The notes beneath the pieces are model-generated. The model had not been told where the DNA came from, ran no database searches, and was given only the letters and a program-made list of their open reading frames with translations. A program made the position numbers and the translations under genes. Shown in pieces: positions 1 to 64,000 of a DNA stretch of 64,000 bases (the stretch's first letter is position 1; each line of letters starts with the position of its first letter). Source of the stretch: Photobacterium proteolyticum (GTDB lineage Bacteria > Pseudomonadota > Gammaproteobacteria > Enterobacterales > Vibrionaceae); the NCBI RefSeq assembly GCF_001939735.1, contig NZ_MJIL01000042.1, forward strand, positions 1 through 64,000, in the 5' to 3' direction.

Positions 1-204
1 TTATCGCTGGCATTCATGTTAATGTGGCTACCGATGTATTGTTGAACGCGAAATGTACAGCAAAGATCAACACGCCCTAGTAATGAGAAAGAAAGCATAC
101 ACCATAACCTTGCTTTAGTCCGCTCCAGTATTGAAGCAAGCATATATAAAGATACTTACTTAGCCGATAGCCTTGCAACTGTAGTCTCTATTGATCCTAA
201 TTTT

Positions 205-1320
205 GTGAAAGAGAATTGGACGATTATTGCTGGAAAACTTCTTGGAAAAGCTCATTATGTTCGTAATGTCGGTCTTGCTCCCGACAATATCATCACGCAT
301 GTTTACCCATTAGAAGGGAATGAGGCAGCCATTGGTTTCGACTTCAGAACGCGTCCTGAGCAATTTAAAACGGTGATGTTTGCTAAAGAGTTACAGAGTG
401 TCTACGTTGCAGGCCCTGTCGAGCTAGTACAAGGAGGTACCGCCATAATAGCTCGTTATCCTATTTTCTCTGATTATCCCACGAAAGGTAATTATTGGGG
501 GAGTGTGAGTGTGGTGATGAACTATGAAAAAATACTGGATGACTCTGGACTATCAACCTTTGAAGGCGCGGAAATTTCGCTTCGAAAACAGAGGCTAGAT
601 GGCTCTATCGGAGACGTTTTTTATGGAAAAGCAAGCATATTTGACGATTCTGATATGGAGTTCCCGATCAATTTGCCAAGTGGTAAGTTGCTTTTAGCCG
701 CAAATTTTCAACTTAGAAATATTGAACATATTCAATTCACAGAAGCTGTCGTCAGATCCCTCGGTGGTTTCGTAGCTCTTATTTGCTATTTTTCAGTCGC
801 TCTTTTGTATCGAAACTATAAGAGTGCGCATAAGGATTCGTTGCATGATGAGTTGACGCGAATACCAAACCGTCGATTTATTATCACACTGCTGGAGCGA
901 TTGATGGCACCTGCGGATAATAAGCAGCCTTTCGCTTTACTGTACATTGACTTAAATGGGTTTAAGTTAGTGAATGATAATTTAGGTCATGAGGCTGGTG
1001 ATGAATTATTAAAGTATGTCGCAAATCGGCTGGTGGATACAGTGCGTGCATCCGATACAGTTTCTCGGTTTGGCGGTGATGAGTTCATGGTAGTCCTGCG
1101 AGGGGTAACTAAACAAGAGCAGGTTAGAAAGATTGTTAAGCATATATACCAATCCGTTGAGTCAGATCCTCTTATTTGGTATGACAATAAGATTCAACCT
1201 TCTTTAAGTATCGGTTACTCTCTTTATCATGGTCAAGATATTAGTATTCAGCAGCTGTTTGCTAGTGCAGATAAATATATGTACGAGCAGAAAAAAAGGT
1301 TTAAAGATCTAACAAAGTGA
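205..1320 (+). CDS. Membrane diguanylate cyclase (CHASE-GGDEF), 5' end damaged
   Basis: The GGDEF domain would condense two GTP into cyclic di-GMP. From the GTG at 205 the residues run from most of a periplasmic CHASE-type sensor (motif VRNVGLAPDN near residue 27) through a membrane helix (about 182-204) to a GGDEF domain with the intact active site GGDEF at 290-294. RASD at 281-284, five residues before it, fits an allosteric inhibition site. The GTG is only the first usable start. The same frame reads as good CHASE sequence from base 46 (ALVRSSIEASIY and onward), but there is no ATG, GTG or TTG before 205 and a TGA lies at 43-45. The true N-terminus, with a first membrane helix, is therefore missing, frameshifted or outside the window. 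The C-terminal half is certain; whether the gene is functional is not. Confidence 0.75.
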   Translation: MKENWTIIAGKLLGKAHYVRNVGLAPDNIITHVYPLEGNEAAIGFDFRTRPEQFKTVMFAKELQSVYVAGPVELVQGGTAIIARYPIFSDYPTKGNYWGSVSVVMNYEKILDDSGLSTFEGAEISLRKQRLDGSIGDVFYGKASIFDDSDMEFPINLPSGKLLLAANFQLRNIEHIQFTEAVVRSLGGFVALICYFSVALLYRNYKSAHKDSLHDELTRIPNRRFIITLLERLMAPADNKQPFALLYIDLNGFKLVNDNLGHEAGDELLKYVANRLVDTVRASDTVSRFGGDEFMVVLRGVTKQEQVRKIVKHIYQSVESDPLIWYDNKIQPSLSIGYSLYHGQDISIQQLFASADKYMYEQKKRFKDLTK

Positions 1321-1523
1321 TTAACTGAATAACCCAAGAGTATTAGTCATTAACCAGTTCAATGGTAGTGGCAAACGGTGAATAATTGGTAATTAGAGTT
1401 TTAGTTATCTGGAAAAGCATTCACGATTTTAGTGAGCTTTGGTTGCTAATCTAGTGAATAGGTATCAATTATTTTGGCGAGACTATTTCTTAAGCATATG
1501 AGTTAAAAATACAAATCTGGTTG

Positions 1524-1551
1524 TTGACTCAATATAATAATGGCGTAAAGT
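1524..1551 (+). promoter_or_regulatory. Candidate promoter of tRNA-Cys
   Basis: TTGACT at 1524-1529 and TAAAGT at 1546-1551 are spaced by 16 bases. They are followed by a GC-rich stretch (ACGCCTCG), as is common for stringently controlled stable-RNA promoters. The tRNA begins 44 bases further on. Identified by eye only. Confidence 0.45.
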
Positions 1552-1594
1552 ACGCCTCGTTTCTAAGGCGACAAGCCTTAACAATGTAAAAGAT

Positions 1595-1668
1595 GGCGCG
1601 TTGGCAGAGTGGCTATGCAGTGGATTGCAAATCCGTGGACCTCGGTTCGACTCCGGGACGCGCCTCCA
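1595..1668 (+). tRNA. tRNA-Cys (anticodon GCA)
   Basis: Seventy-four bases fold as a standard cloverleaf. The acceptor stem GGCGCGT pairs with ACGCGCC, followed by discriminator T and an encoded CCA (1666-1668). The anticodon loop contains GCA at 1627-1629, and the T arm carries GGTTCGACTCC. The sequence is close to E. coli tRNA-Cys. It stands alone, with no other tRNA within several hundred bases. A perfect 7-bp inverted repeat (CGATGGT / ACCATCG, 1696-1712) lies 28 bases downstream but lacks a strong T-run, so the terminator is unclear. Confidence 0.97.
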
Positions 1669-2305
1669 TATTGGATACGGTTCAGTCTGTATCACCGATG
1701 GTTTAACCATCGCATTGAAACCTGCCTAGAGCTGGTTTTTTCTGCCAGAAATTCAGATAAATTTACCCTCAAAGCTCTCCCATTTTCTTTCTATTTCCTG
1801 TCCCCTGCTCTAAAGCGTCGCGCGTACTAGTCAATCCAGCATAGCCAGAGTTTAAATTACTGGGTTTCAGTATTTTTTGCCTCAAAAGGCAACAAATTGT
1901 TTCAAATTATTACAAAGAAAGAATATATTATGTGCACAAATGAGTGGGGATGCATAGCTATCACATAACATCGAGAATATATCTTTTATTATCAGATGGT
2001 TAAGAGATTAAGCTTACGATTAAGAATAAGCTAACCGCATGATATGCAATAACGTGCTTATGGTGGGTGGTTTTTTCATTGTAAATCTTATGAACACTGA
2101 ATAATCTGTGGTTGAAAAGGAAAAACTATTTTAATCAATAGGTTATGTGCTTCCCATCCCTCATTGAATAATGAGGGTTTTTCTGTGCAGATACGACATG
2201 GGTTGAGCCAATAAATAGCACCTTTAACCGTATGAGGGGCTTACAAGGGCTAAATATGAACCCGAATAACATAATAAAAAGTGATAATTATTCACTGAGG
2301 CTAGT
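1669..2305. other. Intergenic region with an orphan terminator
   Basis: No protein-coding stretch is convincing in these 637 AT-rich bases between tRNA-Cys and the chemoreceptor. The open frame running across the tRNA and its 3' flank is spurious. The region holds the short hairpin at 1696-1712 and a well-formed terminator at 2158-2182 that belongs to no visible gene. Confidence 0.6.
2158..2182 (+). terminator. Intrinsic terminator without an upstream gene
   Basis: CCCTCATT (2158-2165) pairs perfectly with AATGAGGG (2170-2177) around a GAAT loop and is followed by five T. The nearest upstream annotated transcript on this strand is the tRNA, about 490 bases away. It could end an unannotated small RNA or a long tRNA read-through transcript. 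Confidence 0.7.
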
Positions 2306-4006
2306 ATGCAATTTATAAAAAATTGGAAAATTGCGACCAAGATGCTGATTCTGGTTAGCATCCTACTTGTGCTTATGATGTGTATAGCGGGCTATGGATA
2401 TCTCAAGCTGTCGCAAATTGGAGATGAGCTGAAAGGCATTACTTCTGAGGATATTCCCCTTACGGATATTGCTACCGTTATTTCAATTCAGCAGTTTGAA
2501 TCTGCCGTGTTGGTCGAGCGGACGCTAAGGAATGCGGGGCTAAAGGATGCTGACGCAGAGAGTAATCTGACACATTTCAGGCAAAGCTTCGCAGCCATGA
2601 ACGCTACGATCAATAACAAGATAAATGAGGCGGAAAAGCTGTTGGCACAGGCCATGCTGCACGCTACATCAGAACGCTTAAAGGATAAAGAAAAGTCGCT
2701 AAGCGCTAGTTTATCTCAGTTACGCTCCCAACATTTGCAATACGAACAGCATGTTGATGATTTAATTAAGCAGGTTGAGCGAGGCAACCTGGTTGAGGCA
2801 ACAAATCGGCTTGCTGCACTTGAGTCGATTCAGAAGAAACTTAACCATAATCTGGAGCTGTTCCTTGTTGATGTAGAAGCGATGACTGAAGATGCGTTGC
2901 ATATTGTTGAAGAACATGAACATGCAGCGATCATCGGTATGATCGCAATTGGTGTGGTTGCTCTTCTTTTTGGGGCAGCCTGCGGGTACGGCTTTACCAT
3001 CACAATTACTCGTCCTTTGAAACAAGCTGTCGACGCATCAGATAAAATGGCAGATGGTGATCTTCGAGTTATGATTAATGCTGATCACAGCGATGAAACT
3101 GGTCAGTTATTAAAAGCTATGAATCATATGGCCAGAAAAATGGAGATGACCATTTTCCGAATTCTTCAGTCTTCTGATCTTATTGCAACTTCAGCTGCAG
3201 ATATGGCCGCCGCCACTGAGCAGACTACTCAGGCAATGAATGCCCAACAACTAAACACTGAACATGTCGTGTCAGCAATGACTGAGATGTCAACAACTGT
3301 TCAGCAGGTTGCTGACAACGCGTTAAATACATCTCAGCTGACACAGACTGCCAGTGAAGAAGTGCAGAAAGGAAGTCAGATAGTAGCTGAGAATCAACAG
3401 GCTGTGATCGGATTGGTTAGCCAGGTTCAGAATGCATCTGGCAAGCTTGATGAGCTAAAGCTGGAGAGTAACAATATTGGAGATTTCGTTAACAGTATCA
3501 CTGAAATAGCGGATCAGACCAACCTTCTGGCACTGAATGCTGCCATTGAGGCTGCCAGGGCTGGAGAGCAGGGAAGAGGTTTTGCTGTTGTTGCAGATGA
3601 AGTTCGTTCTCTGGCAATGCGTACGCAGGACGCGACTTCTCAAATTCACAAACTAATAGAGCAGTTACAAAATAAGGCTACATCAGCGGTAGAGGTTATG
3701 GAGCTTAGCCGTCAGATGGTAGAAGAGAGTTCGGATAAAGCTGTCATTGCCAGTGAATCTTTACAAATGCTCAATCAGTCTGTCGATGAAATTAATAGTA
3801 AAAATATAGAAGTTGCCACCATTTGTGAGCAGCAGTCGGTCGCTTCTGAAGAGATTAACCAGAGTATTGTCAGTATTAGCCAGTCAGGCAGAGAAGTGCT
3901 TGGCGGTGCAGAGCAGACGGCAAACTCGGGTCAGCAATTGGCTGAATTGGCCGAAGAGTTAAGGGCGTTGATGCTGCAATTTAAAGTAAGAGAACAGATA
4001 GGTTAA
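2306..4006 (+). CDS. Methyl-accepting chemotaxis protein (four-helix-bundle type sensor)
   Basis: Transmembrane chemoreceptor that would signal to CheA/CheW. Of 566 residues, helix 1 spans about 12-33. A helical periplasmic domain of about 170 residues follows, resembling the 4HB_MCP class. Helix 2 is about 207-229, then a HAMP linker to about 283, then the cytoplasmic signalling coiled coil. The conserved hairpin tip ([20 protein letters not shown], then [12 protein letters not shown]) lies near residues 403-436. There is no C-terminal NWETF-like pentapeptide, so no adaptor tether for CheR/CheB is apparent. The gene is monocistronic and followed by a strong terminator. The ligand cannot be inferred. 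Confidence 0.95.
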
Positions 4007-4024
4007 GAGTAAAAGAAGAGAGCA

Positions 4025-4049
4025 AACCCAGCTGAAGGGCTGGGTTTTT
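4025..4049 (+). terminator. Intrinsic terminator of the chemoreceptor gene
   Basis: AACCCAGC (4025-4032) and GCTGGGTT (4039-4046) form an 8-bp stem with a six-base loop, ending in a T-run. It starts 18 bases after the stop codon. Confidence 0.88.
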
Positions 4050-4292
4050 CGTTTGAATTGGATTAGTCAGCATGCTATCTGTCAGTTTCCATACCAGAAT
4101 GTGGCTTGATCTGATAGATTAATCTAACACGAAAATGCCCCTATGTTTGTTAGTGCTAAAGCTTATTTGCATTCAGTTAATGCTGATTAGCTATATATTT
4201 TCTGAACCCTGTTCTCTTGTCAGGTCTTTTGCAGAAGCTTCGCCATTGCGTTGTTCACACCTTAATGTGGCGGTATGCTGCTAGGAGTTAAT

Positions 4293-4769
4293 ATGTTGAA
4301 GTTTGATCAAGGGAATGTTTGTTTTAACTTCCGAAGCGCTGCAGTAATAATTCATGATAACCATGTATTGCTTCATAGAACTGTTGGAGATTCTTTTTGG
4401 GCACTTCCCGGTGGAAGAGTGGAGTTCTTTGAAAACTCAGATACCACATTAAATAGAGAGTTGTTTGAAGAGTTGGGGGTTACAGCAGTTGTAAAACGTC
4501 ATCTCTGGTACGTTGAAAACTTCTTTGAGTATTCAAATAAAAAGTTTCATGAAATTGCTAATTACTTTTTCGTCCAACTTGAGGAACCTCATCAATTTCC
4601 AATGAACGGGGTCTTCAGTGGTATCGAGTCAGACGCAGATCTTGAGTTTAAGTGGTTCCCTTTAAGTGAATTGTCGGATGTAAAGTTGAAACCAGAGTTT
4701 TTGCAGGTTGGACTTATAGATTTACCTTCAGAGACAAAGTACATCAAAGTCTGTGAGATCGCAGCATAA
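4293..4769 (+). CDS. Nudix hydrolase
   Basis: Hydrolyses nucleoside diphosphates linked to another moiety; the substrate is not predictable here. The Nudix box is complete near residues 41-63: GG, five residues, E, seven residues, then RELFEELG. The start at 4293 is preferred over an in-frame ATG at 4275 because AGGAG lies at 4283-4287, five bases ahead of it. This gives 158 residues, a normal length. The gene stands alone between a terminated chemoreceptor gene and a convergent two-component operon. Confidence 0.93.
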   Translation: MLKFDQGNVCFNFRSAAVIIHDNHVLLHRTVGDSFWALPGGRVEFFENSDTTLNRELFEELGVTAVVKRHLWYVENFFEYSNKKFHEIANYFFVQLEEPHQFPMNGVFSGIESDADLEFKWFPLSELSDVKLKPEFLQVGLIDLPSETKYIKVCEIAA

Positions 4770-4859
4770 CAAGCAGCTTAAGAGTGATTCGTAACGCGTG
4801 GGATTTTCAGTTTGAATCAGTTTTAGTGTTTACTGCACAATGGATTAGGTGTACTAATT

Positions 4860-4879
4860 CAGATCTGATCTGACAGTTA
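4860..4879. repeat. Short dispersed repeat, copy 1
   Basis: The 20 bases from CAGATCTGATCTGA to CAGTTA recur with one mismatch at 10821-10840. This copy overlaps the last codon of the kinase gene at 4877. The role is unknown; it may be chance. Confidence 0.35.
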
Positions 4880-6127
4880 CCTTAGTTTCTTGATATACAC
4901 CTGAAACTGTTCCATATCTTGCTGAATTACGCATTTCCAGTTCATCTTCTCGCACAGAGTTGTCACCAGATACAGTCCGATACCGTAGCCATAGTCATCG
5001 GGTTCATTAATAGAACTGTCTTGGCTGGCGATTGGATTAATGAGTGTTAAACCGGAACCAGGTTTGAAATCAATATTGATATTGCCGTCAGCACTGTATT
5101 GCAGGGCATTTCTTACCAGATTTCTTACCAGCAATTGCACCAATACAGGGTTTGCTTCAATAAACGCCTCGTGTTCAAACAGGCTGATATTCACACTTTT
5201 GTTCGCTGCCAAATATTGATTGCATTCTAATTCTTGCTTGATGATTTCATTCAGATTGACCTGTTGAGTGTTAAATTGGGTTAAATCATCAGACCATAAC
5301 CACAGCAGGACTTCGCTGGTGGCACACATATTGGTATTGGCTCGTTCAATCTTGTTGAGTTTATTGGCGAGCTTTGGATCTAACTGTGGTTTGGTTTTGT
5401 TGATTAACTCTAGTGAGGCTTTGGTAATTGCCAGAGGCGTTCTTAGCTCGTGGCTTAGAACCCGTAGAAACTGTTTTTCTTTATCGTTACGCTGATTGAT
5501 TTCTACTATTGAGTGACGTATTTGTTCTGCCGTTTCATTCAGCTCATTAAAGCGAAAATCAGGCATGGGATCTGCGCTGGTTAAGGTCTGTTTTGTTGCT
5601 GATACCTGGCGGTTCCATTCGTGTAATGCATTGAGCGGTTTTATCAATGACCAACCTAAGTTGCGTATGACTCCGATGGTGAGTATGACTATGGTTAAAG
5701 CTAATAGTGAGGCGATTTCACCAACGGAAAGCCCAACCATTTCATTATTGGATAATTCGTAATTGGTGTGAAGAACAAATAGTAGCTGGTCAGCATTGGA
5801 GTTGTAGTAAGGCATTAAATAGAAGAACTGATCGTCTTGAGATTGAAAGTACAGCTCTTCCTCCTCCCAGACATGATTTCCAAATACGTGTTGGACAGGT
5901 TGGGGGAGTGACTCAAATGTAGGGTATACCACGATAGATGCATTGTTGGCAGCAGGATTGCCGTGTTCAATGTAGCTTTGTGCCTCTAATGTCATGAAGT
6001 AGTGAACGGAATCATCGAGTCCCCAGTCATACACCACAGTGATCATGTAATAAAACACGAGCAATATGACTGAGATTAGCAAGGCAATCTGCAGTGAGAT
6101 ATATCGGCTAATACTACGGCTTAACAT
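4877..6127 (-). CDS. Sensor histidine kinase of a two-component system
   Basis: Inner-membrane kinase of 416 residues. Helix 1 is at about 12-33, a periplasmic sensor of about 100 residues follows, helix 2 is near 136-157, then a HAMP-like linker and a dimerisation/phosphoacceptor domain with SHELRTPLAI (His226). The C-terminal ATPase has an N-box-like region around 330-345 and the glycine-rich YGYGIGLYL. It overlaps the response regulator gene by 7 bases and is translated after it, so the pair is cotranscribed. The periplasmic domain shows no family I recognise. The gene encoded first in this leftward cluster is a deiminase-like lipoprotein, which may share its stimulus. Confidence 0.93.
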   Translation of the reverse strand: MLSRSISRYISLQIALLISVILLVFYYMITVVYDWGLDDSVHYFMTLEAQSYIEHGNPAANNASIVVYPTFESLPQPVQHVFGNHVWEEEELYFQSQDDQFFYLMPYYNSNADQLLFVLHTNYELSNNEMVGLSVGEIASLLALTIVILTIGVIRNLGWSLIKPLNALHEWNRQVSATKQTLTSADPMPDFRFNELNETAEQIRHSIVEINQRNDKEKQFLRVLSHELRTPLAITKASLELINKTKPQLDPKLANKLNKIERANTNMCATSEVLLWLWSDDLTQFNTQQVNLNEIIKQELECNQYLAANKSVNISLFEHEAFIEANPVLVQLLVRNLVRNALQYSADGNINIDFKPGSGLTLINPIASQDSSINEPDDYGYGIGLYLVTTLCEKMNWKCVIQQDMEQFQVYIKKLR

Positions 6128-6804
6128 TGAGCTTGATCCTCTGGTGACGCTATCAGCACACCACGTCCCCGAACGGTAGTGATTAACGGGCTGACCTCAG
6201 GTAAGTCGACTACTTTGCGTAATCTGTAAATCAGCATTTTGAGAGCGTCTTTGGAAGGTGCGTCGCTACCCCAGATATGGTTCTCAATGTCGACTTTAGA
6301 TACAACGGCCGGGCTATGCTTGGCAAGCATTTCAAGCAGTTGCCATTCAGCAGCGCTTAGTGCTAATAGTTGTCCAGCCCGGTAAGCTTGGCGTTCCTTC
6401 AAATCGAGAACTAAATCGGCAATTTCTATTTTATGGCCTAGCGGTTGAGTACGCTGTGCCAAAACTTTGATGCGCGCAGTGAGCTCAGCCAATTCGAAAG
6501 GTTTGACGAGATAATCATCGGCCCCTTTTTCGAAGCCTGTGAGCTTGTCTTCGAGCTTATTGCGCGCGGTAAGCATCAGGCAAGGTATCTGAATGTTCTT
6601 GTTGCGCAGTTTATCCAACAGCGTAAAGCCGTCCATTTTTGGCATCATTACATCAGAGACAATGACTTGATAAGTATTCTCTTCAATAAGGTTGAGTGCC
6701 ATGGAGCCGTTATATGCGATATCACATTCGATGGCTTCAGCTTCAAGATACTCGATTATCAATTCTGCCAAGTCCATATCATCTTCGACAAGTAATATCT
6801 GCAT
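6121..6804 (-). CDS. OmpR/PhoB-family response regulator
   Basis: A 227-residue DNA-binding regulator, probably phosphorylated by the overlapping kinase. The receiver domain has the acidic pair ED at residues 7-8, phosphoacceptor Asp51 in SDVMMPKMDG and the conserved lysine in DYLVKPFE near residue 101. The C-terminal half is a winged helix ending in RGRGVLIA. It lies 18 bases downstream of the deiminase-like lipoprotein gene on the same strand, so the three genes probably form one transcript. Confidence 0.95.
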   Translation of the reverse strand: MQILLVEDDMDLAELIIEYLEAEAIECDIAYNGSMALNLIEENTYQVIVSDVMMPKMDGFTLLDKLRNKNIQIPCLMLTARNKLEDKLTGFEKGADDYLVKPFELAELTARIKVLAQRTQPLGHKIEIADLVLDLKERQAYRAGQLLALSAAEWQLLEMLAKHSPAVVSKVDIENHIWGSDAPSKDALKMLIYRLRKVVDLPEVSPLITTVRGRGVLIASPEDQAQC

Positions 6805-6822
6805 TGTTGCGGCTCCGTTTGA

Positions 6823-7875
6823 TTAGATGACAGGTTGGTCGTTGGTCACACAGTGAATACCGCCCCCGGCGTTGGCAATATCGGAGGTCTCGATGAGGAA
6901 AACATCCCGCCCCGGATAGAAAGATTCAAGCTGGGTTTTAAGGCTGGCATTGTACTGTGTTTGCTCATCGGCCATGGCGGCAACAAACCCGTTACCGACT
7001 AACCAGTTAGGGTTGCCATCATAGCGCAGAACATTAAGCCCGGCAGCCTCTGCATCGTTAACCAACAGATCATCAGTTCTGCTGTCATCAAGAACGGTTA
7101 CGACAAGGGTGTTGTTATTGACAAACCTTGCTGTGCCGTCAATGTGGCCAGTGGTCCCTTCACCGGGGTAGTGCCCGAAAGCCCAGATGATCGTATGCAC
7201 CCCCAGTTTTTCCTTCAGAATAGCTTCATGCTCTTGCTGAGTCATACCTGGGTTGCGATTATCCTGACAGTCCCAGTTGATCACCAAAATACCATTTCCG
7301 TTAACCTCGACATTACCTTTTTCCAATATGTAATCAAGGTATTGTTCAGATTTGACATTGAGCTGCTCGGCGACATAGTCGGGAATGAGGTTATCTTTGG
7401 TATAACCGACGTCGCCGCCAAAGTTGCCGCCCCAGGCGTTAAATCCCCAGTTCTGGATCCAGGTGCTAGTGCCGTCAGTGACATAAATTGGTCCATTGTC
7501 ACGCATCCAGGCATTGTCGATGGGAACGACATGCCATTCAAGGTTTGTTTCTGCAACGCCGAGGCTGGTCATTAGCTGCTGGGCTTGGTCATTTTCTTCT
7601 TGTGTACGGGTAAGCATATGCACTGGCTGATATTTCTGGATGACAGAAACGATCCGTGCAAACGCCGGGCGCATATTGGCTTCCCAATGATCTGGGTACT
7701 GCATCCAAACGGCAGCTTGCGGCTCCCATTCTGCAGGGACTCTTACATTCGTCGTTTTCGTTGAGTTCGCAGTGGAATTTGTTGAGGGTGTCGTCGAGTC
7801 GGTGGAACAAGCCACTAAAGCCGCTGTAGCACACAAGATAGCAATATTGAGAAGTTTGCGATGAGAACGGAACAT
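6823..7875 (-). CDS. Lipoprotein of the peptidylarginine/agmatine deiminase family
   Basis: Family members convert guanidino groups (peptidyl-arginine or agmatine) to ureido groups with release of ammonia. The 350-residue protein starts with a lipoprotein signal (hydrophobic stretch, lipobox LVAC, lipidated Cys23) and then a Ser/Thr/Asn-rich linker, so it should be anchored in the envelope rather than cytosolic like AguA. Catalytic-type motifs are present: MRDNGP (124-129), GHIDG (His244) and GGGIHC with candidate nucleophile Cys342. A ribosome site AGGAAAGG precedes the ATG. It is the first gene of a leftward operon with a response regulator and kinase. Whether it acts on agmatine, free arginine or peptides cannot be told from sequence. 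Confidence 0.9.
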   Translation of the reverse strand: MFRSHRKLLNIAILCATAALVACSTDSTTPSTNSTANSTKTTNVRVPAEWEPQAAVWMQYPDHWEANMRPAFARIVSVIQKYQPVHMLTRTQEENDQAQQLMTSLGVAETNLEWHVVPIDNAWMRDNGPIYVTDGTSTWIQNWGFNAWGGNFGGDVGYTKDNLIPDYVAEQLNVKSEQYLDYILEKGNVEVNGNGILVINWDCQDNRNPGMTQQEHEAILKEKLGVHTIIWAFGHYPGEGTTGHIDGTARFVNNNTLVVTVLDDSRTDDLLVNDAEAAGLNVLRYDGNPNWLVGNGFVAAMADEQTQYNASLKTQLESFYPGRDVFLIETSDIANAGGGIHCVTNDQPVI

Positions 7876-8083
7876 AAGCCTTTCCTTTTATTTGTACCCA
7901 ATAGACAAGGCTATGTTAAGAAAGGTCGGGTAACAGGAAGGTAACGCTGGGCTTATTGATGTAGAAAATGTCGATTACATCGTACAAGTCTTTTGGGAAT
8001 GGAAATAATGTTATTTCAGGTGCGTTAAATGGCTATAAAGATATTTTAAATAGCTCATATTGTTTTATCTTTAGTAATAAGTT

Positions 8084-8293
8084 TTATTTTTGAAGATAAT
8101 TTTTACTGTACTCATAAGACTTCGAAAATAAAATTAAAAATGGTACAGGTACTACCATTCCTAGTGAATATACTAGATTGTTGTGCTCTAATAACTGATA
8201 TGCGCTGAATACTATTATAAATAGTAAAATCATCATTACAACTAGGTGTTGTAATGGGTGCTTTTGTGTGAATTTTGCGTAACGTCTAATCAT
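8084..8293 (-). CDS. Small two-helix membrane protein, unknown
   Basis: The 69 residues contain two hydrophobic segments (about 17-35 and 41-57) flanked by basic residues, consistent with an inner-membrane hairpin. An AGAAG motif lies about six bases ahead of the ATG. I recognise no family. The region is AT-rich, so a chance open frame remains possible, although the clean amphipathic pattern favours a real gene. Confidence 0.5.
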   Translation of the reverse strand: MIRRYAKFTQKHPLQHLVVMMILLFIIVFSAYQLLEHNNLVYSLGMVVPVPFLILFSKSYEYSKNYLQK

Positions 8294-8418
8294 TAGATGC
8301 TTCTATATTGGATGTTTCCTGCTGTATTCTTTACATTGTGACATTTCCTTCTTTGTCTTTCAAGTTGAAGTTATTCAAAGGCTTGTGACTTTCGTATCCT
8401 TTCATTTTGTTGTTTTGG

Positions 8419-8427
8419 TGATATAAT
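8419..8427 (+). promoter_or_regulatory. Extended -10 promoter upstream of a structured leader
   Basis: TG at 8419-8420, one base, then a perfect TATAAT at 8422-8427 form an extended -10 element. No good -35 is seen, which such promoters tolerate. Transcription would start near 8434, about 25 bases before the paired region at 8459-8522. Confidence 0.55.
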
Positions 8428-8458
8428 TCCGCCTATTATTGCCTGATGCACATTAAGT

Positions 8459-8522
8459 TCAAAGGGTGCGTGTTACGAGCCTGTTAACGCGGTAGGTTGC
8501 CGATGGTGCATTTTCCCTTTGA
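8459..8522 (+). ncRNA. Candidate structured leader or small RNA (three-way junction)
   Basis: TCAAAGGG (8459-8466) pairs perfectly with CCCTTTGA (8515-8522). Inside it, CGTGTTA (8469-8475) pairs with TAACGCG (8485-8491) with one G-U pair, and GGTA with TGCC (8491-8501) can form a second small hairpin. The last two share base 8491. The layout resembles a three-way junction. The 3' part looks faintly like the end of the c-di-GMP-I riboswitch, but the hallmark 5' motifs are absent. It lies just after an extended -10 and before a 35-codon ORF and a chemoreceptor gene. Structure was judged by eye only. Confidence 0.4.
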
Positions 8523-8575
8523 TTATGTTGAGAGTAATTGCTGTATGAATTTACTGTTATTGAATGCTGGAATCA

Positions 8576-8683
8576 ATGAGTATGAATAAGAAAGATAATT
8601 TAAACTATGGTCGGTTAGTGCGAGAAATATTATCTGGTATCCGGGATGAATTTTTCCGTTTTTACGCTAATAAATATGGGTGA
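8576..8683 (+). CDS. Possible 35-residue small protein
   Basis: An ATG preceded by GGA five bases upstream opens a 35-codon frame. It is rich in charged residues and ends in REILSGIRDEFFRFYANKYG, which reads like real protein rather than AT-rich noise. It overlaps a 14-codon frame beginning at 8545 that could act as a leader. It follows the structured element by about 50 bases. No family is recognised and it could be spurious. Confidence 0.35.
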   Translation: MSMNKKDNLNYGRLVREILSGIRDEFFRFYANKYG

Positions 8684-8760
8684 AACTCTGACTTCCAAAA
8701 CTATCAAGACACTTGTGGCACTGGTTACCCTACTTAAATATCAGTGCTAGCCAAATGACT

Positions 8761-8774
8761 CTCCTTAAAAGGAG
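8761..8774 (+). other. Short hairpin ahead of the chemoreceptor gene
   Basis: CTCCTT (8761-8766) and AAGGAG (8769-8774) form a 6-bp stem with an AA loop, about 110 bases upstream of the chemoreceptor start and without a clear T-run. The GGAG could instead be ribosome-site-like, but no ORF follows it. Nothing else clear is seen between 8684 and 8882. Confidence 0.3.
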
Positions 8775-8882
8775 TTAACTTAATTTATAAATTATCAAAC
8801 ATTAAACTAGTTTTGAGAAAAAGATATACCTTGGTTACAAATTAACAACAATTTCAACATTAAAAATATAAGGGAGAGGACT

Positions 8883-10772
8883 ATGAGTGCTAGGTATAAA
8901 CTCATGCTGTCCATAGGAATATTGATTGCAGCAATCATTACCGTATTATCTGTATTGGGGTATTCTCAGATCCATAATTCATCAACTCGTGACTACCGTA
9001 ACAGTTTGTCTAGTAAATCTTATCTCGTCGCAAAAGCTGTAGAGGGTAAAGTTGAGAGCTATTTTGTTGCATTGGATAGTTTGTCTTCAGCGCTAGAGGT
9101 GGAACAAGGTAAGGTTGTGATAAACGACAGAGTAATTGATCTTCTCGTCGGTAACATGCAGCAAATGAAAGTTCTTAATTTCTTTATTGGTATGCCTGAT
9201 GGCAAAACGTATGATGCATCTAATAAAGGTGAAATACCTAATTTTAATGCTAAACAGAAACAGCGTGAGTGGTTTATTCAGGGAATGTCAGGTGCTGACA
9301 GGACAGTAACCAATCCATTTATGGCGACAACGGGCGATCTAACTATGGCCTTGGTTAAGCCACTGAAACTAGGAGGTCAGGTTATTGCGGTTATCGGTAT
9401 GAGTATTAAAATGAGTGATATCACTGATTATGTAAATGAACTCTCCTCGACACCTAACCTTTTTGTTGCAAGAGAGGATGGATATTTGATGGCTGCCAGT
9501 TATCCTGAATTTGTTGGTGAAAATTTGTACAAGATGCGACCTAGCTATGAACAATACAGGAGTTCAAGCAGTAGTGAACATTCGTATACAGTACCTGAGA
9601 AAGGTGATTTTTTTGTTGTCTCATCAAGAATTGACTCGTTGCAGTGGACCGTTTGGGCTTGGGCAACATGGGATGATATAAATTCGACCTCCTATTCTGC
9701 GGTTCAGGCTAACGTGATTTCTGGTTTGATTTTTATTGTTTTGGGGATTGTCAGTGCTTACTACCTTGTCACTAAATTAATGTATGTGCCTATTGGTGGT
9801 GAACCGAAAGAAATTGAAGCTTTAGTAATGAAAATTGCTAATGGTGACTTAACCAATATCCCTGAAATTAATGTAAAAAATGCCGGTGTATATCGTTCTA
9901 CACTTACAATGGCCAATAACCTCAAGAGTATTATTGGCGATATTAATCAATCTTCTCAAGAGCTCCTTCAAGTTTCAGCTCTGCTGGGGAGGACGTCAGG
10001 AAAAGTGGATAGTTCGTCTAAATCTCAAATGAACCAGTTGGAACAGGTTGCCACAGCGATGAATGAAATGACTGCGACTGTTTCAGAAGTTGCTCAAAAT
10101 GCGGTTGAAGCATCGCGCTCTTCAAATGATGCAAGTCAAAGTTCAAAACAAGGGTTAGCCGTTGTCGCCCAAATGAATGAAGAGATTACACAGCTTGTTA
10201 GTGATATTGCCCACGTGCAGCAAGTGATTACAAATGTTCACCGTGAGACAGAAAATGTTGGTGGGATATTAGATGTAATTCGAGGGATTGCTGAACAGAC
10301 TAATTTACTTGCACTAAATGCAGCCATTGAAGCGGCACGCGCAGGTGAACATGGCCGAGGGTTTGCTGTTGTAGCGGATGAAGTTAGAACGTTGGCGACA
10401 AAAACGCAAGCAAGTACTAATGAAATACAGTCGATGATAGAAAATCTTCAAGAGCAGGCATTCCGGTCAGTTAGCTTGATGAAAGAAAATGCATCCAGTG
10501 CTGAGCAGACATTAACTAAATCAGATGAGGCAAGTAGTTCATTGGCTGATATTGAAAATGATATACAGCTTATACAGGATATGAATAGTCAAATAGCAAC
10601 TGCTGCAGAAGAGCAATCCCAAGTTGCGGACGAAATAAATAAAAGTGTTGTGAATGTAAATGATTTAGCGGCGAGTACAGCTGATGATGTACAGGTTAAC
10701 GTGCATACAGCAAGTGACCTAGATGCTATGGCGACTCGGCTACGTGATGCTATAAGTATATTTAAGATATAG
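8883..10772 (+). CDS. Methyl-accepting chemotaxis protein with dCache sensor
   Basis: Chemoreceptor of 629 residues. Helix 1 is at about 8-26. A large periplasmic domain follows to about 275, with features of a double Cache sensor (membrane-proximal [15 protein letters not shown] and final [11 protein letters not shown]). Helix 2 is about 278-298, then a HAMP region and the cytoplasmic signalling hairpin with tip [20 protein letters not shown] near 471-490. There is no C-terminal pentapeptide. A strong ribosome site GGGAGAGGA lies just ahead of the ATG. dCache domains usually bind amino acids, amines or carboxylates; the ligand here is unknown. Confidence 0.95.
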
Positions 10773-10820
10773 AGTAACAGGGTAGTACACAGTAGGGCTT
10801 AAATTTTAGCAATATTAGTC

Positions 10821-10840
10821 CAGATATGATCTGACAGTTA
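10821..10840. repeat. Short dispersed repeat, copy 2
   Basis: Matches 4860-4879 over 20 bases with one mismatch (CAGATATGATCTGA then CAGTTA). It lies in the 221-base gap between convergent genes, where I see no other feature. Confidence 0.35.
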
Positions 10841-10993
10841 GTCCTTTAGCTATCGGCGTTTTTCAGGTTGTATCTGGGCTAAACTCTTCCTTGTTTGGTC
10901 TTAGCCTTTGTTCTGTAGCCATGTTGTATTTAGGTGTTAATGGTGGATAGTCGTCGACAGAAGGAAGCTAGAATATGCGATGACATATCAAGA

Positions 10994-11617
10994 TCACTTA
11001 TCTAACAATTTATCTAATACCAATATGCTTTTGTAACCAAGAGATATCAGTCCATCTGATTCTAACTTCTTAAGCTGTAATCCTGTAGCTTCTTTAGTAA
11101 CTCCTAATAGAGAAGCTAACTCCTTTTGGCTGATATTTAAATTTTGTGTTTGCTGCCAAATACAAAGCTGCCTGAGCATAGACCATGTACGTTCAACTAA
11201 AGAATTAAATAATACTCCTTCAATTATGTTGTTGTAGTATTCGACATAAGATGCCAGCTGCTTAGTTATCGACTTCCATAAATCAGGATGCAAATCAGCT
11301 AAGTTTACAAATTCTTCTAATGAAATATGGCTGATTCTTGAGCCCTCTGTGGCTACAGCATCGTTGGGTCTAACTCCTAGGCCAAAACAACCAATAAAGC
11401 CAAACCATTCGCCGGCTTTTAGATCTCGTATGGTTAGCTCCTTGCCTTTATCACTCACTTTACTAATTCGAATGTTGCCATTTTCAACTAAGTAAATTCG
11501 ATTGGCGGCATCGCCAGCATAGTGAATATACTGGCCTTCTTGGTAATTTCTCGTGTGCTTAAGCGAATGCAGCTTTTCTTTCAGTGTACTACTAAGGTCA
11601 TGAAAATGAATAGACAT
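10994..11617 (-). CDS. Crp/Fnr-family transcriptional regulator
   Basis: The 207 residues comprise a cyclic-nucleotide-binding-like beta roll (GQYIHYAGDAANRIYLVENG at about 28-47) and a C-terminal helix-turn-helix (ISQKELASLLGVTKEATGLQ near 163-182). The N-terminal cysteine set of Fnr is absent, and the cAMP-phosphate motif of Crp is not evident, so the effector is unclear. It is divergent from the secreted GlcG/HbpS-like gene at 11709 with only 91 bases between starts. Control of that neighbour or of the nearby ttr-like operon is a reasonable guess. Confidence 0.9.
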   Translation of the reverse strand: MSIHFHDLSSTLKEKLHSLKHTRNYQEGQYIHYAGDAANRIYLVENGNIRISKVSDKGKELTIRDLKAGEWFGFIGCFGLGVRPNDAVATEGSRISHISLEEFVNLADLHPDLWKSITKQLASYVEYYNNIIEGVLFNSLVERTWSMLRQLCIWQQTQNLNISQKELASLLGVTKEATGLQLKKLESDGLISLGYKSILVLDKLLDK

Positions 11618-11708
11618 AGAAAATTATTCAACCAAAAACAATCAAGATTGTAGAGTAAGCAGAGTTATAAACGGTATAAAAAACCTCCCAAACGACAAGG
11701 AGGCAAAC

Positions 11709-12194
11709 ATGTCCAGAAAACTAATTTACTTGGCAATACTCTATTTCATGTTAACACTACCAGTAAATGCAGCAGAGTTGCCAACAAAATATTTTCTTCC
11801 AACATCTACAGCGGAGTCAATTGCGAAAGCAGCGATAGCTGAATGTAATAAAATCAATGTTCCTATTTCTGTTTCTGTAGTGAATGACCAAGGAAGGTTA
11901 GTTTACTTCTATCGAGGAGAGAGCACTGGAAGCAATACGGTCCATACCAGTTACAGAAAAGCATATACGTCTGCAACACTTAAAGTACCAACCTCTCAGC
12001 TAACATTAGCCGTTGAATCAACGGGGTATAGTCAACTTGGAAAGATGGAAGATGACATTCTTCTTTTAACAGGAGGTTTGCCACTGTTATACGATGGGAG
12101 CGTCGTTGGAGCCATTGGCTTATCTGGTGCCCCAAACCCAATAATTGAGGAAGATTGCGGTAAGAAAGCACTGAGTCAGTTACTTCCTCAGTAG
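11709..12194 (+). CDS. Secreted HbpS/GlcG-family (DUF336) protein
   Basis: Members of this family include haem-binding HbpS and GlcG. The 161-residue protein carries a Sec signal peptide (about residues 1-21, ending VNAA), so it should be periplasmic. The mature part shows the family layout: IAECNKINVPISVSVVNDQG, then KAYTSATLKVPTSQL, then GGLPLLYDGSVVGAIGLSG. A ribosome site AAGGAGG lies close before the ATG. It is divergent from a Crp/Fnr-type regulator and convergent with the ttr-like operon. Haem binding is an inference from the family. Confidence 0.88.
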   Translation: MSRKLIYLAILYFMLTLPVNAAELPTKYFLPTSTAESIAKAAIAECNKINVPISVSVVNDQGRLVYFYRGESTGSNTVHTSYRKAYTSATLKVPTSQLTLAVESTGYSQLGKMEDDILLLTGGLPLLYDGSVVGAIGLSGAPNPIIEEDCGKKALSQLLPQ

Positions 12195-12286
12195 AAAACG
12201 TAATAGAACCACCTATTAACACGGATGGCTCTGATGTCTCGATTGTGGGTCGCCTGAGAGATATTAGTCTACATTATTGATAAAAT

Positions 12287-12314
12287 CGCTCGAACTCAAT
12301 CGAGCGGTTTTTTA
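12287..12314 (+). terminator. Intrinsic terminator between convergent genes
   Basis: CGCTCGA (12287-12293) and TCGAGCG (12300-12306) form a perfect 7-bp stem followed by GTTTTTTA. On the other strand the stem is followed by ATTTTAT, so it may also serve the leftward reductase operon ending at 12352. Confidence 0.85.
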
Positions 12315-12351
12315 TAGGCTTTTATATTAATCAACTAATACCAATAGGCCA

Positions 12352-15300
12352 TTAGCATTTCTCAATCGCAACAGGGATCCCGTGGCGGGCTGTTGAACCA
12401 AAGGTTACATCACGATAAAGGCTGGCTCCTTGGCGGGTAGGGTCTACGGCGTTAAAGGCATTAACAGCCATGCCTCCTTTTCTTTCTGGAAGCCCAGGTA
12501 GGGTGGTGCCGTCTATGGTAATGTCACTTGCACCAAAGGCGGTATGACCATATCCAAGCGGTACCGCTATACAGCCTTTCGCAACGGTATTGTCAGCCTG
12601 AACGATGCCTTCAATGAAAGTGCCTTTAGGGGACGTTAATCTTGCCTTGTCACCGGATTTGAGCCCGTGTTTTTTCGCATCAGATTCATTCATTTGAATA
12701 AAGTTTGACTCGCCCAGGGCTGTAATGCCCTTGAGCGTGACCGAGTATGGGCTGCGAAGCTGAGGTTTGAACGTCGAGAAATAGTACGGGTAGTCTTTCT
12801 CGTTCCAAAGCTCTCGAATGGCGGTGCCATCCCAGAACCTTTGCTTGTCATAGACCGGTAAACCGTCAAGGTACTCGCCGGAGTGGAAGTTGGTGATATG
12901 TGCAAGCCCTTCGTTGTAAATCTGGAACTGTGCATCCCACCGCATCATCTCGTTAAAGAATTCGCCTTCGTATCGGTTGTCTACCGGGTAATAGCGGCCC
13001 CCCCGGGTAAACAGGAACATGGTCGGCCCGATTTCCTCTGCACTTAATCGCTCTGTGAGTAGCGGGAAAATGCGATCGACACTGGTGAACTTGATGTCAT
13101 CTTTTGTTGGGGCAGGTAATACCTCATCGCTGTGTGCCAGGTTGGCGAGTACTGGGATATAGTAGTCTTCAGGGGTATGGATCGCTTTTGTGTTCCCTTT
13201 TGCATCCTTGAATGCGTTCTCACCAAATCCGTGTAAATTGAGGTGCTTGGCAATATCAATCAGGAATTGCTCCATACAGACTCGGTTGCCTTCAGCATTG
13301 AGTGGTGTTCTCGGCGTGATAACCGGGAAGGAGACAACATCACCCATTAATTCACTTCCCCATTGGCGAGAAGCGCCCCACTGCTCGTACTGGGCCAAAT
13401 CCGGAACAAAATAATCGGCGTAGATATTGGTTTCATTGATATACGGGTCTGATGCGATGATCAGGCCTAGTTGTTTAGGATCTTTGATGGACTCTTCAAC
13501 CTGGTCCTTTAGGCCGGAGCAAGCATAGAGAGGGTTATTGGCCCATGCGATCCAGGCCTTGAACTGGAATGGATTCGCATTGGCATGTGCGACGAGCAAT
13601 TCTCCGGCATTATCCTGAACGAACGTTTCGTTCCAGGGGTGATCCGATGGGAATGGATTGACTCCCTTGCTGACCTTTTCCTTGTATTCATTGCTTTGTC
13701 GGTAATCGCCCGAACGTTCAACATTAAAGCCGCTGACGTGTGCGTGTTCGAAGGCCATCATGTCGTAGAGCGGGGAGGTGTTCTCAAAGCCCATACTGCC
13801 AGTGTGTAGCATCCCGCCTTTGGCGTTATGGGCCCCGACAAGTGTGGCGAGCATGATCATGGCGAACCCGAACTGGCCACCGTCACTGGCGTTACAGCCG
13901 GTATTGGTTTCAATAGAGACACGACGGCCGTGTGAGCTGAACTCGTTGGCAAGCTCTTTGATTTTGTCTACTGGGATCTGGCACTCATTGGCGTATTCAG
14001 CCATAGAATGTTCATTGACACGTTTTGCCAGTAGTGAGAAGGCCGTTTCTACTTCAACGGTCTGGCCGTCCTCTGTCGCTATTGTGCCACTGAACTTAAT
14101 GTTGCAAGGTTTTGTACTGTCAGATGTAGTTAGCTGCTGACTTGCAGCGTCTATCACCATTTTGGTATCCGCATTGCCTTTGCCGCAGGCTTCGGCTGTG
14201 AGGAATTTACGGTAAAGGGGATGTTTCTTGTCGGTGACGACCAGGTAGGGGGCATTGGTATAGTTGATTTCACCAGCTTTGTACGCGCCTTCCTGGCTAC
14301 AGGAAGCCAGATAGGCTTTGTTGTAGCGCTCATTGTTGATGATGTGCTGCATCATGGCATGCATCAGTGCAGTATCGCCACCCGAACGGATAGGGACCCA
14401 TTCACAGTTATCTGGCATTGATGATGTGGTGAGTGAGCGAAGGATAGGATCGACGACCACATAACGGAAGTTAGGGTTTTGTGTTCGCGCATCAGCCAAT
14501 CGCTTGGAGGCGGAGTTCAGACTTATACCGCTGAGCCCGGGGTTGGTGCCGATAAATATTGCGAACTCGCAATGTTCAAAATCGGTTGTCGGAAGGGCTC
14601 CACTGTTGGCTCCGTATTCAACGCCCAATGCGCATCCGGCGACTTGCTGGTGGCCGCAGTATGAGTCTTTGTTACCAATATTTGGTGTCCCCCAGGACGC
14701 TTCTGAGAAACGTGTGTAAAAGTCCCACCGGGCTGGGTCTTCTGAACAACCTGTCATCAGTAGCTGATTTTTCTTCGGACCAAAGTCCGGATACTCTGGG
14801 TTGGCAATGGTTTTATCATCGTGGATCTTTGCCAGGCCTTCGACATGGCCTTCACCAAAGAGATCACCACCTTCAACGACCTCTTTTACAAGTTGCTCGT
14901 AGGAAATTGATTGCCAGCGGTTTTCGCCTCGTTTCCCAACACGTTTCAAACACTGAGTCACGCGTCGTGGGTCGGTGATAGCATCAGGAACCGCATTACC
15001 TCTGCCACAAAGTGTGGCTCGGTGTTCGTTACCCTTTTCGCCAATTAATTTCTGCATCGCATCCTGAGGCGAGACTTCCATGGCAATGGGGCTGCCCGAC
15101 TGAGTGGATAAGGCGTAAGGGTTACCGCATACACGGAGAATCTTATCGGTTTTGTTGTCGATACGAATGCGAACACCGCAGACGTTATAGCAACCAAAAC
15201 ATTTGGTAAACGCAAAGCGTTGGTCCGGATTGTTGGTCAGCTCGTTATCAGGTCCTACTATGAATTCAGGCTCGGGGCTTAATGGAGCGTAGCGGCTGAT

Positions 15301-15399
15301 GTCATGCTCGTGACTACCTGTCGCAGCGGTTGCTTTGCCTGCCAGTCCGCCAGTGATAGCTGTAGCAGCTCCTGCTTTTAAAAATTGTCTTCGGTCCAT
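12352..15399 (-). CDS. ttrA: Tetrathionate-reductase-like molybdopterin catalytic subunit
   Basis: Large periplasmic molybdenum enzyme of the DMSO-reductase superfamily, about 1015 residues. The N-terminus is a Tat signal (DRRQFLKAGAA). Iron-sulfur cysteines are Cys67, Cys70 and Cys74 (CFGCYNVC), plus Cys130 (LCGRG). SYCGHQ near residue 246-251 offers a cysteine ligand for molybdenum. RVGKRGE with EVVEGGDLFGEGHV is very close to Salmonella TtrA as I remember it. The ATG at 15399, two bases after the ttrB stop, is preferred over one at 15414 because it places the twin arginine correctly. Tetrathionate is the likeliest acceptor, but related oxyanions are possible because the membrane partner is unusual. 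Confidence 0.85.
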   Translation of the reverse strand: MDRRQFLKAGAATAITGGLAGKATAATGSHEHDISRYAPLSPEPEFIVGPDNELTNNPDQRFAFTKCFGCYNVCGVRIRIDNKTDKILRVCGNPYALSTQSGSPIAMEVSPQDAMQKLIGEKGNEHRATLCGRGNAVPDAITDPRRVTQCLKRVGKRGENRWQSISYEQLVKEVVEGGDLFGEGHVEGLAKIHDDKTIANPEYPDFGPKKNQLLMTGCSEDPARWDFYTRFSEASWGTPNIGNKDSYCGHQQVAGCALGVEYGANSGALPTTDFEHCEFAIFIGTNPGLSGISLNSASKRLADARTQNPNFRYVVVDPILRSLTTSSMPDNCEWVPIRSGGDTALMHAMMQHIINNERYNKAYLASCSQEGAYKAGEINYTNAPYLVVTDKKHPLYRKFLTAEACGKGNADTKMVIDAASQQLTTSDSTKPCNIKFSGTIATEDGQTVEVETAFSLLAKRVNEHSMAEYANECQIPVDKIKELANEFSSHGRRVSIETNTGCNASDGGQFGFAMIMLATLVGAHNAKGGMLHTGSMGFENTSPLYDMMAFEHAHVSGFNVERSGDYRQSNEYKEKVSKGVNPFPSDHPWNETFVQDNAGELLVAHANANPFQFKAWIAWANNPLYACSGLKDQVEESIKDPKQLGLIIASDPYINETNIYADYFVPDLAQYEQWGASRQWGSELMGDVVSFPVITPRTPLNAEGNRVCMEQFLIDIAKHLNLHGFGENAFKDAKGNTKAIHTPEDYYIPVLANLAHSDEVLPAPTKDDIKFTSVDRIFPLLTERLSAEEIGPTMFLFTRGGRYYPVDNRYEGEFFNEMMRWDAQFQIYNEGLAHITNFHSGEYLDGLPVYDKQRFWDGTAIRELWNEKDYPYYFSTFKPQLRSPYSVTLKGITALGESNFIQMNESDAKKHGLKSGDKARLTSPKGTFIEGIVQADNTVAKGCIAVPLGYGHTAFGASDITIDGTTLPGLPERKGGMAVNAFNAVDPTRQGASLYRDVTFGSTARHGIPVAIEKC

Positions 15400-15401
15400 A
15401 A

Positions 15402-16115
15402 TTAGCGCTGCCATGTTAGATTCGAGTTTAAGCTATACGGGTGATCACTTTCTGCTGCCGTTAAGCCAATATAGAAAACGTTAGGCTGGGTATTCTTGTC
15501 TGATTGCAGCACCAATGCTTCGTGTTGTTTGAGCAACCTGGTGACATTACTGTCGGGATTATTCAAGTCACCAAACACACGGGCGCCGCCGGTACAGGTT
15601 TCAACACAGGCGGGAAGAAAGCCTTTTGAAGTTCGCTGAATGCAGAAATTACATTTATCTACGGTTTTTGTTTTGCTATTGGTAAAGCGAACACCATCAT
15701 ACGGGCAGGTGTAGACGCAGAAATTGCAGTCGATGCAGCCCGTGGAGTCGACGACGACGATTCCGTCTTCTTTGCGCTTGAACGTGGCTCCGGTCGGGCA
15801 TACCTTGGTACAAACTGGGTTGTCACACTGATTACAAAGCAGTGGAAGGTTGAGGGTATATTCTTTGCCGTTAATTTGAGTGCTGCTTTGATGTACCTGG
15901 GTCCGGTGTTCATCAGGTTCCGTGCCATTTTCTTGGCTACAGGCTGTGACACAGGCTTTACAGCCGTTACAGCGGCGCAGGTCGATGACCATTGCCAGCT
16001 TTTTGTTCTTGTTGTCAGAGTCGCTGGAGGCTATTGATGCAATGACGGGGGAGGCTGAAACCAATGAAACCGTGGTACCGCCAGCGAGTAACTTAATCGC
16101 TTTACGTCTATCCAT
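15402..16115 (-). CDS. ttrB: TtrB-like four-cluster iron-sulfur subunit
   Basis: Electron-transfer subunit linking the membrane cytochrome to the catalytic subunit. The 237 residues start with a Tat signal (MDRRKAIKLLAGG), followed by four cysteine groups typical of four [4Fe-4S] clusters: CNGCKACVTAC, CNQCDNPVCTKVC, CIDCNFCVYTC and a last group opening CNFC and closing CVETC. The ATG at 16115 has GAGGTGG six bases upstream, while an earlier ATG at 16130 does not, so the shorter form is chosen. It overlaps the end of the upstream cytochrome gene by 8 bases. Confidence 0.92.
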   Translation of the reverse strand: MDRRKAIKLLAGGTTVSLVSASPVIASIASSDSDNKNKKLAMVIDLRRCNGCKACVTACSQENGTEPDEHRTQVHQSSTQINGKEYTLNLPLLCNQCDNPVCTKVCPTGATFKRKEDGIVVVDSTGCIDCNFCVYTCPYDGVRFTNSKTKTVDKCNFCIQRTSKGFLPACVETCTGGARVFGDLNNPDSNVTRLLKQHEALVLQSDKNTQPNVFYIGLTAAESDHPYSLNSNLTWQR

Positions 16116-16899
16116 TTTTTTCCACCTCATTGCTATTTTTATTTATTGCTTTGTACCAGCGATTGTGATGCTGCTTTGCCCAGTTTTCATCACATTTACC
16201 AGTGATCATGTTGCTCAAACCACCCTCGGAAATAACGGTTGCCATGAATATATGAACAATGGCAAATGCGCCGATAATCATCGCGGAAATAATATGAAGT
16301 GAAATGACCATAGGGGCATTTTCAGGAGCGGGGGCTATCTCTGAGAAAAAGAGCATTAATCCTGTTGCAGAGAGGATAATAAAATTAATGGTAAATACCC
16401 AGAACCAGAGTTTTTCGCCGCCATTAGCAAAATCTGCCTCAGGGTGCTGTTTTTTACCAAAATTTATATAGCCTCCTGCTTTAATAAACCAGTCAATATC
16501 ATATTTTTTAAATAGCTGCTTCTTCCACCACATAATAACCATGAGGAGCGCACCGAATATAAAAGGGAAAACAGCTAACTCATGTAATGTTGAAGATAGT
16601 TTGACAGCGGCTGCCCAGTGAGTGCTTCCAGGCTCGAAAATGACTTTTCCAGCTCCAATTACTACACCTGTGAAAATCAATACTAAACAAGGGATTGCAC
16701 CTAACCAGTGGACTATAACGCTTCGAATTGACCAGCGCTGGATTAGCCTGCCAGTAAAGCCACTCTCAAGTTTTGATGTTCCGTTGATAAACACAAACAG
16801 GCCCATTAGCAAGGCGACGCCCACAATGCTACCGATCAATAACCATGAAATTGCGGATTGATACGACAATATGCTTAACCATATAGAAGATTGTTCCAT
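16108..16899 (-). CDS. Cytochrome b membrane subunit (formate-dehydrogenase gamma type)
   Basis: This quinol-oxidising anchor would deliver electrons to the iron-sulfur subunit. Its 263 residues contain about five hydrophobic helices with membrane histidines (VHWLGAIPC, LHELAVFPF, SLHIISAMIIGAFAIVH) characteristic of FdnI/FdoI-like cytochrome b. Salmonella TtrC is instead an NrfD-type protein without haem, so this operon uses a different membrane module. It is the first gene of the cytochrome-FeS-catalytic operon. Two TTAC-N5-GTAA sites lie about 170-220 bases upstream. Confidence 0.85.
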   Translation of the reverse strand: MEQSSIWLSILSYQSAISWLLIGSIVGVALLMGLFVFINGTSKLESGFTGRLIQRWSIRSVIVHWLGAIPCLVLIFTGVVIGAGKVIFEPGSTHWAAAVKLSSTLHELAVFPFIFGALLMVIMWWKKQLFKKYDIDWFIKAGGYINFGKKQHPEADFANGGEKLWFWVFTINFIILSATGLMLFFSEIAPAPENAPMVISLHIISAMIIGAFAIVHIFMATVISEGGLSNMITGKCDENWAKQHHNRWYKAINKNSNEVEKNG

Positions 16900-17070
16900 G
16901 TTGAACCTTCACTCTTATCTTTTAATTATGAGAATTAATTTTCGAAATGTACTCGTAAAATTTTATACTGTTAAATACCTCTTTATGCCTAAAAAGATGG
17001 CTAATATTCAATGTCTTATCTGCGGATTAATATCGGCATATAGGGGTTTAAGACAGGGAATATAGTCATA

Positions 17071-17083
17071 TTACTAGTGGTAA
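17071..17083. promoter_or_regulatory. Candidate TetR operator, site 1
   Basis: TTACTAGTGGTAA fits TTAC-N5-GTAA. It shares its flank ACTT with site 2, 33 bases away (about three helical turns), and the same pattern occurs upstream of the TetR gene. Confidence 0.6.
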
Positions 17084-17103
17084 CTTAATTATTGCGAGTG
17101 ATG

Positions 17104-17116
17104 TTACTACTGGTAA
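17104..17116. promoter_or_regulatory. Candidate TetR operator, site 2
   Basis: TTACTACTGGTAA is preceded by G and followed by CTTG. It matches site 1 at 11 of 13 positions, which is strong for a short imperfect palindrome in the same promoter region. Confidence 0.6.
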
Positions 17117-17363
17117 CTTGTGAAAGGTGTGATTGGTATACTATTTTGGCGATATGAATAGGTTGAGTTATGCTTGTTGAGATGATTATTAATTAATCTT
17201 TGATCAACGTCATGATGATGCTTATATAAGAAGAGAAGTGAGTGTAATTTTATTTTTCAAAAACGTAGTTTGGCAAAGTAGGTTTAAGCCAGACGTACTT
17301 ATAGTAGGCTCTTGATGAGCTTGAAGGTGCAATCAAGAGCGTTCGTTGATAGCTTGCAGTGGT

Positions 17364-17936
17364 TTACTTAGTCAGAATGTGGTGAACTTCTTCTTTTAAG
17401 TAGCTTAATGCAGCCTCTTGTGGGATTTGGCCAGTAATTGCAGCTTCACCTACTGATTCAATGAGTCCGTAAACAGAGATCAACTTCAAACGGTTTTGAT
17501 AGTTATCACCTGTGACTGGCAGTTGAAAAAGTTCCGAGTAGGCTCTTACAAAGAAATTTTGTATGTTTTGCGAAAGGTCAACATTGCTTGGGTAACACTT
17601 TAGTGCAGCAATAGTAAGGCCGTAAATCTTAGAGTTGACTTGCATACAATCAAAGTAGGATTCACAAAGAATAGCAACAATATCGTCAATTGACTGGTTG
17701 CTTGATTCTTTCGCGGTTTGGATTGATTCAATTAAGCGGTTATCAATGTCTTGATAGATTTGTTTTAGCAGGTTTTCTTTAGTTTCAAAGTGGTTGTAGG
17801 CAATCGGTTTGGTGACTCCGGCCTCTTCCGCAACCGAGGCGAGTGTTAATGCATCTGCACCGCGGCTTTCTATAATCGATACTGCTATTGATAAAAGCTG
17901 CTCTCTTCTTGCCTCTTTACCCATACGTTTTGACAT
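17364..17936 (-). CDS. TetR-family repressor
   Basis: DNA-binding repressor of about 190 residues. The N-terminal helix-turn-helix is typical of the family (LTLASVAEEAGVTKPIAYNH with FETKENLL). The C-terminal ligand domain shows no recognisable specificity. The ATG at 17936 is preferred to an upstream start at 17978 because AAGG lies about six bases before it and the family motif begins soon after. It precedes the ttr-like operon on the same strand. One TTAC-N5-GTAA site lies upstream of this gene and two lie upstream of the cytochrome gene, so autoregulation plus control of the reductase is the natural reading. Confidence 0.9.
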   Translation of the reverse strand: MSKRMGKEARREQLLSIAVSIIESRGADALTLASVAEEAGVTKPIAYNHFETKENLLKQIYQDIDNRLIESIQTAKESSNQSIDDIVAILCESYFDCMQVNSKIYGLTIAALKCYPSNVDLSQNIQNFFVRAYSELFQLPVTGDNYQNRLKLISVYGLIESVGEAAITGQIPQEAALSYLKEEVHHILTK

Positions 17937-18062
17937 TGCGTACCTTAATACTGCTGAAAATCTATCGCTATAAATCATTCACCAAAACCTGGCACCATCA
18001 AGATAGATGAAGAACGTTCTTTCCCTGGTGACATTGATGAGAGTGAAGCAAGTCATGGTAAC

Positions 18063-18075
18063 TTACTGATAGTAA
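18063..18075. promoter_or_regulatory. Candidate TetR operator, site 3 (autoregulatory)
   Basis: TTACTGATAGTAA is a perfect 5+3+5 palindrome of the TTAC-N5-GTAA pattern, about 130 bases upstream of the TetR start. Flanking bases GGTAAC add another half-site. Confidence 0.6.
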
Positions 18076-18191
18076 TTATACTTTTCGATATCTGTGCTTA
18101 CAAGGCTATCATTGCTTATTAGCTGGTGACAGGAAGTCAGGAGAGGGGGCCTCTCCTGACAATGTAGTGCCTTTTGGGGCATGGTCGTGAT

Positions 18192-19235
18192 TTATGCGAC
18201 TTCTTTGATCGCTGCTCTCTGAGCTTTGGTTAACCCGAACAAGTCTTTTGGATTAGCTAGCTGAGGGATCAGCTCAATTTTCTCACCAACGCCAACCTCT
18301 ACCGCCTGGTCGTAGATATAGCGAAGGGCAGAGAAGTCTTCTAGGGCAAAACCGACAGAATCAAAGATAGTGATCTGCTCTGCACTGTCACGTCCGTGTT
18401 CTAAACCGGCAATAACCTTCCATAGTGGATTAACCTTGTGTTCAGCAGGTAGCTGTTGAATATCGCCTTCCACGCGGGTTTGTGGCTCGTGCTCGACAAA
18501 AATCTTACCGGCCAGGAGTACATCTAAATGAAGCTCTGTTTTTCCCGGGCAGTCACCACCGACGCCGTTGATATGCATGCCAGGTTCAATCATATCCGGT
18601 GTCAGAATGGTTGCATACGCTTTGTCTGCTGTAACGGTTGTCACAATGTCAGCCCCCTTGACACAGGCCTTGGCGGAAGATGCCTTAATAACCGTCAGAT
18701 CAGGATAGTCTTTCAGGTGTTCAACAACCTTCTCCATTGCCTCGGGATCGATATCGAAAATACGTAGTTCCTTGATCCCGAGAATAGTGTGAAATGCGAT
18801 AGCCTGAAATTCACTCTGGGCGCCGCAACCAATCATACCCATCGATTCGGCGTGTGGGTTGGCCAGAGCCTGGGCTGCCATCACTGATGTCACCGCGGTA
18901 CGTAAAGCCGTGGACAACGTTAGTTCCGAGAGCAGTCGTGGAAAACCAGTCGATACATCGGCAAGGGCACCAAAGGCCATTACCGTAGACATGCCCACTG
19001 ACGGGTTTGAAGGATGTCCGTTTACAAACTTAAATCCATAGTTGATGTTATCGGCAACCGGCATCAATTCAATCACACCGATATCACTATGGGCTGCCGT
19101 TCGTGATGACTTGTCAAACTCTTCCCATCGGCAAAAATCACTCTTCATATAATCCAGAAGTCCGGCCATGAAGCCTTCAGTACCGTGCTCATCTACCAGT
19201 GAGCCTAACGTTGCTACATCTAGAAATAACGTCAT
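18192..19235 (-). CDS. ocd: Ornithine cyclodeaminase family protein
   Basis: Family enzymes use NAD to turn ornithine into proline and ammonia, or act on related amino or imino acids. The 347-residue protein has the expected length. It shows the dinucleotide-binding motif MIGCGAQSEFQAIAF around residues 133-147, HINGVGGDCPGKTEL near the active site, and FDSVGFALEDFSALRYIYD towards the C-terminus, as in the Pseudomonas-type enzyme. GGAG precedes the ATG by about six bases. It is divergent from an Lrp/AsnC regulator, a common arrangement for amino-acid-responsive control. Confidence 0.9.
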   Translation of the reverse strand: MTLFLDVATLGSLVDEHGTEGFMAGLLDYMKSDFCRWEEFDKSSRTAAHSDIGVIELMPVADNINYGFKFVNGHPSNPSVGMSTVMAFGALADVSTGFPRLLSELTLSTALRTAVTSVMAAQALANPHAESMGMIGCGAQSEFQAIAFHTILGIKELRIFDIDPEAMEKVVEHLKDYPDLTVIKASSAKACVKGADIVTTVTADKAYATILTPDMIEPGMHINGVGGDCPGKTELHLDVLLAGKIFVEHEPQTRVEGDIQQLPAEHKVNPLWKVIAGLEHGRDSAEQITIFDSVGFALEDFSALRYIYDQAVEVGVGEKIELIPQLANPKDLFGLTKAQRAAIKEVA

Positions 19236-19402
19236 CCCTTACTCCAATAATAAACTTTATTCATATTGATTTGATCGAGTGCATTTTACTGCTCAATTGA
19301 GCCAACAAAAAGTCAGCTATGTGTACAAAATATCAACTAATATTGACATAATGATGGGTAAAGGTGGCGATTTGTCACTTGGTGGAGAAAGGGAAAGCAC
19401 GA

Positions 19403-19831
19403 ATGAGTAAATTGGACGATACAGACAGGCAGCTGTTGTCACTGCTTAGGAAAAATGCCCGTATGCCGATAGTTAACCTTGCCAAGGAGCTGCGGGTTTC
19501 TCGGGCAACGGTTCAGAACCGGATCAGCAAACTTGAAAAAGAAGGCATTATTCTAGGCTATACCGTGAAGCTGAAAGCCGATGCGGATGAGAGTGTGGTC
19601 AAGGTGATCATGAGTATCAGTGTGGTGGCCAAGGATGAAAATAAAGTACTGGAGCAACTTCATCATTTTCCTGAGATTTTGTCACTTTACCATACCAACG
19701 GTCATTGGGATCTTATCGCTGAGATACAAGCCAAAAATCTGACGCTTCTGGGCGCCTTGCTAGGACGTATCCGCTCTATTGAAGGTATTGTCCAAACGGA
19801 AGCAAATTTGCTACTTGATTCTATTTTTTAG
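19403..19831 (+). CDS. Lrp/AsnC-family regulator
   Basis: Amino-acid-sensing transcription factor of 143 residues. The N-terminal winged helix (LDDTDRQLLSLLRKNARMPI, then LAKELRVSRATVQNRISKLE) is followed by the RAM ligand domain ending in NLLLDSIF. The ATG at 19403 matches the usual family start; an in-frame ATG at 19364 would add 13 atypical residues. It is divergent from ocd, 168 bases from its start, so it probably controls ocd in response to ornithine, arginine or a similar ligand. That last step is inference. Confidence 0.93.
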   Translation: MSKLDDTDRQLLSLLRKNARMPIVNLAKELRVSRATVQNRISKLEKEGIILGYTVKLKADADESVVKVIMSISVVAKDENKVLEQLHHFPEILSLYHTNGHWDLIAEIQAKNLTLLGALLGRIRSIEGIVQTEANLLLDSIF

Positions 19832-20207
19832 CTTTATTTGATGAATAGGTATGAAAGATAAATAAACTTGTTATCTTATCAATACATACCTAATTCTATG
19901 TGATTACAGTCGCTTGCTTAGAATTTCCGTACGGTTTGTGGTACATTCATTCACCTTGGCTATGCGATTGATGTAGGGAATGATAAAGCCTGATGTTTAG
20001 TTGATTTTTCGATGGAGCAGCAGGGTGCCTGAATCACATTTCTACTGAATTCAAATTACATTAGTTCAATGATCGATGCTTGACCAGAATAGAGCGACAA
20101 TAAGTTGACATGTTCGGTCAAGGCTAAAACCCCTCGATATATTGAATGACAGTGAAGTTGTATCTAATTGTATAGCCGATTGTTTTTAATGCTCTCATGG
20201 AGTAACA
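19832..20207. other. Intergenic region with two inverted repeats
   Basis: No gene is seen in 376 bases. Nested inverted repeats lie at 19846-19892: TAGGTATG with CATACCTA outside, AGATAA with TTATCT inside. This may be a 3' hairpin of the Lrp gene. TTGAC-N7-GTCAA at 20105-20121, about 90 bases before the hybrid kinase, could be an operator or, in part, a -35 element. Confidence 0.4.
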
Positions 20208-23200
20208 ATGATTCGCTTTGCTGATTTTCGCATTCGCCCCAAGCTGGTGGGGTTACTGGTAGTAACTGGTGTTATCCCTATGGTGATAGCGGTTTACTTC
20301 AGTAGCAAACTGGCTGCTGATGCTTTGATTCATAAATCCTTCGATGGATTGACCACTATTCAATCCATTAGAAAAGGCAATATTGAAGATTTCTTCAATG
20401 AACGTTTGGCTGATATTAGTGTCCTTGCAGATTCTGAACGTGTGACTGAACTGGTACAAAGGTTAAACCAGTATCAGCAAGATGTTGATACCCAGTCGAC
20501 AGGCTCGTTCGATGTCCGGACTCGTGAATATGCCCTGCTAACCGAAAGCTATATCCCCCATTTTGAAGACTATGTTGAAGCTTACGATTACAGCGATCTC
20601 TATATTCTTGGTGCCGAACACGGCCATGTCATGTTCTCCCTTTCCGATACCGGAATCCAGGGTACAAACCTAACCAATGGCATCTACCGCCGTAGTGGAT
20701 TGGCCGAAGCCTGGCGCAAAGTGACTGATACCGGAAAGGTTGCCTTTATTGACTTTTCGCCTTACGAACCGCTAAACGGTACTGAAACCTCCTTTATTGC
20801 CCAGCCGCTATCTGATCAAAACGGGAAAGTGACAGGTGTTCTGGTGCTACAGCTGTCGGCAGAGCTTATCACCCGTATTGTTGATTCTCGTATTGGAATG
20901 GGGCAGACCGGCGAATCTTATTTAATTGGTGTTAGCAAGAAAGATGGCAGCTACGAATTTCGCAGCAACATGGAAACCATGGGCAACGGTCGTCATGTCG
21001 TAGGCTACTCAGTCGATCCACCTCTTGACTATTGGCATGAGGCCGTGGAAAACGGTTTTAACGGTGGATTTGATACCTATGTTGACAGTGCTGGTGTGCC
21101 TGTATTAGTGAGCTATAACAAGGTCAATGCCCCAGGTGTAGATTGGTACCTGATCTCAAAGATGGATGAGAATGAGGTGACGCAACCTACCTTTAGGATT
21201 TATCAGATAATGCTTGTCGTGGGCGGGTTGTTGCTTACAGTAATCGTTATTGCTGCCTTTTTTATCTCCCGTGCTGTTACACAGCCTTTGATTGAAGGAA
21301 TGCAGTTTGCTCAGGCTATTGCCAAAGGGGAGTTAACTACGAGCCTGACGCTGCCGCAAAAAGATGAACTGGGTGATTTGGCCAAAGCGCTGAATAATAT
21401 GGCGAGTAATCTTCAGGAGCAGCATTGGCTTAAGTCAGGGAAAGAGTCCCTTGATGATCAGTTGCGTGGTGATCTGGAAACAACGGATCTTGCGACTCGA
21501 TTCATTACCTTTTTTAGCAAGCATATGGGTGCCCAGCTAGGTGCTTTGTATTTGGCGAGTGAAGATACCCTTGAGCTTCAGGCCAGCTACGCATTTACTG
21601 ATCGCCGCGGTAACTTTAATCACATTAAGCTGGGTGAAGGTATGATCGGTCAGGCTGCACTGGAAAAGGAAGTGATTACTTTTACCAATGTGGCTGATAA
21701 CGTACCTGCTATCAATTTCGGGGCCGGTGAAGTGGTGCCGAACAACTTCATGGCAATCCCTATTAGCCTGGACGACAAGTTACTTGGCGCAGTGTTGCTC
21801 GGTTCCACTGAGCATTTTACTCAACTGCATCGGCAGTTTGTTGAGCAAGTGATCCTTAATACCGGCATCATGTTCAATGCCGCCAGCAACCGCCAGGTGA
21901 TCCGTGATCTACTGGAAAAAGCCCAGCGCCAGCAAGAAGAATTGCGGGTAACCAATGAAGAGCTGGAAGAACAAACCTATGCGCTCAAGAAGTCCGAAGA
22001 AGTGCTGCAAACCCAGCAGGAAGAACTGCGTGTAAGCAACGAGGAGCTTGAAGAACAGGCTAAAGTACTCAAAGAGTCAGAAGCTGAGTTGCAGGCCCAG
22101 CAGGAAGAGCTGCGGGTGACCAACGAGGAACTGGAAGAGCGTACCAAGGCGTTGGAAGAGCAAAAAGGCGAGATGCTCACCAAGAACGAAAAGTTGGTGC
22201 AGGCGCAGGAAGTTGTCAAAGAGAAAGCCCGCGAGCTGGAAGTGGCGAGTAAATATAAGTCAGAGTTTCTGGCCAATATGTCTCACGAACTGAGAACGCC
22301 ACTGAACAGTATCCTCATTCTTTCCCAGCTCTTTGCCAATAACAAAGAGGGTAACCTGACCGATAAGCAAATCGAATCAGCCAATGCGATCAATTCATCA
22401 GGCTCGGATCTTCTGTCTTTGATTAACGAGATTTTGGATCTGTCCAAGATAGAGGCAGGTAAGATCGATCTCTTTATTGAGGACGTGGGAATTGATGGCC
22501 TGATCAACGATCTTAATCGTATCTACAAAGATATCGCCGATGAAAAGGGCGTAGCGTTTGAGCTGAATATTGCTGATGACGTACCTAAATCGTTGCGAAC
22601 CGATTCTCAGCGCCTGCAGCAGATTTTACGTAACCTGCTGACCAATGCCTTTAAATTTACCCATGAAGGAGCGGTACAGCTGGCAATATCACGGCCTTCA
22701 GCGCAAGTCTGCAAACCGCTCAATATGACACCTGAGTCTCTGATCCAGTTTTCGGTCAAAGATGACGGGATCGGTATTGCCAAGGAGAAACAGCTAGCCA
22801 TCTTCCAGGCATTCCAGCAGGCCGATGGCAGTACCAGCCGAAATTACGGCGGTACAGGGCTAGGGTTATCTATCACTAAAGAACTGACCCATCTGCTGGG
22901 TGGTAGAATTTATCTTGAAAGTGAAGAAGGCAAAGGGAGTATCTTCTCTATCGTGCTGCCACTTGCCAAGGCAGAGCAAATGACGCAGATAGATGAGCTC
23001 CCGGAACCGGAAGTGAGCACTGAAATGGCGTCGGTTATTCACCTGGTCAAGGAACCAGAGACGGCTGAACCGCAAGTTGTGGAACACAGACCACAGCCAC
23101 AACCTCTTCCACCAATACATGGTACAGAAGTGCTGCAATTGCACTCGCTGGAGAATGAGTTTGTCGATGACGACCGTAAAGAGATCACTGCAGATTCGAA

Positions 23201-24365
23201 GAGTTTGCTCATTATCGAAGATGATTGCGCTTTTGCCAAAGTGATGCGCGATTTCGGCAGGGAGCGGGGCTTTAAATGTATCGTTGCCGAAGATGGTGAA
23301 TCTGGCCTTCATTATGCCGATTTCTACAAACCTAGCGCTATTATTCTCGATATCGGACTGCCGGGCATTGATGGCTGGACAGTCATGGAGCGTTTGAAGG
23401 ACAACTCCGATCTGCGCCACATTCCTGTTCACTTTATGTCGGCCAATGACAGCACCTTGGATGCGATGCGAATGGGGGCTATTGGGTATCTGACCAAGCC
23501 TGTCGACATCAACAAGATGGATAAAGCATTCGGAAAAATTGAAGATATTATCTCCAAGCCGGTCAGTCGTTTGCTTATCGTCGAAGATGACGATGTCCAG
23601 CGAGAAAGTATCAGAGAGTTGATTGGCGACGGAGATGTCAGCATCACTGCTGTCGGATCGGGAGCAGAAGCCTTGCAGGAGTTGGAAAATGGTATGTATG
23701 ACTGCATGGTGCTGGATCTCGGGTTGGGGGATATGTCTGGCTTTGATTTGCTAGAGTGCATTCGTAAAAGCGAAACGGCAGCCCGTGTCCCGATTATTAT
23801 CTATACCGGCCGTGACTTGACCCGTGATGAGGAAAAAGAGCTCAACTACTACGCCGAAAGTATCATCATCAAAGGGGTAAAATCACCAGAGCGTTTGCTT
23901 GATGAGTCGGCGCTGTTCTTGCATCGTGTCGAAGCCAACCTGCCTGATGAGCAGCGAGACATGCTGAAGATGATCCATGACAAGGAAGCAGTGCTTAACG
24001 GCAAGACCATGTTGCTGGTGGATGATGATATGCGTAATGTCTTTGCGTTATCCAGCGTGCTGGAAGAGAAAGGTATGGAAGTGCTGATAGCTCGAAACGG
24101 ACTAGAATGCCTCGATAAGCTCAAAGAAGAAAACGATATCGACGGTATATTGATGGACATTATGATGCCGAAGATGGATGGCTATGAAGCGATGCGAGAA
24201 ATACGCAAACAGCGCGAGTTTGCTAAGTTGCCGATTATTGCGCTGACAGCCAAGGCAATGAAGGGGGACCGCAGTAAATGTATCGAGGCGGGGGCAAGTG
24301 ATTACCTTGCTAAGCCAGTGGATACCGACAAGCTGCTATCTATGTTGAGGGTTTGGTTGTACTAA
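20208..24365 (+). CDS. Hybrid sensor kinase: dCache-HAMP-GAF-coiled coil-HisKA-HATPase-REC x3
   Basis: Very large membrane kinase of 1385 residues. Helix 1 is at about 12-32, a double-Cache-like periplasmic domain extends to about 325, helix 2 is near 335-355, then HAMP. A GAF domain spans about 425-560. A long coiled coil contains three near-identical QQEELRV[T/S]NEELEE repeats spaced 28 residues apart. The kinase core has SHELRTPLNS with His693, and ATPase motifs include GIGIAKEK and GGTGLGLSI. Three receivers carry aspartates 1048 (LDIGLPGIDG), 1170 (LDLGLGDMSG) and 1317 (MDIMMPKMDG). It is first in an operon with CheR, CheB and REC-GGDEF. The output may be an internal phosphorelay plus c-di-GMP. 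Confidence 0.95.
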   Translation: MIRFADFRIRPKLVGLLVVTGVIPMVIAVYFSSKLAADALIHKSFDGLTTIQSIRKGNIEDFFNERLADISVLADSERVTELVQRLNQYQQDVDTQSTGSFDVRTREYALLTESYIPHFEDYVEAYDYSDLYILGAEHGHVMFSLSDTGIQGTNLTNGIYRRSGLAEAWRKVTDTGKVAFIDFSPYEPLNGTETSFIAQPLSDQNGKVTGVLVLQLSAELITRIVDSRIGMGQTGESYLIGVSKKDGSYEFRSNMETMGNGRHVVGYSVDPPLDYWHEAVENGFNGGFDTYVDSAGVPVLVSYNKVNAPGVDWYLISKMDENEVTQPTFRIYQIMLVVGGLLLTVIVIAAFFISRAVTQPLIEGMQFAQAIAKGELTTSLTLPQKDELGDLAKALNNMASNLQEQHWLKSGKESLDDQLRGDLETTDLATRFITFFSKHMGAQLGALYLASEDTLELQASYAFTDRRGNFNHIKLGEGMIGQAALEKEVITFTNVADNVPAINFGAGEVVPNNFMAIPISLDDKLLGAVLLGSTEHFTQLHRQFVEQVILNTGIMFNAASNRQVIRDLLEKAQRQQEELRVTNEELEEQTYALKKSEEVLQTQQEELRVSNEELEEQAKVLKESEAELQAQQEELRVTNEELEERTKALEEQKGEMLTKNEKLVQAQEVVKEKARELEVASKYKSEFLANMSHELRTPLNSILILSQLFANNKEGNLTDKQIESANAINSSGSDLLSLINEILDLSKIEAGKIDLFIEDVGIDGLINDLNRIYKDIADEKGVAFELNIADDVPKSLRTDSQRLQQILRNLLTNAFKFTHEGAVQLAISRPSAQVCKPLNMTPESLIQFSVKDDGIGIAKEKQLAIFQAFQQADGSTSRNYGGTGLGLSITKELTHLLGGRIYLESEEGKGSIFSIVLPLAKAEQMTQIDELPEPEVSTEMASVIHLVKEPETAEPQVVEHRPQPQPLPPIHGTEVLQLHSLENEFVDDDRKEITADSKSLLIIEDDCAFAKVMRDFGRERGFKCIVAEDGESGLHYADFYKPSAIILDIGLPGIDGWTVMERLKDNSDLRHIPVHFMSANDSTLDAMRMGAIGYLTKPVDINKMDKAFGKIEDIISKPVSRLLIVEDDDVQRESIRELIGDGDVSITAVGSGAEALQELENGMYDCMVLDLGLGDMSGFDLLECIRKSETAARVPIIIYTGRDLTRDEEKELNYYAESIIIKGVKSPERLLDESALFLHRVEANLPDEQRDMLKMIHDKEAVLNGKTMLLVDDDMRNVFALSSVLEEKGMEVLIARNGLECLDKLKEENDIDGILMDIMMPKMDGYEAMREIRKQREFAKLPIIALTAKAMKGDRSKCIEAGASDYLAKPVDTDKLLSMLRVWLY

Positions 24366-25204
24366 TGTCTAACACAATAACAATTTCAGACGAGCAGCTG
24401 GAGATCCAGCTGCTGCTAGAGGCCATATTTCGTAAATATGGCTATGATTTCCGAAATTATGCCTTTGCACATACTAAGCGGAGGCTGGAGAACAGGCGAG
24501 CTCATGAGGGGCTGAGAAGTTTCTCTGAAATGCAGCACAGGGTGATCCGTGAAGAGCCGTTTTTTAACAAGGTACTGCTCGATCTGTCTATCAATGTCAC
24601 TGAGATGTTCAGAGACCCCTGGTTCTACCAAAAAGTTCGCGATACCGTGATCCCTCACCTGAAAACCTACCCATTTATCAAAGTGTGGCATGCCGGTTGT
24701 TCGTCGGGGCAAGAGGTGTATTCAATGGGGATCTTGCTTGAGGAAGAAGGGGTTAAGGATCGCGTTCAGATCTATGCGACTGACTTCAACGAGCGGATCC
24801 TTGAAAAGGCGAAGCAGGGGATTTATCCGATGGATCTCGTTCGCGAGTATACCGCCAATTATCAGAAAGCGGGTGGAACAGGCTCTTTTTCGGACTATTA
24901 CACCGCCGACTATGATAACGTGGCAATAAACAGCTCGCTTAAGGATAAAGTTCTCTTTTCGCCTCATAACCTGGTAACAGACGGTGTGTTCGGTGAGATG
25001 AACATTATCTTTTGCCGTAACGTATTGATATATTTCAATAGGGAGTTGCAGAACAGGGTGTTACAGTTGTTTTGCGATAGTTTGTGTCCAGGCGGTTTCC
25101 TCTGTCTGGGTTCCAAGGAAAGTATCAGGTTTTCTGATGTCGTTGATAAATTTGAAGTGGTATGTGAGCGCGAAAAAATATACCGGAAAAAACGCACATT
25201 TTAG
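24365..25204 (+). CDS. CheR-type protein-glutamate methyltransferase
   Basis: Uses SAM to methylate glutamates on signalling proteins. The 280 residues contain the CheR N-terminal helical domain and the SAM-binding domain (GCSSGQEVYSMGI, then YATDFNERILEKA, then IIFCRNVLIYFN). Its ATG shares one base with the kinase stop codon (TAATG), indicating translational coupling. Because it sits with a hybrid kinase rather than a chemotaxis cluster, its substrate may be the kinase coiled coil rather than a chemoreceptor. That is inference from context. Confidence 0.95.
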   Translation: MSNTITISDEQLEIQLLLEAIFRKYGYDFRNYAFAHTKRRLENRRAHEGLRSFSEMQHRVIREEPFFNKVLLDLSINVTEMFRDPWFYQKVRDTVIPHLKTYPFIKVWHAGCSSGQEVYSMGILLEEEGVKDRVQIYATDFNERILEKAKQGIYPMDLVREYTANYQKAGGTGSFSDYYTADYDNVAINSSLKDKVLFSPHNLVTDGVFGEMNIIFCRNVLIYFNRELQNRVLQLFCDSLCPGGFLCLGSKESIRFSDVVDKFEVVCEREKIYRKKRTF

Positions 25205-25215
25205 GGAATGTTGAA

Positions 25216-25797
25216 ATGAGCACGAGCAGGCATTATCGAGCAGTAGTCATTGGCGTTTCAGCCGGAGGCTTGGCTGCGCTAGATAAAATATTGCCAGCTC
25301 TTGACCGCACATTTTCGCTTCCTGTCTTGGTTGTTCAGCACGTCAGCCCGACATCAGAAAATTATCTACCCATTCACTTCAGCCAACGATGTTTGCTGGA
25401 AGTTAAAGAAGCGGAAGATAAAGAGCAGATAGAGGGAGGGGTGATTTACTTCGCTCCTCCCAATTATCATTTGCTGGTTGAATACAACCAGGCAATAGCG
25501 CTTTCGACAGAGGAACGGGTGAATTTTTCCCGCCCTTCCATTGACGTATTGTTTGAAACAGCAGCTGATGCTTATTTAGACGAGTTAGTCGGGGTGGTAT
25601 TAACCGGCGCAAACTCAGATGGTGCTGCCGGAATGGCACGAATTAAGCAGTTTGGAGGGTTGGCTGTGGTTCAGTCTCCTGAGACCGCAGAGGCTGAAGC
25701 TATGCCAAGGGCGGCTATTGAGGCCGCAGACGTTGATTACATCCTTCCCTTGAACGAGATAGGCTGTTTTTTAAATTCACTTTGTACCACTGACTGA
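25216..25797 (+). CDS. CheB-type methylesterase without receiver domain
   Basis: Removes methyl groups from glutamates. The 193 residues are the catalytic domain alone, with the Ser-His-Asp triad visible in GVSAGG, VVQHVSP and TGANSDGAAGM. Classical CheB has an N-terminal receiver; here control must come from elsewhere, possibly from the kinase or the REC-GGDEF encoded two bases downstream. Stand-alone CheB domains are known in CheR/CheB-associated sensor kinase operons. Confidence 0.94.
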   Translation: MSTSRHYRAVVIGVSAGGLAALDKILPALDRTFSLPVLVVQHVSPTSENYLPIHFSQRCLLEVKEAEDKEQIEGGVIYFAPPNYHLLVEYNQAIALSTEERVNFSRPSIDVLFETAADAYLDELVGVVLTGANSDGAAGMARIKQFGGLAVVQSPETAEAEAMPRAAIEAADVDYILPLNEIGCFLNSLCTTD

Positions 25798-25799
25798 TT

Positions 25800-26813
25800 A
25801 TGGCTATTCCCAAGATACTGATTGTTGATGATAGACCAGAAAACCTGCTGGCTCTGGAAGGCTTACTTGAGCCTTTTAATGTTGAGCTGATAAAAGCCAA
25901 CTCAGGCGAAGAAGCCTTGGCGCATACGTTGGATCATGACTTTGCATTGATATTGCTTGATGTACAGATGCCGGGAATGGATGGTTATGAAGTTGCCGAA
26001 CTAATGCGGGGAAATAAAAAAAATAAACATATCCCGATTATTTTTGTTACCGCAGCCTCGAAGGCCCCTTCGCATATCTTCAGAGGTTATGAGTCAGGCG
26101 CTGTTGATTATTTGCTTAAGCCCCTTATTCCTGTGATGTTTCAGAGTAAAGTAGGTGTCTTTATCGAACTCTATGAACAGAAAGAAGCGTTGCGCGAAAA
26201 AACTCAGGAGTTTGACCGCAAGCTTGTTGAGCTTGAAGAGCTTCAGCAGCAACTTGAAGAAACAAACGAGCAGCTTCTGTTGCTTTCTACCACTGATGGT
26301 TTGACTGGATTGTTTAACCGTAGGCGTTTCGATGAAGTGCTTAATGAGGAGTGGAAGCGGGGAATACGTTCACAGCAGCCGCTTTCTTTTATCATTTTGG
26401 ATATTGATCATTTCAAGGCCTATAACGACACCTACGGGCATCAGGCAGGAGACGACTGTCTCAGGGAGGTCGCTCGTACGCTGGCAAGTGTTCCATTGCG
26501 TGAGATGGATAAAATAGCCCGCATCGGCGGTGAAGAATTTGCCATTATACTTCCAGAAACTGACCGTGAAGGCGTCATGTTGGCGGCAGAGCGGATCAGG
26601 GAAAGTATCGATGAGCTGAATATTCCGCATAGCTCTTCGTTGTCACACCAGCATCTGACTATCAGCGTCGGCGTCTCTACTGTAGTTCCTGATTTGGCAT
26701 TTTCATCACGAAAATTGCTGGAGGCTGCCGATGATGCCTTGTATGAAGCAAAGCGCCGTGGCCGGAACTGTTGTTGTAGCACGGAAGTAATAAATCAGGC
26801 CGTGAATTTGTAA
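25800..26813 (+). CDS. Response regulator diguanylate cyclase (REC-GGDEF)
   Basis: Phosphorylation-controlled cyclic di-GMP synthase of 337 residues. The receiver has acceptor Asp54 (LLDVQMPGMDG) and KPLIP with the conserved lysine. A coiled coil (about 125-160) leads to a GGDEF domain with active motif GGEEF near residue 243, and REMD five residues before it as an inhibition site. It begins two bases after the CheB stop and ends the operon, making c-di-GMP the likely output of the four-gene system. Confidence 0.95.
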   Translation: MAIPKILIVDDRPENLLALEGLLEPFNVELIKANSGEEALAHTLDHDFALILLDVQMPGMDGYEVAELMRGNKKNKHIPIIFVTAASKAPSHIFRGYESGAVDYLLKPLIPVMFQSKVGVFIELYEQKEALREKTQEFDRKLVELEELQQQLEETNEQLLLLSTTDGLTGLFNRRRFDEVLNEEWKRGIRSQQPLSFIILDIDHFKAYNDTYGHQAGDDCLREVARTLASVPLREMDKIARIGGEEFAIILPETDREGVMLAAERIRESIDELNIPHSSSLSHQHLTISVGVSTVVPDLAFSSRKLLEAADDALYEAKRRGRNCCCSTEVINQAVNL

Positions 26814-26854
26814 TAAGACAAACGTGTGCTGTAACAATGAGTAGTTCAAATTTA

Positions 26855-26885
26855 AGAGCCCTAATCAGCACCTGATTAGGGCTCT
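26855..26885. terminator. Strong bidirectional hairpin between convergent operons
   Basis: AGAGCCCTAATCAG (26855-26868) and CTGATTAGGGCTCT (26872-26885) form a perfect 14-bp stem with a CAC loop. T-rich sequence follows on both strands. It separates the signalling operon from the convergent gene ending at 26920. Confidence 0.85.
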
Positions 26886-26919
26886 TCTCTGTGGCTTAGC
26901 TTTGCAACAGATTAGAGTA

Positions 26920-28362
26920 TTAGGCAGTAGCTTGCGTTAATTCGACTGATTGTTTCTTATCACGTTTGGTGGCAAGACTATGCAAATGCAAGCCAGATAG
27001 TGTCAGGGCGATACCGGTAATAGAGCCAATAAGCGCGAGAGTGCCAAACCAGAATAAACCGACCAGCGTTAGTGTCTCTTTCTTGACGTCTTTATAGTGG
27101 CTGACATTATCGATATACGATGCCATTCGATACACTTGGTTAGAAAGTGCAAGAGTATTGGTTTCGATTTCTATAACGCGAATATCGTAGCGAAGCTTGT
27201 TATTGGCTTGCCTGATTTCGTTGATGTATTGCTTTTCGCTGGAAAAGGCAATGTCGATCTCATCAAGTTTGTTGTCTAAGTTCTGAAGTGCGGACTTCTT
27301 CTCTTTTAGTAATCGGGCTTCCCTAATGGCAAGGTTCTTGTTGCTGGCGCTTACGGCTTGATTATAGCTACGTGTAAGTGAGCTTATTTCATCTTCTTTT
27401 TGCTTGATGATGTCATCTTTGAGCGACAGTAAATCAGAATAATAACCATCGAGGAACTCGACAGACTCAAAGTCGGTCTTATTTTGTTTTCCGGTGATAG
27501 TCTTGTCGTTTATGTTGCTTAGCTGCTCTTCGACATAGCGTATCTTTTCATCATAATCTCTCCTGACTGAATCAGAAGTAAAGAAGTTCGCGTCGTCCAG
27601 CGCTTGCTGTTTCTCGATAGTGAGTGAGCTTATCTGCTCGAGTAGGCGGGTACGCTCCTTTTGTACCATATCAACAGAGCCTTGTGATCGCTCAAGACTA
27701 GATTTGAATCTTTCTTCTTTCTTAAGAGAGAGTTCTCTTAGTAACTCTGATTTTTCCAACTTCAGCTTAGTGAGCTCACTGCGTGCCGTATTCAAAGACC
27801 TTCTGAGATCCGGAACATTTTTAGATAGCCGCGCATTTTGTGCCACTAAGTTAGCATGTTGCTGCCGGTAGTTCTTATCAACCGCCTCTTTGTCAGTAGA
27901 GATTTCCTGCGTTTTTACTTCATAGTCTTGTAATGCAATTAGGATGTTTTCGTCGTTGTTCTTGATTTGGTTTTCAATTTTACTGATCTCAATCTCATTC
28001 AAATTGATTTGGTTATTAATTGAAGAGAATGCTCTTTCAAAGCCATTTAGAAGGGTTTCGAAGGTGATTAGGCATAAGAAGCAGAGCATGATCAGATACA
28101 TAATAAACGATTTTCTTGAATGCCACAGCCCGATAACAAATGGAATTTTGGTCAGTTCTACCAGTGAGATCATGACGAACGGCGCTGAGAGGGTAAATGT
28201 ACCGATTAGGTTATCGCCATTCAATATCAGCGATATTGAGATGCAAAGGCCGATGAACACAACAATAAGTTCAACGAACCAGGCTATTTTTCGAAGAAAA
28301 CGGCTGTGTTTATGCAGGTTATTTAGATCATTGTCTAGATGTGATTCATTTATATTACTCAT
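26920..28362 (-). CDS. Membrane-anchored long coiled-coil protein, unknown
   Basis: I recognise no family. About 480 residues: three or four hydrophobic helices lie between about 25 and 110. A long charged coiled coil follows (about 120-405, with many K/E/Q heptads such as KLKLEKSELLRELSLKKEE). One hydrophobic helix near 440-465 precedes a short cytoplasmic tail. The shape, membrane ends with a long central coil, suggests a scaffold or spacer protein. The ATG at 28362 is chosen, although a TTG six bases upstream has better spacing to GAGAG. Confidence 0.8.
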   Translation of the reverse strand: MSNINESHLDNDLNNLHKHSRFLRKIAWFVELIVVFIGLCISISLILNGDNLIGTFTLSAPFVMISLVELTKIPFVIGLWHSRKSFIMYLIMLCFLCLITFETLLNGFERAFSSINNQINLNEIEISKIENQIKNNDENILIALQDYEVKTQEISTDKEAVDKNYRQQHANLVAQNARLSKNVPDLRRSLNTARSELTKLKLEKSELLRELSLKKEERFKSSLERSQGSVDMVQKERTRLLEQISSLTIEKQQALDDANFFTSDSVRRDYDEKIRYVEEQLSNINDKTITGKQNKTDFESVEFLDGYYSDLLSLKDDIIKQKEDEISSLTRSYNQAVSASNKNLAIREARLLKEKKSALQNLDNKLDEIDIAFSSEKQYINEIRQANNKLRYDIRVIEIETNTLALSNQVYRMASYIDNVSHYKDVKKETLTLVGLFWFGTLALIGSITGIALTLSGLHLHSLATKRDKKQSVELTQATA

Positions 28363-28520
28363 TGACAAGCAGACTCTCTCGATTAGGTTATAAGCTACTG
28401 GTTTTATATTATTTGATTAAGTTACATATTTATATTTACACCTAATAGAACAGTAAATATGAAACCAATTTAATACTTGGTTCTTAGTTAGTGGTAAAGG
28501 GTTGTTGTTAATGAAATTTT

Positions 28521-28877
28521 TTACGTTGTACTTTCTGGCTCACAACAGCGCAAGTTTAAAATGTCAAAAACGGGATACTCTTGTAAACATTTATAAAGCC
28601 AAGCGGTTTTTTTATCGTGAACGATATCAATCGAATAGGACTGCATTTGCATATGTTCTATCGATAGTATTGAAAGGTTTCGGCTCTGCTTGTCTCTGTA
28701 GTGACAAACAGTCGATAATATCAGGGCAATAAATATTTGCTTTATAGCCGCCTGTTTTTTTGTTGCACTCACTATGAAAAGTGATGATGAGTTAGATATC
28801 AGCAACAGTATTGAAATTAAGTGTTTGTTTTTATTGGTAATAAATAAGGTTTTTAGCCGTTCGAAAAATTCGAACAA
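28521..28877 (-). CDS. Possible small membrane protein, unknown
   Basis: The 118-codon frame has two hydrophobic stretches (about 19-38 and 46-58) and a polar C-terminal half reading HDKKTAWLYKCLQEYPVF, which looks protein-like. The start would be TTG with only an abutting AGAG as ribosome site, so either the start or the gene is doubtful. It lies upstream of the coiled-coil protein gene on the same strand and is divergent from azoR. No other feature is seen in 28369-28968. Confidence 0.4.
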   Translation of the reverse strand: MFEFFERLKTLFITNKNKHLISILLLISNSSSLFIVSATKKQAAIKQIFIALILSTVCHYRDKQSRNLSILSIEHMQMQSYSIDIVHDKKTAWLYKCLQEYPVFDILNLRCCEPESTT

Positions 28878-28887
28878 CTCTAGCTAA

Positions 28888-29649
<762 letters not shown>

Positions 29650-29898
29650 TAAAGCTTCGTTAAGTTATTGATAGGGACCGTAATTAGATTCAGTGCCCGA
29701 ATTGATAGATGGTGATGTTGCGGTGTCTAAATATAACCAATGTGAATTTTTTCAAAAATTCTATACGTTCAACTTCTGTTTAGCTTCAGAGAGTAACCTA
29801 AGTCCAAAGCCGATTGTTTCTGAAGTATTACAAGGTAAATTTGTTTTACTTAAAGAAACTATTGGTGGATACAATATTATAAAGATGGAGAATTTAAG

Positions 29899-30210
29899 AT
29901 GAAAAAGGTAAATATTGCGCTATCGTCTGTATTGATTGCATTTTCTTCAATGTCATTTGCTGATATAAGCATTTCTGATACACAAAATGGTGCTTGGATA
30001 AAAGTGACAGATAATGGAAAGCCATCTGCAAATGCTGTTGTTTCCGTTGAAAATCAACCACAAGTGAAAGGTACTTATCAGACTGATGATAGTGGTCGTG
30101 TATTTATTCCACTTTCTTTGAATAGCTCTAGATCTGTAAAATATAAAGCGGTAACTGAAGATGGTAGTGAATTTAACCGCTTTGCTTTCCATGGTGTTCA
30201 GAAGCGTTAA
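29899..30210 (+). CDS. Small secreted protein with beta-sandwich-like domain
   Basis: The 103 residues start with a Sec signal peptide (MKKVNIALSSVLIAFSSMSFA). The mature part of about 82 residues reads like an Ig or carboxypeptidase-regulatory-like fold (AWIKVTDNGKPSANAVVSVE, then YQTDDSGRVFIPL). GGAG lies about eight bases ahead of the ATG. The function is unknown and no partner is evident; the neighbours are azoR upstream and eptA convergent. Confidence 0.75.
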   Translation: MKKVNIALSSVLIAFSSMSFADISISDTQNGAWIKVTDNGKPSANAVVSVENQPQVKGTYQTDDSGRVFIPLSLNSSRSVKYKAVTEDGSEFNRFAFHGVQKR

Positions 30211-30261
30211 TTAAAAGACGACCTTGCTGTCACCAAAGCCGCCTTTTCACGGAAGAGAGGG

Positions 30262-31929
30262 CTAGTTACGGCACTGGTAAAATATGTCCATTCCCGAATT
30301 ATACACTTCCGTTTCTACATCCATGATGCCCAGCATCGAGTGAAAAATATTATCTTGCGAGTAGCTGTTCTTCTCGGCTGCCTGTTTAAGGCAGTCTGTA
30401 TTAATCTTTTTACTCTTTGAAAAGCCACTTGAAAACCAAGCCATCATCGGCACTTGAGTTTGATGATCTGGTGCAAGGCTATACGGTGTCCCGTGTAAAT
30501 ATAAGCCATTTTCACCCAAGGACTCGCCATGATCAGAGATATAGAAAAGCGCTGTATTATATTTGTCTTCCAGCTGTTTTAGCTTGGCAATGGTTTGGCT
30601 TATTACGAAATCTGTATACAAAATAGTATTATCGTAAGTATTTATAATCTCTTCTCGGCTACAGTTTTCAATATCGCTGCGCGGGCAGTCTGGCATGAAG
30701 AAGCGTTTATCCTCAGGGTAGCGCTGATAATAGGTTGGTCCGTGACTACCTATAAGATGCAGGGTTAGCATACGGTTACCTTTCATGGCTGAGATATCGT
30801 TATCAAAGCTTTCCAGTAGTGCCATGTCGTAACAGGTACTTCCGTTGCAAAACTCATTCTTGACGTTACGCTGTATCTCTAATAGCGGAATACGCTTGGC
30901 TACATCTTTGTCGCCTCCGTCATTTTCTTTCCAAAGTAGCGAAATCCCTGCGCGTTGCATGATATCCAGAAAGTTATCCTGATTATTGGCCCGTTGTTTG
31001 TCATAGCTGCTTTGTGGCATGGCAGAATACATACACGGGACAGAAACCGCTGTAGCGGTGCCGCATGAACTGACATCCCGGAAAGAGATCATGCCCAAAT
31101 CACGAGTATAGAGGTTGGTTGGGCGTTCATAACCATTGAGTTCATAGTTTTGAGCCCGAGCCGTTTCACCAAGGACAAAAACAAAAAGCGTAGGTTTAGA
31201 TTGTGCTGCTGTTAAAGCTGTATCGCTTTGTTTAGCATCTAGGCCAATTTGTTTGTATTCGATAGGCTCAGCGAAATAGGTATTGTTGATGTATTTCGCG
31301 GCGCTGTATACATAATGAGTCGGAATGATCATTTTCTTTAGGTAGCTGTTGTTTCTCCCGACTGAGCTATAGTCTTTGTAAAAGAAAAAAGCGATGATGG
31401 CAATGATAAGTAGTGAGGTGGCCATTGAAGCAACTTTCATTACAACGAAGCGAACAGGACCTTTATCATTCTTGATTTTAACCTTCCACAGAAATAGAGC
31501 AGGCAGAACTCCCATTACCATTGTCCAGAAAATGGAGTAATGACTGAGGTATGATGTTGCTTCACTGGTATCTGTTTCAAAAATATTTTCGATCATACCG
31601 TAGTCAAAAATTACGCCGTAATTGTACATAGCGTAACTGACCATGCTGGATACAATAAGAAGAAGGGCAAAGAAGGGCCGCGACAAGTAAGGCCAGCTAA
31701 ATAAATTGAATATAAAGTTAAAGGCGGCAAAAAAGAACACCGGAATTGAAATAATGAAGCCAACCTTTACGCTCTCTAACTTGCTTAAGATCGTGTTCAG
31801 TTCAGATAAAATTGGAAAGTTCACTATGAGTGAAAAGTAAAGTGCGAGAAATATTGGTAAGCTAACAAAGGTTATTTCTTTATAAGATAAGAAATTTTTG
31901 ATTTTATTCATGGCGTTATCAAATCGCAT
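30262..31929 (-). CDS. eptA: Lipid A phosphoethanolamine transferase
   Basis: Transfers phosphoethanolamine from phosphatidylethanolamine to lipid A at the periplasmic face, lowering negative charge and affinity for cationic peptides. The 555 residues start with five membrane helices. The periplasmic sulfatase-fold domain has the zinc-binding GETARAQNYEL, the nucleophile threonine in SCGTATAVSVPCMYS, HLIGSHGPTYYQRYP, and YISDHGESLGENGLYLHGTP. Paired cysteines fit family disulfides. It lies 9 bases downstream of dgkA on the same strand. The start may be 31929 or the ATG at 31911; neither has a strong ribosome site. Confidence 0.93.
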   Translation of the reverse strand: MRFDNAMNKIKNFLSYKEITFVSLPIFLALYFSLIVNFPILSELNTILSKLESVKVGFIISIPVFFFAAFNFIFNLFSWPYLSRPFFALLLIVSSMVSYAMYNYGVIFDYGMIENIFETDTSEATSYLSHYSIFWTMVMGVLPALFLWKVKIKNDKGPVRFVVMKVASMATSLLIIAIIAFFFYKDYSSVGRNNSYLKKMIIPTHYVYSAAKYINNTYFAEPIEYKQIGLDAKQSDTALTAAQSKPTLFVFVLGETARAQNYELNGYERPTNLYTRDLGMISFRDVSSCGTATAVSVPCMYSAMPQSSYDKQRANNQDNFLDIMQRAGISLLWKENDGGDKDVAKRIPLLEIQRNVKNEFCNGSTCYDMALLESFDNDISAMKGNRMLTLHLIGSHGPTYYQRYPEDKRFFMPDCPRSDIENCSREEIINTYDNTILYTDFVISQTIAKLKQLEDKYNTALFYISDHGESLGENGLYLHGTPYSLAPDHQTQVPMMAWFSSGFSKSKKINTDCLKQAAEKNSYSQDNIFHSMLGIMDVETEVYNSGMDIFYQCRN

Positions 31930-31938
31930 AGTTTGGAT

Positions 31939-32295
31939 TTATAGTAAAATTACTGCCCAGATAAGAGCCGCTAATATGAGCGTGACAAGAACAGCCGCAG
32001 AAGCAATATCTTTTGCTCGTCCACTTAGCTCATGCCATTCGGATCCTGTTCTGTCAACGACAGCTTCAATAGCGGAATTAATCAACTCGACAATAATCAC
32101 TAAGGCAAGGCTCCCTATAAGGGCGAGTTGTTCATATTTATCTACGGGTAATATAAATGTGGCTGCCGAAAGCACAGCCAATAAAATAACCTCTTGTCGA
32201 AATGCGGCTTCATACTTCCATGCCGCTTTCAGGCCTTGCAGAGAATAACCTGTTGCATGAATAATGCGGGTTAACCCTTTTTCTCCTGGTTTCAT
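31939..32295 (-). CDS. dgkA: Diacylglycerol kinase
   Basis: Three-helix inner-membrane enzyme that phosphorylates diacylglycerol. The 118 residues match the family length and motifs: GLKAAWKYEAAFRQE, the catalytic VELINSAIEAVVDR, and SGRAKDIASAAV. It is the first gene of a two-gene unit with eptA. The link is biochemical: EptA releases diacylglycerol from phosphatidylethanolamine, and DgkA returns it to phospholipid synthesis. Confidence 0.96.
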   Translation of the reverse strand: MKPGEKGLTRIIHATGYSLQGLKAAWKYEAAFRQEVILLAVLSAATFILPVDKYEQLALIGSLALVIIVELINSAIEAVVDRTGSEWHELSGRAKDIASAAVLVTLILAALIWAVILL

Positions 32296-32785
32296 AATAT
32301 CTTCATTATTGTTAGGCAGCCCTGAAAAATAATCTCAATTCCGAACGATTTTAAGGGCTGCAAAGTGAATAAAACGTGAGAAATGTTGCTTTGGCAGCAA
32401 GTGAATCTGAACGAAATTAAAGACGAATTAAGAGAAATATTAAATATGCGATGTGTAAGGGTCTGTCATGGGGCTGTGCACAATGTATTGAAAAGTATTA
32501 TTGAACTTTGGCTTGTCGGAGAAATCTAATTGAAATTTTCAGTCTGACCTGAACTTTTAATCCTTGCTTTTAGTCTTTTATTGGTATGATTTTTTAGATG
32601 TTAGTGAAACTATATGCCTATTATTTCCTTTGCGTATTAATGATATTTACTGAGTTTTCATTACATTTAATGGCTGTATTACTAAGCTGCGGGAAAATTT
32701 CCCGTTCTATTACTTCCATCACTGTTTGTATGGCATCACAGTTTATATATTGGTCGCTTGTCGTATGACCGCTTATGGAGAAAAG
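32296..32785. other. Intergenic region, little recognised
   Basis: No convincing gene is seen in 490 AT-rich bases between divergent genes. A perfect palindrome CGGGAAA-A-TTTCCCG lies at 32690-32704, about 80 bases before the next start; it could be an operator or a hairpin. No strong promoter was recognised by eye. Confidence 0.4.
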
Positions 32786-33898
32786 ATGATGGAACAACAA
32801 CGACAACAAGCGCAGCTCGATTTTGTCAGCAGCGGACAAAATATTACAGTCGGTACCTTGGATGACCTACCGGTATCTTTAGAGCAGCTCAAAGCGACGA
32901 CACCTCAGTCCGATTATGTGGTCGACACGTTTAATTCGGGTCTGACTGCAGTGGTATACCATCTTAGAATTGGCGGTACTGACTGGACTTTAAAGCAAAA
33001 GAGGGAAGTGAGCTTAGTCAAAAATATTGACGGACAGACTTCATTTTTAAATGAGGTTCAGCGAAGACGAGATATTACGCAGCTAAAGCAACGTGACCCA
33101 GATAGTTTTAAGCATATTGTAGATACTCAATTTGCATCTTATCAAGATGGTATTATTCTCTCTCCGTGGATAAAGGGCGAACTGTTACACACCTTGTCGG
33201 CTGATGTCTTCAGTCAGATATTCTCAGCCATCGTTAGTCTCGAACTGAATGGGCTCTTTGAGTGGGATTTTTGCCCGGGGAACATCTTGCTAGGCCCTCA
33301 GGGGGAGGTAAAGTTATTTGATTTTGGCTATATGTATCAGTTCAATCCTCTGCAGCACTTTAATAGCAACGGCAGGGCAACACCGCTTTTCCATGGTATC
33401 GAGCGGTTTGAAACGCGCTTTTTGTTTGATTACTTTTTGAAGAACCCGACGAATTTATCAGCGAAAGCACAGTTTGAGTTATACCGGGTCGAAAAACAAT
33501 GCGCTCTGTCTGCCTATCAGCACAAGTTGCAGCAGCTGTCAGCGCTTGAGCCTGCCCAGGCTGTGATTGAACATCTTGAAGGATTAACCCGGCGCTGGCA
33601 GCGTGCGCTGGATAATGACGATGCACTTCATGAGCTCTACCTTATTGAAAGCTATCGTTCGAGCCTGCTTGACCTGCTTGATGATCTTCATGGCCAGTCA
33701 TGCAGTGTCTATACGCTTAAAAAAGCGGATTGGGTACTAGAGTTAGTCGAATGTCATTTCGAAAAGCTGAAGGCAAATGAGGCTTTCTTCTTTGGAGATG
33801 AAACATTGGAGAAGGGAGAATTAGTGGCCAAGTTGAGCCGTCTTCGTAAAGATGCCGAAAAGTATCAGTTAGGCAAGTTACAGGAAGCGGTCAATTAG
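32786..33898 (+). CDS. Orphan kinase-fold protein
   Basis: About 370 residues with the marks of a protein-kinase-like or aminoglycoside/LPS-kinase-like fold: LKQKRE (candidate ATP-binding lysine) and, further on, WDFCPGNILLG (catalytic Asp and Asn), then KLFDFGYMY (metal-binding DFG). A helical C-terminal region of about 170 residues follows. The ATG at 32786 has GGAG five bases before it; an earlier ATG at 32726 lacks one. It could phosphorylate a small molecule, a lipopolysaccharide sugar or a protein. No neighbour gives the substrate. Confidence 0.78.
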   Translation: MMEQQRQQAQLDFVSSGQNITVGTLDDLPVSLEQLKATTPQSDYVVDTFNSGLTAVVYHLRIGGTDWTLKQKREVSLVKNIDGQTSFLNEVQRRRDITQLKQRDPDSFKHIVDTQFASYQDGIILSPWIKGELLHTLSADVFSQIFSAIVSLELNGLFEWDFCPGNILLGPQGEVKLFDFGYMYQFNPLQHFNSNGRATPLFHGIERFETRFLFDYFLKNPTNLSAKAQFELYRVEKQCALSAYQHKLQQLSALEPAQAVIEHLEGLTRRWQRALDNDDALHELYLIESYRSSLLDLLDDLHGQSCSVYTLKKADWVLELVECHFEKLKANEAFFFGDETLEKGELVAKLSRLRKDAEKYQLGKLQEAVN

Positions 33899-33934
33899 CA
33901 AGAGGGCGAGGGGAAGGGCACAGGAGAGGCCGCA

Positions 33935-35158
33935 CTAACAGTCCCTCGCTGTGCTATTCGCTAGAACGGCTTGATTTTTACCATTGTGTTTCGCTTGGTA
34001 GAGGGCTTTGTCCGCTCGTGAGAGCAAATGTATTACACTGTGATCGTCATGCGAGAGGGTCGCAACGCCCATACTGATGGTAAATCTAAGTTGTGTGTTG
34101 TTGGTTGTGATCGTCTGCCTGGACACGTCTTTGCGTAGTCGTTGTGCGATAATCTCTGCCTGTTCGATACTTGTGTCTGGAAGTAACAATACAAACTCCT
34201 CACCGCCCCAACGTCCAATGTGATCGCTTTGACGAATGTTATTGCGACAAGTGGCGGCAAACTGCTTCAGGACTTCGTCACCGATATGGTGCCCATGTTG
34301 ATCATTGATCGATTTGAAGTCGTCAATATCGATCAATACGCAACATAAGGGTAGTGAAAGAGCCTGGTGGGTACGAAGTTGATGTTCAAGTAATTCGGAC
34401 ATAGCGCGGCGGTTTATGAGCTCAGTCAAACCGTCATAGTTGGCTCGGTGCTCGAGTTGCTCGCGAAGCCGGTGCTGCTTGGTGATATCCATTGTTGTTA
34501 CCTGAACAACACACTCGCCGTTCCAGGTGACAGGCCGGGACAACAGCCCTAGCCAGACAACTGAGCCGTCAACTCGATAGCACTTCGCCTCGGTTTTTAT
34601 CGCGCTTTTTTGCCCGGACAGGAGAGCCTGGTTATTGCGGTGCGCCTGTTCATGAAACGAAGGATCGTACAAGGGCAGGATAGAGCCATTGGTGATTAGC
34701 GCCTCTTCACTGCTAAAACCCAATGCCTGTGCGTAAGCCTGGTTGCAAAACAGTGGTTCGAAATTACGGTGGACCAGTATTCCTTGAATGGAGCCATCAA
34801 CCAGTTCACGGTAGCGCTTTTCACTGGCATGAAGCTTTTTTAGCGTATCGACATGATTGCTCAGATCCACGACCGTTGTCTGGATAGCAGGCACCCCCTG
34901 CCAGTCAATAATGTGATCGACAGTTAATACAATGAACTCGTTACCTTCGGTGTCGATATTTCGGTAGGTCTTGATGCTAGGCTTTTCTTCACCAGACATG
35001 ATGGCATTGTAGGTCTGGATGGCGTTTTGTCGCTGATGGGGGGCAATAAGATGCAGTAAACTGTCGAGTGCCAGCATTTCCTCGCCAGTGTGGTGGCCGA
35101 AGAATTGAGCATAGATATCATCGGCATATAAAGGTTTGAAGTTTCTGTGTATAACCAC
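33935..35158 (-). CDS. PAS-PAS-GGDEF diguanylate cyclase, start uncertain
   Basis: Cytosolic c-di-GMP synthase with two PAS domains (each carrying HRNF[K/E]PL) and a GGDEF domain with active GGEEF preceded by RQSD, an inhibition site. The first legal start is GTG at 35158, which falls inside the first PAS domain and has no ribosome site. The same frame continues upstream as plausible PAS sequence (PTFDKRFLIDSHYGV) to a stop at 35213. It has no ATG, GTG or TTG there, but an ATT at 35203 has AGGT about seven bases ahead. Either a rare ATT start is used, or the 5' end is damaged. Confidence 0.85.
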   Translation of the reverse strand: MVIHRNFKPLYADDIYAQFFGHHTGEEMLALDSLLHLIAPHQRQNAIQTYNAIMSGEEKPSIKTYRNIDTEGNEFIVLTVDHIIDWQGVPAIQTTVVDLSNHVDTLKKLHASEKRYRELVDGSIQGILVHRNFEPLFCNQAYAQALGFSSEEALITNGSILPLYDPSFHEQAHRNNQALLSGQKSAIKTEAKCYRVDGSVVWLGLLSRPVTWNGECVVQVTTMDITKQHRLREQLEHRANYDGLTELINRRAMSELLEHQLRTHQALSLPLCCVLIDIDDFKSINDQHGHHIGDEVLKQFAATCRNNIRQSDHIGRWGGEEFVLLLPDTSIEQAEIIAQRLRKDVSRQTITTNNTQLRFTISMGVATLSHDDHSVIHLLSRADKALYQAKHNGKNQAVLANSTARDC

Positions 35159-35215
35159 ACCATAGTGGGAATCTATCAGAAACCTTTTGTCAAAAGTTGG
35201 AATAACGTTTACCTA

Positions 35216-35578
35216 CTTAATTATTTCAGTTCGATCTCAGTGCACTTCTAACCTTGTCCATCATGTTCAGAATCCCACTCAATGAAATAAACTTCAAGTG
35301 ACTGTCGATGTTAAAGGTTATTATTTGAAGGGCGTCGTGGAAATGTAAGAAATATCGCCTGTTGTTCTGGATGGGACTGTATGAAAATATTGTTTATCAT
35401 ATGGCAGCTATAGCATACCTATGCTAGTTGGTTATGTGATAATAAATGCTTAATGGCTGTAAAGGTACTCTCGGAAAGAAGGGAAAGGAAGACAGTAATT
35501 TTGTCGAAATGCTTGCGTTTATATTATGTGAAAGAGGATAAATATCCTCTTTCAGGCGCTTAGCTATTAGAGGACCGA
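35216..35578. other. Intergenic region with one hairpin
   Basis: No gene is seen in 363 bases. GAAAGAGGATA (35530-35540) and TATCCTCTTTC (35543-35553) form a perfect 11-bp inverted repeat just past the outer-membrane protein gene on the minus strand. It lacks a clear T-run, so it may be a transcript-stabilising 3' hairpin. Confidence 0.45.
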
Positions 35579-36088
35579 TTAGAACTTATAATCTACTGAC
35601 AACATGATTTGTTGTGAATAATCGATGGACGTGTCATTTTGATCATAGTTTTGATCGATGTACCGGTAAGTAATATCGGTAGACCAGTTTTTATTGAGCT
35701 CGTAGATTGCACCTATCTGGCCGCCCCAGGCAAAATCTGTTGAGCTGGATTGCTGTATCTTGCTGTCGGCTAGACCTGCAGAGACACCAGCATATAGTTC
35801 AACACGTTTTGTTACCGGGTGAAGGTAGTCATACGAGGCTAAAAGCAGGTCTTGTGATGACTTATCTATATAACTATAGGTACCCATCAGGCGGTGATGA
35901 TCATTAACAATGGCGCCACCACGTAATTGGAATGTACTGTCTTCTCCGTTCTGATCAAATTTGCCCTTGATGCTGTCTTCCTGATAACCGACACCTGCAC
36001 CAACAAACCACTCGGTGCTCGCAGCGTAAACTGGCGATGCAGCAACAGTGACCAACGTTAGAGTTGAGATAATCGATAATTTCCTCAT
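35579..36088 (-). CDS. Small outer-membrane beta-barrel protein
   Basis: The 169 residues start with a signal peptide (MRKLSIISTLTLVTVAASPVYA). The mature part consists of alternating strands with aromatic girdles and ends in phenylalanine (SVDYKF), as outer-membrane barrels do. About eight strands are suggested, like the OmpW/OmpX/opacity class. The ATG at 36088 has AGGAG nine bases before it; the longer open frame to 36250 would put 54 atypical residues before the signal and is rejected. The function is unknown. Confidence 0.85.
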   Translation of the reverse strand: MRKLSIISTLTLVTVAASPVYAASTEWFVGAGVGYQEDSIKGKFDQNGEDSTFQLRGGAIVNDHHRLMGTYSYIDKSSQDLLLASYDYLHPVTKRVELYAGVSAGLADSKIQQSSSTDFAWGGQIGAIYELNKNWSTDITYRYIDQNYDQNDTSIDYSQQIMLSVDYKF

Positions 36089-36310
36089 CAGTGAAGCTCC
36101 TAATTGAGCCGAGGCTCCAATCACAAAATTGAAGCCTTGAGTCGGCTTCGAATGAACTATAATTATGGCCCCAAAATCAGCATTTTTCCGCATCAGACCA
36201 GCCCTAGAGCCTAATCCACTGTTGGCTTTAGAAAGAAATGGCCACCCCAAAAATTTATTCGCAATCTATACTTGAACTGTATTTGCTAATAGAGATCAGA
36301 GATAGGATAA

Positions 36311-36616
36311 ATGTACGCCAAACATCGTTCATACACGCTTGCAGGGAGCACGCACCATCATGCGCATCTTGCCGTCAGCCCGACCGGGATATTATCAGTT
36401 GAAATCGAGGAGGAACATAAGAAGCTTGAAGCGGACTTTGATGATTTGTGCTTTTCGACACATGGAAAGATAACGGGCCTGGATTGTGTAGAGCATTGCA
36501 AGCCATCACATACACTATGGCATATTGATCTTACACCCAGTGATGCCAGAGATTTGACTCAGCTAATTGATGCAGCCAAGGAAGAATATGAAATTATTAT
36601 GCGAGATCTTTGTTAA
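36311..36616 (+). CDS. Hypothetical cytosolic protein
   Basis: The 101 residues contain a histidine-rich start (GSTHHHAHLAV) and an acidic helical remainder with three cysteines. No signal peptide or membrane segment is present. A weak ribosome site (AGGAT) lies just before the ATG. I recognise no family. Confidence 0.6.
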   Translation: MYAKHRSYTLAGSTHHHAHLAVSPTGILSVEIEEEHKKLEADFDDLCFSTHGKITGLDCVEHCKPSHTLWHIDLTPSDARDLTQLIDAAKEEYEIIMRDLC

Positions 36617-36802
36617 TCACCTACAAAATTGTATGCAAAGAGTTTAATGGCTCATGGAATGTTAATCGTTTAAATACAATCATCATACTCAGGTATGATG
36701 TTTTTTTATCTCTGTTTATATGAATATTTTTTATCTGCTACCCACATCTTAATAAAATGAATATGATAGAACGTAATAAGAATTTTAGAAGTGGGCGAAT
36801 TG

Positions 36803-37339
36803 ATGACAATGGACAATGCACGTCAGGATCATTCGGCATTAGTAGAGAAGTTTGTCAGCGAGTTGAAGTTAGCCTCTCAGTACGGTGCAGTGTTGGACTT
36901 GGCCTGTGGTAGTGGTCGTAACGGCTTATATCTGGCAAGAAAAGGGCTACCGGTGGTGTTTGCAGATCAAGATCAGGAAAAGCTTGCCCGGCTTGATGAG
37001 ATAATTAGCAAAGAGCAACTAGATGCAAAGACATGGCTTGTTGATCTTGAGACCGGTCACCCACTTGAAGGCAAGCAGTTTGGTGCCATTATTGTTTTTC
37101 GTTACCTCTACCGCCCATTGTTTGCCGCCATTAGAGATAGCATTGTCCCTTCCGGGCTAATCGTTTACGAAACCTTCAATGTCGGGCAGAGAGCCTATGG
37201 CCGCCCCCATAACCCTGATTTCTTGCTCAGGGAGAATGAGTTGGCCACTGAGTTTAGAAACTGGCAGGTTCTGCATCAGTTCGAAGGTGTGGTAAGCAAA
37301 CCCCAAAGCGCTATATCCCAACTTGTCGCGCGACAATAG
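36803..37339 (+). CDS. Class I SAM-dependent methyltransferase (TehB-like)
   Basis: The 178 residues contain SAM motif I LDLACGSGRNGLYLARKG, the acidic loop VVFADQD, and IIVFRYLYRPLF in place of motif IV. The layout resembles TehB-like small methyltransferases. The ATG at 36803 is preferred to GTG at 36791. The substrate is unknown. It is convergent with the coiled-coil gene, with only 12 bases between stops. Confidence 0.88.
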   Translation: MTMDNARQDHSALVEKFVSELKLASQYGAVLDLACGSGRNGLYLARKGLPVVFADQDQEKLARLDEIISKEQLDAKTWLVDLETGHPLEGKQFGAIIVFRYLYRPLFAAIRDSIVPSGLIVYETFNVGQRAYGRPHNPDFLLRENELATEFRNWQVLHQFEGVVSKPQSAISQLVARQ

Positions 37340-37351
37340 TGGCTACCGTCT

Positions 37352-37849
37352 CTATTGGTTGCGGCGAATGTTTTTGGCTAGTCGGCTGACATAGGCTTCC
37401 ATTTCTTTTATGGAAGTAACGGTGGTGTTCTCGATCTTGCTGCGCGCAGTATTGAAGTTGTGGACGATGTTATTTCCGGTCGCTTCCATAAAATCGTCAG
37501 CCTCCATTTTGGCGAGGTGGCTTTGCAGCGCAGCATGATCGAGTTCTGTCTTCGCCTGACGACTTGTTTTTTGTGCCAGCTTATCTACAGAACTGCTTAT
37601 GTGCTGCCATTTATCATGGGCTTCCATAGCGGCTAAATGGGCTTGCAGCGTGGCTTCATCTGATTTCCCTGCAAGGTGGTCAGATGCTTCTCCTAGTTTC
37701 TGGTTTACTTCAGAAAGCCGCTCCTTGGCGCGATTCCATAGCTGCTTGGTTTCATCAGACAGTTCGTCAGATTTTTCGTCAATCGTTTGGGTTATCTCCC
37801 GGATTTTTTCGCGGGAGCTGTTTATTTTCTCATTCAGTTGCTTTTTCAT
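37352..37849 (-). CDS. Coiled-coil protein, unknown
   Basis: The 165 highly charged residues are predicted to be almost entirely helical. Two similar segments, LQAHLAAMEAHD and LQSHLAKMEADD, suggest internal duplication. There is no signal peptide or membrane helix. No family is recognised and no strong ribosome site is visible. Confidence 0.7.
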   Translation of the reverse strand: MKKQLNEKINSSREKIREITQTIDEKSDELSDETKQLWNRAKERLSEVNQKLGEASDHLAGKSDEATLQAHLAAMEAHDKWQHISSSVDKLAQKTSRQAKTELDHAALQSHLAKMEADDFMEATGNNIVHNFNTARSKIENTTVTSIKEMEAYVSRLAKNIRRNQ

Positions 37850-37958
37850 GCTGATTCTATCCGCGGTTAGGTTTCAATAGGCCGCTTCAAGTATAGTCAC
37901 TCAGGCTTTACATGTGCTTCTAACATAGACTCAGTAAATATAGTTGTCTAAATAAGAG

Positions 37959-38843
37959 TTAAACGGCGACACGCCAGCAATTTCTTCCATCTGATTTCGC
38001 TTGGTATAGTGACATATCTGCACGTTCAATAAGAGTTGTAATATCGGTATTTACAGCGTGCTCGCTGACGATACCCAGGCTGACAGTACACTGTATTTGT
38101 TGGTGCCTGTGAAGGATTGATATGGCCTCTATATTGGTTCGAATTTCTTCTGCAATTTCCTTGGCTCTGTCTACGCCCGTATCATTAAGCAGCACGACAA
38201 ACTCTTCGCCTCCCAGGCGCGCAACATGGTCATTTTTTTTGAGGGTTGATTTAACGATTGCGGCAACTTCCGTAAGCACGCGATCACCTAGTCCATGCCC
38301 ATGGCTGTCATTGATTCCCTTGAAGTGGTCTATATCAAATACAATAACACTAACATGTTGATTTTCATTAAAAGGTTGTAGAAGCAATGACTGGGCCTTT
38401 TCAGTAAATGCCCGGCGATTGAGTAATCCTGTAAGAGGATCAACTTCAGCCAGATGTTTAAGTTGCTCGCTCTGATTCTCATGGAATCTTACCCAGCGGT
38501 AACTGCCTGCAATGAAAAGCAAAAAACCAAGGGGCTTGAAGGTAGCTTCTAATGCGTCTAATAAGGCTAACGATATTGTGAATTCATCAATCACATCAAG
38601 GTAGTGTCCGCTGAAGAGGAGGCAAGACGAAATAATGAGGGTCCGGTAAACCTCACGGGAATCCTTTAACGTTTCAGTAAAAAACATAAGGAACAAGCAA
38701 CTTATTGCCATAACCCCTTCAATTAATACGTCGATATAGATAGTGGGCTCATTAGAAGGGTAATACAAAATGACATAGGTAAATATTGCAGAAATAACAG
38801 CGATTATCGCAAATTGGATTTTGAATCTACCCATGCTGTACAT
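37959..38843 (-). CDS. Membrane diguanylate cyclase (GGDEF)
   Basis: About 294 residues. The N-terminal half has five to six hydrophobic helices (about 8-125), and the C-terminal GGDEF domain carries the active motif RLGGEEFVVLL. The usual RxxD inhibition site is KKND, so product inhibition may be weak. The ATG at 38843 has GGAG about seven bases before it; the frame opens earlier at 38858. This is the fourth GGDEF protein in the window; no EAL or HD-GYP phosphodiesterase is present. Confidence 0.92.
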   Translation of the reverse strand: MYSMGRFKIQFAIIAVISAIFTYVILYYPSNEPTIYIDVLIEGVMAISCLFLMFFTETLKDSREVYRTLIISSCLLFSGHYLDVIDEFTISLALLDALEATFKPLGFLLFIAGSYRWVRFHENQSEQLKHLAEVDPLTGLLNRRAFTEKAQSLLLQPFNENQHVSVIVFDIDHFKGINDSHGHGLGDRVLTEVAAIVKSTLKKNDHVARLGGEEFVVLLNDTGVDRAKEIAEEIRTNIEAISILHRHQQIQCTVSLGIVSEHAVNTDITTLIERADMSLYQAKSDGRNCWRVAV

Positions 38844-39279
38844 CCTAGTACTCCCCACAACTTCTTCTATCTAGGCGCTACTATATCACAGGGGAATTTA
38901 AAATGGATATGATAAGGGGGTATGTTGCGCTACAGGTATATCGTTCAATTGTTGACCGGTGCTCAATAGCTATCAGAAAGACTCTACTCATAAAGCAGTG
39001 CAATTAACTAAATGTCAAAAAAATGAATATTTTTGTTAAATTTTGTTTTTTTGTTGATATGGCAGATCAAATACAGGGCTTAATACAATGACTAGTTGAT
39101 GGGTCTGCAGTATTGTCATGTACTAGTGTTATAGGCTGAATATTTATGCCGGTATATGTGCTTTTTATTTCTTTTTCTTCAGCTCGCGTTTGAGTCCGAG
39201 ATATTTTATTTGCTATAACCAAGCTTGTATCAGCTTGATACAAGCCAATTTACCAATAATAAAGGATACAAGGATGTTT
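38844..39279. other. Promoter region of the amino-acid ABC operon
   Basis: The region is AT-rich. A 34-codon frame at 38903-39007 has AGGGG about nine bases before its ATG but is not convincing. The clearest signal is the inverted repeat at 39223-39245, described separately. Confidence 0.4.
39223..39245 (+). promoter_or_regulatory. Perfect inverted repeat in the ABC operon leader
   Basis: GCTTGTATCA and TGATACAAGC, perfect over 10 bp with a three-base spacer, lie 35 bases before the binding-protein start. It may be a repressor operator or an mRNA hairpin near the ribosome site. Confidence 0.55.
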
Positions 39280-40077
39280 ATGCGCAAGTTATTCAGTGGT
39301 TTTGTCGCAGCTATGGCTTTGATGACAGCTTCAACAACGGTCTCCGCAGGACCGATTCTCGATGATATTGCCAAGTCAGGCGAGCTTCGAGTGTGTTTTG
39401 ATGCTGGTTACATGCCGTTTGAAATGAAAAGTAAAAATGGTTCCTATATCGGATTTGACATTGATATCGGTAAAATCATGGCACGCCAGATGGGAGTGAA
39501 ATATGTGCCTGTCAATACGGCCTGGGACGGTATTATCCCAACCCTTCTTACTGGTAAGTGTCACCTGATCAATGCCGGTATGACCATCAATGCCAAGCGT
39601 AACATGCGTGTGAATTTTGCAGACCCGTATATTGTCGTTGGCCAAAGTATTTTGCTAAACCCTGAGCTGGAAGGCAAAGTGACCAGCTATAGAGATTTGA
39701 ACGACAAAAAATACACAATTGCAACCAAGCTGGGTACCACGGGCGAGCAAGCGATCAAGCGTATGATCAGCAAGGCTAAGCTGAATGTATTTGAAACACA
39801 GGCTGATGCCGTGCTGGAAGTGGCTAACGGTAAAGCAGATGCATTTATCTATGATATGCCGTTCAATGCAATCTATGCATCGCAAAATGCTGGCAAGGTT
39901 GTTCACCTTGAAAAGCCTTTTACCTTTGAACCTCTGGGATGGGCGATCGCACAAGGCGACATGGATATGTTGAACTTCCTGAATAACTTCCTGCGTCAGA
40001 TCAAAGGCGACGGTAGCTACGATCGTATTTATGACAAATGGTTTAAGAACGATAAGTGGCTAAGCCAGGTTCAGTAA
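39280..40077 (+). CDS. Polar amino-acid ABC transporter, periplasmic binding protein
   Basis: Solute-binding protein of about 265 residues in family 3 (SBP_bac_3). The signal peptide MRKLFSGFVAAMALMTASTT is followed by GELRVCFDAGYMPFEMK, then GFDIDIGKIMARQMGV, both typical. The ATG at 39280 has AAGGA spaced about five bases; ATG at 39274 is the alternative. It is followed by permease and ATPase genes. The exact amino acid cannot be assigned. Confidence 0.93.
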   Translation: MRKLFSGFVAAMALMTASTTVSAGPILDDIAKSGELRVCFDAGYMPFEMKSKNGSYIGFDIDIGKIMARQMGVKYVPVNTAWDGIIPTLLTGKCHLINAGMTINAKRNMRVNFADPYIVVGQSILLNPELEGKVTSYRDLNDKKYTIATKLGTTGEQAIKRMISKAKLNVFETQADAVLEVANGKADAFIYDMPFNAIYASQNAGKVVHLEKPFTFEPLGWAIAQGDMDMLNFLNNFLRQIKGDGSYDRIYDKWFKNDKWLSQVQ

Positions 40078-40162
40078 TGCTTTTCTCGGAGCCGGGTATG
40101 CCTGCCCGGCTACCGATTTTGGCTTTTCAGACACGTTTCAATGCTCCTAATGGAAGATGTAT

Positions 40163-41110
40163 ATGCTTAGGAACTCGAGCCGGTGGCTTTGGCACGGCGT
40201 ATTTGCGGCCATTCTGGCTGTCTTAGTTTTCGCCGTTTACCAGTCATCGCAAAAAATAAATTACAACTGGCAGTGGGAGCGGATCACGCCTTTTCTTGTT
40301 GATACCAGCCCACAAGAGATCCGTGCGAGTGGCAGCGGGACGGCTGTTATCAATGCCGATAACAGTATTACAATTAATTTTGATTATGGTGATGAACCGC
40401 AACTGATCACCACTTATGACGAACGTCTGGTAGAAGACGGCGACTTGATTTTTGAAGGGGATCTCATCGCTCGTAGCGAGCAATGGACCATGGGTCCTTT
40501 GGTGGTTGGCCTTTGGGTGACCATTGAAATATCGGTCATTTCACTGTTTTTTGCCATTATTCTTGGCTTAATTACCGGGCTGATGCGGATTTCACACAAC
40601 CCGGTGACTAAAAACTTTGCCTATCTGTATGTTGAGGTGATCCGCGGCACTCCGCTGCTGGTACAGATTTTTATCGTCTATTTTTTCCTTGGAACCATTT
40701 TTGACTTAGACCGGTTTGCAGCAGGTATTGTTGCGTTGTCTATCTTCACCGGTGCCTATATCGCTGAAATCATTCGATCAGGCATCCAGTCTATTCCTCC
40801 GGGACAAATGGAGGCGGCACGTTCGCTTGGGATGAGTTACCCCAAGGCTATGGTATATGTCATTTTGCCTCAGGCGTTTAAGCGCACGCTACCGCCAATG
40901 GCAGGACAGTTGATCACGCTGATTAAGGATTCGTCCCTAGTCTCGGTCATTTCCATTACGGATCTCACCAAAGCTGGACGAGAAGTGATCAGCGGCAGTT
41001 TTGCCACATTCGAAGTATGGTTTGTTGTAGCCGGGTTATACCTGCTGTTAACCACTACCTTATCTTGGGGTGTTCAGCGTATAGAGAAGAGGTTGGCGAC
41101 CAGTGACTAG
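40163..41110 (+). CDS. Polar amino-acid ABC transporter permease
   Basis: Inner-membrane subunit of the HisM/GlnP type, about 315 residues. The EAA loop [20 protein letters not shown] contacts the ATPase. Unusually, a soluble segment of about 80 residues separates helix 1 (about 10-30) from the permease core beginning near 115. The ATG at 40163 has GGAAG six bases before it. Its end overlaps the ATPase open frame. It is the second gene of the operon. Confidence 0.92.
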
Positions 41111-41855
41111 GAACTATGATGGCGACGATATGATCGTTGCAACGAATGTAAACAAAATCTATCCGAACAACTGTCATGCGCTGAAGGATGTCAGTGCCAC
41201 GATTAAACGTGGTGAAGTGGTGGTGATAATAGGACCGTCAGGATCCGGAAAGTCTACGTTTCTTCGTACGCTGAATCAGCTTGAAGTGGCTTCCTCTGGA
41301 GATATCTGGGTTGATGGTCTGGATATGTATGCCAAAGCGACCAATATCAATACGCTGCGTGAAAATGTCGGGATGGTGTTTCAGTCTTTTAATCTGTTTC
41401 CCCATAAGACAGTAAAGGGCAATGTGATGCTGGCGCCAGTTAAGGTGTTGGGGCGTGACTCTGCCGAGGTTGAAATTGAGGCTGAGCAGCTTTTGAAGCG
41501 GGTGGGGTTGGTCGAAAAAATGGATGTTTATCCGAGCCATTTGTCGGGTGGACAGCAACAGCGGGTTGCTATTGCCAGAGCATTGGCAATGAAGCCAGAT
41601 GTGATGCTTTTTGATGAGCCGACATCGGCACTTGACCCGGAAATGGTCGGTGAAGTACTGGATGTGATGAAAGACTTGGCCGCCGAAGGGATGACGATGG
41701 TAGTCGTTACCCATGAAATGGGGTTTGCTCGTGAAGTGGCCGATCGCGTGCTCTTTATGGAAGATGGGGAGCTGCTAGTCGGTGATACCCCGGAGCACAT
41801 CTTTGATTCACCTAAGCATCCGAGACTACAGCAGTTTTTATCGAAGATAATTTAA
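41103..41855 (+). CDS. Polar amino-acid ABC transporter ATPase
   Basis: ATP-binding subunit of the GlnQ/HisP type, 250 residues from GTG at 41103. The more typical family start is ATG at 41130 ([14 protein letters not shown], 241 residues). Walker A is GPSGSGKS, the signature is LSGGQQQR, and Walker B is VMLFDEP. The single ATPase with one permease implies homodimers of each. Confidence 0.95.
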
Positions 41856-42069
41856 CTAGCCAAGTAACACTCTTACAGCGTTACACTGTAGTGTTGTGCG
41901 GTATCAATTGTAGACAGCCTGTGTTCAGAGAACGTTCGTACTATTGGGACATATTATCTATTCACTCTCTGCATTGGATCTGCAAGTATGTATAACAATG
42001 AAAGGGTAAAACGGCTTGTCCGGGAAATATCCGAAAGTGTGAAGAAAAAACACTTGAAAAAGTCATAAC

Positions 42070-42101
42070 AAAAAAGCCAACAGCATGCTGTTGGCTTTTT
42101 T
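42070..42101. terminator. Bidirectional intrinsic terminator
   Basis: A near-perfect palindrome centred at 42085 (AAAAGCCAACAGC with GCTGTTGGCTTTT) has A- and T-runs on both sides. It serves the small membrane protein gene on the minus strand and may also end the ABC operon. Confidence 0.9.
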
Positions 42102-42125
42102 CTAAATTCGATATTCAGTTTGTTG

Positions 42126-42383
42126 CTATGCTGATTCGCAAGCGAGGTCTGCTTGTTTGCTTCGTTCTTGCTGCATCTTCGCCAGGAAGTAAACATTAAC
42201 ACAAGCAATGAAACCATTCGTTACAACTACTGGCATTGCGTCAATCATGAAGCCGTATGTGGTGAAAAGTACACAGCCTACGAAGTTCAGAATACGTAGC
42301 CATACAATGTCTTTCATCATGAGTGAGATTGCCACCATCAATGAAGATGCATAGCCCAATAGTTCAACTGTGTTAAATTCCAT
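42126..42383 (-). CDS. Small inner-membrane protein (YgjV-like)
   Basis: The 85 residues form three hydrophobic helices: LGYASSLMVAISLMM, then LRILNFVGCVLFTTYGFMI, then PVVVTNGFIACVNVYFLA. The pattern matches a short YgjV-type repeat and distantly recalls SemiSWEET halves. The role is unknown. It is followed by a strong terminator. Confidence 0.8.
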   Translation of the reverse strand: MEFNTVELLGYASSLMVAISLMMKDIVWLRILNFVGCVLFTTYGFMIDAMPVVVTNGFIACVNVYFLAKMQQERSKQADLACESA

Positions 42384-42675
42384 AATAGTTACCCTCTAGT
42401 TTTGCCAATCACCTCATCATGAGTCTGTAATCAACCGAAGATTGATATAAAGGGGGAGATTCCTTGCCCCGAATGGTCTTGTATAAATTATGTTGTAATT
42501 ATAACAACCATGAATGGGCTGTTGAACCGTTAAAATAAGGGAAAGGGATCGTAAGCGATTACGCAATCGTTTAATTTGTAGTTATATTACATTCATTAAC
42601 ACGGTTGTAATGCAATATTATGCTTGTGGTTTCTTATTGTTAAGTGTGTGTGCTGTTGCAGTGCTGGGGTGGAAA

Positions 42676-43284
42676 TTACTTTGCAAGCTCTACAAAGTTG
42701 TAGACACCAAATAGACAGATCATCAATCCACCGAGTAGCTGCAGATAAAATGGAAAGGTGAGTGTGTCAAAGTGATCTTTGAAGAATGAGCCAGAAATGG
42801 CCAGTATGCACTGAATCACTAAGCTGCCGGTAAAAATAGCTCCTGCTAGTTGAAGCGAAAATAGCAGATCAACGTGATCGGTGGCATGGCCTATGAATGC
42901 AGAGAGGGCGATCACTGCGATTGGGTTGGCAAGAGTTAAATAAAAAGCTGCACGGAAGCCAAGCTTACGGGTTGGCTGGCTGAAATTAGTCAGTAGTCGG
43001 GTGTTTTGCAGCGCGCCGTACATCATGTAGAAGCCGACAAAGATAAGTCCCCAGGAAGAAAGCAAAATGATCTGGTAGTGATAATCGGTAAAAGAGGTGA
43101 TGATCCAGGTTCCAACGATGAAACTAATCAGGGCATAGCAGTAATCTGCCAACGCGGCACCAATGGCGCTTCTCACTGCAACTGTATAACCGTGCTGGAT
43201 ACCGTTATTGAGCACCAGTAGGGCGATGGGCCCGATAGAAAGGGATAAGATGAAGCCGAATATGAATGCTTTTATTACTTCCAT
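42676..43284 (-). CDS. LysE-family amino-acid exporter
   Basis: Inner-membrane exporter of 202 residues with about six helices. The N-terminal motif GFILSLSIGPIALLVLNNGI is the family hallmark, and LTLANPIAVIALSAF is the conserved NP region. The ATG at 43284 has AAAGGAG at good spacing; the frame opens five codons earlier. Substrates of this family are amino acids or other small cations. The gene appears monocistronic. Confidence 0.92.
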   Translation of the reverse strand: MEVIKAFIFGFILSLSIGPIALLVLNNGIQHGYTVAVRSAIGAALADYCYALISFIVGTWIITSFTDYHYQIILLSSWGLIFVGFYMMYGALQNTRLLTNFSQPTRKLGFRAAFYLTLANPIAVIALSAFIGHATDHVDLLFSLQLAGAIFTGSLVIQCILAISGSFFKDHFDTLTFPFYLQLLGGLMICLFGVYNFVELAK

Positions 43285-43661
43285 AAGCTCTCCTTTCAAC
43301 CTCTGACAACTAGACTTTCAGGTGAGAAAAAATAATTGTTTTATATTAAGCATAGTAAGGGTTGCTAAAGATGTGCCACATCTAATCGATTGTTTCTTAA
43401 GCGCATAATCTTGCAATACCCAAAGAGTGAGGCATCAACTAAAATGGGGGCTCTCTGGTGATAAAGAGATAGCGTGATGTTTAGTTATTCGTTCATCGTG
43501 CATGGTTTGGTATTTTTGAAATGTGATATTTTTTATTATTTTTAATTAATTCAGAAGGTTAGGATTTTCATTCAGAGTTTGTTTGGCTGCTTAAGCCCGC
43601 TATTTCAGTTGAAATAAGGGCTTAGCAGATATCCGGTTAGCCAGGTAGAAGAGAAGGGGGC
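43285..43661. other. Intergenic region with a compound hairpin
   Basis: No gene is seen in 377 AT-rich bases. TAAGCCC (43592-43598) and GGGCTTA (43618-43624) enclose a second stem TATTTCA with TGAAATA. It sits about 40 bases past the GlcG-like stop on the minus strand and may be its 3' hairpin, although no T-run is clear. Confidence 0.4.
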
Positions 43662-44090
43662 TCAACTCTCGTCTGGAATAAGGTTGGCGGCTTTGATGCC
43701 GGAAATTGCACACATTTCGTCAAGCTCTGACAGATCACCGCTTATTCCGACTGCCCCAAGGAGTTGCTTGTCATCATTGCGGATCAGGACGCCACCGGGT
43801 ACGGGCAGCATATTGCCTTCTGCCAGTACGTTGACTGCGGAAATAAAGGCTGGACGTTGCTTGGCATCGTCGGCCAGTTTCCTTGACGAGCAGCCTAAAG
43901 CGAGCGCTCCCCATGCTTTGGCAATGGCGATGTCGGGTCGCATCATACTGGAGCCATCTTGTCGCTGGAGGGAAATGAGCTTTCCGCCGTTATCAAGTAC
44001 AGCAATAGTCAATGGTGCTGAGCCTTTAGTTGTTCCGGCACTGAATGCGCCTTTGGTAATGGTTAACGCCTCATTGAGTGTCAAGTTCAT
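43662..44090 (-). CDS. GlcG/HbpS-family (DUF336) protein
   Basis: Cytosolic protein of 142 residues with family motifs APLTIAVLDNGGKLISLQRQ, MMRPDIAIAKAWGALALG and GGVLIRNDDKQLLGAVGISG. E. coli GlcG lies in the glycolate operon beside malate synthase G. Here the gene follows malate synthase A by 137 bases on the same strand, supporting a role in glycolate/glyoxylate metabolism that remains biochemically undefined. The ATG at 44090 has AGGAAC before it. This is the second DUF336 protein in the window, the other being secreted. Confidence 0.88.
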   Translation of the reverse strand: MNLTLNEALTITKGAFSAGTTKGSAPLTIAVLDNGGKLISLQRQDGSSMMRPDIAIAKAWGALALGCSSRKLADDAKQRPAFISAVNVLAEGNMLPVPGGVLIRNDDKQLLGAVGISGDLSELDEMCAISGIKAANLIPDES

Positions 44091-44227
44091 CGTATGTTCC
44101 TCCAATCATGATGTAAAAATAGAGCCTGTAAGGTGATGGCTGTCTGATGCGTCTGATCGGTGACAATAGCCGCGATGATTCAGTTACCGCGGCCAGTGTT
44201 AGGCGAGACAATGCTGGTGGTTAGTAC

Positions 44228-45850
44228 TTACTCTACCAGTAAGGAATAGCTTGGTAGCGTCAGAAAGTTTGCAAAGTGACTCGCGGTCGAGATGTCATCA
44301 AACAGTGTTGCCGTTTCTTCAAAACGTCGTTGGGAGTAACTTTCTTCACCGATTTCGAATTTAATGGTGTCGAGCTCTTGTGATAGCCACTCTCGAAATA
44401 GAGCCGCTGTAAATACTTGACCGTCGTCGAGTGTTATCCCGTGGTGTATCCATTGCCAGATGCTTGCCCGGGAAATCTCGGCCGTCGCGGCATCTTCCAT
44501 CAGGCCATAAATAGGCACACAGCCAACCCCGCGGATCCATGCCTCGATATAATAGAGTGCGATGCGAATGTTCTTGCGTACGCCTTCCTCGTTACGTTTG
44601 CCTTCACAAGGGGTAAGCAGATCAGCGGCAGTAATGTCTGCTGCAGATGTTGGGAAATAATCCAGTTGATTTTGGCGATTGCCAAGGTGGTTGTCGAAAA
44701 TCTCCATGGCGGTATGAACTAATCCCGGATGGGCAACCCAAGTACCGTCATGGCCATTTGTCGATTCACGTTGCTTGTCCTCGACAACCTTGGTTAGCAC
44801 CTGAGCCATTTCGGTCGGATCTTTGCTCGGGATAAAGGCTGACATCCCCCCCATCGCAAGGGCACCTCGCTGGTGGCAGGTATTGATAAGTAGTTGGCTG
44901 TAGGCATTTAGGAATGTCTTGTCCATAGTCACGTCGTGCCTGTCAGGCAGGATCTTGTCTTTATGGTTTTTCAGCGTTTTGATGTAGCTGAAAATATAGT
45001 CCCAGCGTCCGCAGTTCATGGCGACAATATGGTCGCGCATGGCATAGAGGATCTCATCCATCTGGAACACTGCCGGTAATGTTTCTATCAGTACGGTTGC
45101 ACGAATGGTTCCTCGATCTCGGTTGAAGTAGTTTTCGGTAAAGGTAAACACATCACTCCACCATTGTGCTTCCTCCATACTTTCCAGTTTAGGGAGGTAG
45201 TAATAGACGCCAAGCCCTTTGTCAGAACGGGGCTGATAGTTATGGTAGAAGTACAGGGCGAAATCCATCAGACAGCCTGGAATGGCTTTGCCATTTAATA
45301 TTATGTGCTGTTCGGGCAGGTGAAGGCCACGCGGTCTGGCAATTAGCAGTGCCGGGTTGTTGTTGAGGCTGTAGCTTTTGTCTTTCTTCTCATCGTAATA
45401 GCTGATAGTCCCACGGTTGGCATCCCGTAGGTTGATCTGTCCCTGGATCATGTTCCCCCAAGACGGCGCGGTAGCATCCTCAAAACAGCACATGAAGACC
45501 TTGGCACCAGAGTTCAGCGCATTGATCACCATCTTTCGCTCTACCGGGCCGGTTATTTCCACCCGTCTGTCTTGCAGCGGGGCCGGAATAGGGGCAACAC
45601 GCCAACTTTTATCATTACGTATTGCTTGGGTGTCTTCTCTGAAGTCAGGTAGCAACCCATTGTCATAGCCTGCTTGTTTTTCATCGCGCAAAGCCATCAA
45701 GGCATCGAGCCTGTCACCAAATGTCTCGACAAGTGATTGCAGGAAAGTCAGGGCGTCCGGGTTAAGAATGGTGCTGAACTCGTTCGCTGTGATATTTCCT
45801 GTTATCTGGATACATGATGATTGTCGCTCCATAGTGCTTTCCTGATTCAT
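44228..45850 (-). CDS. aceB: Malate synthase A
   Basis: Condenses glyoxylate with acetyl-CoA to malate. About 540 residues, as in AceB. Motifs include ARPRGLHLPEQHI, ETLPAVFQMDEILYA, the substrate loop NCGRWDYIFSYIKTL, and DRHDVTM. The ATG at 45850 has GGAG six bases before it. There is no isocitrate lyase next to it; the neighbours are glyoxylate-using genes, so this copy may serve glycolate or glyoxylate disposal. A TTGTATAC-type site lies about 30 bases upstream of the start. Confidence 0.95.
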   Translation of the reverse strand: MNQESTMERQSSCIQITGNITANEFSTILNPDALTFLQSLVETFGDRLDALMALRDEKQAGYDNGLLPDFREDTQAIRNDKSWRVAPIPAPLQDRRVEITGPVERKMVINALNSGAKVFMCCFEDATAPSWGNMIQGQINLRDANRGTISYYDEKKDKSYSLNNNPALLIARPRGLHLPEQHIILNGKAIPGCLMDFALYFYHNYQPRSDKGLGVYYYLPKLESMEEAQWWSDVFTFTENYFNRDRGTIRATVLIETLPAVFQMDEILYAMRDHIVAMNCGRWDYIFSYIKTLKNHKDKILPDRHDVTMDKTFLNAYSQLLINTCHQRGALAMGGMSAFIPSKDPTEMAQVLTKVVEDKQRESTNGHDGTWVAHPGLVHTAMEIFDNHLGNRQNQLDYFPTSAADITAADLLTPCEGKRNEEGVRKNIRIALYYIEAWIRGVGCVPIYGLMEDAATAEISRASIWQWIHHGITLDDGQVFTAALFREWLSQELDTIKFEIGEESYSQRRFEETATLFDDISTASHFANFLTLPSYSLLVE

Positions 45851-45881
45851 AGTCGTCTCCTTTAAACAATACTTCACATTG

Positions 45882-45891
45882 TTGTATACAT
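45882..45891. promoter_or_regulatory. Candidate GntR operator upstream of aceB
   Basis: TTGTATACAT differs from the palindrome TTGTATACAA by one base and lies about 32 bases upstream of the aceB start. Confidence 0.6.
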
Positions 45892-46126
45892 AATTATTTG
45901 TGAGTGTATCTATCTATATCTCAATTTGTAAAACAAGGCAAAAATTAATTTACTCAATTGTTAATGCCTGGTTGAGGGTCTGTGGGTTATTACAAAGACT
46001 TAAGTGATTGTTTTTATATGAATAATATCTAGGTTTGTGCGTTTAGAAGTGGTTGTTTGTTTAAAAAATGTAAAATCACGCTTGCTTAAATTCCTGATGA
46101 GTGGAAATAATACAATAAAGCTTTAA

Positions 46127-46138
46127 ATTGTATACAAT
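46127..46138. promoter_or_regulatory. Candidate GntR operator upstream of gcl
   Basis: ATTGTATACAAT is a perfect 12-bp palindrome immediately ahead of the gcl ribosome site, 16 bases before the ATG. Its position suits a repressor that blocks early transcription. Confidence 0.7.
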
Positions 46139-46154
46139 ATGACTGGAGACTGGC

Positions 46155-47930
46155 ATGGCGAGAATGAAAGCAATAGAAGCAGCAGTAGAAGTGTTAAAAC
46201 GAGAAGGTGTTGATCTGGTCTTTGGCGTTCCCGGCGCAGCGATCAATCCTATGTATGCAGCCCTAAAAAAATCAGGCGGGGTAAACCATGTTCTTGCCCG
46301 GCATGTCGAAGGGGCATCACATATGGCAGAAGGCTATACCCGTACCCGTGACGGCAATATCGGGGTATGTATCGGCACCTCAGGTCCGGCTGGTACCGAT
46401 ATGATCACCGGCTTGTATTCCGCCTCGGCCGATTCTATTCCTATTTTGTGTATCACCGGGCAGGCACCACGCGCACGTTTGCACAAGGAAGACTTCCAGG
46501 CCGTGGATATCGAGACGATTGCCGAGCCGGTTACGAAATGGGCAACAACAGTCTTGGAGCCTGCACAGGTTCCGCGGGCTTTCCAGCAGGCATTTCATCT
46601 GATGCGATCCGGACGTCCCGGTCCGGTACTGATTGACCTGCCGCTGGATGTACAGCTGGCGGAAATCGAATTTGATATCGATACCTATGAACCTCTCGAG
46701 GCGTATAAGCCAAAGGCAACCCGGGCACAGGTCGAGAAAGCTGTGAGCATGCTTAATGCCTCGGATAAACCATTGTTGGTAACTGGTGGCGGTGTTATCA
46801 ACTCGGGTGCTTCAGCCTTGCTGCAGCAATTTGCCGAAATTACCGGTGTGCCGGTTATTCCGACGCTTATGGGGTGGGGCGCGTTGCCGGACGATCACGA
46901 ATTGATGGCAGGAATGGTGGGACTACAAACTGCCCACAAATACGGTAATGCCACCATGCTAGAGTCAGATTTTGTGTTCGGGATCGGCAACCGTTGGGCA
47001 AATCGCCATACCGGTTCGATAGATGTATACACCAAAGGGCGGAAGTTCGTTCATATTGATATCGAGCCGACTCAGATTGGGCGTGTATTTTGTCCGGATT
47101 TGGGCATCGTTTCTGACGCCAAGGCTGCACTTGAGCTCTTGGTGGAAGTCGCCCGGGAAATGAAAGACAAGGTACTGCTTAAAGATCGCTCTGACTGGGT
47201 AGCGGAGTGCCAGCAGCGTAAGGCGACTATGCTGCGAAAGACACACTTTGATACCACTCCGGTTAAGCCGATGCGGGTTTATGAAGAGATGAACAAGGTG
47301 TTTGGTGAAGAAACCTGCTACGTCAGCACCATTGGTCTGTCACAGATTGCTGCTGCACAATTTCTGCATGTCTATAAACCGCGCCATTGGATCAATTGTG
47401 GCCAGGCAGGACCGCTGGGTTGGACAATTCCAGCCGCTTTGGGAGTAAGAGCAGCCGATCCGGAGCGCAAGATAGTGGCTATTTCCGGTGATTACGACTT
47501 TCAATTCATGATTGAAGAACTGGCCGTAGGCGCCCAGTTTAATCTTCCTTACATCCATGTATTGGTTAACAACTCCTATCTTGGTCTGATCCGCCAGGCC
47601 CAGCGCCAGTTCGATATCGATTACTGTGTTCAGCTGGCATTTGACAATCAGAATGCGCCGGAGCTGGAGGGGTATGGCGTTGATCATGTAGCCGTAGTTG
47701 AAGGATTAGGCTGCAAGGCGATCAGAGTGACCGACCCTAGCAAGATCTCAGAGGCCTTTATTACGGCACAAACTCTGATGGAGAAGCATCAGGTGCCAGT
47801 GGTGGTGGAAGTGATTCTTGAGCGGGTTACCAATATTGCCATGGGTGTCGAAATTGACAGCATCAACGAGTTTGAAGCACTTGCAGAAGGTGTGGATGAC
47901 GCGCCGACTGCCATTACATTCAATCAGTAA
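46155..47930 (+). CDS. gcl: Glyoxylate carboligase
   Basis: Thiamine-diphosphate enzyme joining two glyoxylate molecules to tartronate semialdehyde with loss of carbon dioxide. The 591 residues contain [15 protein letters not shown], then [14 protein letters not shown]. As in E. coli Gcl, valine occupies the position of the usual catalytic glutamate. The thiamine site [14 protein letters not shown], then [12 protein letters not shown], is also present. GGAG lies six bases before the ATG. It is first in an operon with hyi and the semialdehyde reductase. Confidence 0.97.
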
Positions 47931-47960
47931 CCGGTTTATCGATATTGAAAGGGGGCCAAG

Positions 47961-48743
47961 ATGCCGAAACTAGCTGCAAATCTATCCATGCTGTTTAACG
48001 AACTGCCTTTCCTGGACCGTTTTGAAGCGGCAGCCAATGCCGGATTCCATGGTGTGGAATATCTCTTTCCCTATGACTTTGATGCCATTGAGATTAAACA
48101 GCGCCTGACCCAGTTTGGGCTGACCCAAGTACTGTTTAACCTTCCGGCGGGTAACTGGGAAGAAGGTGACAGGGGAATTGCGGTTGACCCAGGCCGTGTA
48201 GAAGAATTTCGAGCCGGCGTGCCGGAAGCCGTTAGCTGTGCAAAAGCGCTTAACTGTTCACAAGTCAATTGCCTTGCGGGCATTGTTCCGGCTGGTGTGA
48301 GTGAAGAGGTTGCCAATGATACCTTTGTTGCCAACCTCAAGTTTGCAGCCGAGGCTCTGGCAGCCGAAGGTATCAGCCTGGTGATTGAGGCAATCAATAC
48401 CCGTGACATTCCGGGCTTCTTTTTGAACAACACCAGCCAGGCACTCGATGTGTTGGAACAGGTCGGCAGCAACAACCTCAAGCTGCAATACGACATTTAC
48501 CATATGCAGATTATGGAGGGAGATATCGCGACCACTGTCAGTCGAGAATTCGAGCATATTCAGCATGTCCAGTTGGCAGATAATCCAGGCCGCCATGAAC
48601 CGGGAACCGGTGAGATTAACTACGCGTATATGTTCAAGCATTTGGATGAGCTTGGTTATCAGGGGTGGGTCGGCTGTGAGTACAAGCCGAAGACAACCAC
48701 CGAAGCAGGCTTGCACTGGCTAAAAGACTTTAATCAAATCTAA
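47961..48743 (+). CDS. hyi: Hydroxypyruvate isomerase
   Basis: TIM-barrel isomerase (AP endonuclease 2-like) interconverting hydroxypyruvate and tartronate semialdehyde. The 260 residues match family length and motifs: AANLSMLFNELPFLDRF, LVIEAINTRDIPGFFLNN, LQYDIYHMQIMEGD and GCEYKPKTTTEAGLHWL. A GGGGG ribosome site lies close before the ATG. It is the second gene of the gcl operon. Confidence 0.96.
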   Translation: MPKLAANLSMLFNELPFLDRFEAAANAGFHGVEYLFPYDFDAIEIKQRLTQFGLTQVLFNLPAGNWEEGDRGIAVDPGRVEEFRAGVPEAVSCAKALNCSQVNCLAGIVPAGVSEEVANDTFVANLKFAAEALAAEGISLVIEAINTRDIPGFFLNNTSQALDVLEQVGSNNLKLQYDIYHMQIMEGDIATTVSREFEHIQHVQLADNPGRHEPGTGEINYAYMFKHLDELGYQGWVGCEYKPKTTTEAGLHWLKDFNQI

Positions 48744-48750
48744 GGAGAGA

Positions 48751-49641
48751 GTGATGAGTACGATTGCGTTTATTGGTACCGGGATCATGGGTAAGCCTAT
48801 GGCACTGAACTTACAGCAGGCCGGTCACCAACTGGTCTTCTCCGAGCATTTCAGCCAGGCTCCGGCTGAGCTTATTGCCGGTGGAGGCGTTGCTTACGCC
48901 ACCCCAAAAGAAGCGGCGGAAGCTGCAGAATACATCATCCTGATGGTCCCGAATACACCGCAGGTTGAAAGCGTTCTGTTTGACAATAATGGAGTCATCG
49001 AGGCACTTGAAGCAGGCAAGACCGTGATTGATATGAGCTCGATCTCGCCTATTGAAACCAAGTCGTTTGCGGCCAGAGTGAAAGAAACGGGAGCTCAGTA
49101 CCTTGATGCACCGGTGTCGGGGGGCGAGGTCGGTGCGATAAATGGCGTCTTGACCATTATGGTGGGTGGTGATGAATCGGCCTTTGACGCAGCAAAACCC
49201 TTGTTTGAAATTATGGGGCAGAATATCACCCTGGTCGGTGACAATGGGGCCGGCCAAATTTGCAAGGTCGCCAACCAGATCATTGTTGCCCTAAATATCG
49301 AAGCGGTATCGGAAGCTCTGGTTTTCGCTTCCAAGGCAGGAGCCGATCCGGCTCGTGTAAGGGAAGCCCTGATGGGTGGGTTTGCCAACTCGAAGATTCT
49401 TGAAGTGCACGGTGAGCGGATGATCAAAGGAACGTTTGATCCTGGCTTTAAGATTGGACTTCACCAAAAGGATCTCAATCTGGCGATTACCGGAGCAGAG
49501 GCATTGGGGGTGAGTCTGCCAAGTACGGTGATGGCGCAAAAGCTGTTTGATGAGTGCGTGAAACTCGGAGGAGAGGGGTGGGACCATTCCGCGATGATCC
49601 GGGCTATCGAGAAGCTGGCCGATCATGACATTCGGCAATGA
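48751..49641 (+). CDS. glxR: Tartronate semialdehyde reductase
   Basis: Reduces tartronate semialdehyde to D-glycerate with NAD(P)H. The 296 residues include FIGTGIMGKPMALNLQQAGH (cofactor site), APVSGGEVGA, KVANQIIVALNIEAVSEALV with catalytic lysine, and LHQKDLNLAI. It begins 7 bases after hyi, so the two are cotranscribed. The symbol garR would be equally defensible. A glycerate kinase, the expected next step, is not at this locus. Confidence 0.95.
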   Translation: MMSTIAFIGTGIMGKPMALNLQQAGHQLVFSEHFSQAPAELIAGGGVAYATPKEAAEAAEYIILMVPNTPQVESVLFDNNGVIEALEAGKTVIDMSSISPIETKSFAARVKETGAQYLDAPVSGGEVGAINGVLTIMVGGDESAFDAAKPLFEIMGQNITLVGDNGAGQICKVANQIIVALNIEAVSEALVFASKAGADPARVREALMGGFANSKILEVHGERMIKGTFDPGFKIGLHQKDLNLAITGAEALGVSLPSTVMAQKLFDECVKLGGEGWDHSAMIRAIEKLADHDIRQ

Positions 49642-49881
49642 ATAACACTGGTTACTGGCACATAACTTTAGTCTCCTTTGTTATGTGTTCCCGGAGTTTG
49701 ATGAGTGTTATGGGTCATTGGTCGAATACGTCGAGACACAACTAAGTCACGGTTTTTCTGTTGGTGGTGTTTACACTTGTTTTGCTTCGGTTTTTTTATT
49801 TGCCTGATAGGTCCGAGTGTCAGCCGTTATCAGCTTGTCGACCAAAACGGTAGGCGCGGATCCACGGTGTCTGAGCCCTTT

Positions 49882-49915
49882 GGAATAGTACGGTCAGCGT
49901 ACTATTCCTTTTTTT
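49882..49915 (+). terminator. Intrinsic terminator of the gcl operon
   Basis: GGAATAGTACG (49882-49892) and CGTACTATTCC (49898-49908) form a perfect 11-bp stem followed by seven T. It lies about 240 bases past the last stop and touches the 3' end of the convergent regulator gene. Confidence 0.92.
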
Positions 49916-49917
49916 GC

Positions 49918-50649
49918 TTACTTTTTCTTGATCACATCCGAGAAAACCGCGTGAAGATCTTTTGTTATCGCTTCCTCGTCGAGGGCTAGCTTTGACTTGA
50001 TATGTTCAAGGTGGGTTTTCATCAGGCTTATTGCCTTGGCTTTGTCGCCTGCCTCAATTGCATCTAGCAAGTCATTGTGTTCGTCAAACGAGCATTGGCT
50101 GCGTGTGCCAACTTCATACAGTGAAATAATCAGTGACGTCTGAGAGACAATGCTGCGCTGGAAAGAGAGTAGAGGAGAGTTGTTCGCCATATCACCAAGC
50201 TGGATATGGAACTCACCAGACAGGCGGATCCCGCGACCAATATCGCCTTGTTCAAAAGCCTGGTGCTCTTCTTCGACAAGCTGGCGCAAAGAGGCAATTT
50301 GTTCGTTGGTCGCATTATCAACCGCCAGCTCTGTGATTGCCAGTTCCAGTACTTCTCGGGCTTTCAGTACCTGTTTGGCTTCCTCGACGCTGGGGGCCGC
50401 GACGATAGCACCGCGGTTGGGTCGAATATTGACAATCTGCTCGACCGATAAACGGAGTAAGGCGCGACGGATAATGGTGCGGCTGACACCAAAGATTTCG
50501 CCGAGGGCTTCTTCATTGAGTTTGGTATTGGGTGGAAGGCGTTGCTCAAGAATGGCATCAAAGATATGCCCGTAAACAACATCATCCTGGGTTTGACCTG
50601 TTTGAGTCGCGGCTGTTTTTTTCAGCTCTGATTGTTTTTTCTCGGGCAT
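49918..50649 (-). CDS. GntR-family regulator (FCD/FadR subfamily)
   Basis: Repressor of 243 residues. The winged helix (LNEEALGEIFGVSRTIIRRA) is followed by an FCD ligand domain with metal-site histidines in EFHIQL, DEHNDLLDAI and MKTHLEHI. It is encoded convergent to the gcl operon. A TTTGTATACAAA palindrome upstream of its own start matches sites before gcl and aceB. The likely effector is glyoxylate or a related small acid (inference). Confidence 0.93.
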   Translation of the reverse strand: MPEKKQSELKKTAATQTGQTQDDVVYGHIFDAILEQRLPPNTKLNEEALGEIFGVSRTIIRRALLRLSVEQIVNIRPNRGAIVAAPSVEEAKQVLKAREVLELAITELAVDNATNEQIASLRQLVEEEHQAFEQGDIGRGIRLSGEFHIQLGDMANNSPLLSFQRSIVSQTSLIISLYEVGTRSQCSFDEHNDLLDAIEAGDKAKAISLMKTHLEHIKSKLALDEEAITKDLHAVFSDVIKKK

Positions 50650-50776
50650 GCTAACTATATGTCTCCTAATGGCTCATTCAGTTAGAACAATAATTGTTAC
50701 CGGCTGAGAGAGCGATTCTATTATTAGTTACATAGAGTATGAGATTGAGAAATTATTACCACCATTTATCTCTAGT

Positions 50777-50788
50777 TTTGTATACAAA
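50777..50788. promoter_or_regulatory. Candidate autoregulatory GntR operator
   Basis: TTTGTATACAAA is a perfect 12-bp palindrome about 128 bases upstream of the regulator start. Its core is identical to the gcl site. Confidence 0.65.
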
Positions 50789-50839
50789 CGTGCGAAGCAT
50801 TTATCAGAATAGTGAACAGTGAGGTGGTTTGGGTAAAAG

Positions 50840-50871
50840 CAAGAAAGAAAGCACAAGGGCTTTCTTTCTTG
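50840..50871. terminator. Strong hairpin, possible bidirectional terminator
   Basis: CAAGAAAGAAAGC (50840-50852) and GCTTTCTTTCTTG (50859-50871) form a perfect 13-bp stem. The pyrimidine-rich arm could act as a U-tract. On the minus strand it lies about 210 bases beyond the acetyl-CoA hydrolase stop. Confidence 0.5.
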
Positions 50872-50957
50872 TTGGTACTAAGGAGCATACATCAGTGCTA
50901 CTTGCTTTCGGTGTTATCGCGCTTAACCCTAAGAGGCTGATCTCCTATTGTGGTTTT

Positions 50958-51042
50958 GCCCGGACAAACTCTCTTAACCGGGCATTTGGGGCAACCCCAA
51001 ATAGCGGCGTAGGGACACAGTGCTATTTCCTTATTTTTTTTT
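50958..51042 (+). ncRNA. Candidate small RNA or attenuator-like structure
   Basis: Three stems lie in order: GCCCGG with CCGGGC (50958-50983), ATTTGGGG with CCCCAAAT (50984-51002), and AAATAGC with GCTATTT (50999-51028). The third is followed by CC and a T-run to 51042. The second and third share AAAT, so they exclude each other. No plus-strand gene follows, favouring an sRNA end, or 3' UTR structure read on the other strand. Found by eye only. Bases 50872-50957 show nothing else. Confidence 0.35.
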
Positions 51043-51084
51043 GCCATGTTTACCTCTATCAGCTTGCTCACATTGACGGGCCGT

Positions 51085-53337
51085 TTACCGGCCTCTGAGT
51101 TCCGCGATAAGCAACCGCTGAGTCAACTTATCTTGGATACTGGTTGGGTTTTCCAAACCAATTCGTTTCAACAATGGCTGTATGGTCTTATCTGGCTTCG
51201 GTGTTGTGATCGCGTTCAGTATGCACTTGATTTTGCCTTTCGGTGTCGCCGTTTTAGCTTTCAGGGCTTTTAACGCTTTACCCAACTGAAGCTCTTCGGC
51301 CGTAAAGCTACAGCCAAACGGGAATGGGCCAAATATATTTTGCTGGGTAAACTTTTGGTAAATGCCTTGAATGGCCTCAGGCGTGTTGTTGCCAAACTCT
51401 ACGGGGATTGTATAGTCTTTGGCGACTTTTCCAGCTGCTTTTGCCTGGTCTAGCAATTGTTGCTGGAAACGAGAGTCGGCGATTTTGATCAGCTCCGTGT
51501 ATACAACGTGATCCGGCTTACCGCGTAAGTCTGCAATACCATATTCAGTAATGACAATATCCCTCAACTGACGTGGAATAGTAGTATGGCCATAGTTAAA
51601 CATGATATTCGACTTCAACTTGCCATTTCGAACGCTACAGCTCCGAAGCTTCATTATAGAACGTGAATCAGGTAGCTGGTGGGATTGGGCTACAAAGTTG
51701 TACTGACCACCGACACCACTGACAACCTGACCGTTTTCCAGTGCATCGGAGATTGCCGAACCGTTCAGGGTAACCATCATTGCGGAGTTAATGAAACGTG
51801 CATGTTTGCGTTGTGCTTGTTTCAGTTGCTGGCTGCCAATGAAGTGGTCATAGAGATCATTGACATAGTTGACGCTGGTCATGCAGAACTTCTTATGGTC
51901 TTCATCACTCAGGTTATTGAGTGCTTCATAAAAGTCTTTCGGCCCGATAAAGAATGCACCGTGCATAACGGCACCACCGCTGAGTTTGTCCCCTAAGCAG
52001 AACTTGGTGATCCACTGCAGTGCTTCGGCGTCACCCAGGTTGGCCTTCATGGTCTGGTGCTGGGCCTGAAGCTGGCCATTGAAGAACTCGACGGAGCCGC
52101 GGAAGACACCGATGCGTTTCAGGTAGCCCACATCTTTTGCCGTCAACTGCTGATGAATCGCGCCATGCTCAAGCAAAGTCAGCAAGGTAGAGACGCTAAC
52201 GTCTGTCGTGATTTTCTTCTTGTTGAGCAAAGTCTGAACGGTGAGATCTTCAAACACTTCTCGCTTAAGGATCCCTGCCTTGTAGAGGTTCATGAAACCA
52301 TCGACCATCAGCTCACTACAGCCATAGAGACCTTCTTCGAAAATACCGCGATCGCCAACGAGACGGGTGACCGGGAACTTCTCGGCAACGTGCAGCTCGT
52401 CCACGATTTGGTTGTAGACAGCATTGTTCTGGTGTCGAAGCAAGGTACTGTAAATCAGTGCACTACTGAGTGAGCCGATCCCAACCTGCAGTGTTCCGCC
52501 ATCCTTAACCAGCGTACTGGCGTAGAAGCCAATCATGTGGTCTTCCGGAGAGATACTGGCATGAGGCGCAGCGAATAAGGCGTAGTCCTTGTTGTCTGGC
52601 TTCAGGTTCTGGTCGAGGACAAAATCAAAAACATTATCGGCCACTTCAGCATGGTTTTGCATGAAAGGCATGTTGGAATTGACTTCCGCTATCATCGCAA
52701 CAGGTTTACCACTGTCTTGCATCTCTTTGAGAACTGGAGCAAAGTCGAGAGCCAAGTCAGAGTTACTGCACAAGCTATAGGTGGTAACGCCATCTATCGT
52801 GCGTTTGGCGACAAGCTGGCCAACGACATTGACCCCTTTATCCAGCAAGTCACGTACGGCATGCGTGTAGTTGGTACTGGTATAGTTTTGCTGTTGCGGA
52901 CTATTGAGGAAGCTTCCGGCCTTAAAGAAAAACTCACTGACGGTGATATTGGACGGAACCGCTCCTTTTCTCAGATCCATGATGTAGTCGATATCAGGGA
53001 CACCTTCGAACTCGCGCTCGACAAAGGGTTCCAGAAAGTTTTTCTCCAGTTGACTTTTACCGACAGGCTTTTCCAGTGTGATTCCGGTTTCGATACGCAG
53101 AGTAATACTTGGATCTGCCTTGGCACGTTGGTACAACGCGTTGATAAAGGCGATGGGTTTACCTATTGCCAACGGTGCGCCAAGAACAATTTCCTTACCG
53201 ACGACCTCAATGATGTGATCGACAAGCTTTTCGGCATCGGCGAATTCCGGTGCTGCTGGTTTGGCCTGTGAAGCCGCATTGGTGGCAACATGGGTAACAT
53301 GGGTAACATGGGTATCAACTAACTCTAATACTGACAT
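51085..53337 (-). CDS. Acetyl-CoA hydrolase/CoA-transferase family protein
   Basis: Moves or hydrolyses CoA thioesters of short acids. At 750 residues it is longer than the usual 430-540-residue members and belongs to a long-form subgroup. Recognisable parts are LVKDGGTLQVGIGSLSSALI (CoA/oxyanion region), HGAFFIGPKDFYEAL, and TEYGIADLRGKPDHVVYTEL in the C-terminal domain. AAGGA precedes the ATG. The N-terminus carries THVTHVTHV from a 9-base tandem repeat. It neighbours the phasin/wax ester genes and could balance acetyl-CoA there, which is inference only. Confidence 0.85.
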   Translation of the reverse strand: MSVLELVDTHVTHVTHVATNAASQAKPAAPEFADAEKLVDHIIEVVGKEIVLGAPLAIGKPIAFINALYQRAKADPSITLRIETGITLEKPVGKSQLEKNFLEPFVEREFEGVPDIDYIMDLRKGAVPSNITVSEFFFKAGSFLNSPQQQNYTSTNYTHAVRDLLDKGVNVVGQLVAKRTIDGVTTYSLCSNSDLALDFAPVLKEMQDSGKPVAMIAEVNSNMPFMQNHAEVADNVFDFVLDQNLKPDNKDYALFAAPHASISPEDHMIGFYASTLVKDGGTLQVGIGSLSSALIYSTLLRHQNNAVYNQIVDELHVAEKFPVTRLVGDRGIFEEGLYGCSELMVDGFMNLYKAGILKREVFEDLTVQTLLNKKKITTDVSVSTLLTLLEHGAIHQQLTAKDVGYLKRIGVFRGSVEFFNGQLQAQHQTMKANLGDAEALQWITKFCLGDKLSGGAVMHGAFFIGPKDFYEALNNLSDEDHKKFCMTSVNYVNDLYDHFIGSQQLKQAQRKHARFINSAMMVTLNGSAISDALENGQVVSGVGGQYNFVAQSHQLPDSRSIMKLRSCSVRNGKLKSNIMFNYGHTTIPRQLRDIVITEYGIADLRGKPDHVVYTELIKIADSRFQQQLLDQAKAAGKVAKDYTIPVEFGNNTPEAIQGIYQKFTQQNIFGPFPFGCSFTAEELQLGKALKALKAKTATPKGKIKCILNAITTPKPDKTIQPLLKRIGLENPTSIQDKLTQRLLIAELRGR
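53289..53315. repeat. Three-copy 9-base tandem repeat inside a coding region
   Basis: CATGGGTAA occurs three times in succession, the last copy ending in T. It encodes Thr-His-Val repeats at the N-terminus of the CoA-transferase-like protein. Copy changes would keep frame. Confidence 0.85.
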
Positions 53338-53724
53338 TTTGCATTCCTTGTTCGATTTTTTTATTGGAGACAGGCATTTTCTTATTATTATCGAATTGTA
53401 TTGTTCGTGTTAAAACTAGAGTCGTCACTCTAGTTTTATAATTTGATGATTGTTCTATTTCAATAAATTGAACCTAGTCACAGTGAGCATATTTAGGATA
53501 AAAAAAATACAATTTGGTGGAGGATTCTAATTTTTGAGGTGAACGGTTTGTGTTTTTGTAACCCATTGAAATATAAGCGTTAATTGTTGGCTTGCAGTAA
53601 TCTGTGATCTTGCTATCAGTTCATCCTCCAGATTAGAAAGAATGATCTAATTCTGATTGTTACGATTTGGCTTGGTTATAAATTCGCTTGAAATACCCAA
53701 CGAGATATCAATAGGGAAAGAGTT
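53338..53724. other. Divergent promoter region with a strong hairpin
   Basis: No gene is seen. TAAAACTAGAGT (53411-53422) and ACTCTAGTTTTA (53427-53438) form a perfect 12-bp stem with a CGTC loop and a TTTTA arm on both strands. It looks like an intrinsic terminator but lies 74 bases upstream of the leftward CoA-transferase start, so it may be an attenuator there. Confidence 0.5.
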
Positions 53725-54090
53725 ATGATTAATCCGATGAATATGATGGGGAATATTAAATCTGTGGCCAATATGGGTGAGAAGTCCCTGAAAAATGTCG
53801 TACTGGCAGGTTTGGGTGCATACAGTAAAGGTATCGAGCAGGCCGGCATGGCTCAGCACTTAGCGACCAAGCGTTTTAATGACTTGGTTGAAAAAGGTCA
53901 GGAGGTGGAAACGGAAACCCTTGAACGCGTTAAAGTGACGCAATCTGCCATTATGAAACGCTCGGAATCACACTTTAATACCGCCTTAAATAAAACTTGT
54001 GGCCTGGATCGCAACCGACTGTCTGATTTTGAAGATAAAGTTGATCGACTGCAGCTTGCAGTGGAAAAGCTAGCGAAAGAAGTTAAATAG
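53725..54090 (+). CDS. Phasin-like granule-associated protein
   Basis: Phasins coat storage granules. The 121 residues are helical: a hydrophobic N-terminal third (SLKNVVLAGLGAYSKGIEQA), then a charged coiled coil ending DRLQLAVEKLAKEVK, as in PhaI/PhaF-type proteins. GGGAAAGAG precedes the ATG. No PHA synthase is nearby. The next gene is a wax ester synthase/DGAT, so the natural partner is a neutral-lipid droplet. Confidence 0.82.
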   Translation: MINPMNMMGNIKSVANMGEKSLKNVVLAGLGAYSKGIEQAGMAQHLATKRFNDLVEKGQEVETETLERVKVTQSAIMKRSESHFNTALNKTCGLDRNRLSDFEDKVDRLQLAVEKLAKEVK

Positions 54091-54171
54091 CAACAACCTG
54101 CGAGTGTTTTGATTCACCGATTATTGTTTGAGGCAAATTGGCCGCCAAGCAAGTTAGATAAGGAACATCAT

Positions 54172-55842
54172 ATGCCAAGTTTGTCTCTTCTTGACTTCAG
54201 CTTCATTGCCTTTGAAACGGCAAAAACACCAATGCACGTTACCGGATTGGTCATTCTAGAGCCGCCGGAAGAACATGCGGCGACATATGCTCAGGACTTA
54301 TACAGTCACTTTTTGCAGCAGACAGAGACAGTTCCTCCGTTCAACTGGAAGTTAAATTGGTCGCTGACAGGAAAACCTCGTTGGGATGTCATGCGCAATG
54401 TTAATTTAGACGATCATTTGCGGATCACCATGCTGCCGTCGCCGGGAACGGAGCATCAGCTCCAGCAGGTTGTCGGCCGTCTTCACAGTCAGGTATTGGA
54501 TCGCAGCCGCCCTATGTGGGAACTGTGGGTAGTCGGTGGACTTGAAAACAATCGTGTCGCCCTTGTGATGAAGATCCACCACTCAATGGCTGATGGTGTG
54601 CGTGCAAGCCGTATCTTTACCGATAGTTGTTCGGCCGATGTTGATAATTCGTTCGAGAATAAACCGTTTTGGCAATGTGACTTGCGCAAGAGCAGGTCTC
54701 AGCGCCGTGAAGAAACGCATCTGACTGACATGGTGATGAAGACGGCAATGGCTGCATCGAAGCAGATATCACTGATCCCGTCTATGTTCCGGCTGGGTAG
54801 CAAACTGGCGTTAAAAGCGGTGAAACTTGCTGACTGTGATTTGAAAGTGCCGTTTACCGCCCCCAAGACCCCGTTCAACCTGAGTCCGAAGCGAAGCCGG
54901 GCAGTGAGCCTAGGCAACTTTTCTATCGGCCAGCTAAAGCATATCAGCCGGATCACCGGTGCATCGATGAATGACATCTTGTTTACCGTGAGTGATATCG
55001 CGTTGAACCGCTATCTTATTGATCGTGCCATACCGCTGAGAAAACCGTTGGTAGCGATGATGCCTATAAACCTGCGTGGTAAAGGTAGCGGTGGTGTCGA
55101 AGTCAAGGGCAATAAAATGTCGGTTGGACATGTGGAGCTTGGCAAGCCCCACCTGAGTGCTTTGGAAAGGCTAGAAGCGATCCAGCACGCGACACTAGAT
55201 CTGAAGAAAGAAGCTTTGAATATCTCACCGGATGCTTATGTAAACTATTCCTTGCTGGTCAATGGTGTTTCGCTGTTTAGTGGTAAGTTTGGCTTGAATA
55301 ATTTTATTCCACCTGCGAGCAACCTGCTTATCTCTAACGTTCCCGGTGCGAAAGAGAAGCTCTATTTCATGGGCGCCAAAGTACAGGAGCAGTACCCGGT
55401 ATCGCTTTTGATGCCAGGTCAGACGCTTAACATCACTTTCTTTAGTAATGCCGATACCATGTACTTCTCGCTGGTGGCTTGTAACCAGTCACTGCCTGGT
55501 TTTGAGGTGATAGCTGATTATATGGTTGAAGCGTTGGAAGATATTGAGGCAGAAGTGATGAATACTGCGGTATCAGCAGTTTCAGAGCAGCTTGAATTTC
55601 GCGAGGATGAAACGCTTGCGGTTGAGACGGCAGTAGAAGCGGCGAATTATTCATTAACGCCTGAAGATGAAGAGTTCGAGATCCTTTTTGCCGAGAAACA
55701 GAAAAAAGTCGAAGAGCTTGAGAAGCAACTGGCGAAGCTGACGGAGATGCTGTCGGCTACTGTCGAGGTTGATCCTCAGGCGACAGCGAAAAATCAGGAT
55801 AGCCTTGAAGACTCAGAGAAGAAAGCAGCAAGTCTTCACTAG
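54172..55842 (+). CDS. Wax ester synthase / diacylglycerol acyltransferase (WS/DGAT)
   Basis: Esterifies fatty alcohol or diacylglycerol with acyl-CoA. About 557 residues. The N-terminus LSLLDFSFIAFETAKTPMHV is typical of the bacterial family. The catalytic motif HHSMADG lies near residue 137, and later motifs include PLVAMMPINLRGKG and SNVPGAKEKLYFMGAK. A C-terminal extension of about 90 acidic, coiled-coil residues (AEKQKKVEELEKQLAKL) goes beyond the core. The ATG at 54172 has GGA about seven bases upstream. It follows the phasin gene by 81 bases on the same strand. Confidence 0.93.
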   Translation: MPSLSLLDFSFIAFETAKTPMHVTGLVILEPPEEHAATYAQDLYSHFLQQTETVPPFNWKLNWSLTGKPRWDVMRNVNLDDHLRITMLPSPGTEHQLQQVVGRLHSQVLDRSRPMWELWVVGGLENNRVALVMKIHHSMADGVRASRIFTDSCSADVDNSFENKPFWQCDLRKSRSQRREETHLTDMVMKTAMAASKQISLIPSMFRLGSKLALKAVKLADCDLKVPFTAPKTPFNLSPKRSRAVSLGNFSIGQLKHISRITGASMNDILFTVSDIALNRYLIDRAIPLRKPLVAMMPINLRGKGSGGVEVKGNKMSVGHVELGKPHLSALERLEAIQHATLDLKKEALNISPDAYVNYSLLVNGVSLFSGKFGLNNFIPPASNLLISNVPGAKEKLYFMGAKVQEQYPVSLLMPGQTLNITFFSNADTMYFSLVACNQSLPGFEVIADYMVEALEDIEAEVMNTAVSAVSEQLEFREDETLAVETAVEAANYSLTPEDEEFEILFAEKQKKVEELEKQLAKLTEMLSATVEVDPQATAKNQDSLEDSEKKAASLH

Positions 55843-55868
55843 AATAGAAAGCAGTCACGTAAATAAAG

Positions 55869-55897
55869 GCCATATAACGCTATGTTGTATGGCTTTT
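55869..55897 (+). terminator. Intrinsic terminator of the phasin-WS/DGAT unit
   Basis: GCCATATAAC and GTTGTATGGC pair (one G-U) around GCTAT, followed by six T. It starts about 27 bases after the stop. Confidence 0.88.
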
Positions 55898-55938
55898 TTA
55901 ATGTTCGAGAGAATGATGCGGTTTTGTGGTTGAATTGA

Positions 55939-56085
55939 AAGAGGTCCAATGTAGTTCCTTACTTGGTTAAGGATTTTATCGATGAGACGGTATGGCGGGA
56001 TAACAAAGGGATAATCAATCGTGATCGTAAGACTCAAAAATGGGATTACGAGCATTGGTATCGCAAGCCTGCAGTGAAGCAGTAA
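55939..56085 (+). pseudogene. Possible gene remnant (48 codons, no start)
   Basis: After a TGA the frame reads 48 codons of protein-like composition (VVPYLVKDFIDETVWRDN; then QKWDYEHWYRKPAVKQ) before TAA. There is no ATG or GTG at a suitable place and no ribosome site. It lies between two terminators. I do not recognise the source. Chance is possible. Confidence 0.3.
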
Positions 56086-56100
56086 TAATTGCGTTTATCA

Positions 56101-56124
56101 AAAAAGGCCGCAAAAGCGGCCTTT
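56101..56124 (-). terminator. Intrinsic terminator of the reductase-ACBP operon
   Basis: GGCCGC and GCGGCC form a 6-bp GC stem with an AAAA loop (TTTT on the minus strand), and six T follow on the minus strand. It lies about 25 bases past the acyl-CoA-binding protein stop. Confidence 0.88.
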
Positions 56125-56146
56125 ATACTGTCATTATCCGAAGGAA

Positions 56147-56413
56147 TTATGCGTAAGCTGCAGTCAGCTCAGTGACCTTATCAACATATTGCTGCATTGC
56201 TGTTTCAGCATCCATGCCTTTCAGGCCTTCCCACGCCTCGTACTTGGCAGCGCCTTTGAAATCAAACATGCCAGGACGTTTACCGTGTACATCACCATCC
56301 GTTGCCTGCTTGTACAGAGAATACAGTGCGAGCAACTCTTCATTAGATGGGCGCTTGGTCAGTTTTTTTACGTCTAGTTGTGCTTGTTCAAAGTTTTCTT
56401 TTAGATCAGCCAT
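56147..56413 (-). CDS. Acyl-CoA-binding protein
   Basis: Small cytosolic carrier of long-chain acyl-CoA, mainly known from eukaryotes and present in some bacteria. The 88 residues match the four-helix family, with ALYSLYKQATDGDV, RPGMFDFKGAAKYEAW and a final helix. It lies 58 bases downstream of the fatty acyl-CoA reductase on the same strand and probably feeds it or the wax ester synthase. Confidence 0.95.
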   Translation of the reverse strand: MADLKENFEQAQLDVKKLTKRPSNEELLALYSLYKQATDGDVHGKRPGMFDFKGAAKYEAWEGLKGMDAETAMQQYVDKVTELTAAYA

Positions 56414-56471
56414 GATTTTGTCCTTAAATAGTTGTTACCTAGCCACACCCTTGAGACGAGTGTTTGGTTGA

Positions 56472-58463
56472 TTAAAGATGAATGCCTTTCAGCAGGGCAG
56501 AGAATGCAATGAGCTCTGCCGAAGAGGCTTTTTCGCTTCTTTGTTCTTTCCCTTGATCACTTTCTTTGGAGTCAGGGAACATTCGGAAACTGCTGTTCAT
56601 GATGATTTCAGCCAGTTTCGGGAATAGTGCGTGAAGCAACGAACCAAAAATACCGAGGTTGGTCGCAATACGTTTTGGCTTGTCGATAATCGCAGTAGCC
56701 AGTAGATCGGCCGCTTCATCTGGTGTCAGTGTCGGTACGGACTTATAGATTTTGGTTGGTGCAATCATAGGTGTTGCAACCAGCGGCATGTTGATGGTGG
56801 TGAAGTTCACGTTCAGGTCTGAGTACTCAGATGCCGCACAGCGGGTGAATGCGTCCAGCGCTGCCTTTGAAGCCACATAGGCAGAAAAGCGCGGCGCATT
56901 GGTCAACACCCCGATAGACGAGATATTGATAACATGGCCGCCACCCTGGGCTTCCATGCTTGGTAGCAGACCAAGGGTCAGTTTCAGTGAACCGAAGTAG
57001 TTCAGCTGCATGGTTCGCTCGAAATCGTGGAAGCGATCGATTGAGTTAGCAATAGAGCGACGAATAGAGCGTCCGGCGTTATTGATGAGGATATCGACGC
57101 GGCCATGTGCTTCGAGTACATCTGCTACCAACTGCTCAACCTGATCGATAGCAGAAAGATCGCACTGGAAGGTGTGCGCAACGCCACCACGTTTCTCGAC
57201 TTCAAGCTTGGTATTGGCCAGCTTTTCTTCATCACGGGCCACCAGAATCATTTCAGCGCCATTTTCAGCCAGTTTGAATGCTGTTGCCTGTCCGATCCCT
57301 GAGCTGGCACCGGTGATCATAATGATCTTGTTGCTGACGCGTGCGCTTAGGCTGCGATCTCCCGAGATCTCAGGATCAAGATGACGTTCCCAGTAGTCCC
57401 AGATAGCGGGCGCATATGTTGGCAGGCGAGGGCACTCGATACCAGAGCCTTTTAGCGCCTTCTGCGTTTCACGGCAATCGAACTCAGTCGGGTACGTGAA
57501 GAATTTGAGTACATCCGAAGGGATCCCTAAATCTCTCAGCGTCACGTCTGTGATTTGCTTGATGGTCGGCAGAGACAAAATGGCACTCTTGACCTGGTTC
57601 GGTACCAGACCGAATAATCTGGCATCAAGTCGAAGCGCCATACGCGGAGCGTGACCAGCCTCGGCAAAAATATTCATGATTTCGCCGGAGCGATAAGGTT
57701 TCGGATCGGTAAGATGGAAACACTGGCTGTCGAGCCCATCCTTATGGGCAATATGGTCCAGTGCGTTGACGACGTAGTCGACCGGCACAATGTTCAGGCT
57801 TCCGCCTTCAAGACCAATTGTCGGTACCCAGGCTGGCAGCACGGCGCGAATACGCTGGATCATTTTGAATAGGTAGTACGGACCGTCTACACGATCTGCA
57901 ACACCTGTTTTGGAATCACCGATCACCATGCCTGGGCGGTAGATCCTAAACGGTATCTTACACTGTTCGCGGACCGTCTTTTCAGCCAGATGCTTGGTTG
58001 AAAAGTAAGGATGTTCGAGGTGTTCGGCTTCCTCAAACATATCTTCGCGAAAGTGCCCCTCGTATAACCCGGCAGCCGCGATTGAACTAATGTGATGGAA
58101 GCAACCCGCATCCAATGCTTCGGCGGCTTCTACTGCATTTTGAGTTCCTTCAATGTTCACTGCCTCTTGAGCCTCGGCAGTCGCATTCAGGTCATAAATT
58201 GCAGCTAGATGGAAGAAATGATGAATCTTTCCTTTTAATGCTGCGACTGTACTCTTGGTTAATCCTAGTTGAGGCTGTGTCAGATCACCCATGATTGGCA
58301 CAATACGATCTGCCGGAACATCCCATTCCGATATACAGGTTGTCAGTTTTTCTTGGGCCTTTTCATTCCTGCAAAGGATATAGATAGTTCCTTCGCGCTT
58401 GAGTAGTTTGGTGATGAGATTGCGGCCTAAAAAACCCGTTCCACCTGTTAGAAAATATGCCAT
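56472..58463 (-). CDS. Fatty acyl-CoA reductase (alcohol-forming, two SDR domains)
   Basis: Reduces acyl-CoA through the aldehyde to fatty alcohol. The 663 residues resemble the Marinobacter wax-ester reductase over their whole length, from memory of that sequence. The N-terminal extended SDR has GGTGFLGRNLI and YFSTKHLAEK; the C-terminal classical SDR has TGASSGIGQATAFKLAENG and YVASKAALDAFTR. The ending FSALLKGIHL also fits. A strong AAGGAG precedes the ATG. With the WS/DGAT it supplies both steps of wax ester formation. Confidence 0.94.
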   Translation of the reverse strand: MAYFLTGGTGFLGRNLITKLLKREGTIYILCRNEKAQEKLTTCISEWDVPADRIVPIMGDLTQPQLGLTKSTVAALKGKIHHFFHLAAIYDLNATAEAQEAVNIEGTQNAVEAAEALDAGCFHHISSIAAAGLYEGHFREDMFEEAEHLEHPYFSTKHLAEKTVREQCKIPFRIYRPGMVIGDSKTGVADRVDGPYYLFKMIQRIRAVLPAWVPTIGLEGGSLNIVPVDYVVNALDHIAHKDGLDSQCFHLTDPKPYRSGEIMNIFAEAGHAPRMALRLDARLFGLVPNQVKSAILSLPTIKQITDVTLRDLGIPSDVLKFFTYPTEFDCRETQKALKGSGIECPRLPTYAPAIWDYWERHLDPEISGDRSLSARVSNKIIMITGASSGIGQATAFKLAENGAEMILVARDEEKLANTKLEVEKRGGVAHTFQCDLSAIDQVEQLVADVLEAHGRVDILINNAGRSIRRSIANSIDRFHDFERTMQLNYFGSLKLTLGLLPSMEAQGGGHVINISSIGVLTNAPRFSAYVASKAALDAFTRCAASEYSDLNVNFTTINMPLVATPMIAPTKIYKSVPTLTPDEAADLLATAIIDKPKRIATNLGIFGSLLHALFPKLAEIIMNSSFRMFPDSKESDQGKEQRSEKASSAELIAFSALLKGIHL

Positions 58464-58735
58464 TCGCTCTCCTTAATTGATGGGCAATATTCTTTAATTC
58501 CTTTAAGAAATATAAGTTACACTGGTCAGAGTTGTTGTCTTTAGTTAATGGGCAATTTTATTAAATAGATCACCTTTTTATTTTGAAAAATGGCAAATAT
58601 TTCAATTTCATTAAGGAAATAAATCAAAAATAGGTAAATTAATCTATGATTGATGGTGTGAGAAATAATCAATATCAATGACTGGTTTTTTATAAATTGG
58701 CTGGCAAATCATCGCGATTAACTTGAGAGGGTATT

Positions 58736-60373
58736 ATGTATGATTTCATAATTGTGGGGGCAGGTTCGGCGGGTTGTGTACTTGCTAATAGGTTGTCTTC
58801 AGATCCGTCAATAAAGGTTTGCCTGGTTGAAGCCGGACCGAAAGATTCAAGTGTTATGGTTCATGTGCCACTTGGCATCATCGGCATGATGCATTCCAAG
58901 AAAATGAACTGGCGTTACTACACCGAGGAGGAATCAAACCTTAACAACAGGCAGCTATTCTGGCCGCGTGGAAAAACCCTTGGTGGTAGCAGCGCTTCAA
59001 ACGCGATGTGTTATATACGTGGACACGCCTGTGACTACGATGAATGGGCGTCGTTCGGTAATGAAGGGTGGAGTTACAAGGAGGTCTTACCATATTTTAA
59101 GAAATCTCAGCATCAGGAGCGAGGTGGCGATGCCTATCATGGCTCACATGGCCCATTAAATGTGTCTGATTTGAGGATAAAAAATCCGCTGTCAGAGGCG
59201 TTTATTAAGGCGGCCAAACAAGCCGGGCATCGATATACAGAGGATTTTAATGGCGCTGATCAGGAAGGAGTTGGCTACTATCAGGTCACCCAGAAAAACG
59301 GCCAGCGCTGCAGTACTGCCGTAGGCTATCTGAGACCGGCAGAGGAGAGGGATAATCTAACTGTTATTACGGATGCGTTGACAACAAGAGTACTGTTTGA
59401 GGGAACCAAAGCGACGGGAATTGAATATCGCAAAGAGGGAACAACGCATACGCTTCGTTGTAGTGGTGAGGTGCTGCTCAGTGGCGGGGCCATAAACAGT
59501 CCACAGTTGCTGTTGCTTTCGGGGGTTGGAAAGAAAGAGCAGTTAGATCAACATGATATTCCTGTTGTGTGTGATCTGCCCGGCGTAGGAGAGAACATGC
59601 AGGATCACCTTGATGTGCTGGCAGTAACTCGTGAAAGAACCTTCTACTCTGTGGGCTTTTCCCCTGTTGCTTTGCTGCGCTCGATAAAAGGGATCTTCGA
59701 TTATATCTTGTTTAGGAAAGGGAATTTCACCAGCAACATTGCTGAAGCCGGTGGCTTTGTGAAAAGCTCTCCAGAGCAGGCTGTGCCGGATGTACAGTTT
59801 CATTTCTCTCCCTGTTTTTTGGATAACCATGGCCTGAATCTGTGGCAAACGGTAAGGCATGGCTACTCGTTACATGCGTGTAATCTACGCCCGAAAAGCC
59901 GAGGAAGGCTGATGCTTCGGGATAGTGATCCGGCGACGCCGCCAGTTATCCAAGCGAACTATCTCGACAATGAAGAAGACATTGCTGTGATGGTAAAAGG
60001 GATTAAGCTCTCTCGTGAAATCCTGAAACAGCCTGCTTTTGATCACTACCGAGGTGAAGAAGTATTCCCCGGTAAAGAGGTGCAGACAGATGAAGAGCTT
60101 GAAGCTTTTATCCGTCGTAAAGCCGAATCGATTTATCATCCTGTTGGTACGTGTAAGATGGGACAAGATGAAATGGCTGTTGTGGATCCCAGGTTAAAAG
60201 TCCGGGGCGTTTCGGGCTTGCGTGTGGTCGATGCTTCAATAATGCCGACATTAATTGGCGGTAATACTAATGCACCAACAATAATGATTGCTGAGAAAGC
60301 GGCGGATATGATCTTGGAAGATTATATAAAAAAGTCCCTCAATGAAGAGCTGATAGCCGCCGAGGTTTTATAA
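58736..60373 (+). CDS. GMC-family FAD alcohol oxidoreductase
   Basis: Flavoenzyme oxidising alcohols, close to choline dehydrogenase/AlkJ-type members. The 545 residues include [17 protein letters not shown] at the N-terminus, [19 protein letters not shown] (signature 1), [17 protein letters not shown] (signature 2) and the catalytic-histidine region [10 protein letters not shown]. In this neighbourhood a long-chain alcohol substrate is plausible. It is divergent from the acyl-CoA reductase with 272 bases between starts, where I see AT-rich sequence only. Confidence 0.93.
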
Positions 60374-60386
60374 TTATTTATCATCG

Positions 60387-60429
60387 TAATTTCAGGCTGT
60401 AAATATATAGCCTGAAATTATTTTTATTT
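60387..60429 (+). terminator. Intrinsic terminator of the GMC gene
   Basis: TAATTTCAGGCT (60387-60398) and AGCCTGAAATTA (60409-60420) form a perfect 12-bp stem with a 10-base loop, followed by TTTTTATTT. Confidence 0.88.
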
Positions 60430-60643
60430 AAATTAATAATTAGAGTGATTTTTCTAATTTTTATTGTCATACTTGTTTTGCAATTTTCTATGATTTTATT
60501 TTGAACCCTTCATATTATATTTAACTTCTGACAAACACTCTCTTCAATATTTAAAAATAAGCCCTTCTTCTTGTGAAGTGCTTGATTTCAGTATTCAGCT
60601 AATCAATGATGGTTAGTAAATGTGGCTTAACAAAGGTTGAAGT

Positions 60644-61738
60644 ATGATTTCTAGGAATAACCTAAGTCAGAAGTTTCAGGTGCTGATGGATGAGCTATCG
60701 TCAAAAGTGTCTGAAAACAGAGAGGTGGCGAAGGAAAAGCTTGGCGACTTCATAGAGCATGGCCTCCCGCCCGTTCAAAGTGACGCAGTCATTGCCACAT
60801 TAAATGGCATTCTCGGTGATTATCTGGTTCAGCGAGACAGCCGTCTGAAGCAGGAAATGGCTATTCGTGATCAGCGCCAGACCCTGAGCCTTGAAACTGA
60901 CATATTGAGTCAGCAGCTTTCCGACTGTAGTGAGCGCATTGTATTGTGTGTGCATGGCTGGTGTATGAATGATGTCCAGTGGAAGCGCAAGGATCACGAT
61001 CATGGCCGAAGCTTGGCAAAATACGGATATACGCCGATTTATTTACGATATAACACCGGCTTGCATATCTCGACCAACGGCGAAGCATTTGCGTTAATGC
61101 TCGAACGACTTATTTCAGCCTGGCCGTGCCAAGTGAAGGAGCTGGTGATTATCGGCCATAGCATGGGCGGGCTGGTAACCCGAAGCGCGTGCTACTATGC
61201 CCAGCAACATGAACTTGACTGGCTATCGACTCTTCGCACTTTCATCACCCTTGGTACCCCGCATAATGGCGCTCCCTTGGCGCAGCTGGCCTGTTGGATA
61301 GATGGCAGACTTGCTGATGCTCCATACTTGAAGACACTTAATAAGTTGTCTGAAATTCGTAGTAGCGGGACGAAAGACTTGAGCCAGGGATTCGTTCGCC
61401 ATGGGGATTGGGAGAGGGCAGGACAGGCTCCTCATTTGCCGGGACGTCCGTTATTACCTGAGGGCGTGGTTTGTTGTGCTATTGCGAGTTGCCTTGGCCA
61501 GAATTTAAAGGATGAGAATAATCTCAAGTTGGGTGATGGGCTGGTGCCGGTTTCAAGTGCTTTGGGCGAATCGACAGCTGATCAGCGAGCGCTGAACTAT
61601 CTTGACGATAATAAGTGGGTAGGCGTCGGTATTAACCATCTGGACCTGTTAACGCACCCGCAGGTAACCGGAAAAGTAGAGCAGTGGGTACTGTCGAATA
61701 GCCCAGATACTCGTGACGAGCTCCCCCCCAGTAGCTAA
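60644..61738 (+). CDS. Alpha/beta-hydrolase, lipase/esterase-like
   Basis: The 364 residues comprise a helical N-terminal region of about 95 residues and then an alpha/beta-hydrolase domain. VLCVHGWCMNDVQWKR supplies the oxyanion region, VIIGHSMGGLVTRSA the nucleophile serine, and GDGLVPVSSALG, then GINHLDLLTH the likely acid and histidine. TLGTPHNGAPLAQLA resembles PGAP1/triacylglycerol lipase proteins. There is no signal peptide, so it acts inside the cell. Its position next to wax ester genes suggests ester mobilisation, which is unproven. Confidence 0.87.
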   Translation: MISRNNLSQKFQVLMDELSSKVSENREVAKEKLGDFIEHGLPPVQSDAVIATLNGILGDYLVQRDSRLKQEMAIRDQRQTLSLETDILSQQLSDCSERIVLCVHGWCMNDVQWKRKDHDHGRSLAKYGYTPIYLRYNTGLHISTNGEAFALMLERLISAWPCQVKELVIIGHSMGGLVTRSACYYAQQHELDWLSTLRTFITLGTPHNGAPLAQLACWIDGRLADAPYLKTLNKLSEIRSSGTKDLSQGFVRHGDWERAGQAPHLPGRPLLPEGVVCCAIASCLGQNLKDENNLKLGDGLVPVSSALGESTADQRALNYLDDNKWVGVGINHLDLLTHPQVTGKVEQWVLSNSPDTRDELPPSS

Positions 61739-61824
61739 CAGCAGCAGGCGCCTCTATGCTGGGGCGCTGCACCGCTTCCGCTGATACTTCCCTTCCTTAT
61801 TTTTTTCCGTTTTTAGATGTCTCT

Positions 61825-61860
61825 ATATATGGCTATTGTTATATACAGATAATCATATAT
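61825..61860. promoter_or_regulatory. AT-rich repeats, candidate ArsR-type operator
   Basis: ATATATGG at 61825-61832 and ATATAT at 61855-61860 flank ATATAC at 61841-61846. Similar TATATATGG and CTATATAG elements lie upstream of the GAPDH gene (about 63399-63435). ArsR-family sites are often AT-rich inverted repeats. Weak evidence. Confidence 0.35.
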
Positions 61861-61887
61861 ACTGACAGCGATTAAATTATTACAGAG

Positions 61888-62676
61888 ATGATCATGAAGA
61901 AGAACATACTCTTTCTTTGTACCGGTAACTCTGCGCGTTCACAGCTGGCTGAGGCATTGATGCGTCACATGGCAGGAGAGCACTATCTGGTAATGAGTGC
62001 CGGTACGAAGCCGGAAGGCGTCGACCCGCGTGTCTATCAGGTGTTGGCTGAGCAAGGGGTATGTGCAGATAATCTGCAAAGCCTTTCTGCGAGTGATGTT
62101 CATGATCAACACTTTGATATCGTGATTACCTTGTGTGACAAGGCCAGCAACGAATGTGCCCTGTTCGCAGACTCAGATGCACTCATTCACTGGGATTTTA
62201 AAGATCCTAAGCCTGTGGCGGGGGTAGACAGTTTCCGAGAAACCTTCGAAGGGCTAAGAGACAGGATCGCGCTATTCCTCATGCTTAACGGCGAGGCGCA
62301 GGATAGTGTTGTGGGCCCGGTGGAGTTGTTCAAGATTATGAGCGACCCACTTCGTCTTCGGATCCTAATGCTGATTGAGGACGAGCAGGCGCTCAGTGTT
62401 GGCGATCTGACCAAGGTACTTGACGTGAGTCAGCCGAAAGTGTCGCGGCATCTTGCCTTATTACGTGATGGCGGGGTACTTCAAGATCAGCGCGAAGGGT
62501 TGTGGATCTTCTATCGCCTGGCCGATCATCTTCCGGTGTGGATACGTCACACGCTATCAACAGTACGAAACGGTAACCCGGGTATGATCAATCAGGAAAA
62601 ACTAAAATTAACTCAGATCACCGACAGGAAAAAGCCCGGATTTAGCCTAAAAGCCAACAACCAGGTTGGCGTTTGA
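61888..62676 (+). CDS. Arsenate reductase-ArsR regulator fusion
   Basis: Fusion of two functions usually encoded separately. Residues about 1-135 are a low-molecular-weight phosphatase-type arsenate reductase (FLCTGNSARSQLAEALMRH with the P-loop cysteine; a further cysteine in ITLCDKASNEC). Residues about 140-225 are an ArsR winged helix (FKIMSDPLRLRILMLIEDEQ, then LDVSQPKVSRHLALLRDGG). A polar tail follows. The start is ATG 61888 or 61894. It is followed by a phosphatase and a GAPDH, an arsenic-resistance setting. Confidence 0.92.
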   Translation: MIMKKNILFLCTGNSARSQLAEALMRHMAGEHYLVMSAGTKPEGVDPRVYQVLAEQGVCADNLQSLSASDVHDQHFDIVITLCDKASNECALFADSDALIHWDFKDPKPVAGVDSFRETFEGLRDRIALFLMLNGEAQDSVVGPVELFKIMSDPLRLRILMLIEDEQALSVGDLTKVLDVSQPKVSRHLALLRDGGVLQDQREGLWIFYRLADHLPVWIRHTLSTVRNGNPGMINQEKLKLTQITDRKKPGFSLKANNQVGV

Positions 62677-62710
62677 AATATTTAATTATATTAATTAACA
62701 GGAAAGAACT

Positions 62711-63205
62711 ATGTCTAACACGCATCCATTTTGGACATTACCGCTAGTAGGTGGTGCTAAATTGTTACTTACGCCATGTCCGGGTACCAAAGAGGCCAAC
62801 CTGAAAGATTCATTGGCTCAGTTGAAAGACGCCGGGGCAACAGCGGTACTGACAGCTTTGGAGCCGGGTGATCTACCGGGTGAAGGACTGAGTCAGCTGG
62901 CAGAAGAGTGCAAGGCTCTGGGGCTGAAGTGGTTCCACTTACCTATCGAAGATGACTGTGCTCCTGGTGACGAATTTAATGCTAACTGGCCTGAGGCCAA
63001 CAAAGCGGCTCAGTCTATGTTAGATGAGGGTGGGGCATTAGTTATTCACTGCATGGGCGGATCTGGCAGAACGGGGCTGATTGCTGCCCGTATTATGCTG
63101 GACCGTGGTGTTGAGCTTGAAAGTGCGATTGAGCAGATCCAGGCGCTGCGCCCGGGGGCTTTCACGCGCCAGCCACATATTGACTATATCCAGCAGTATA
63201 AATAA
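62711..63205 (+). CDS. Dual-specificity/tyrosine phosphatase-like protein
   Basis: Cysteine phosphatase of 164 residues. The active-site loop is HCMGGSGRTG, with a candidate general acid in LPIEDDCAPGDEF. It is 34 bases downstream of the ArsC-ArsR fusion on the same strand and is followed by a terminator, so the two form a short operon. It is possibly part of arsenic resistance; its substrate is unknown. Confidence 0.9.
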   Translation: MSNTHPFWTLPLVGGAKLLLTPCPGTKEANLKDSLAQLKDAGATAVLTALEPGDLPGEGLSQLAEECKALGLKWFHLPIEDDCAPGDEFNANWPEANKAAQSMLDEGGALVIHCMGGSGRTGLIAARIMLDRGVELESAIEQIQALRPGAFTRQPHIDYIQQYK

Positions 63206-63235
63206 ATAGTCGACTAACGAGCTACAGTATCAATG

Positions 63236-63261
63236 AGCCTCACTTTAGTGGGGCTTTTTTA
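63236..63261 (+). terminator. Intrinsic terminator after the phosphatase gene
   Basis: AGCCTCAC (63236-63243) and GTGGGGCT (63248-63255) form an 8-bp stem (one G-U) with a TTTA loop, followed by further T. Confidence 0.9.
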
Positions 63262-63484
63262 TATCAGTTAATCAATGCCTTATCTTTCTTGGTTCCTTAG
63301 TAAGATCTTTGCTTTGTAATGGCAGCGTTGGTTATGCGATTTATTTCAAAAAGATCTAGCCAGATGAGCAAGAACTCGATACTATATCTGAAATTTCGTA
63401 TATATGGTTTTCCGAATATTTGTTCGCTATATAGTCAGCTTTTTAACTATATTGCTTGTAGCACTATCAAAAAGGACAGTAACA

Positions 63485-64000
63485 ATGGCAATTAAAGTGG
63501 GTATCAATGGTTTTGGTCGTATCGGTCGTCTGGCACTACGTGCAGCTTATGACTGGGATGACGTTGAGTTTGTTCAGATTAACGATGTCGCTGGCGATGC
63601 CCATACACTGGGTCACTTGCTTGAGTTCGATTCGGTGCAAGGACGTTGGCATCATGCGGTGAATACCGATGGTGATGCAATTGTAATTGGTGAGCACAGC
63701 ATCCGTTGTACCAAAGAGCGCGATATTGATGCGGTTGATTGGTCTGGTTGTGATGTGGTTCTGGAAGCAACCGGCGTTCATCGCAAAACATCGTTCTTGC
63801 AGAAATACCTTGATCAGGGGGTAAAGCGTGTTGTCGTTTCTGCCCCGGTAAAAGAAGAAGGTGTGCTGAACGTTGTGGTAGGTGTTAACGATCACCTGTT
63901 TGATGCCGAGAAACATCGTATCGTGACGGCAGCATCTTGCACCACAAACTGTATTGCGCCTGTGGTCAAGGTTATCCACGAAAAACTGGGTATCGAGCAG
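63485..64000 (+). CDS. Glyceraldehyde-3-phosphate dehydrogenase, partial (runs off the window)
   Basis: The first 172 codons are open to the window edge. KVGINGFGRIGRLALRA is the NAD-binding motif and ASCTTNCIAP carries the catalytic cysteine. Because it lies in an ars locus, it may be the arsenate-linked GAPDH that makes 1-arseno-3-phosphoglycerate for export by ArsJ. The decisive neighbour, arsJ, would lie beyond base 64000. AT-rich repeats upstream resemble those before the ArsC-ArsR fusion. The ribosome site is weak (AAGGACAGTAACA before the ATG). Confidence 0.93.
   Translation, partial: MAIKVGINGFGRIGRLALRAAYDWDDVEFVQINDVAGDAHTLGHLLEFDSVQGRWHHAVNTDGDAIVIGEHSIRCTKERDIDAVDWSGCDVVLEATGVHRKTSFLQKYLDQGVKRVVVSAPVKEEGVLNVVVGVNDHLFDAEKHRIVTAASCTTNCIAPVVKVIHEKLGIEQ

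Follow-up and report, generated by a model that had tools for sequence, protein, structure and literature searches.

In Acinetobacter, AtfA and Acr1 carry out wax-ester synthesis, and wax ester synthase/DGAT (WS/DGAT, or WS) enzymes are often bifunctional. The fatty acyl-CoA reductase (FAR) MAQU_2507 of the Marinobacter wax-ester pathway is cited in Galvan et al. 2023 (PMC10351704). According to the same paper, an acyl-CoA-binding protein (ACBP), a FAR-like SDR, a PHA-system protein and one phasin occur near ws/dgat in sediment metagenomes, on scaffolds that are mostly betaproteobacterial, with some gammaproteobacterial ones carrying ACBP or FAR-like genes; its main text contains no word beginning with "vibrio". 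The Pseudomonas mcl-PHA cluster is given in PMC7204398 as phaC1ZC2DFI, with the TetR regulator PhaD.

We analysed a stretch of 64,000 nucleotides (the window), for which the original prediction had proposed a wax-ester biosynthesis and turnover locus of seven genes in a Vibrionaceae-like background. The background is indeed Vibrionaceae, the genus being Photobacterium, and the closest named WS/DGAT is that of P. alginatilyticum (98%). As had been described, 51085-61738 contains all seven genes as open frames, and they match the expected families above Pfam cut-offs, the phasin marginally (PF05597, 29.8 bits against a cut-off of 28.8; Table 1). In our view this locus is quite likely the synthesis half of a dedicated wax-ester granule regulon, probably TetR-coordinated, that it forms together with a second locus.

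Table 1. Genes and operator-like repeats of the locus and its conserved neighbours.
Feature	Position	Strand	Evidence or remark
Class I CoA-transferase/hydrolase-like protein, 750 aa	51085..53337	-	PF13336; divergent from phasin
Inverted repeat A, operator-like, AACTAGAGTCGTCACTCTAGTT	53414..53435	.	Conserved columns
Inverted repeat B, operator-like; begins 94 nt upstream of phasin start	53631..53652	.	
Phasin, 121 aa, first gene of phasin-WS pair	53725..54090	+	PF05597, NF047773
Wax ester synthase/DGAT	54172..55842	+	TIGR02946, HHSMADG motif, C-terminal extension of ~90 aa
Acyl-CoA-binding protein (ACBP), 88 aa	56147..56413	-	PF00887
Two-domain fatty acyl-CoA reductase (FAR-A), 663 aa	56472..58463	-	NF005539, NAD_binding_4 + adh_short
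GMC oxidoreductase, putative fatty-alcohol dehydrogenase	58736..60373	+	PF00732/PF05199 (GMC_oxred N + C)
Inverted repeat C, operator-like; begins 206 nt upstream of hydrolase start	60438..60459	.	Exact AATTAGA-N8-TCTAATT
Alpha/beta hydrolase, lipase-like, putative wax-ester lipase	60644..61738	+	PGAP1/DUF676, intact triad
LMW-phosphatase/ArsR fusion, conserved neighbour	61888..62676	+	PF01451 + PF01022
Dual-specificity phosphatase-like protein, conserved neighbour	62711..63205	+	Pfam, synteny

The WS/DGAT matches both Pfam domains, WS_DGAT_cat and WS_DGAT_C, scores 360 bits in TIGR02946 (cut-off 310) and aligns with the WSD enzymes of PDB entries 7nxg (E 6e-64) and 6chj (E 4e-63), the latter presumably the Marinobacter enzyme. 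Residues H157, H158, D162 and G163, counted from the TTG at 54109, are invariant among 10 sequences, the window included; the conserved ATG at 54172 is a more likely start than this TTG. FAR-A reaches 972 bits (cut-off 549) in NF005539, a family that we take to form the alcohol; Marinobacter has a two-domain FAR of the Maqu_2220 type. Two YxxxK pairs, Y153/K157 and Y529/K533, and the glycines of both nucleotide-binding motifs are invariant among six sequences, the window included. Its C-terminal half (residues 375-662) is 52.8% identical to an A. baumannii SDR, probably Acr1. The ACBP scores 106.9 bits in PF00887 over profile positions 2-76 of 76, and the phasin, at 25.1 bits under the PF05597 cut-off in a six-frame search, scores 77.7 bits in NF047773 (cut-off 35).

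In the hydrolase, S173 (within GHSMGG), D298 and H332 are invariant among 17 sequences including the window. Its profile matches BlEst2 (E 1.8e-7), and a structural model of moderate confidence (pLDDT 70.9) finds BlEst2 and bacterial lipases in Foldseek. With a Ser-Asp-His triad and a lipase-like fold in the model, the protein is predicted to have lipase activity. The GMC enzyme belongs to the choline dehydrogenase subfamily NF002550 (702 bits); a BetA (choline) role was rejected because the TIGR01810 equivalog score is 599 bits where 732.1 are needed. The protein first called a long CoA-hydrolase/transferase matches PF13336 (AcetylCoA_hyd_C, 137.8 bits), and we now describe it as class I CoA-transferase-like but divergent, with extra sequence at its N-terminus and in its centre; the Pfam search reported no N-terminal domain. 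Its profile matches 4-hydroxybutyrate (4HB) CoA-transferases. A conserved SELMVDG aligns at a colinear position with SEMISDG of 3gk7, the stretch of the catalytic Glu, in a segment scoring only 2.3 bits, and a low-confidence model (pLDDT 63.7) matches RipA and 4HB-CoA transferases in Foldseek (E 1e-12 to 1e-8).

The original prediction had named gene neighbours conserved in no relative as the finding that would speak against it. Instead, 19 of 24 WS-bearing relatives retain the gene order and strand of the block, and a chance cluster is thereby rejected. The CoA-transferase-like gene adjoins WS in 23 of 24 Photobacterium loci, and the LMW-phosphatase/ArsR fusion accompanies the hydrolase gene in the WS loci of 20 of 24 relatives. 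Plasmid origin was also rejected: all 39 plasmid records with WS relatives lie below 60% identity, so there is no sign of recent plasmid transfer.

Beyond what the original prediction could see, the system comprises several loci, its PF05597 phasins track WS/DGAT and not PHA synthase, and an operator-like repeat is shared. The second locus encodes a second FAR (FAR-B), DUF2505, a TetR regulator, a hormone-sensitive-lipase (HSL)-like hydrolase and PhaI- and PhaF-like phasins, one of them with a lysine/alanine/proline-rich tail such as PhaF has. In the Vibrio loci L053 (presumably V. hangzhouensis), L054 and L074 (V. gelatinilyticus), the core genes of both loci form one contiguous cluster of GMC, ACBP, glutathione peroxidase, FAR, DUF2505, TetR, HSL, WS, two phasins and PHA_gran_rgn; thus the second locus belongs with that of the window. 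The CoA-transferase-like gene and the window hydrolase are absent from these Vibrio clusters.

The inverted repeat AATTAGA-N8-TCTAATT lies upstream of the phasin/WS operon in 25/25 loci: as repeat B at the phasin promoters of all 20 phasin-bearing loci, the window included, with at most one mismatch in 14 positions, and at all five WS promoters lacking a local phasin. Over 12 loci, the intergenic region as a whole has a mean column identity of 0.60; repeat B, its best 22-mer, reaches 0.95 and repeat A 0.83. At most two mismatches separate the repeat from a site upstream of the hydrolase in 15 of 23 loci. The hydrolase promoters of L042, L044-L047, L052 and L091 have no such site within 250 nt; the 22-base consensus nonetheless detects a site somewhere in L042, L044-L047 and L091. 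This consensus gave few second-locus matches and was replaced by a looser 14-position pattern. The strict pattern occurs at six places in the 6.48 Mb of the own genome, four of them by genes of the proposed regulon and two (C59, C83) preceding genes without evident link. Across nine genomes it has 42 occurrences and its reversed control 18; in two of the nine, G143 (2 vs 4) and G089 (3 vs 4), it is no more frequent than the control. Furthermore, the repeat precedes glutathione peroxidase in 15/25 WS-positive but 0/13 WS-negative relatives, the latter count leaving out G150 and G151 from 15 rows; without G000, G037 and G119, already known from the nine-genome search, the former is 12/22. No repeat with up to three mismatches was found at the promoters of TetR (6), DUF2505 (6), FAR-A (14), GMC (23) or ACBP (23), and the phasin loci L142 and L143 have no site. 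The dual-specificity phosphatase gene is preceded by the repeat in 3/20 loci at up to two mismatches and 4/20 at up to three, and FAR-B in 2/6 at up to three.

Co-occurrence was counted in 50 Photobacterium genomes searched for WS (25 positive, 25 negative; G150 and G151 left out); the counts, uncorrected for kinship, may stem from few evolutionary events. Throughout the genus, FAR, PF05597 phasins and DUF2505 occur where WS/DGAT occurs, with few exceptions, and DUF2505 agrees with WS in 148 of 150 genomes of the family. It would be improbable, in our judgement, that the WS/DGAT chiefly makes triacylglycerol while FAR has another purpose: the full-length two-domain FAR is present in 23/25 WS-positive and 1/25 WS-negative genomes (G144, 85% complete) and occupies its position within 11 of the 19 full blocks, and of the 13 genomes with FAR in a sample of 370 from the class, 10 also carry WS. 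Compatible with triacylglycerol are the frequent bifunctionality of these enzymes and two genomes of the same order, G273 and G453, which hold WS, phasin, TetR and a DUF3336-patatin protein without a two-domain FAR. P. sanctipauli (G097) points the same way: it has WS, a window-type phasin and repeats, whereas a full-length FAR, DUF2505 and the phasin pair were looked for and not found. No full-length FAR lies close to any of 35 WS loci in 18 other gammaproteobacterial genomes (some of these loci are truncated at contig ends), and phasin plus TetR accompany WS in just three. Less probable still is a polyhydroxyalkanoate accessory cluster, whose phasins and regulator would act on PHA granules. 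The phasins, PHA_gran_rgn and TetR do recall the Pseudomonas pha arrangement, and PHA synthase is present in 51 of 52 genomes of the genus. But PHA synthase, in 25/25 WS-positive and 24/25 WS-negative genomes, does not follow WS/DGAT, whereas PF05597 matches do (24/25 vs 1/25), being absent from 24 WS-negative genomes that possess the synthase. PHA synthase has its own adjoining phasin of another family, PF09361, in 51/52 genomes.

A further alternative concerns the regulator only and is compatible with our reading of the enzymes: the wax-ester locus would be real and the repeat bound by one or more other regulators, for instance the ArsR-phosphatase fusion at 61888. We regard this as somewhat unlikely. 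The lack of the repeat at all six TetR promoters, the conservation of the ArsR fusion beside the hydrolase and the repeats of G097 without DUF2505 favour it; against it, the Vibrio, G273, G453 and G211 loci have TetR and repeat-like sites before their phasins, and the ArsR fusion was not found there. The recognition region of the TetR is invariant among eight homologues, and this linked regulator of the second locus probably governs the regulon. Repeat-like sites also precede phasins in other Gammaproteobacteria, a sign that the circuit may predate Vibrionaceae.

The genes are still best read as serving wax-ester synthesis and turnover, judging from the intact catalytic motifs, the tracking of WS/DGAT by FAR and the block synteny. 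In the scheme that we propose, in which the activities of all the enzymes, the nature of the storage lipid and the identity of the repeat-binding protein are inferred, FAR would reduce acyl-CoA to fatty alcohol, ACBP would carry acyl-CoA, and WS/DGAT would join the alcohol with acyl-CoA to wax ester. The window phasin and the PhaI/PhaF-like phasins may form the granule coat. Hydrolysis of wax ester by the window lipase and the HSL-like enzyme would yield fatty acid and an alcohol that the GMC enzyme would oxidize, and the CoA-transferase-like protein may recover or release CoA. A repeat-binding regulator, most likely the second-locus TetR, would coordinate glutathione peroxidase and an additional phasin encoded next to a lipoxygenase gene along with the phasin-WS operon, the lipase and the PhaF-like phasin.

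More tentatively, marine Vibrionaceae may possess a full programme for a wax-ester organelle, run by a PhaD/PhaIF-type circuit that works alongside their PHA granules and separately from them. This circuit would have an operator to itself, and its regulon, including glutathione peroxidase and the lipoxygenase-adjacent phasin, would couple storage to lipid-peroxide protection. Should the wax-ester reading hold, a well-studied marine family, cultured Photobacterium strains included, would join the wax-ester producers. A cell that stores both PHA and wax ester, with a separate phasin family for each, would make phasin specificity testable, and the repeat would give a neutral-lipid regulon a concrete operator, with an unexpected link to peroxide defence.

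A comparison with the described systems shows partial likeness to each. The proposed regulon resembles Pseudomonas PhaD-PhaIF in gene arrangement, the likeness of the TetR to PhaD being of this kind. The Pseudomonas mcl-PHA cluster as presented in PMC7204398 shares a TetR regulator, a phasin pair and a hydrolase, with PHA synthase there and WS/DGAT and FAR here. In the passages of Galvan et al. (PMC10351704) consulted here, the contexts are described without a regulon and without the set of lipase, GMC, CoA-transferase and repeat. The C-terminal half of the window FAR is like an SDR that is probably Acinetobacter Acr1, and the window FAR has an extra N-terminal reductase domain. The Marinobacter pathway shares a fatty acyl-CoA reductase and a WS/DGAT, the window WS being homologous to 6chj and 7nxg, whereas here FAR, ACBP, WS and phasin share a single block that has operator-like repeats, and a second locus is linked to it.

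Judged by its gene content, the block at 51085-61738 is a real and conserved wax-ester locus, and we read it as part of a larger granule regulon. The original prediction assigned seven genes to wax ester biosynthesis and turnover: a long CoA-hydrolase/transferase (CoAT), a phasin, WS/DGAT (WS), ACBP, a fatty acyl-CoA reductase (FAR-A), a GMC enzyme and a lipase-like hydrolase. All seven are found where it placed them and match the expected families. The genome is a 6.48 Mb Photobacterium, and the closest named WS/DGAT is that of P. alginatilyticum (98%). FAR-A has both reductase domains and is a complete member of NF005539. The phasin is marginal for PF05597 (29.8 vs 28.8 bits) but clearly a member of NF047773. 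Residues S173, D298 and H332 of the hydrolase do not vary across 17 sequences, and the protein is similar to BlEst2 and bacterial lipases (model pLDDT 70.9). CoAT is kin to 4-hydroxybutyrate CoA-transferases with large additions; its structure model is poor, and its presumed role in the wax-ester system is to recover or release CoA. For the GMC gene BetA is ruled out by score, and the gene context suggests oxidation of fatty alcohol.

Coordinates of the block, neighboring features and related loci
Feature	Position	Remarks
WS/DGAT start	54172	ATG, most likely; start conserved in relatives
ArsR domain fused to low-molecular-weight phosphatase, then dual-specificity phosphatase-like gene	61888-63205	
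Malate synthase-like gene	44228-50649	shares this stretch with the next row; adjoins block; name from translation
Glyoxylate carboligase, hydroxypyruvate isomerase, tartronate semialdehyde reductase, GntR/FCD regulator group	44228-50649	adjoins block; names from translations; GntR also scanned
Molybdopterin oxidoreductase, ferredoxin-like and membrane subunits of anaerobic reductase	12352-16899	translations read
Lipoprotein-like gene between WS and ACBP (fetched loci of relatives)	L029:10910-13705; L043:6052-8844; L033:10775-12418	
Third PF05597 phasin, own genome	L082:8750-11130 (contig C95 of G000)	repeat directly upstream; lipoxygenase gene (PF00305) precedes, same strand
Second locus, own genome	contig C99	FAR-B, DUF2505, TetR (PF13972), alpha/beta hydrolase, two PF05597 phasins, PHA_gran_rgn protein

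Of 150 Vibrionaceae genomes, 27 carry WS/DGAT: 25 are Photobacterium (own included) and 2 belong to another genus, apparently Vibrio. Comparison of the WS loci from all 24 other WS-bearing Photobacterium upholds the wax-ester reading: CoAT-phasin-WS-ACBP-GMC-hydrolase keep order and strand in 19, with FAR in place in 11 of these. Four loci keep CoAT-WS alone, and in both of those checked ACBP-FAR-GMC-hydrolase are found elsewhere in the genome. One locus, presumed P. damselae, has neither CoAT nor phasin beside WS. The ArsR-phosphatase fusion accompanies the hydrolase in 20 of the 24 WS loci and in both relocated blocks that were checked. Several relatives carry a lipoprotein-like gene (547-931 aa) between WS and ACBP, which is absent from the window.

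The WS search covered 50 of the 52 genus genomes (all except G150 and G151), and the following are raw genome counts that ignore kinship. Full-length FAR (A- or B-type) occurs in 23 of 25 WS-positive genomes, P. sanctipauli (G097) and G079 being the exceptions, against 1 of 25 WS-negative ones. PF05597 matches (E <= 0.001), mostly second-locus phasins, occur in 24 of 25 against 1 of 25; many window-type phasins, including that of P. sanctipauli, miss this threshold and were detected by tblastn. The WS-negative exception is both times G144, which is 85% complete in 780 contigs. Since this genome is fragmented and its FAR contig also bears GMC and ACBP pieces 97-100% identical to those of the window, its lack of WS may be an assembly gap. 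PHA synthase is found in 51 of 52 genus genomes, and all 51 also have a PF09361 phasin, some 245-310 bases from the synthase where coordinates were compared. By these counts PF05597 tracks the wax-ester synthase and not PHA synthase. In a class sample of 370 genomes, FAR occurs in 13, WS in 20 and both in 10; PF05597 matches occur in 28, 13 with WS, and above the family cut-off in 16, 12 with WS. DUF2505 and WS agree in 148 of 150 family genomes (both in 26, neither in 122), with WS alone in P. sanctipauli and DUF2505 alone in G144.

FAR-B of the second locus is 55% identical to the window FAR. The alpha/beta hydrolase there is nearest to hormone-sensitive lipases (HSL), under NCBIfam cut-offs, and one phasin ends in a lysine/alanine/proline-rich tail of ~98 residues, as in PhaF. 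The loci of presumed V. hangzhouensis (L053), G058 (L054) and V. gelatinilyticus (L074) hold one contiguous cluster of GMC, ACBP, FAR, DUF2505, TetR, HSL-like hydrolase, WS, two phasins and PHA_gran_rgn, with a glutathione peroxidase gene within it. CoAT, the window's hydrolase and both phosphatase genes were not found in these three clusters. The V. maritimus locus (L075) shows fragmented frames for WS, FAR and glutathione peroxidase, so it may be decaying or misassembled.

Comparison of the intergenic regions of both loci and the third phasin gene yielded a shared operator-like inverted repeat, AATTAGA-N8-TCTAATT. The window has two places with <=5 mismatches to the 22-base consensus and simulated sequence none, which is no independent test because the consensus was built from such sites. 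At <=1 mismatch to AATTAGA-N8-TCTAATT the own genome has 6 places against 1 for the reversed control: 2 in the wax-ester block, 1 upstream of the third phasin gene, 1 ~70 bases upstream of glutathione peroxidase and 2 without evident link. Nine genomes together have 42 against 18, with no excess over the control in G143 and G089. The repeat lies upstream of the phasin in 20/20 loci and of WS in 5/5 genomes without local phasin (<=1 mismatch), of the hydrolase in 15/23 (<=2) and of the PhaF-like phasin in 8/8 (<=3). At <=3 mismatches it occurs upstream of FAR-B in 2/6, the HSL-like gene in 1/8, PHA_gran_rgn in 1/7 and the dual-specificity phosphatase in 4/20, and is absent upstream of GMC (n=23), FAR-A (n=14), ACBP (n=23), the ArsR fusion (n=23), the PhaI-like phasin (n=8), TetR (n=6) and DUF2505 (n=6). 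Across 12 loci the copy closest upstream of the window phasin (repeat B) is the best 22-mer of its intergenic region, with mean column identity 0.95 vs 0.60 for the whole region. By raw mismatch counts, phasins of the Vibrio loci, of L110 and L111 (both from family f2 of the same order) and of L103 (from family f63) have weaker sites upstream, at 2-3 mismatches, but those of L142 and L143 have none. The third phasin beside a lipoxygenase gene could possibly link lipid granules and oxylipins.

The glutathione peroxidase gene played no part in deriving the repeat. Within 250 bases upstream of it the repeat is found in 15 of 25 WS-positive Photobacterium at <=2 mismatches and in 20 at <=3, while 15 other genomes, two of them outside the WS search, have none at <=3; shuffled sequence gives 0.5% and 5%, respectively. 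For WS-searched genomes alone the contrast is 15/25 against 0/13 (p 0.0003), to which relatedness contributes, because the glutathione peroxidase genes of WS-positive genomes are also nearer to that of the window's species. Leaving out three positives known beforehand, 12 of 22 WS-positive genomes have the repeat there.

The best candidate to bind the repeat would be the TetR protein of the second locus. Its relatives with an invariant ISPGNLYYH stretch adjoin WS or FAR in Vibrio and in genomes G211, G273, G453, G242, G338 and G470. Two points argue against TetR as the regulator: its own promoter has no repeat, and P. sanctipauli carries repeats although it lacks DUF2505, a full-length FAR and the phasin pair.

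The consulted portion of the open-licence PMC literature on Vibrio and Photobacterium yielded no description of wax-ester synthesis in Vibrionaceae. The clustering of such genes is in itself already known: Galvan et al. 2023 (PMC10351704) report WS/DGAT on metagenome scaffolds with ACBP, a phasin and FAR-like genes close by. Pseudomonas PhaD is described, in the text available from PMC7204398, as a TetR protein and direct regulator of the phaC1 and phaIF operons; by this description, the TetR and phasin pair of the second locus may be likened to PhaD-phaIF.
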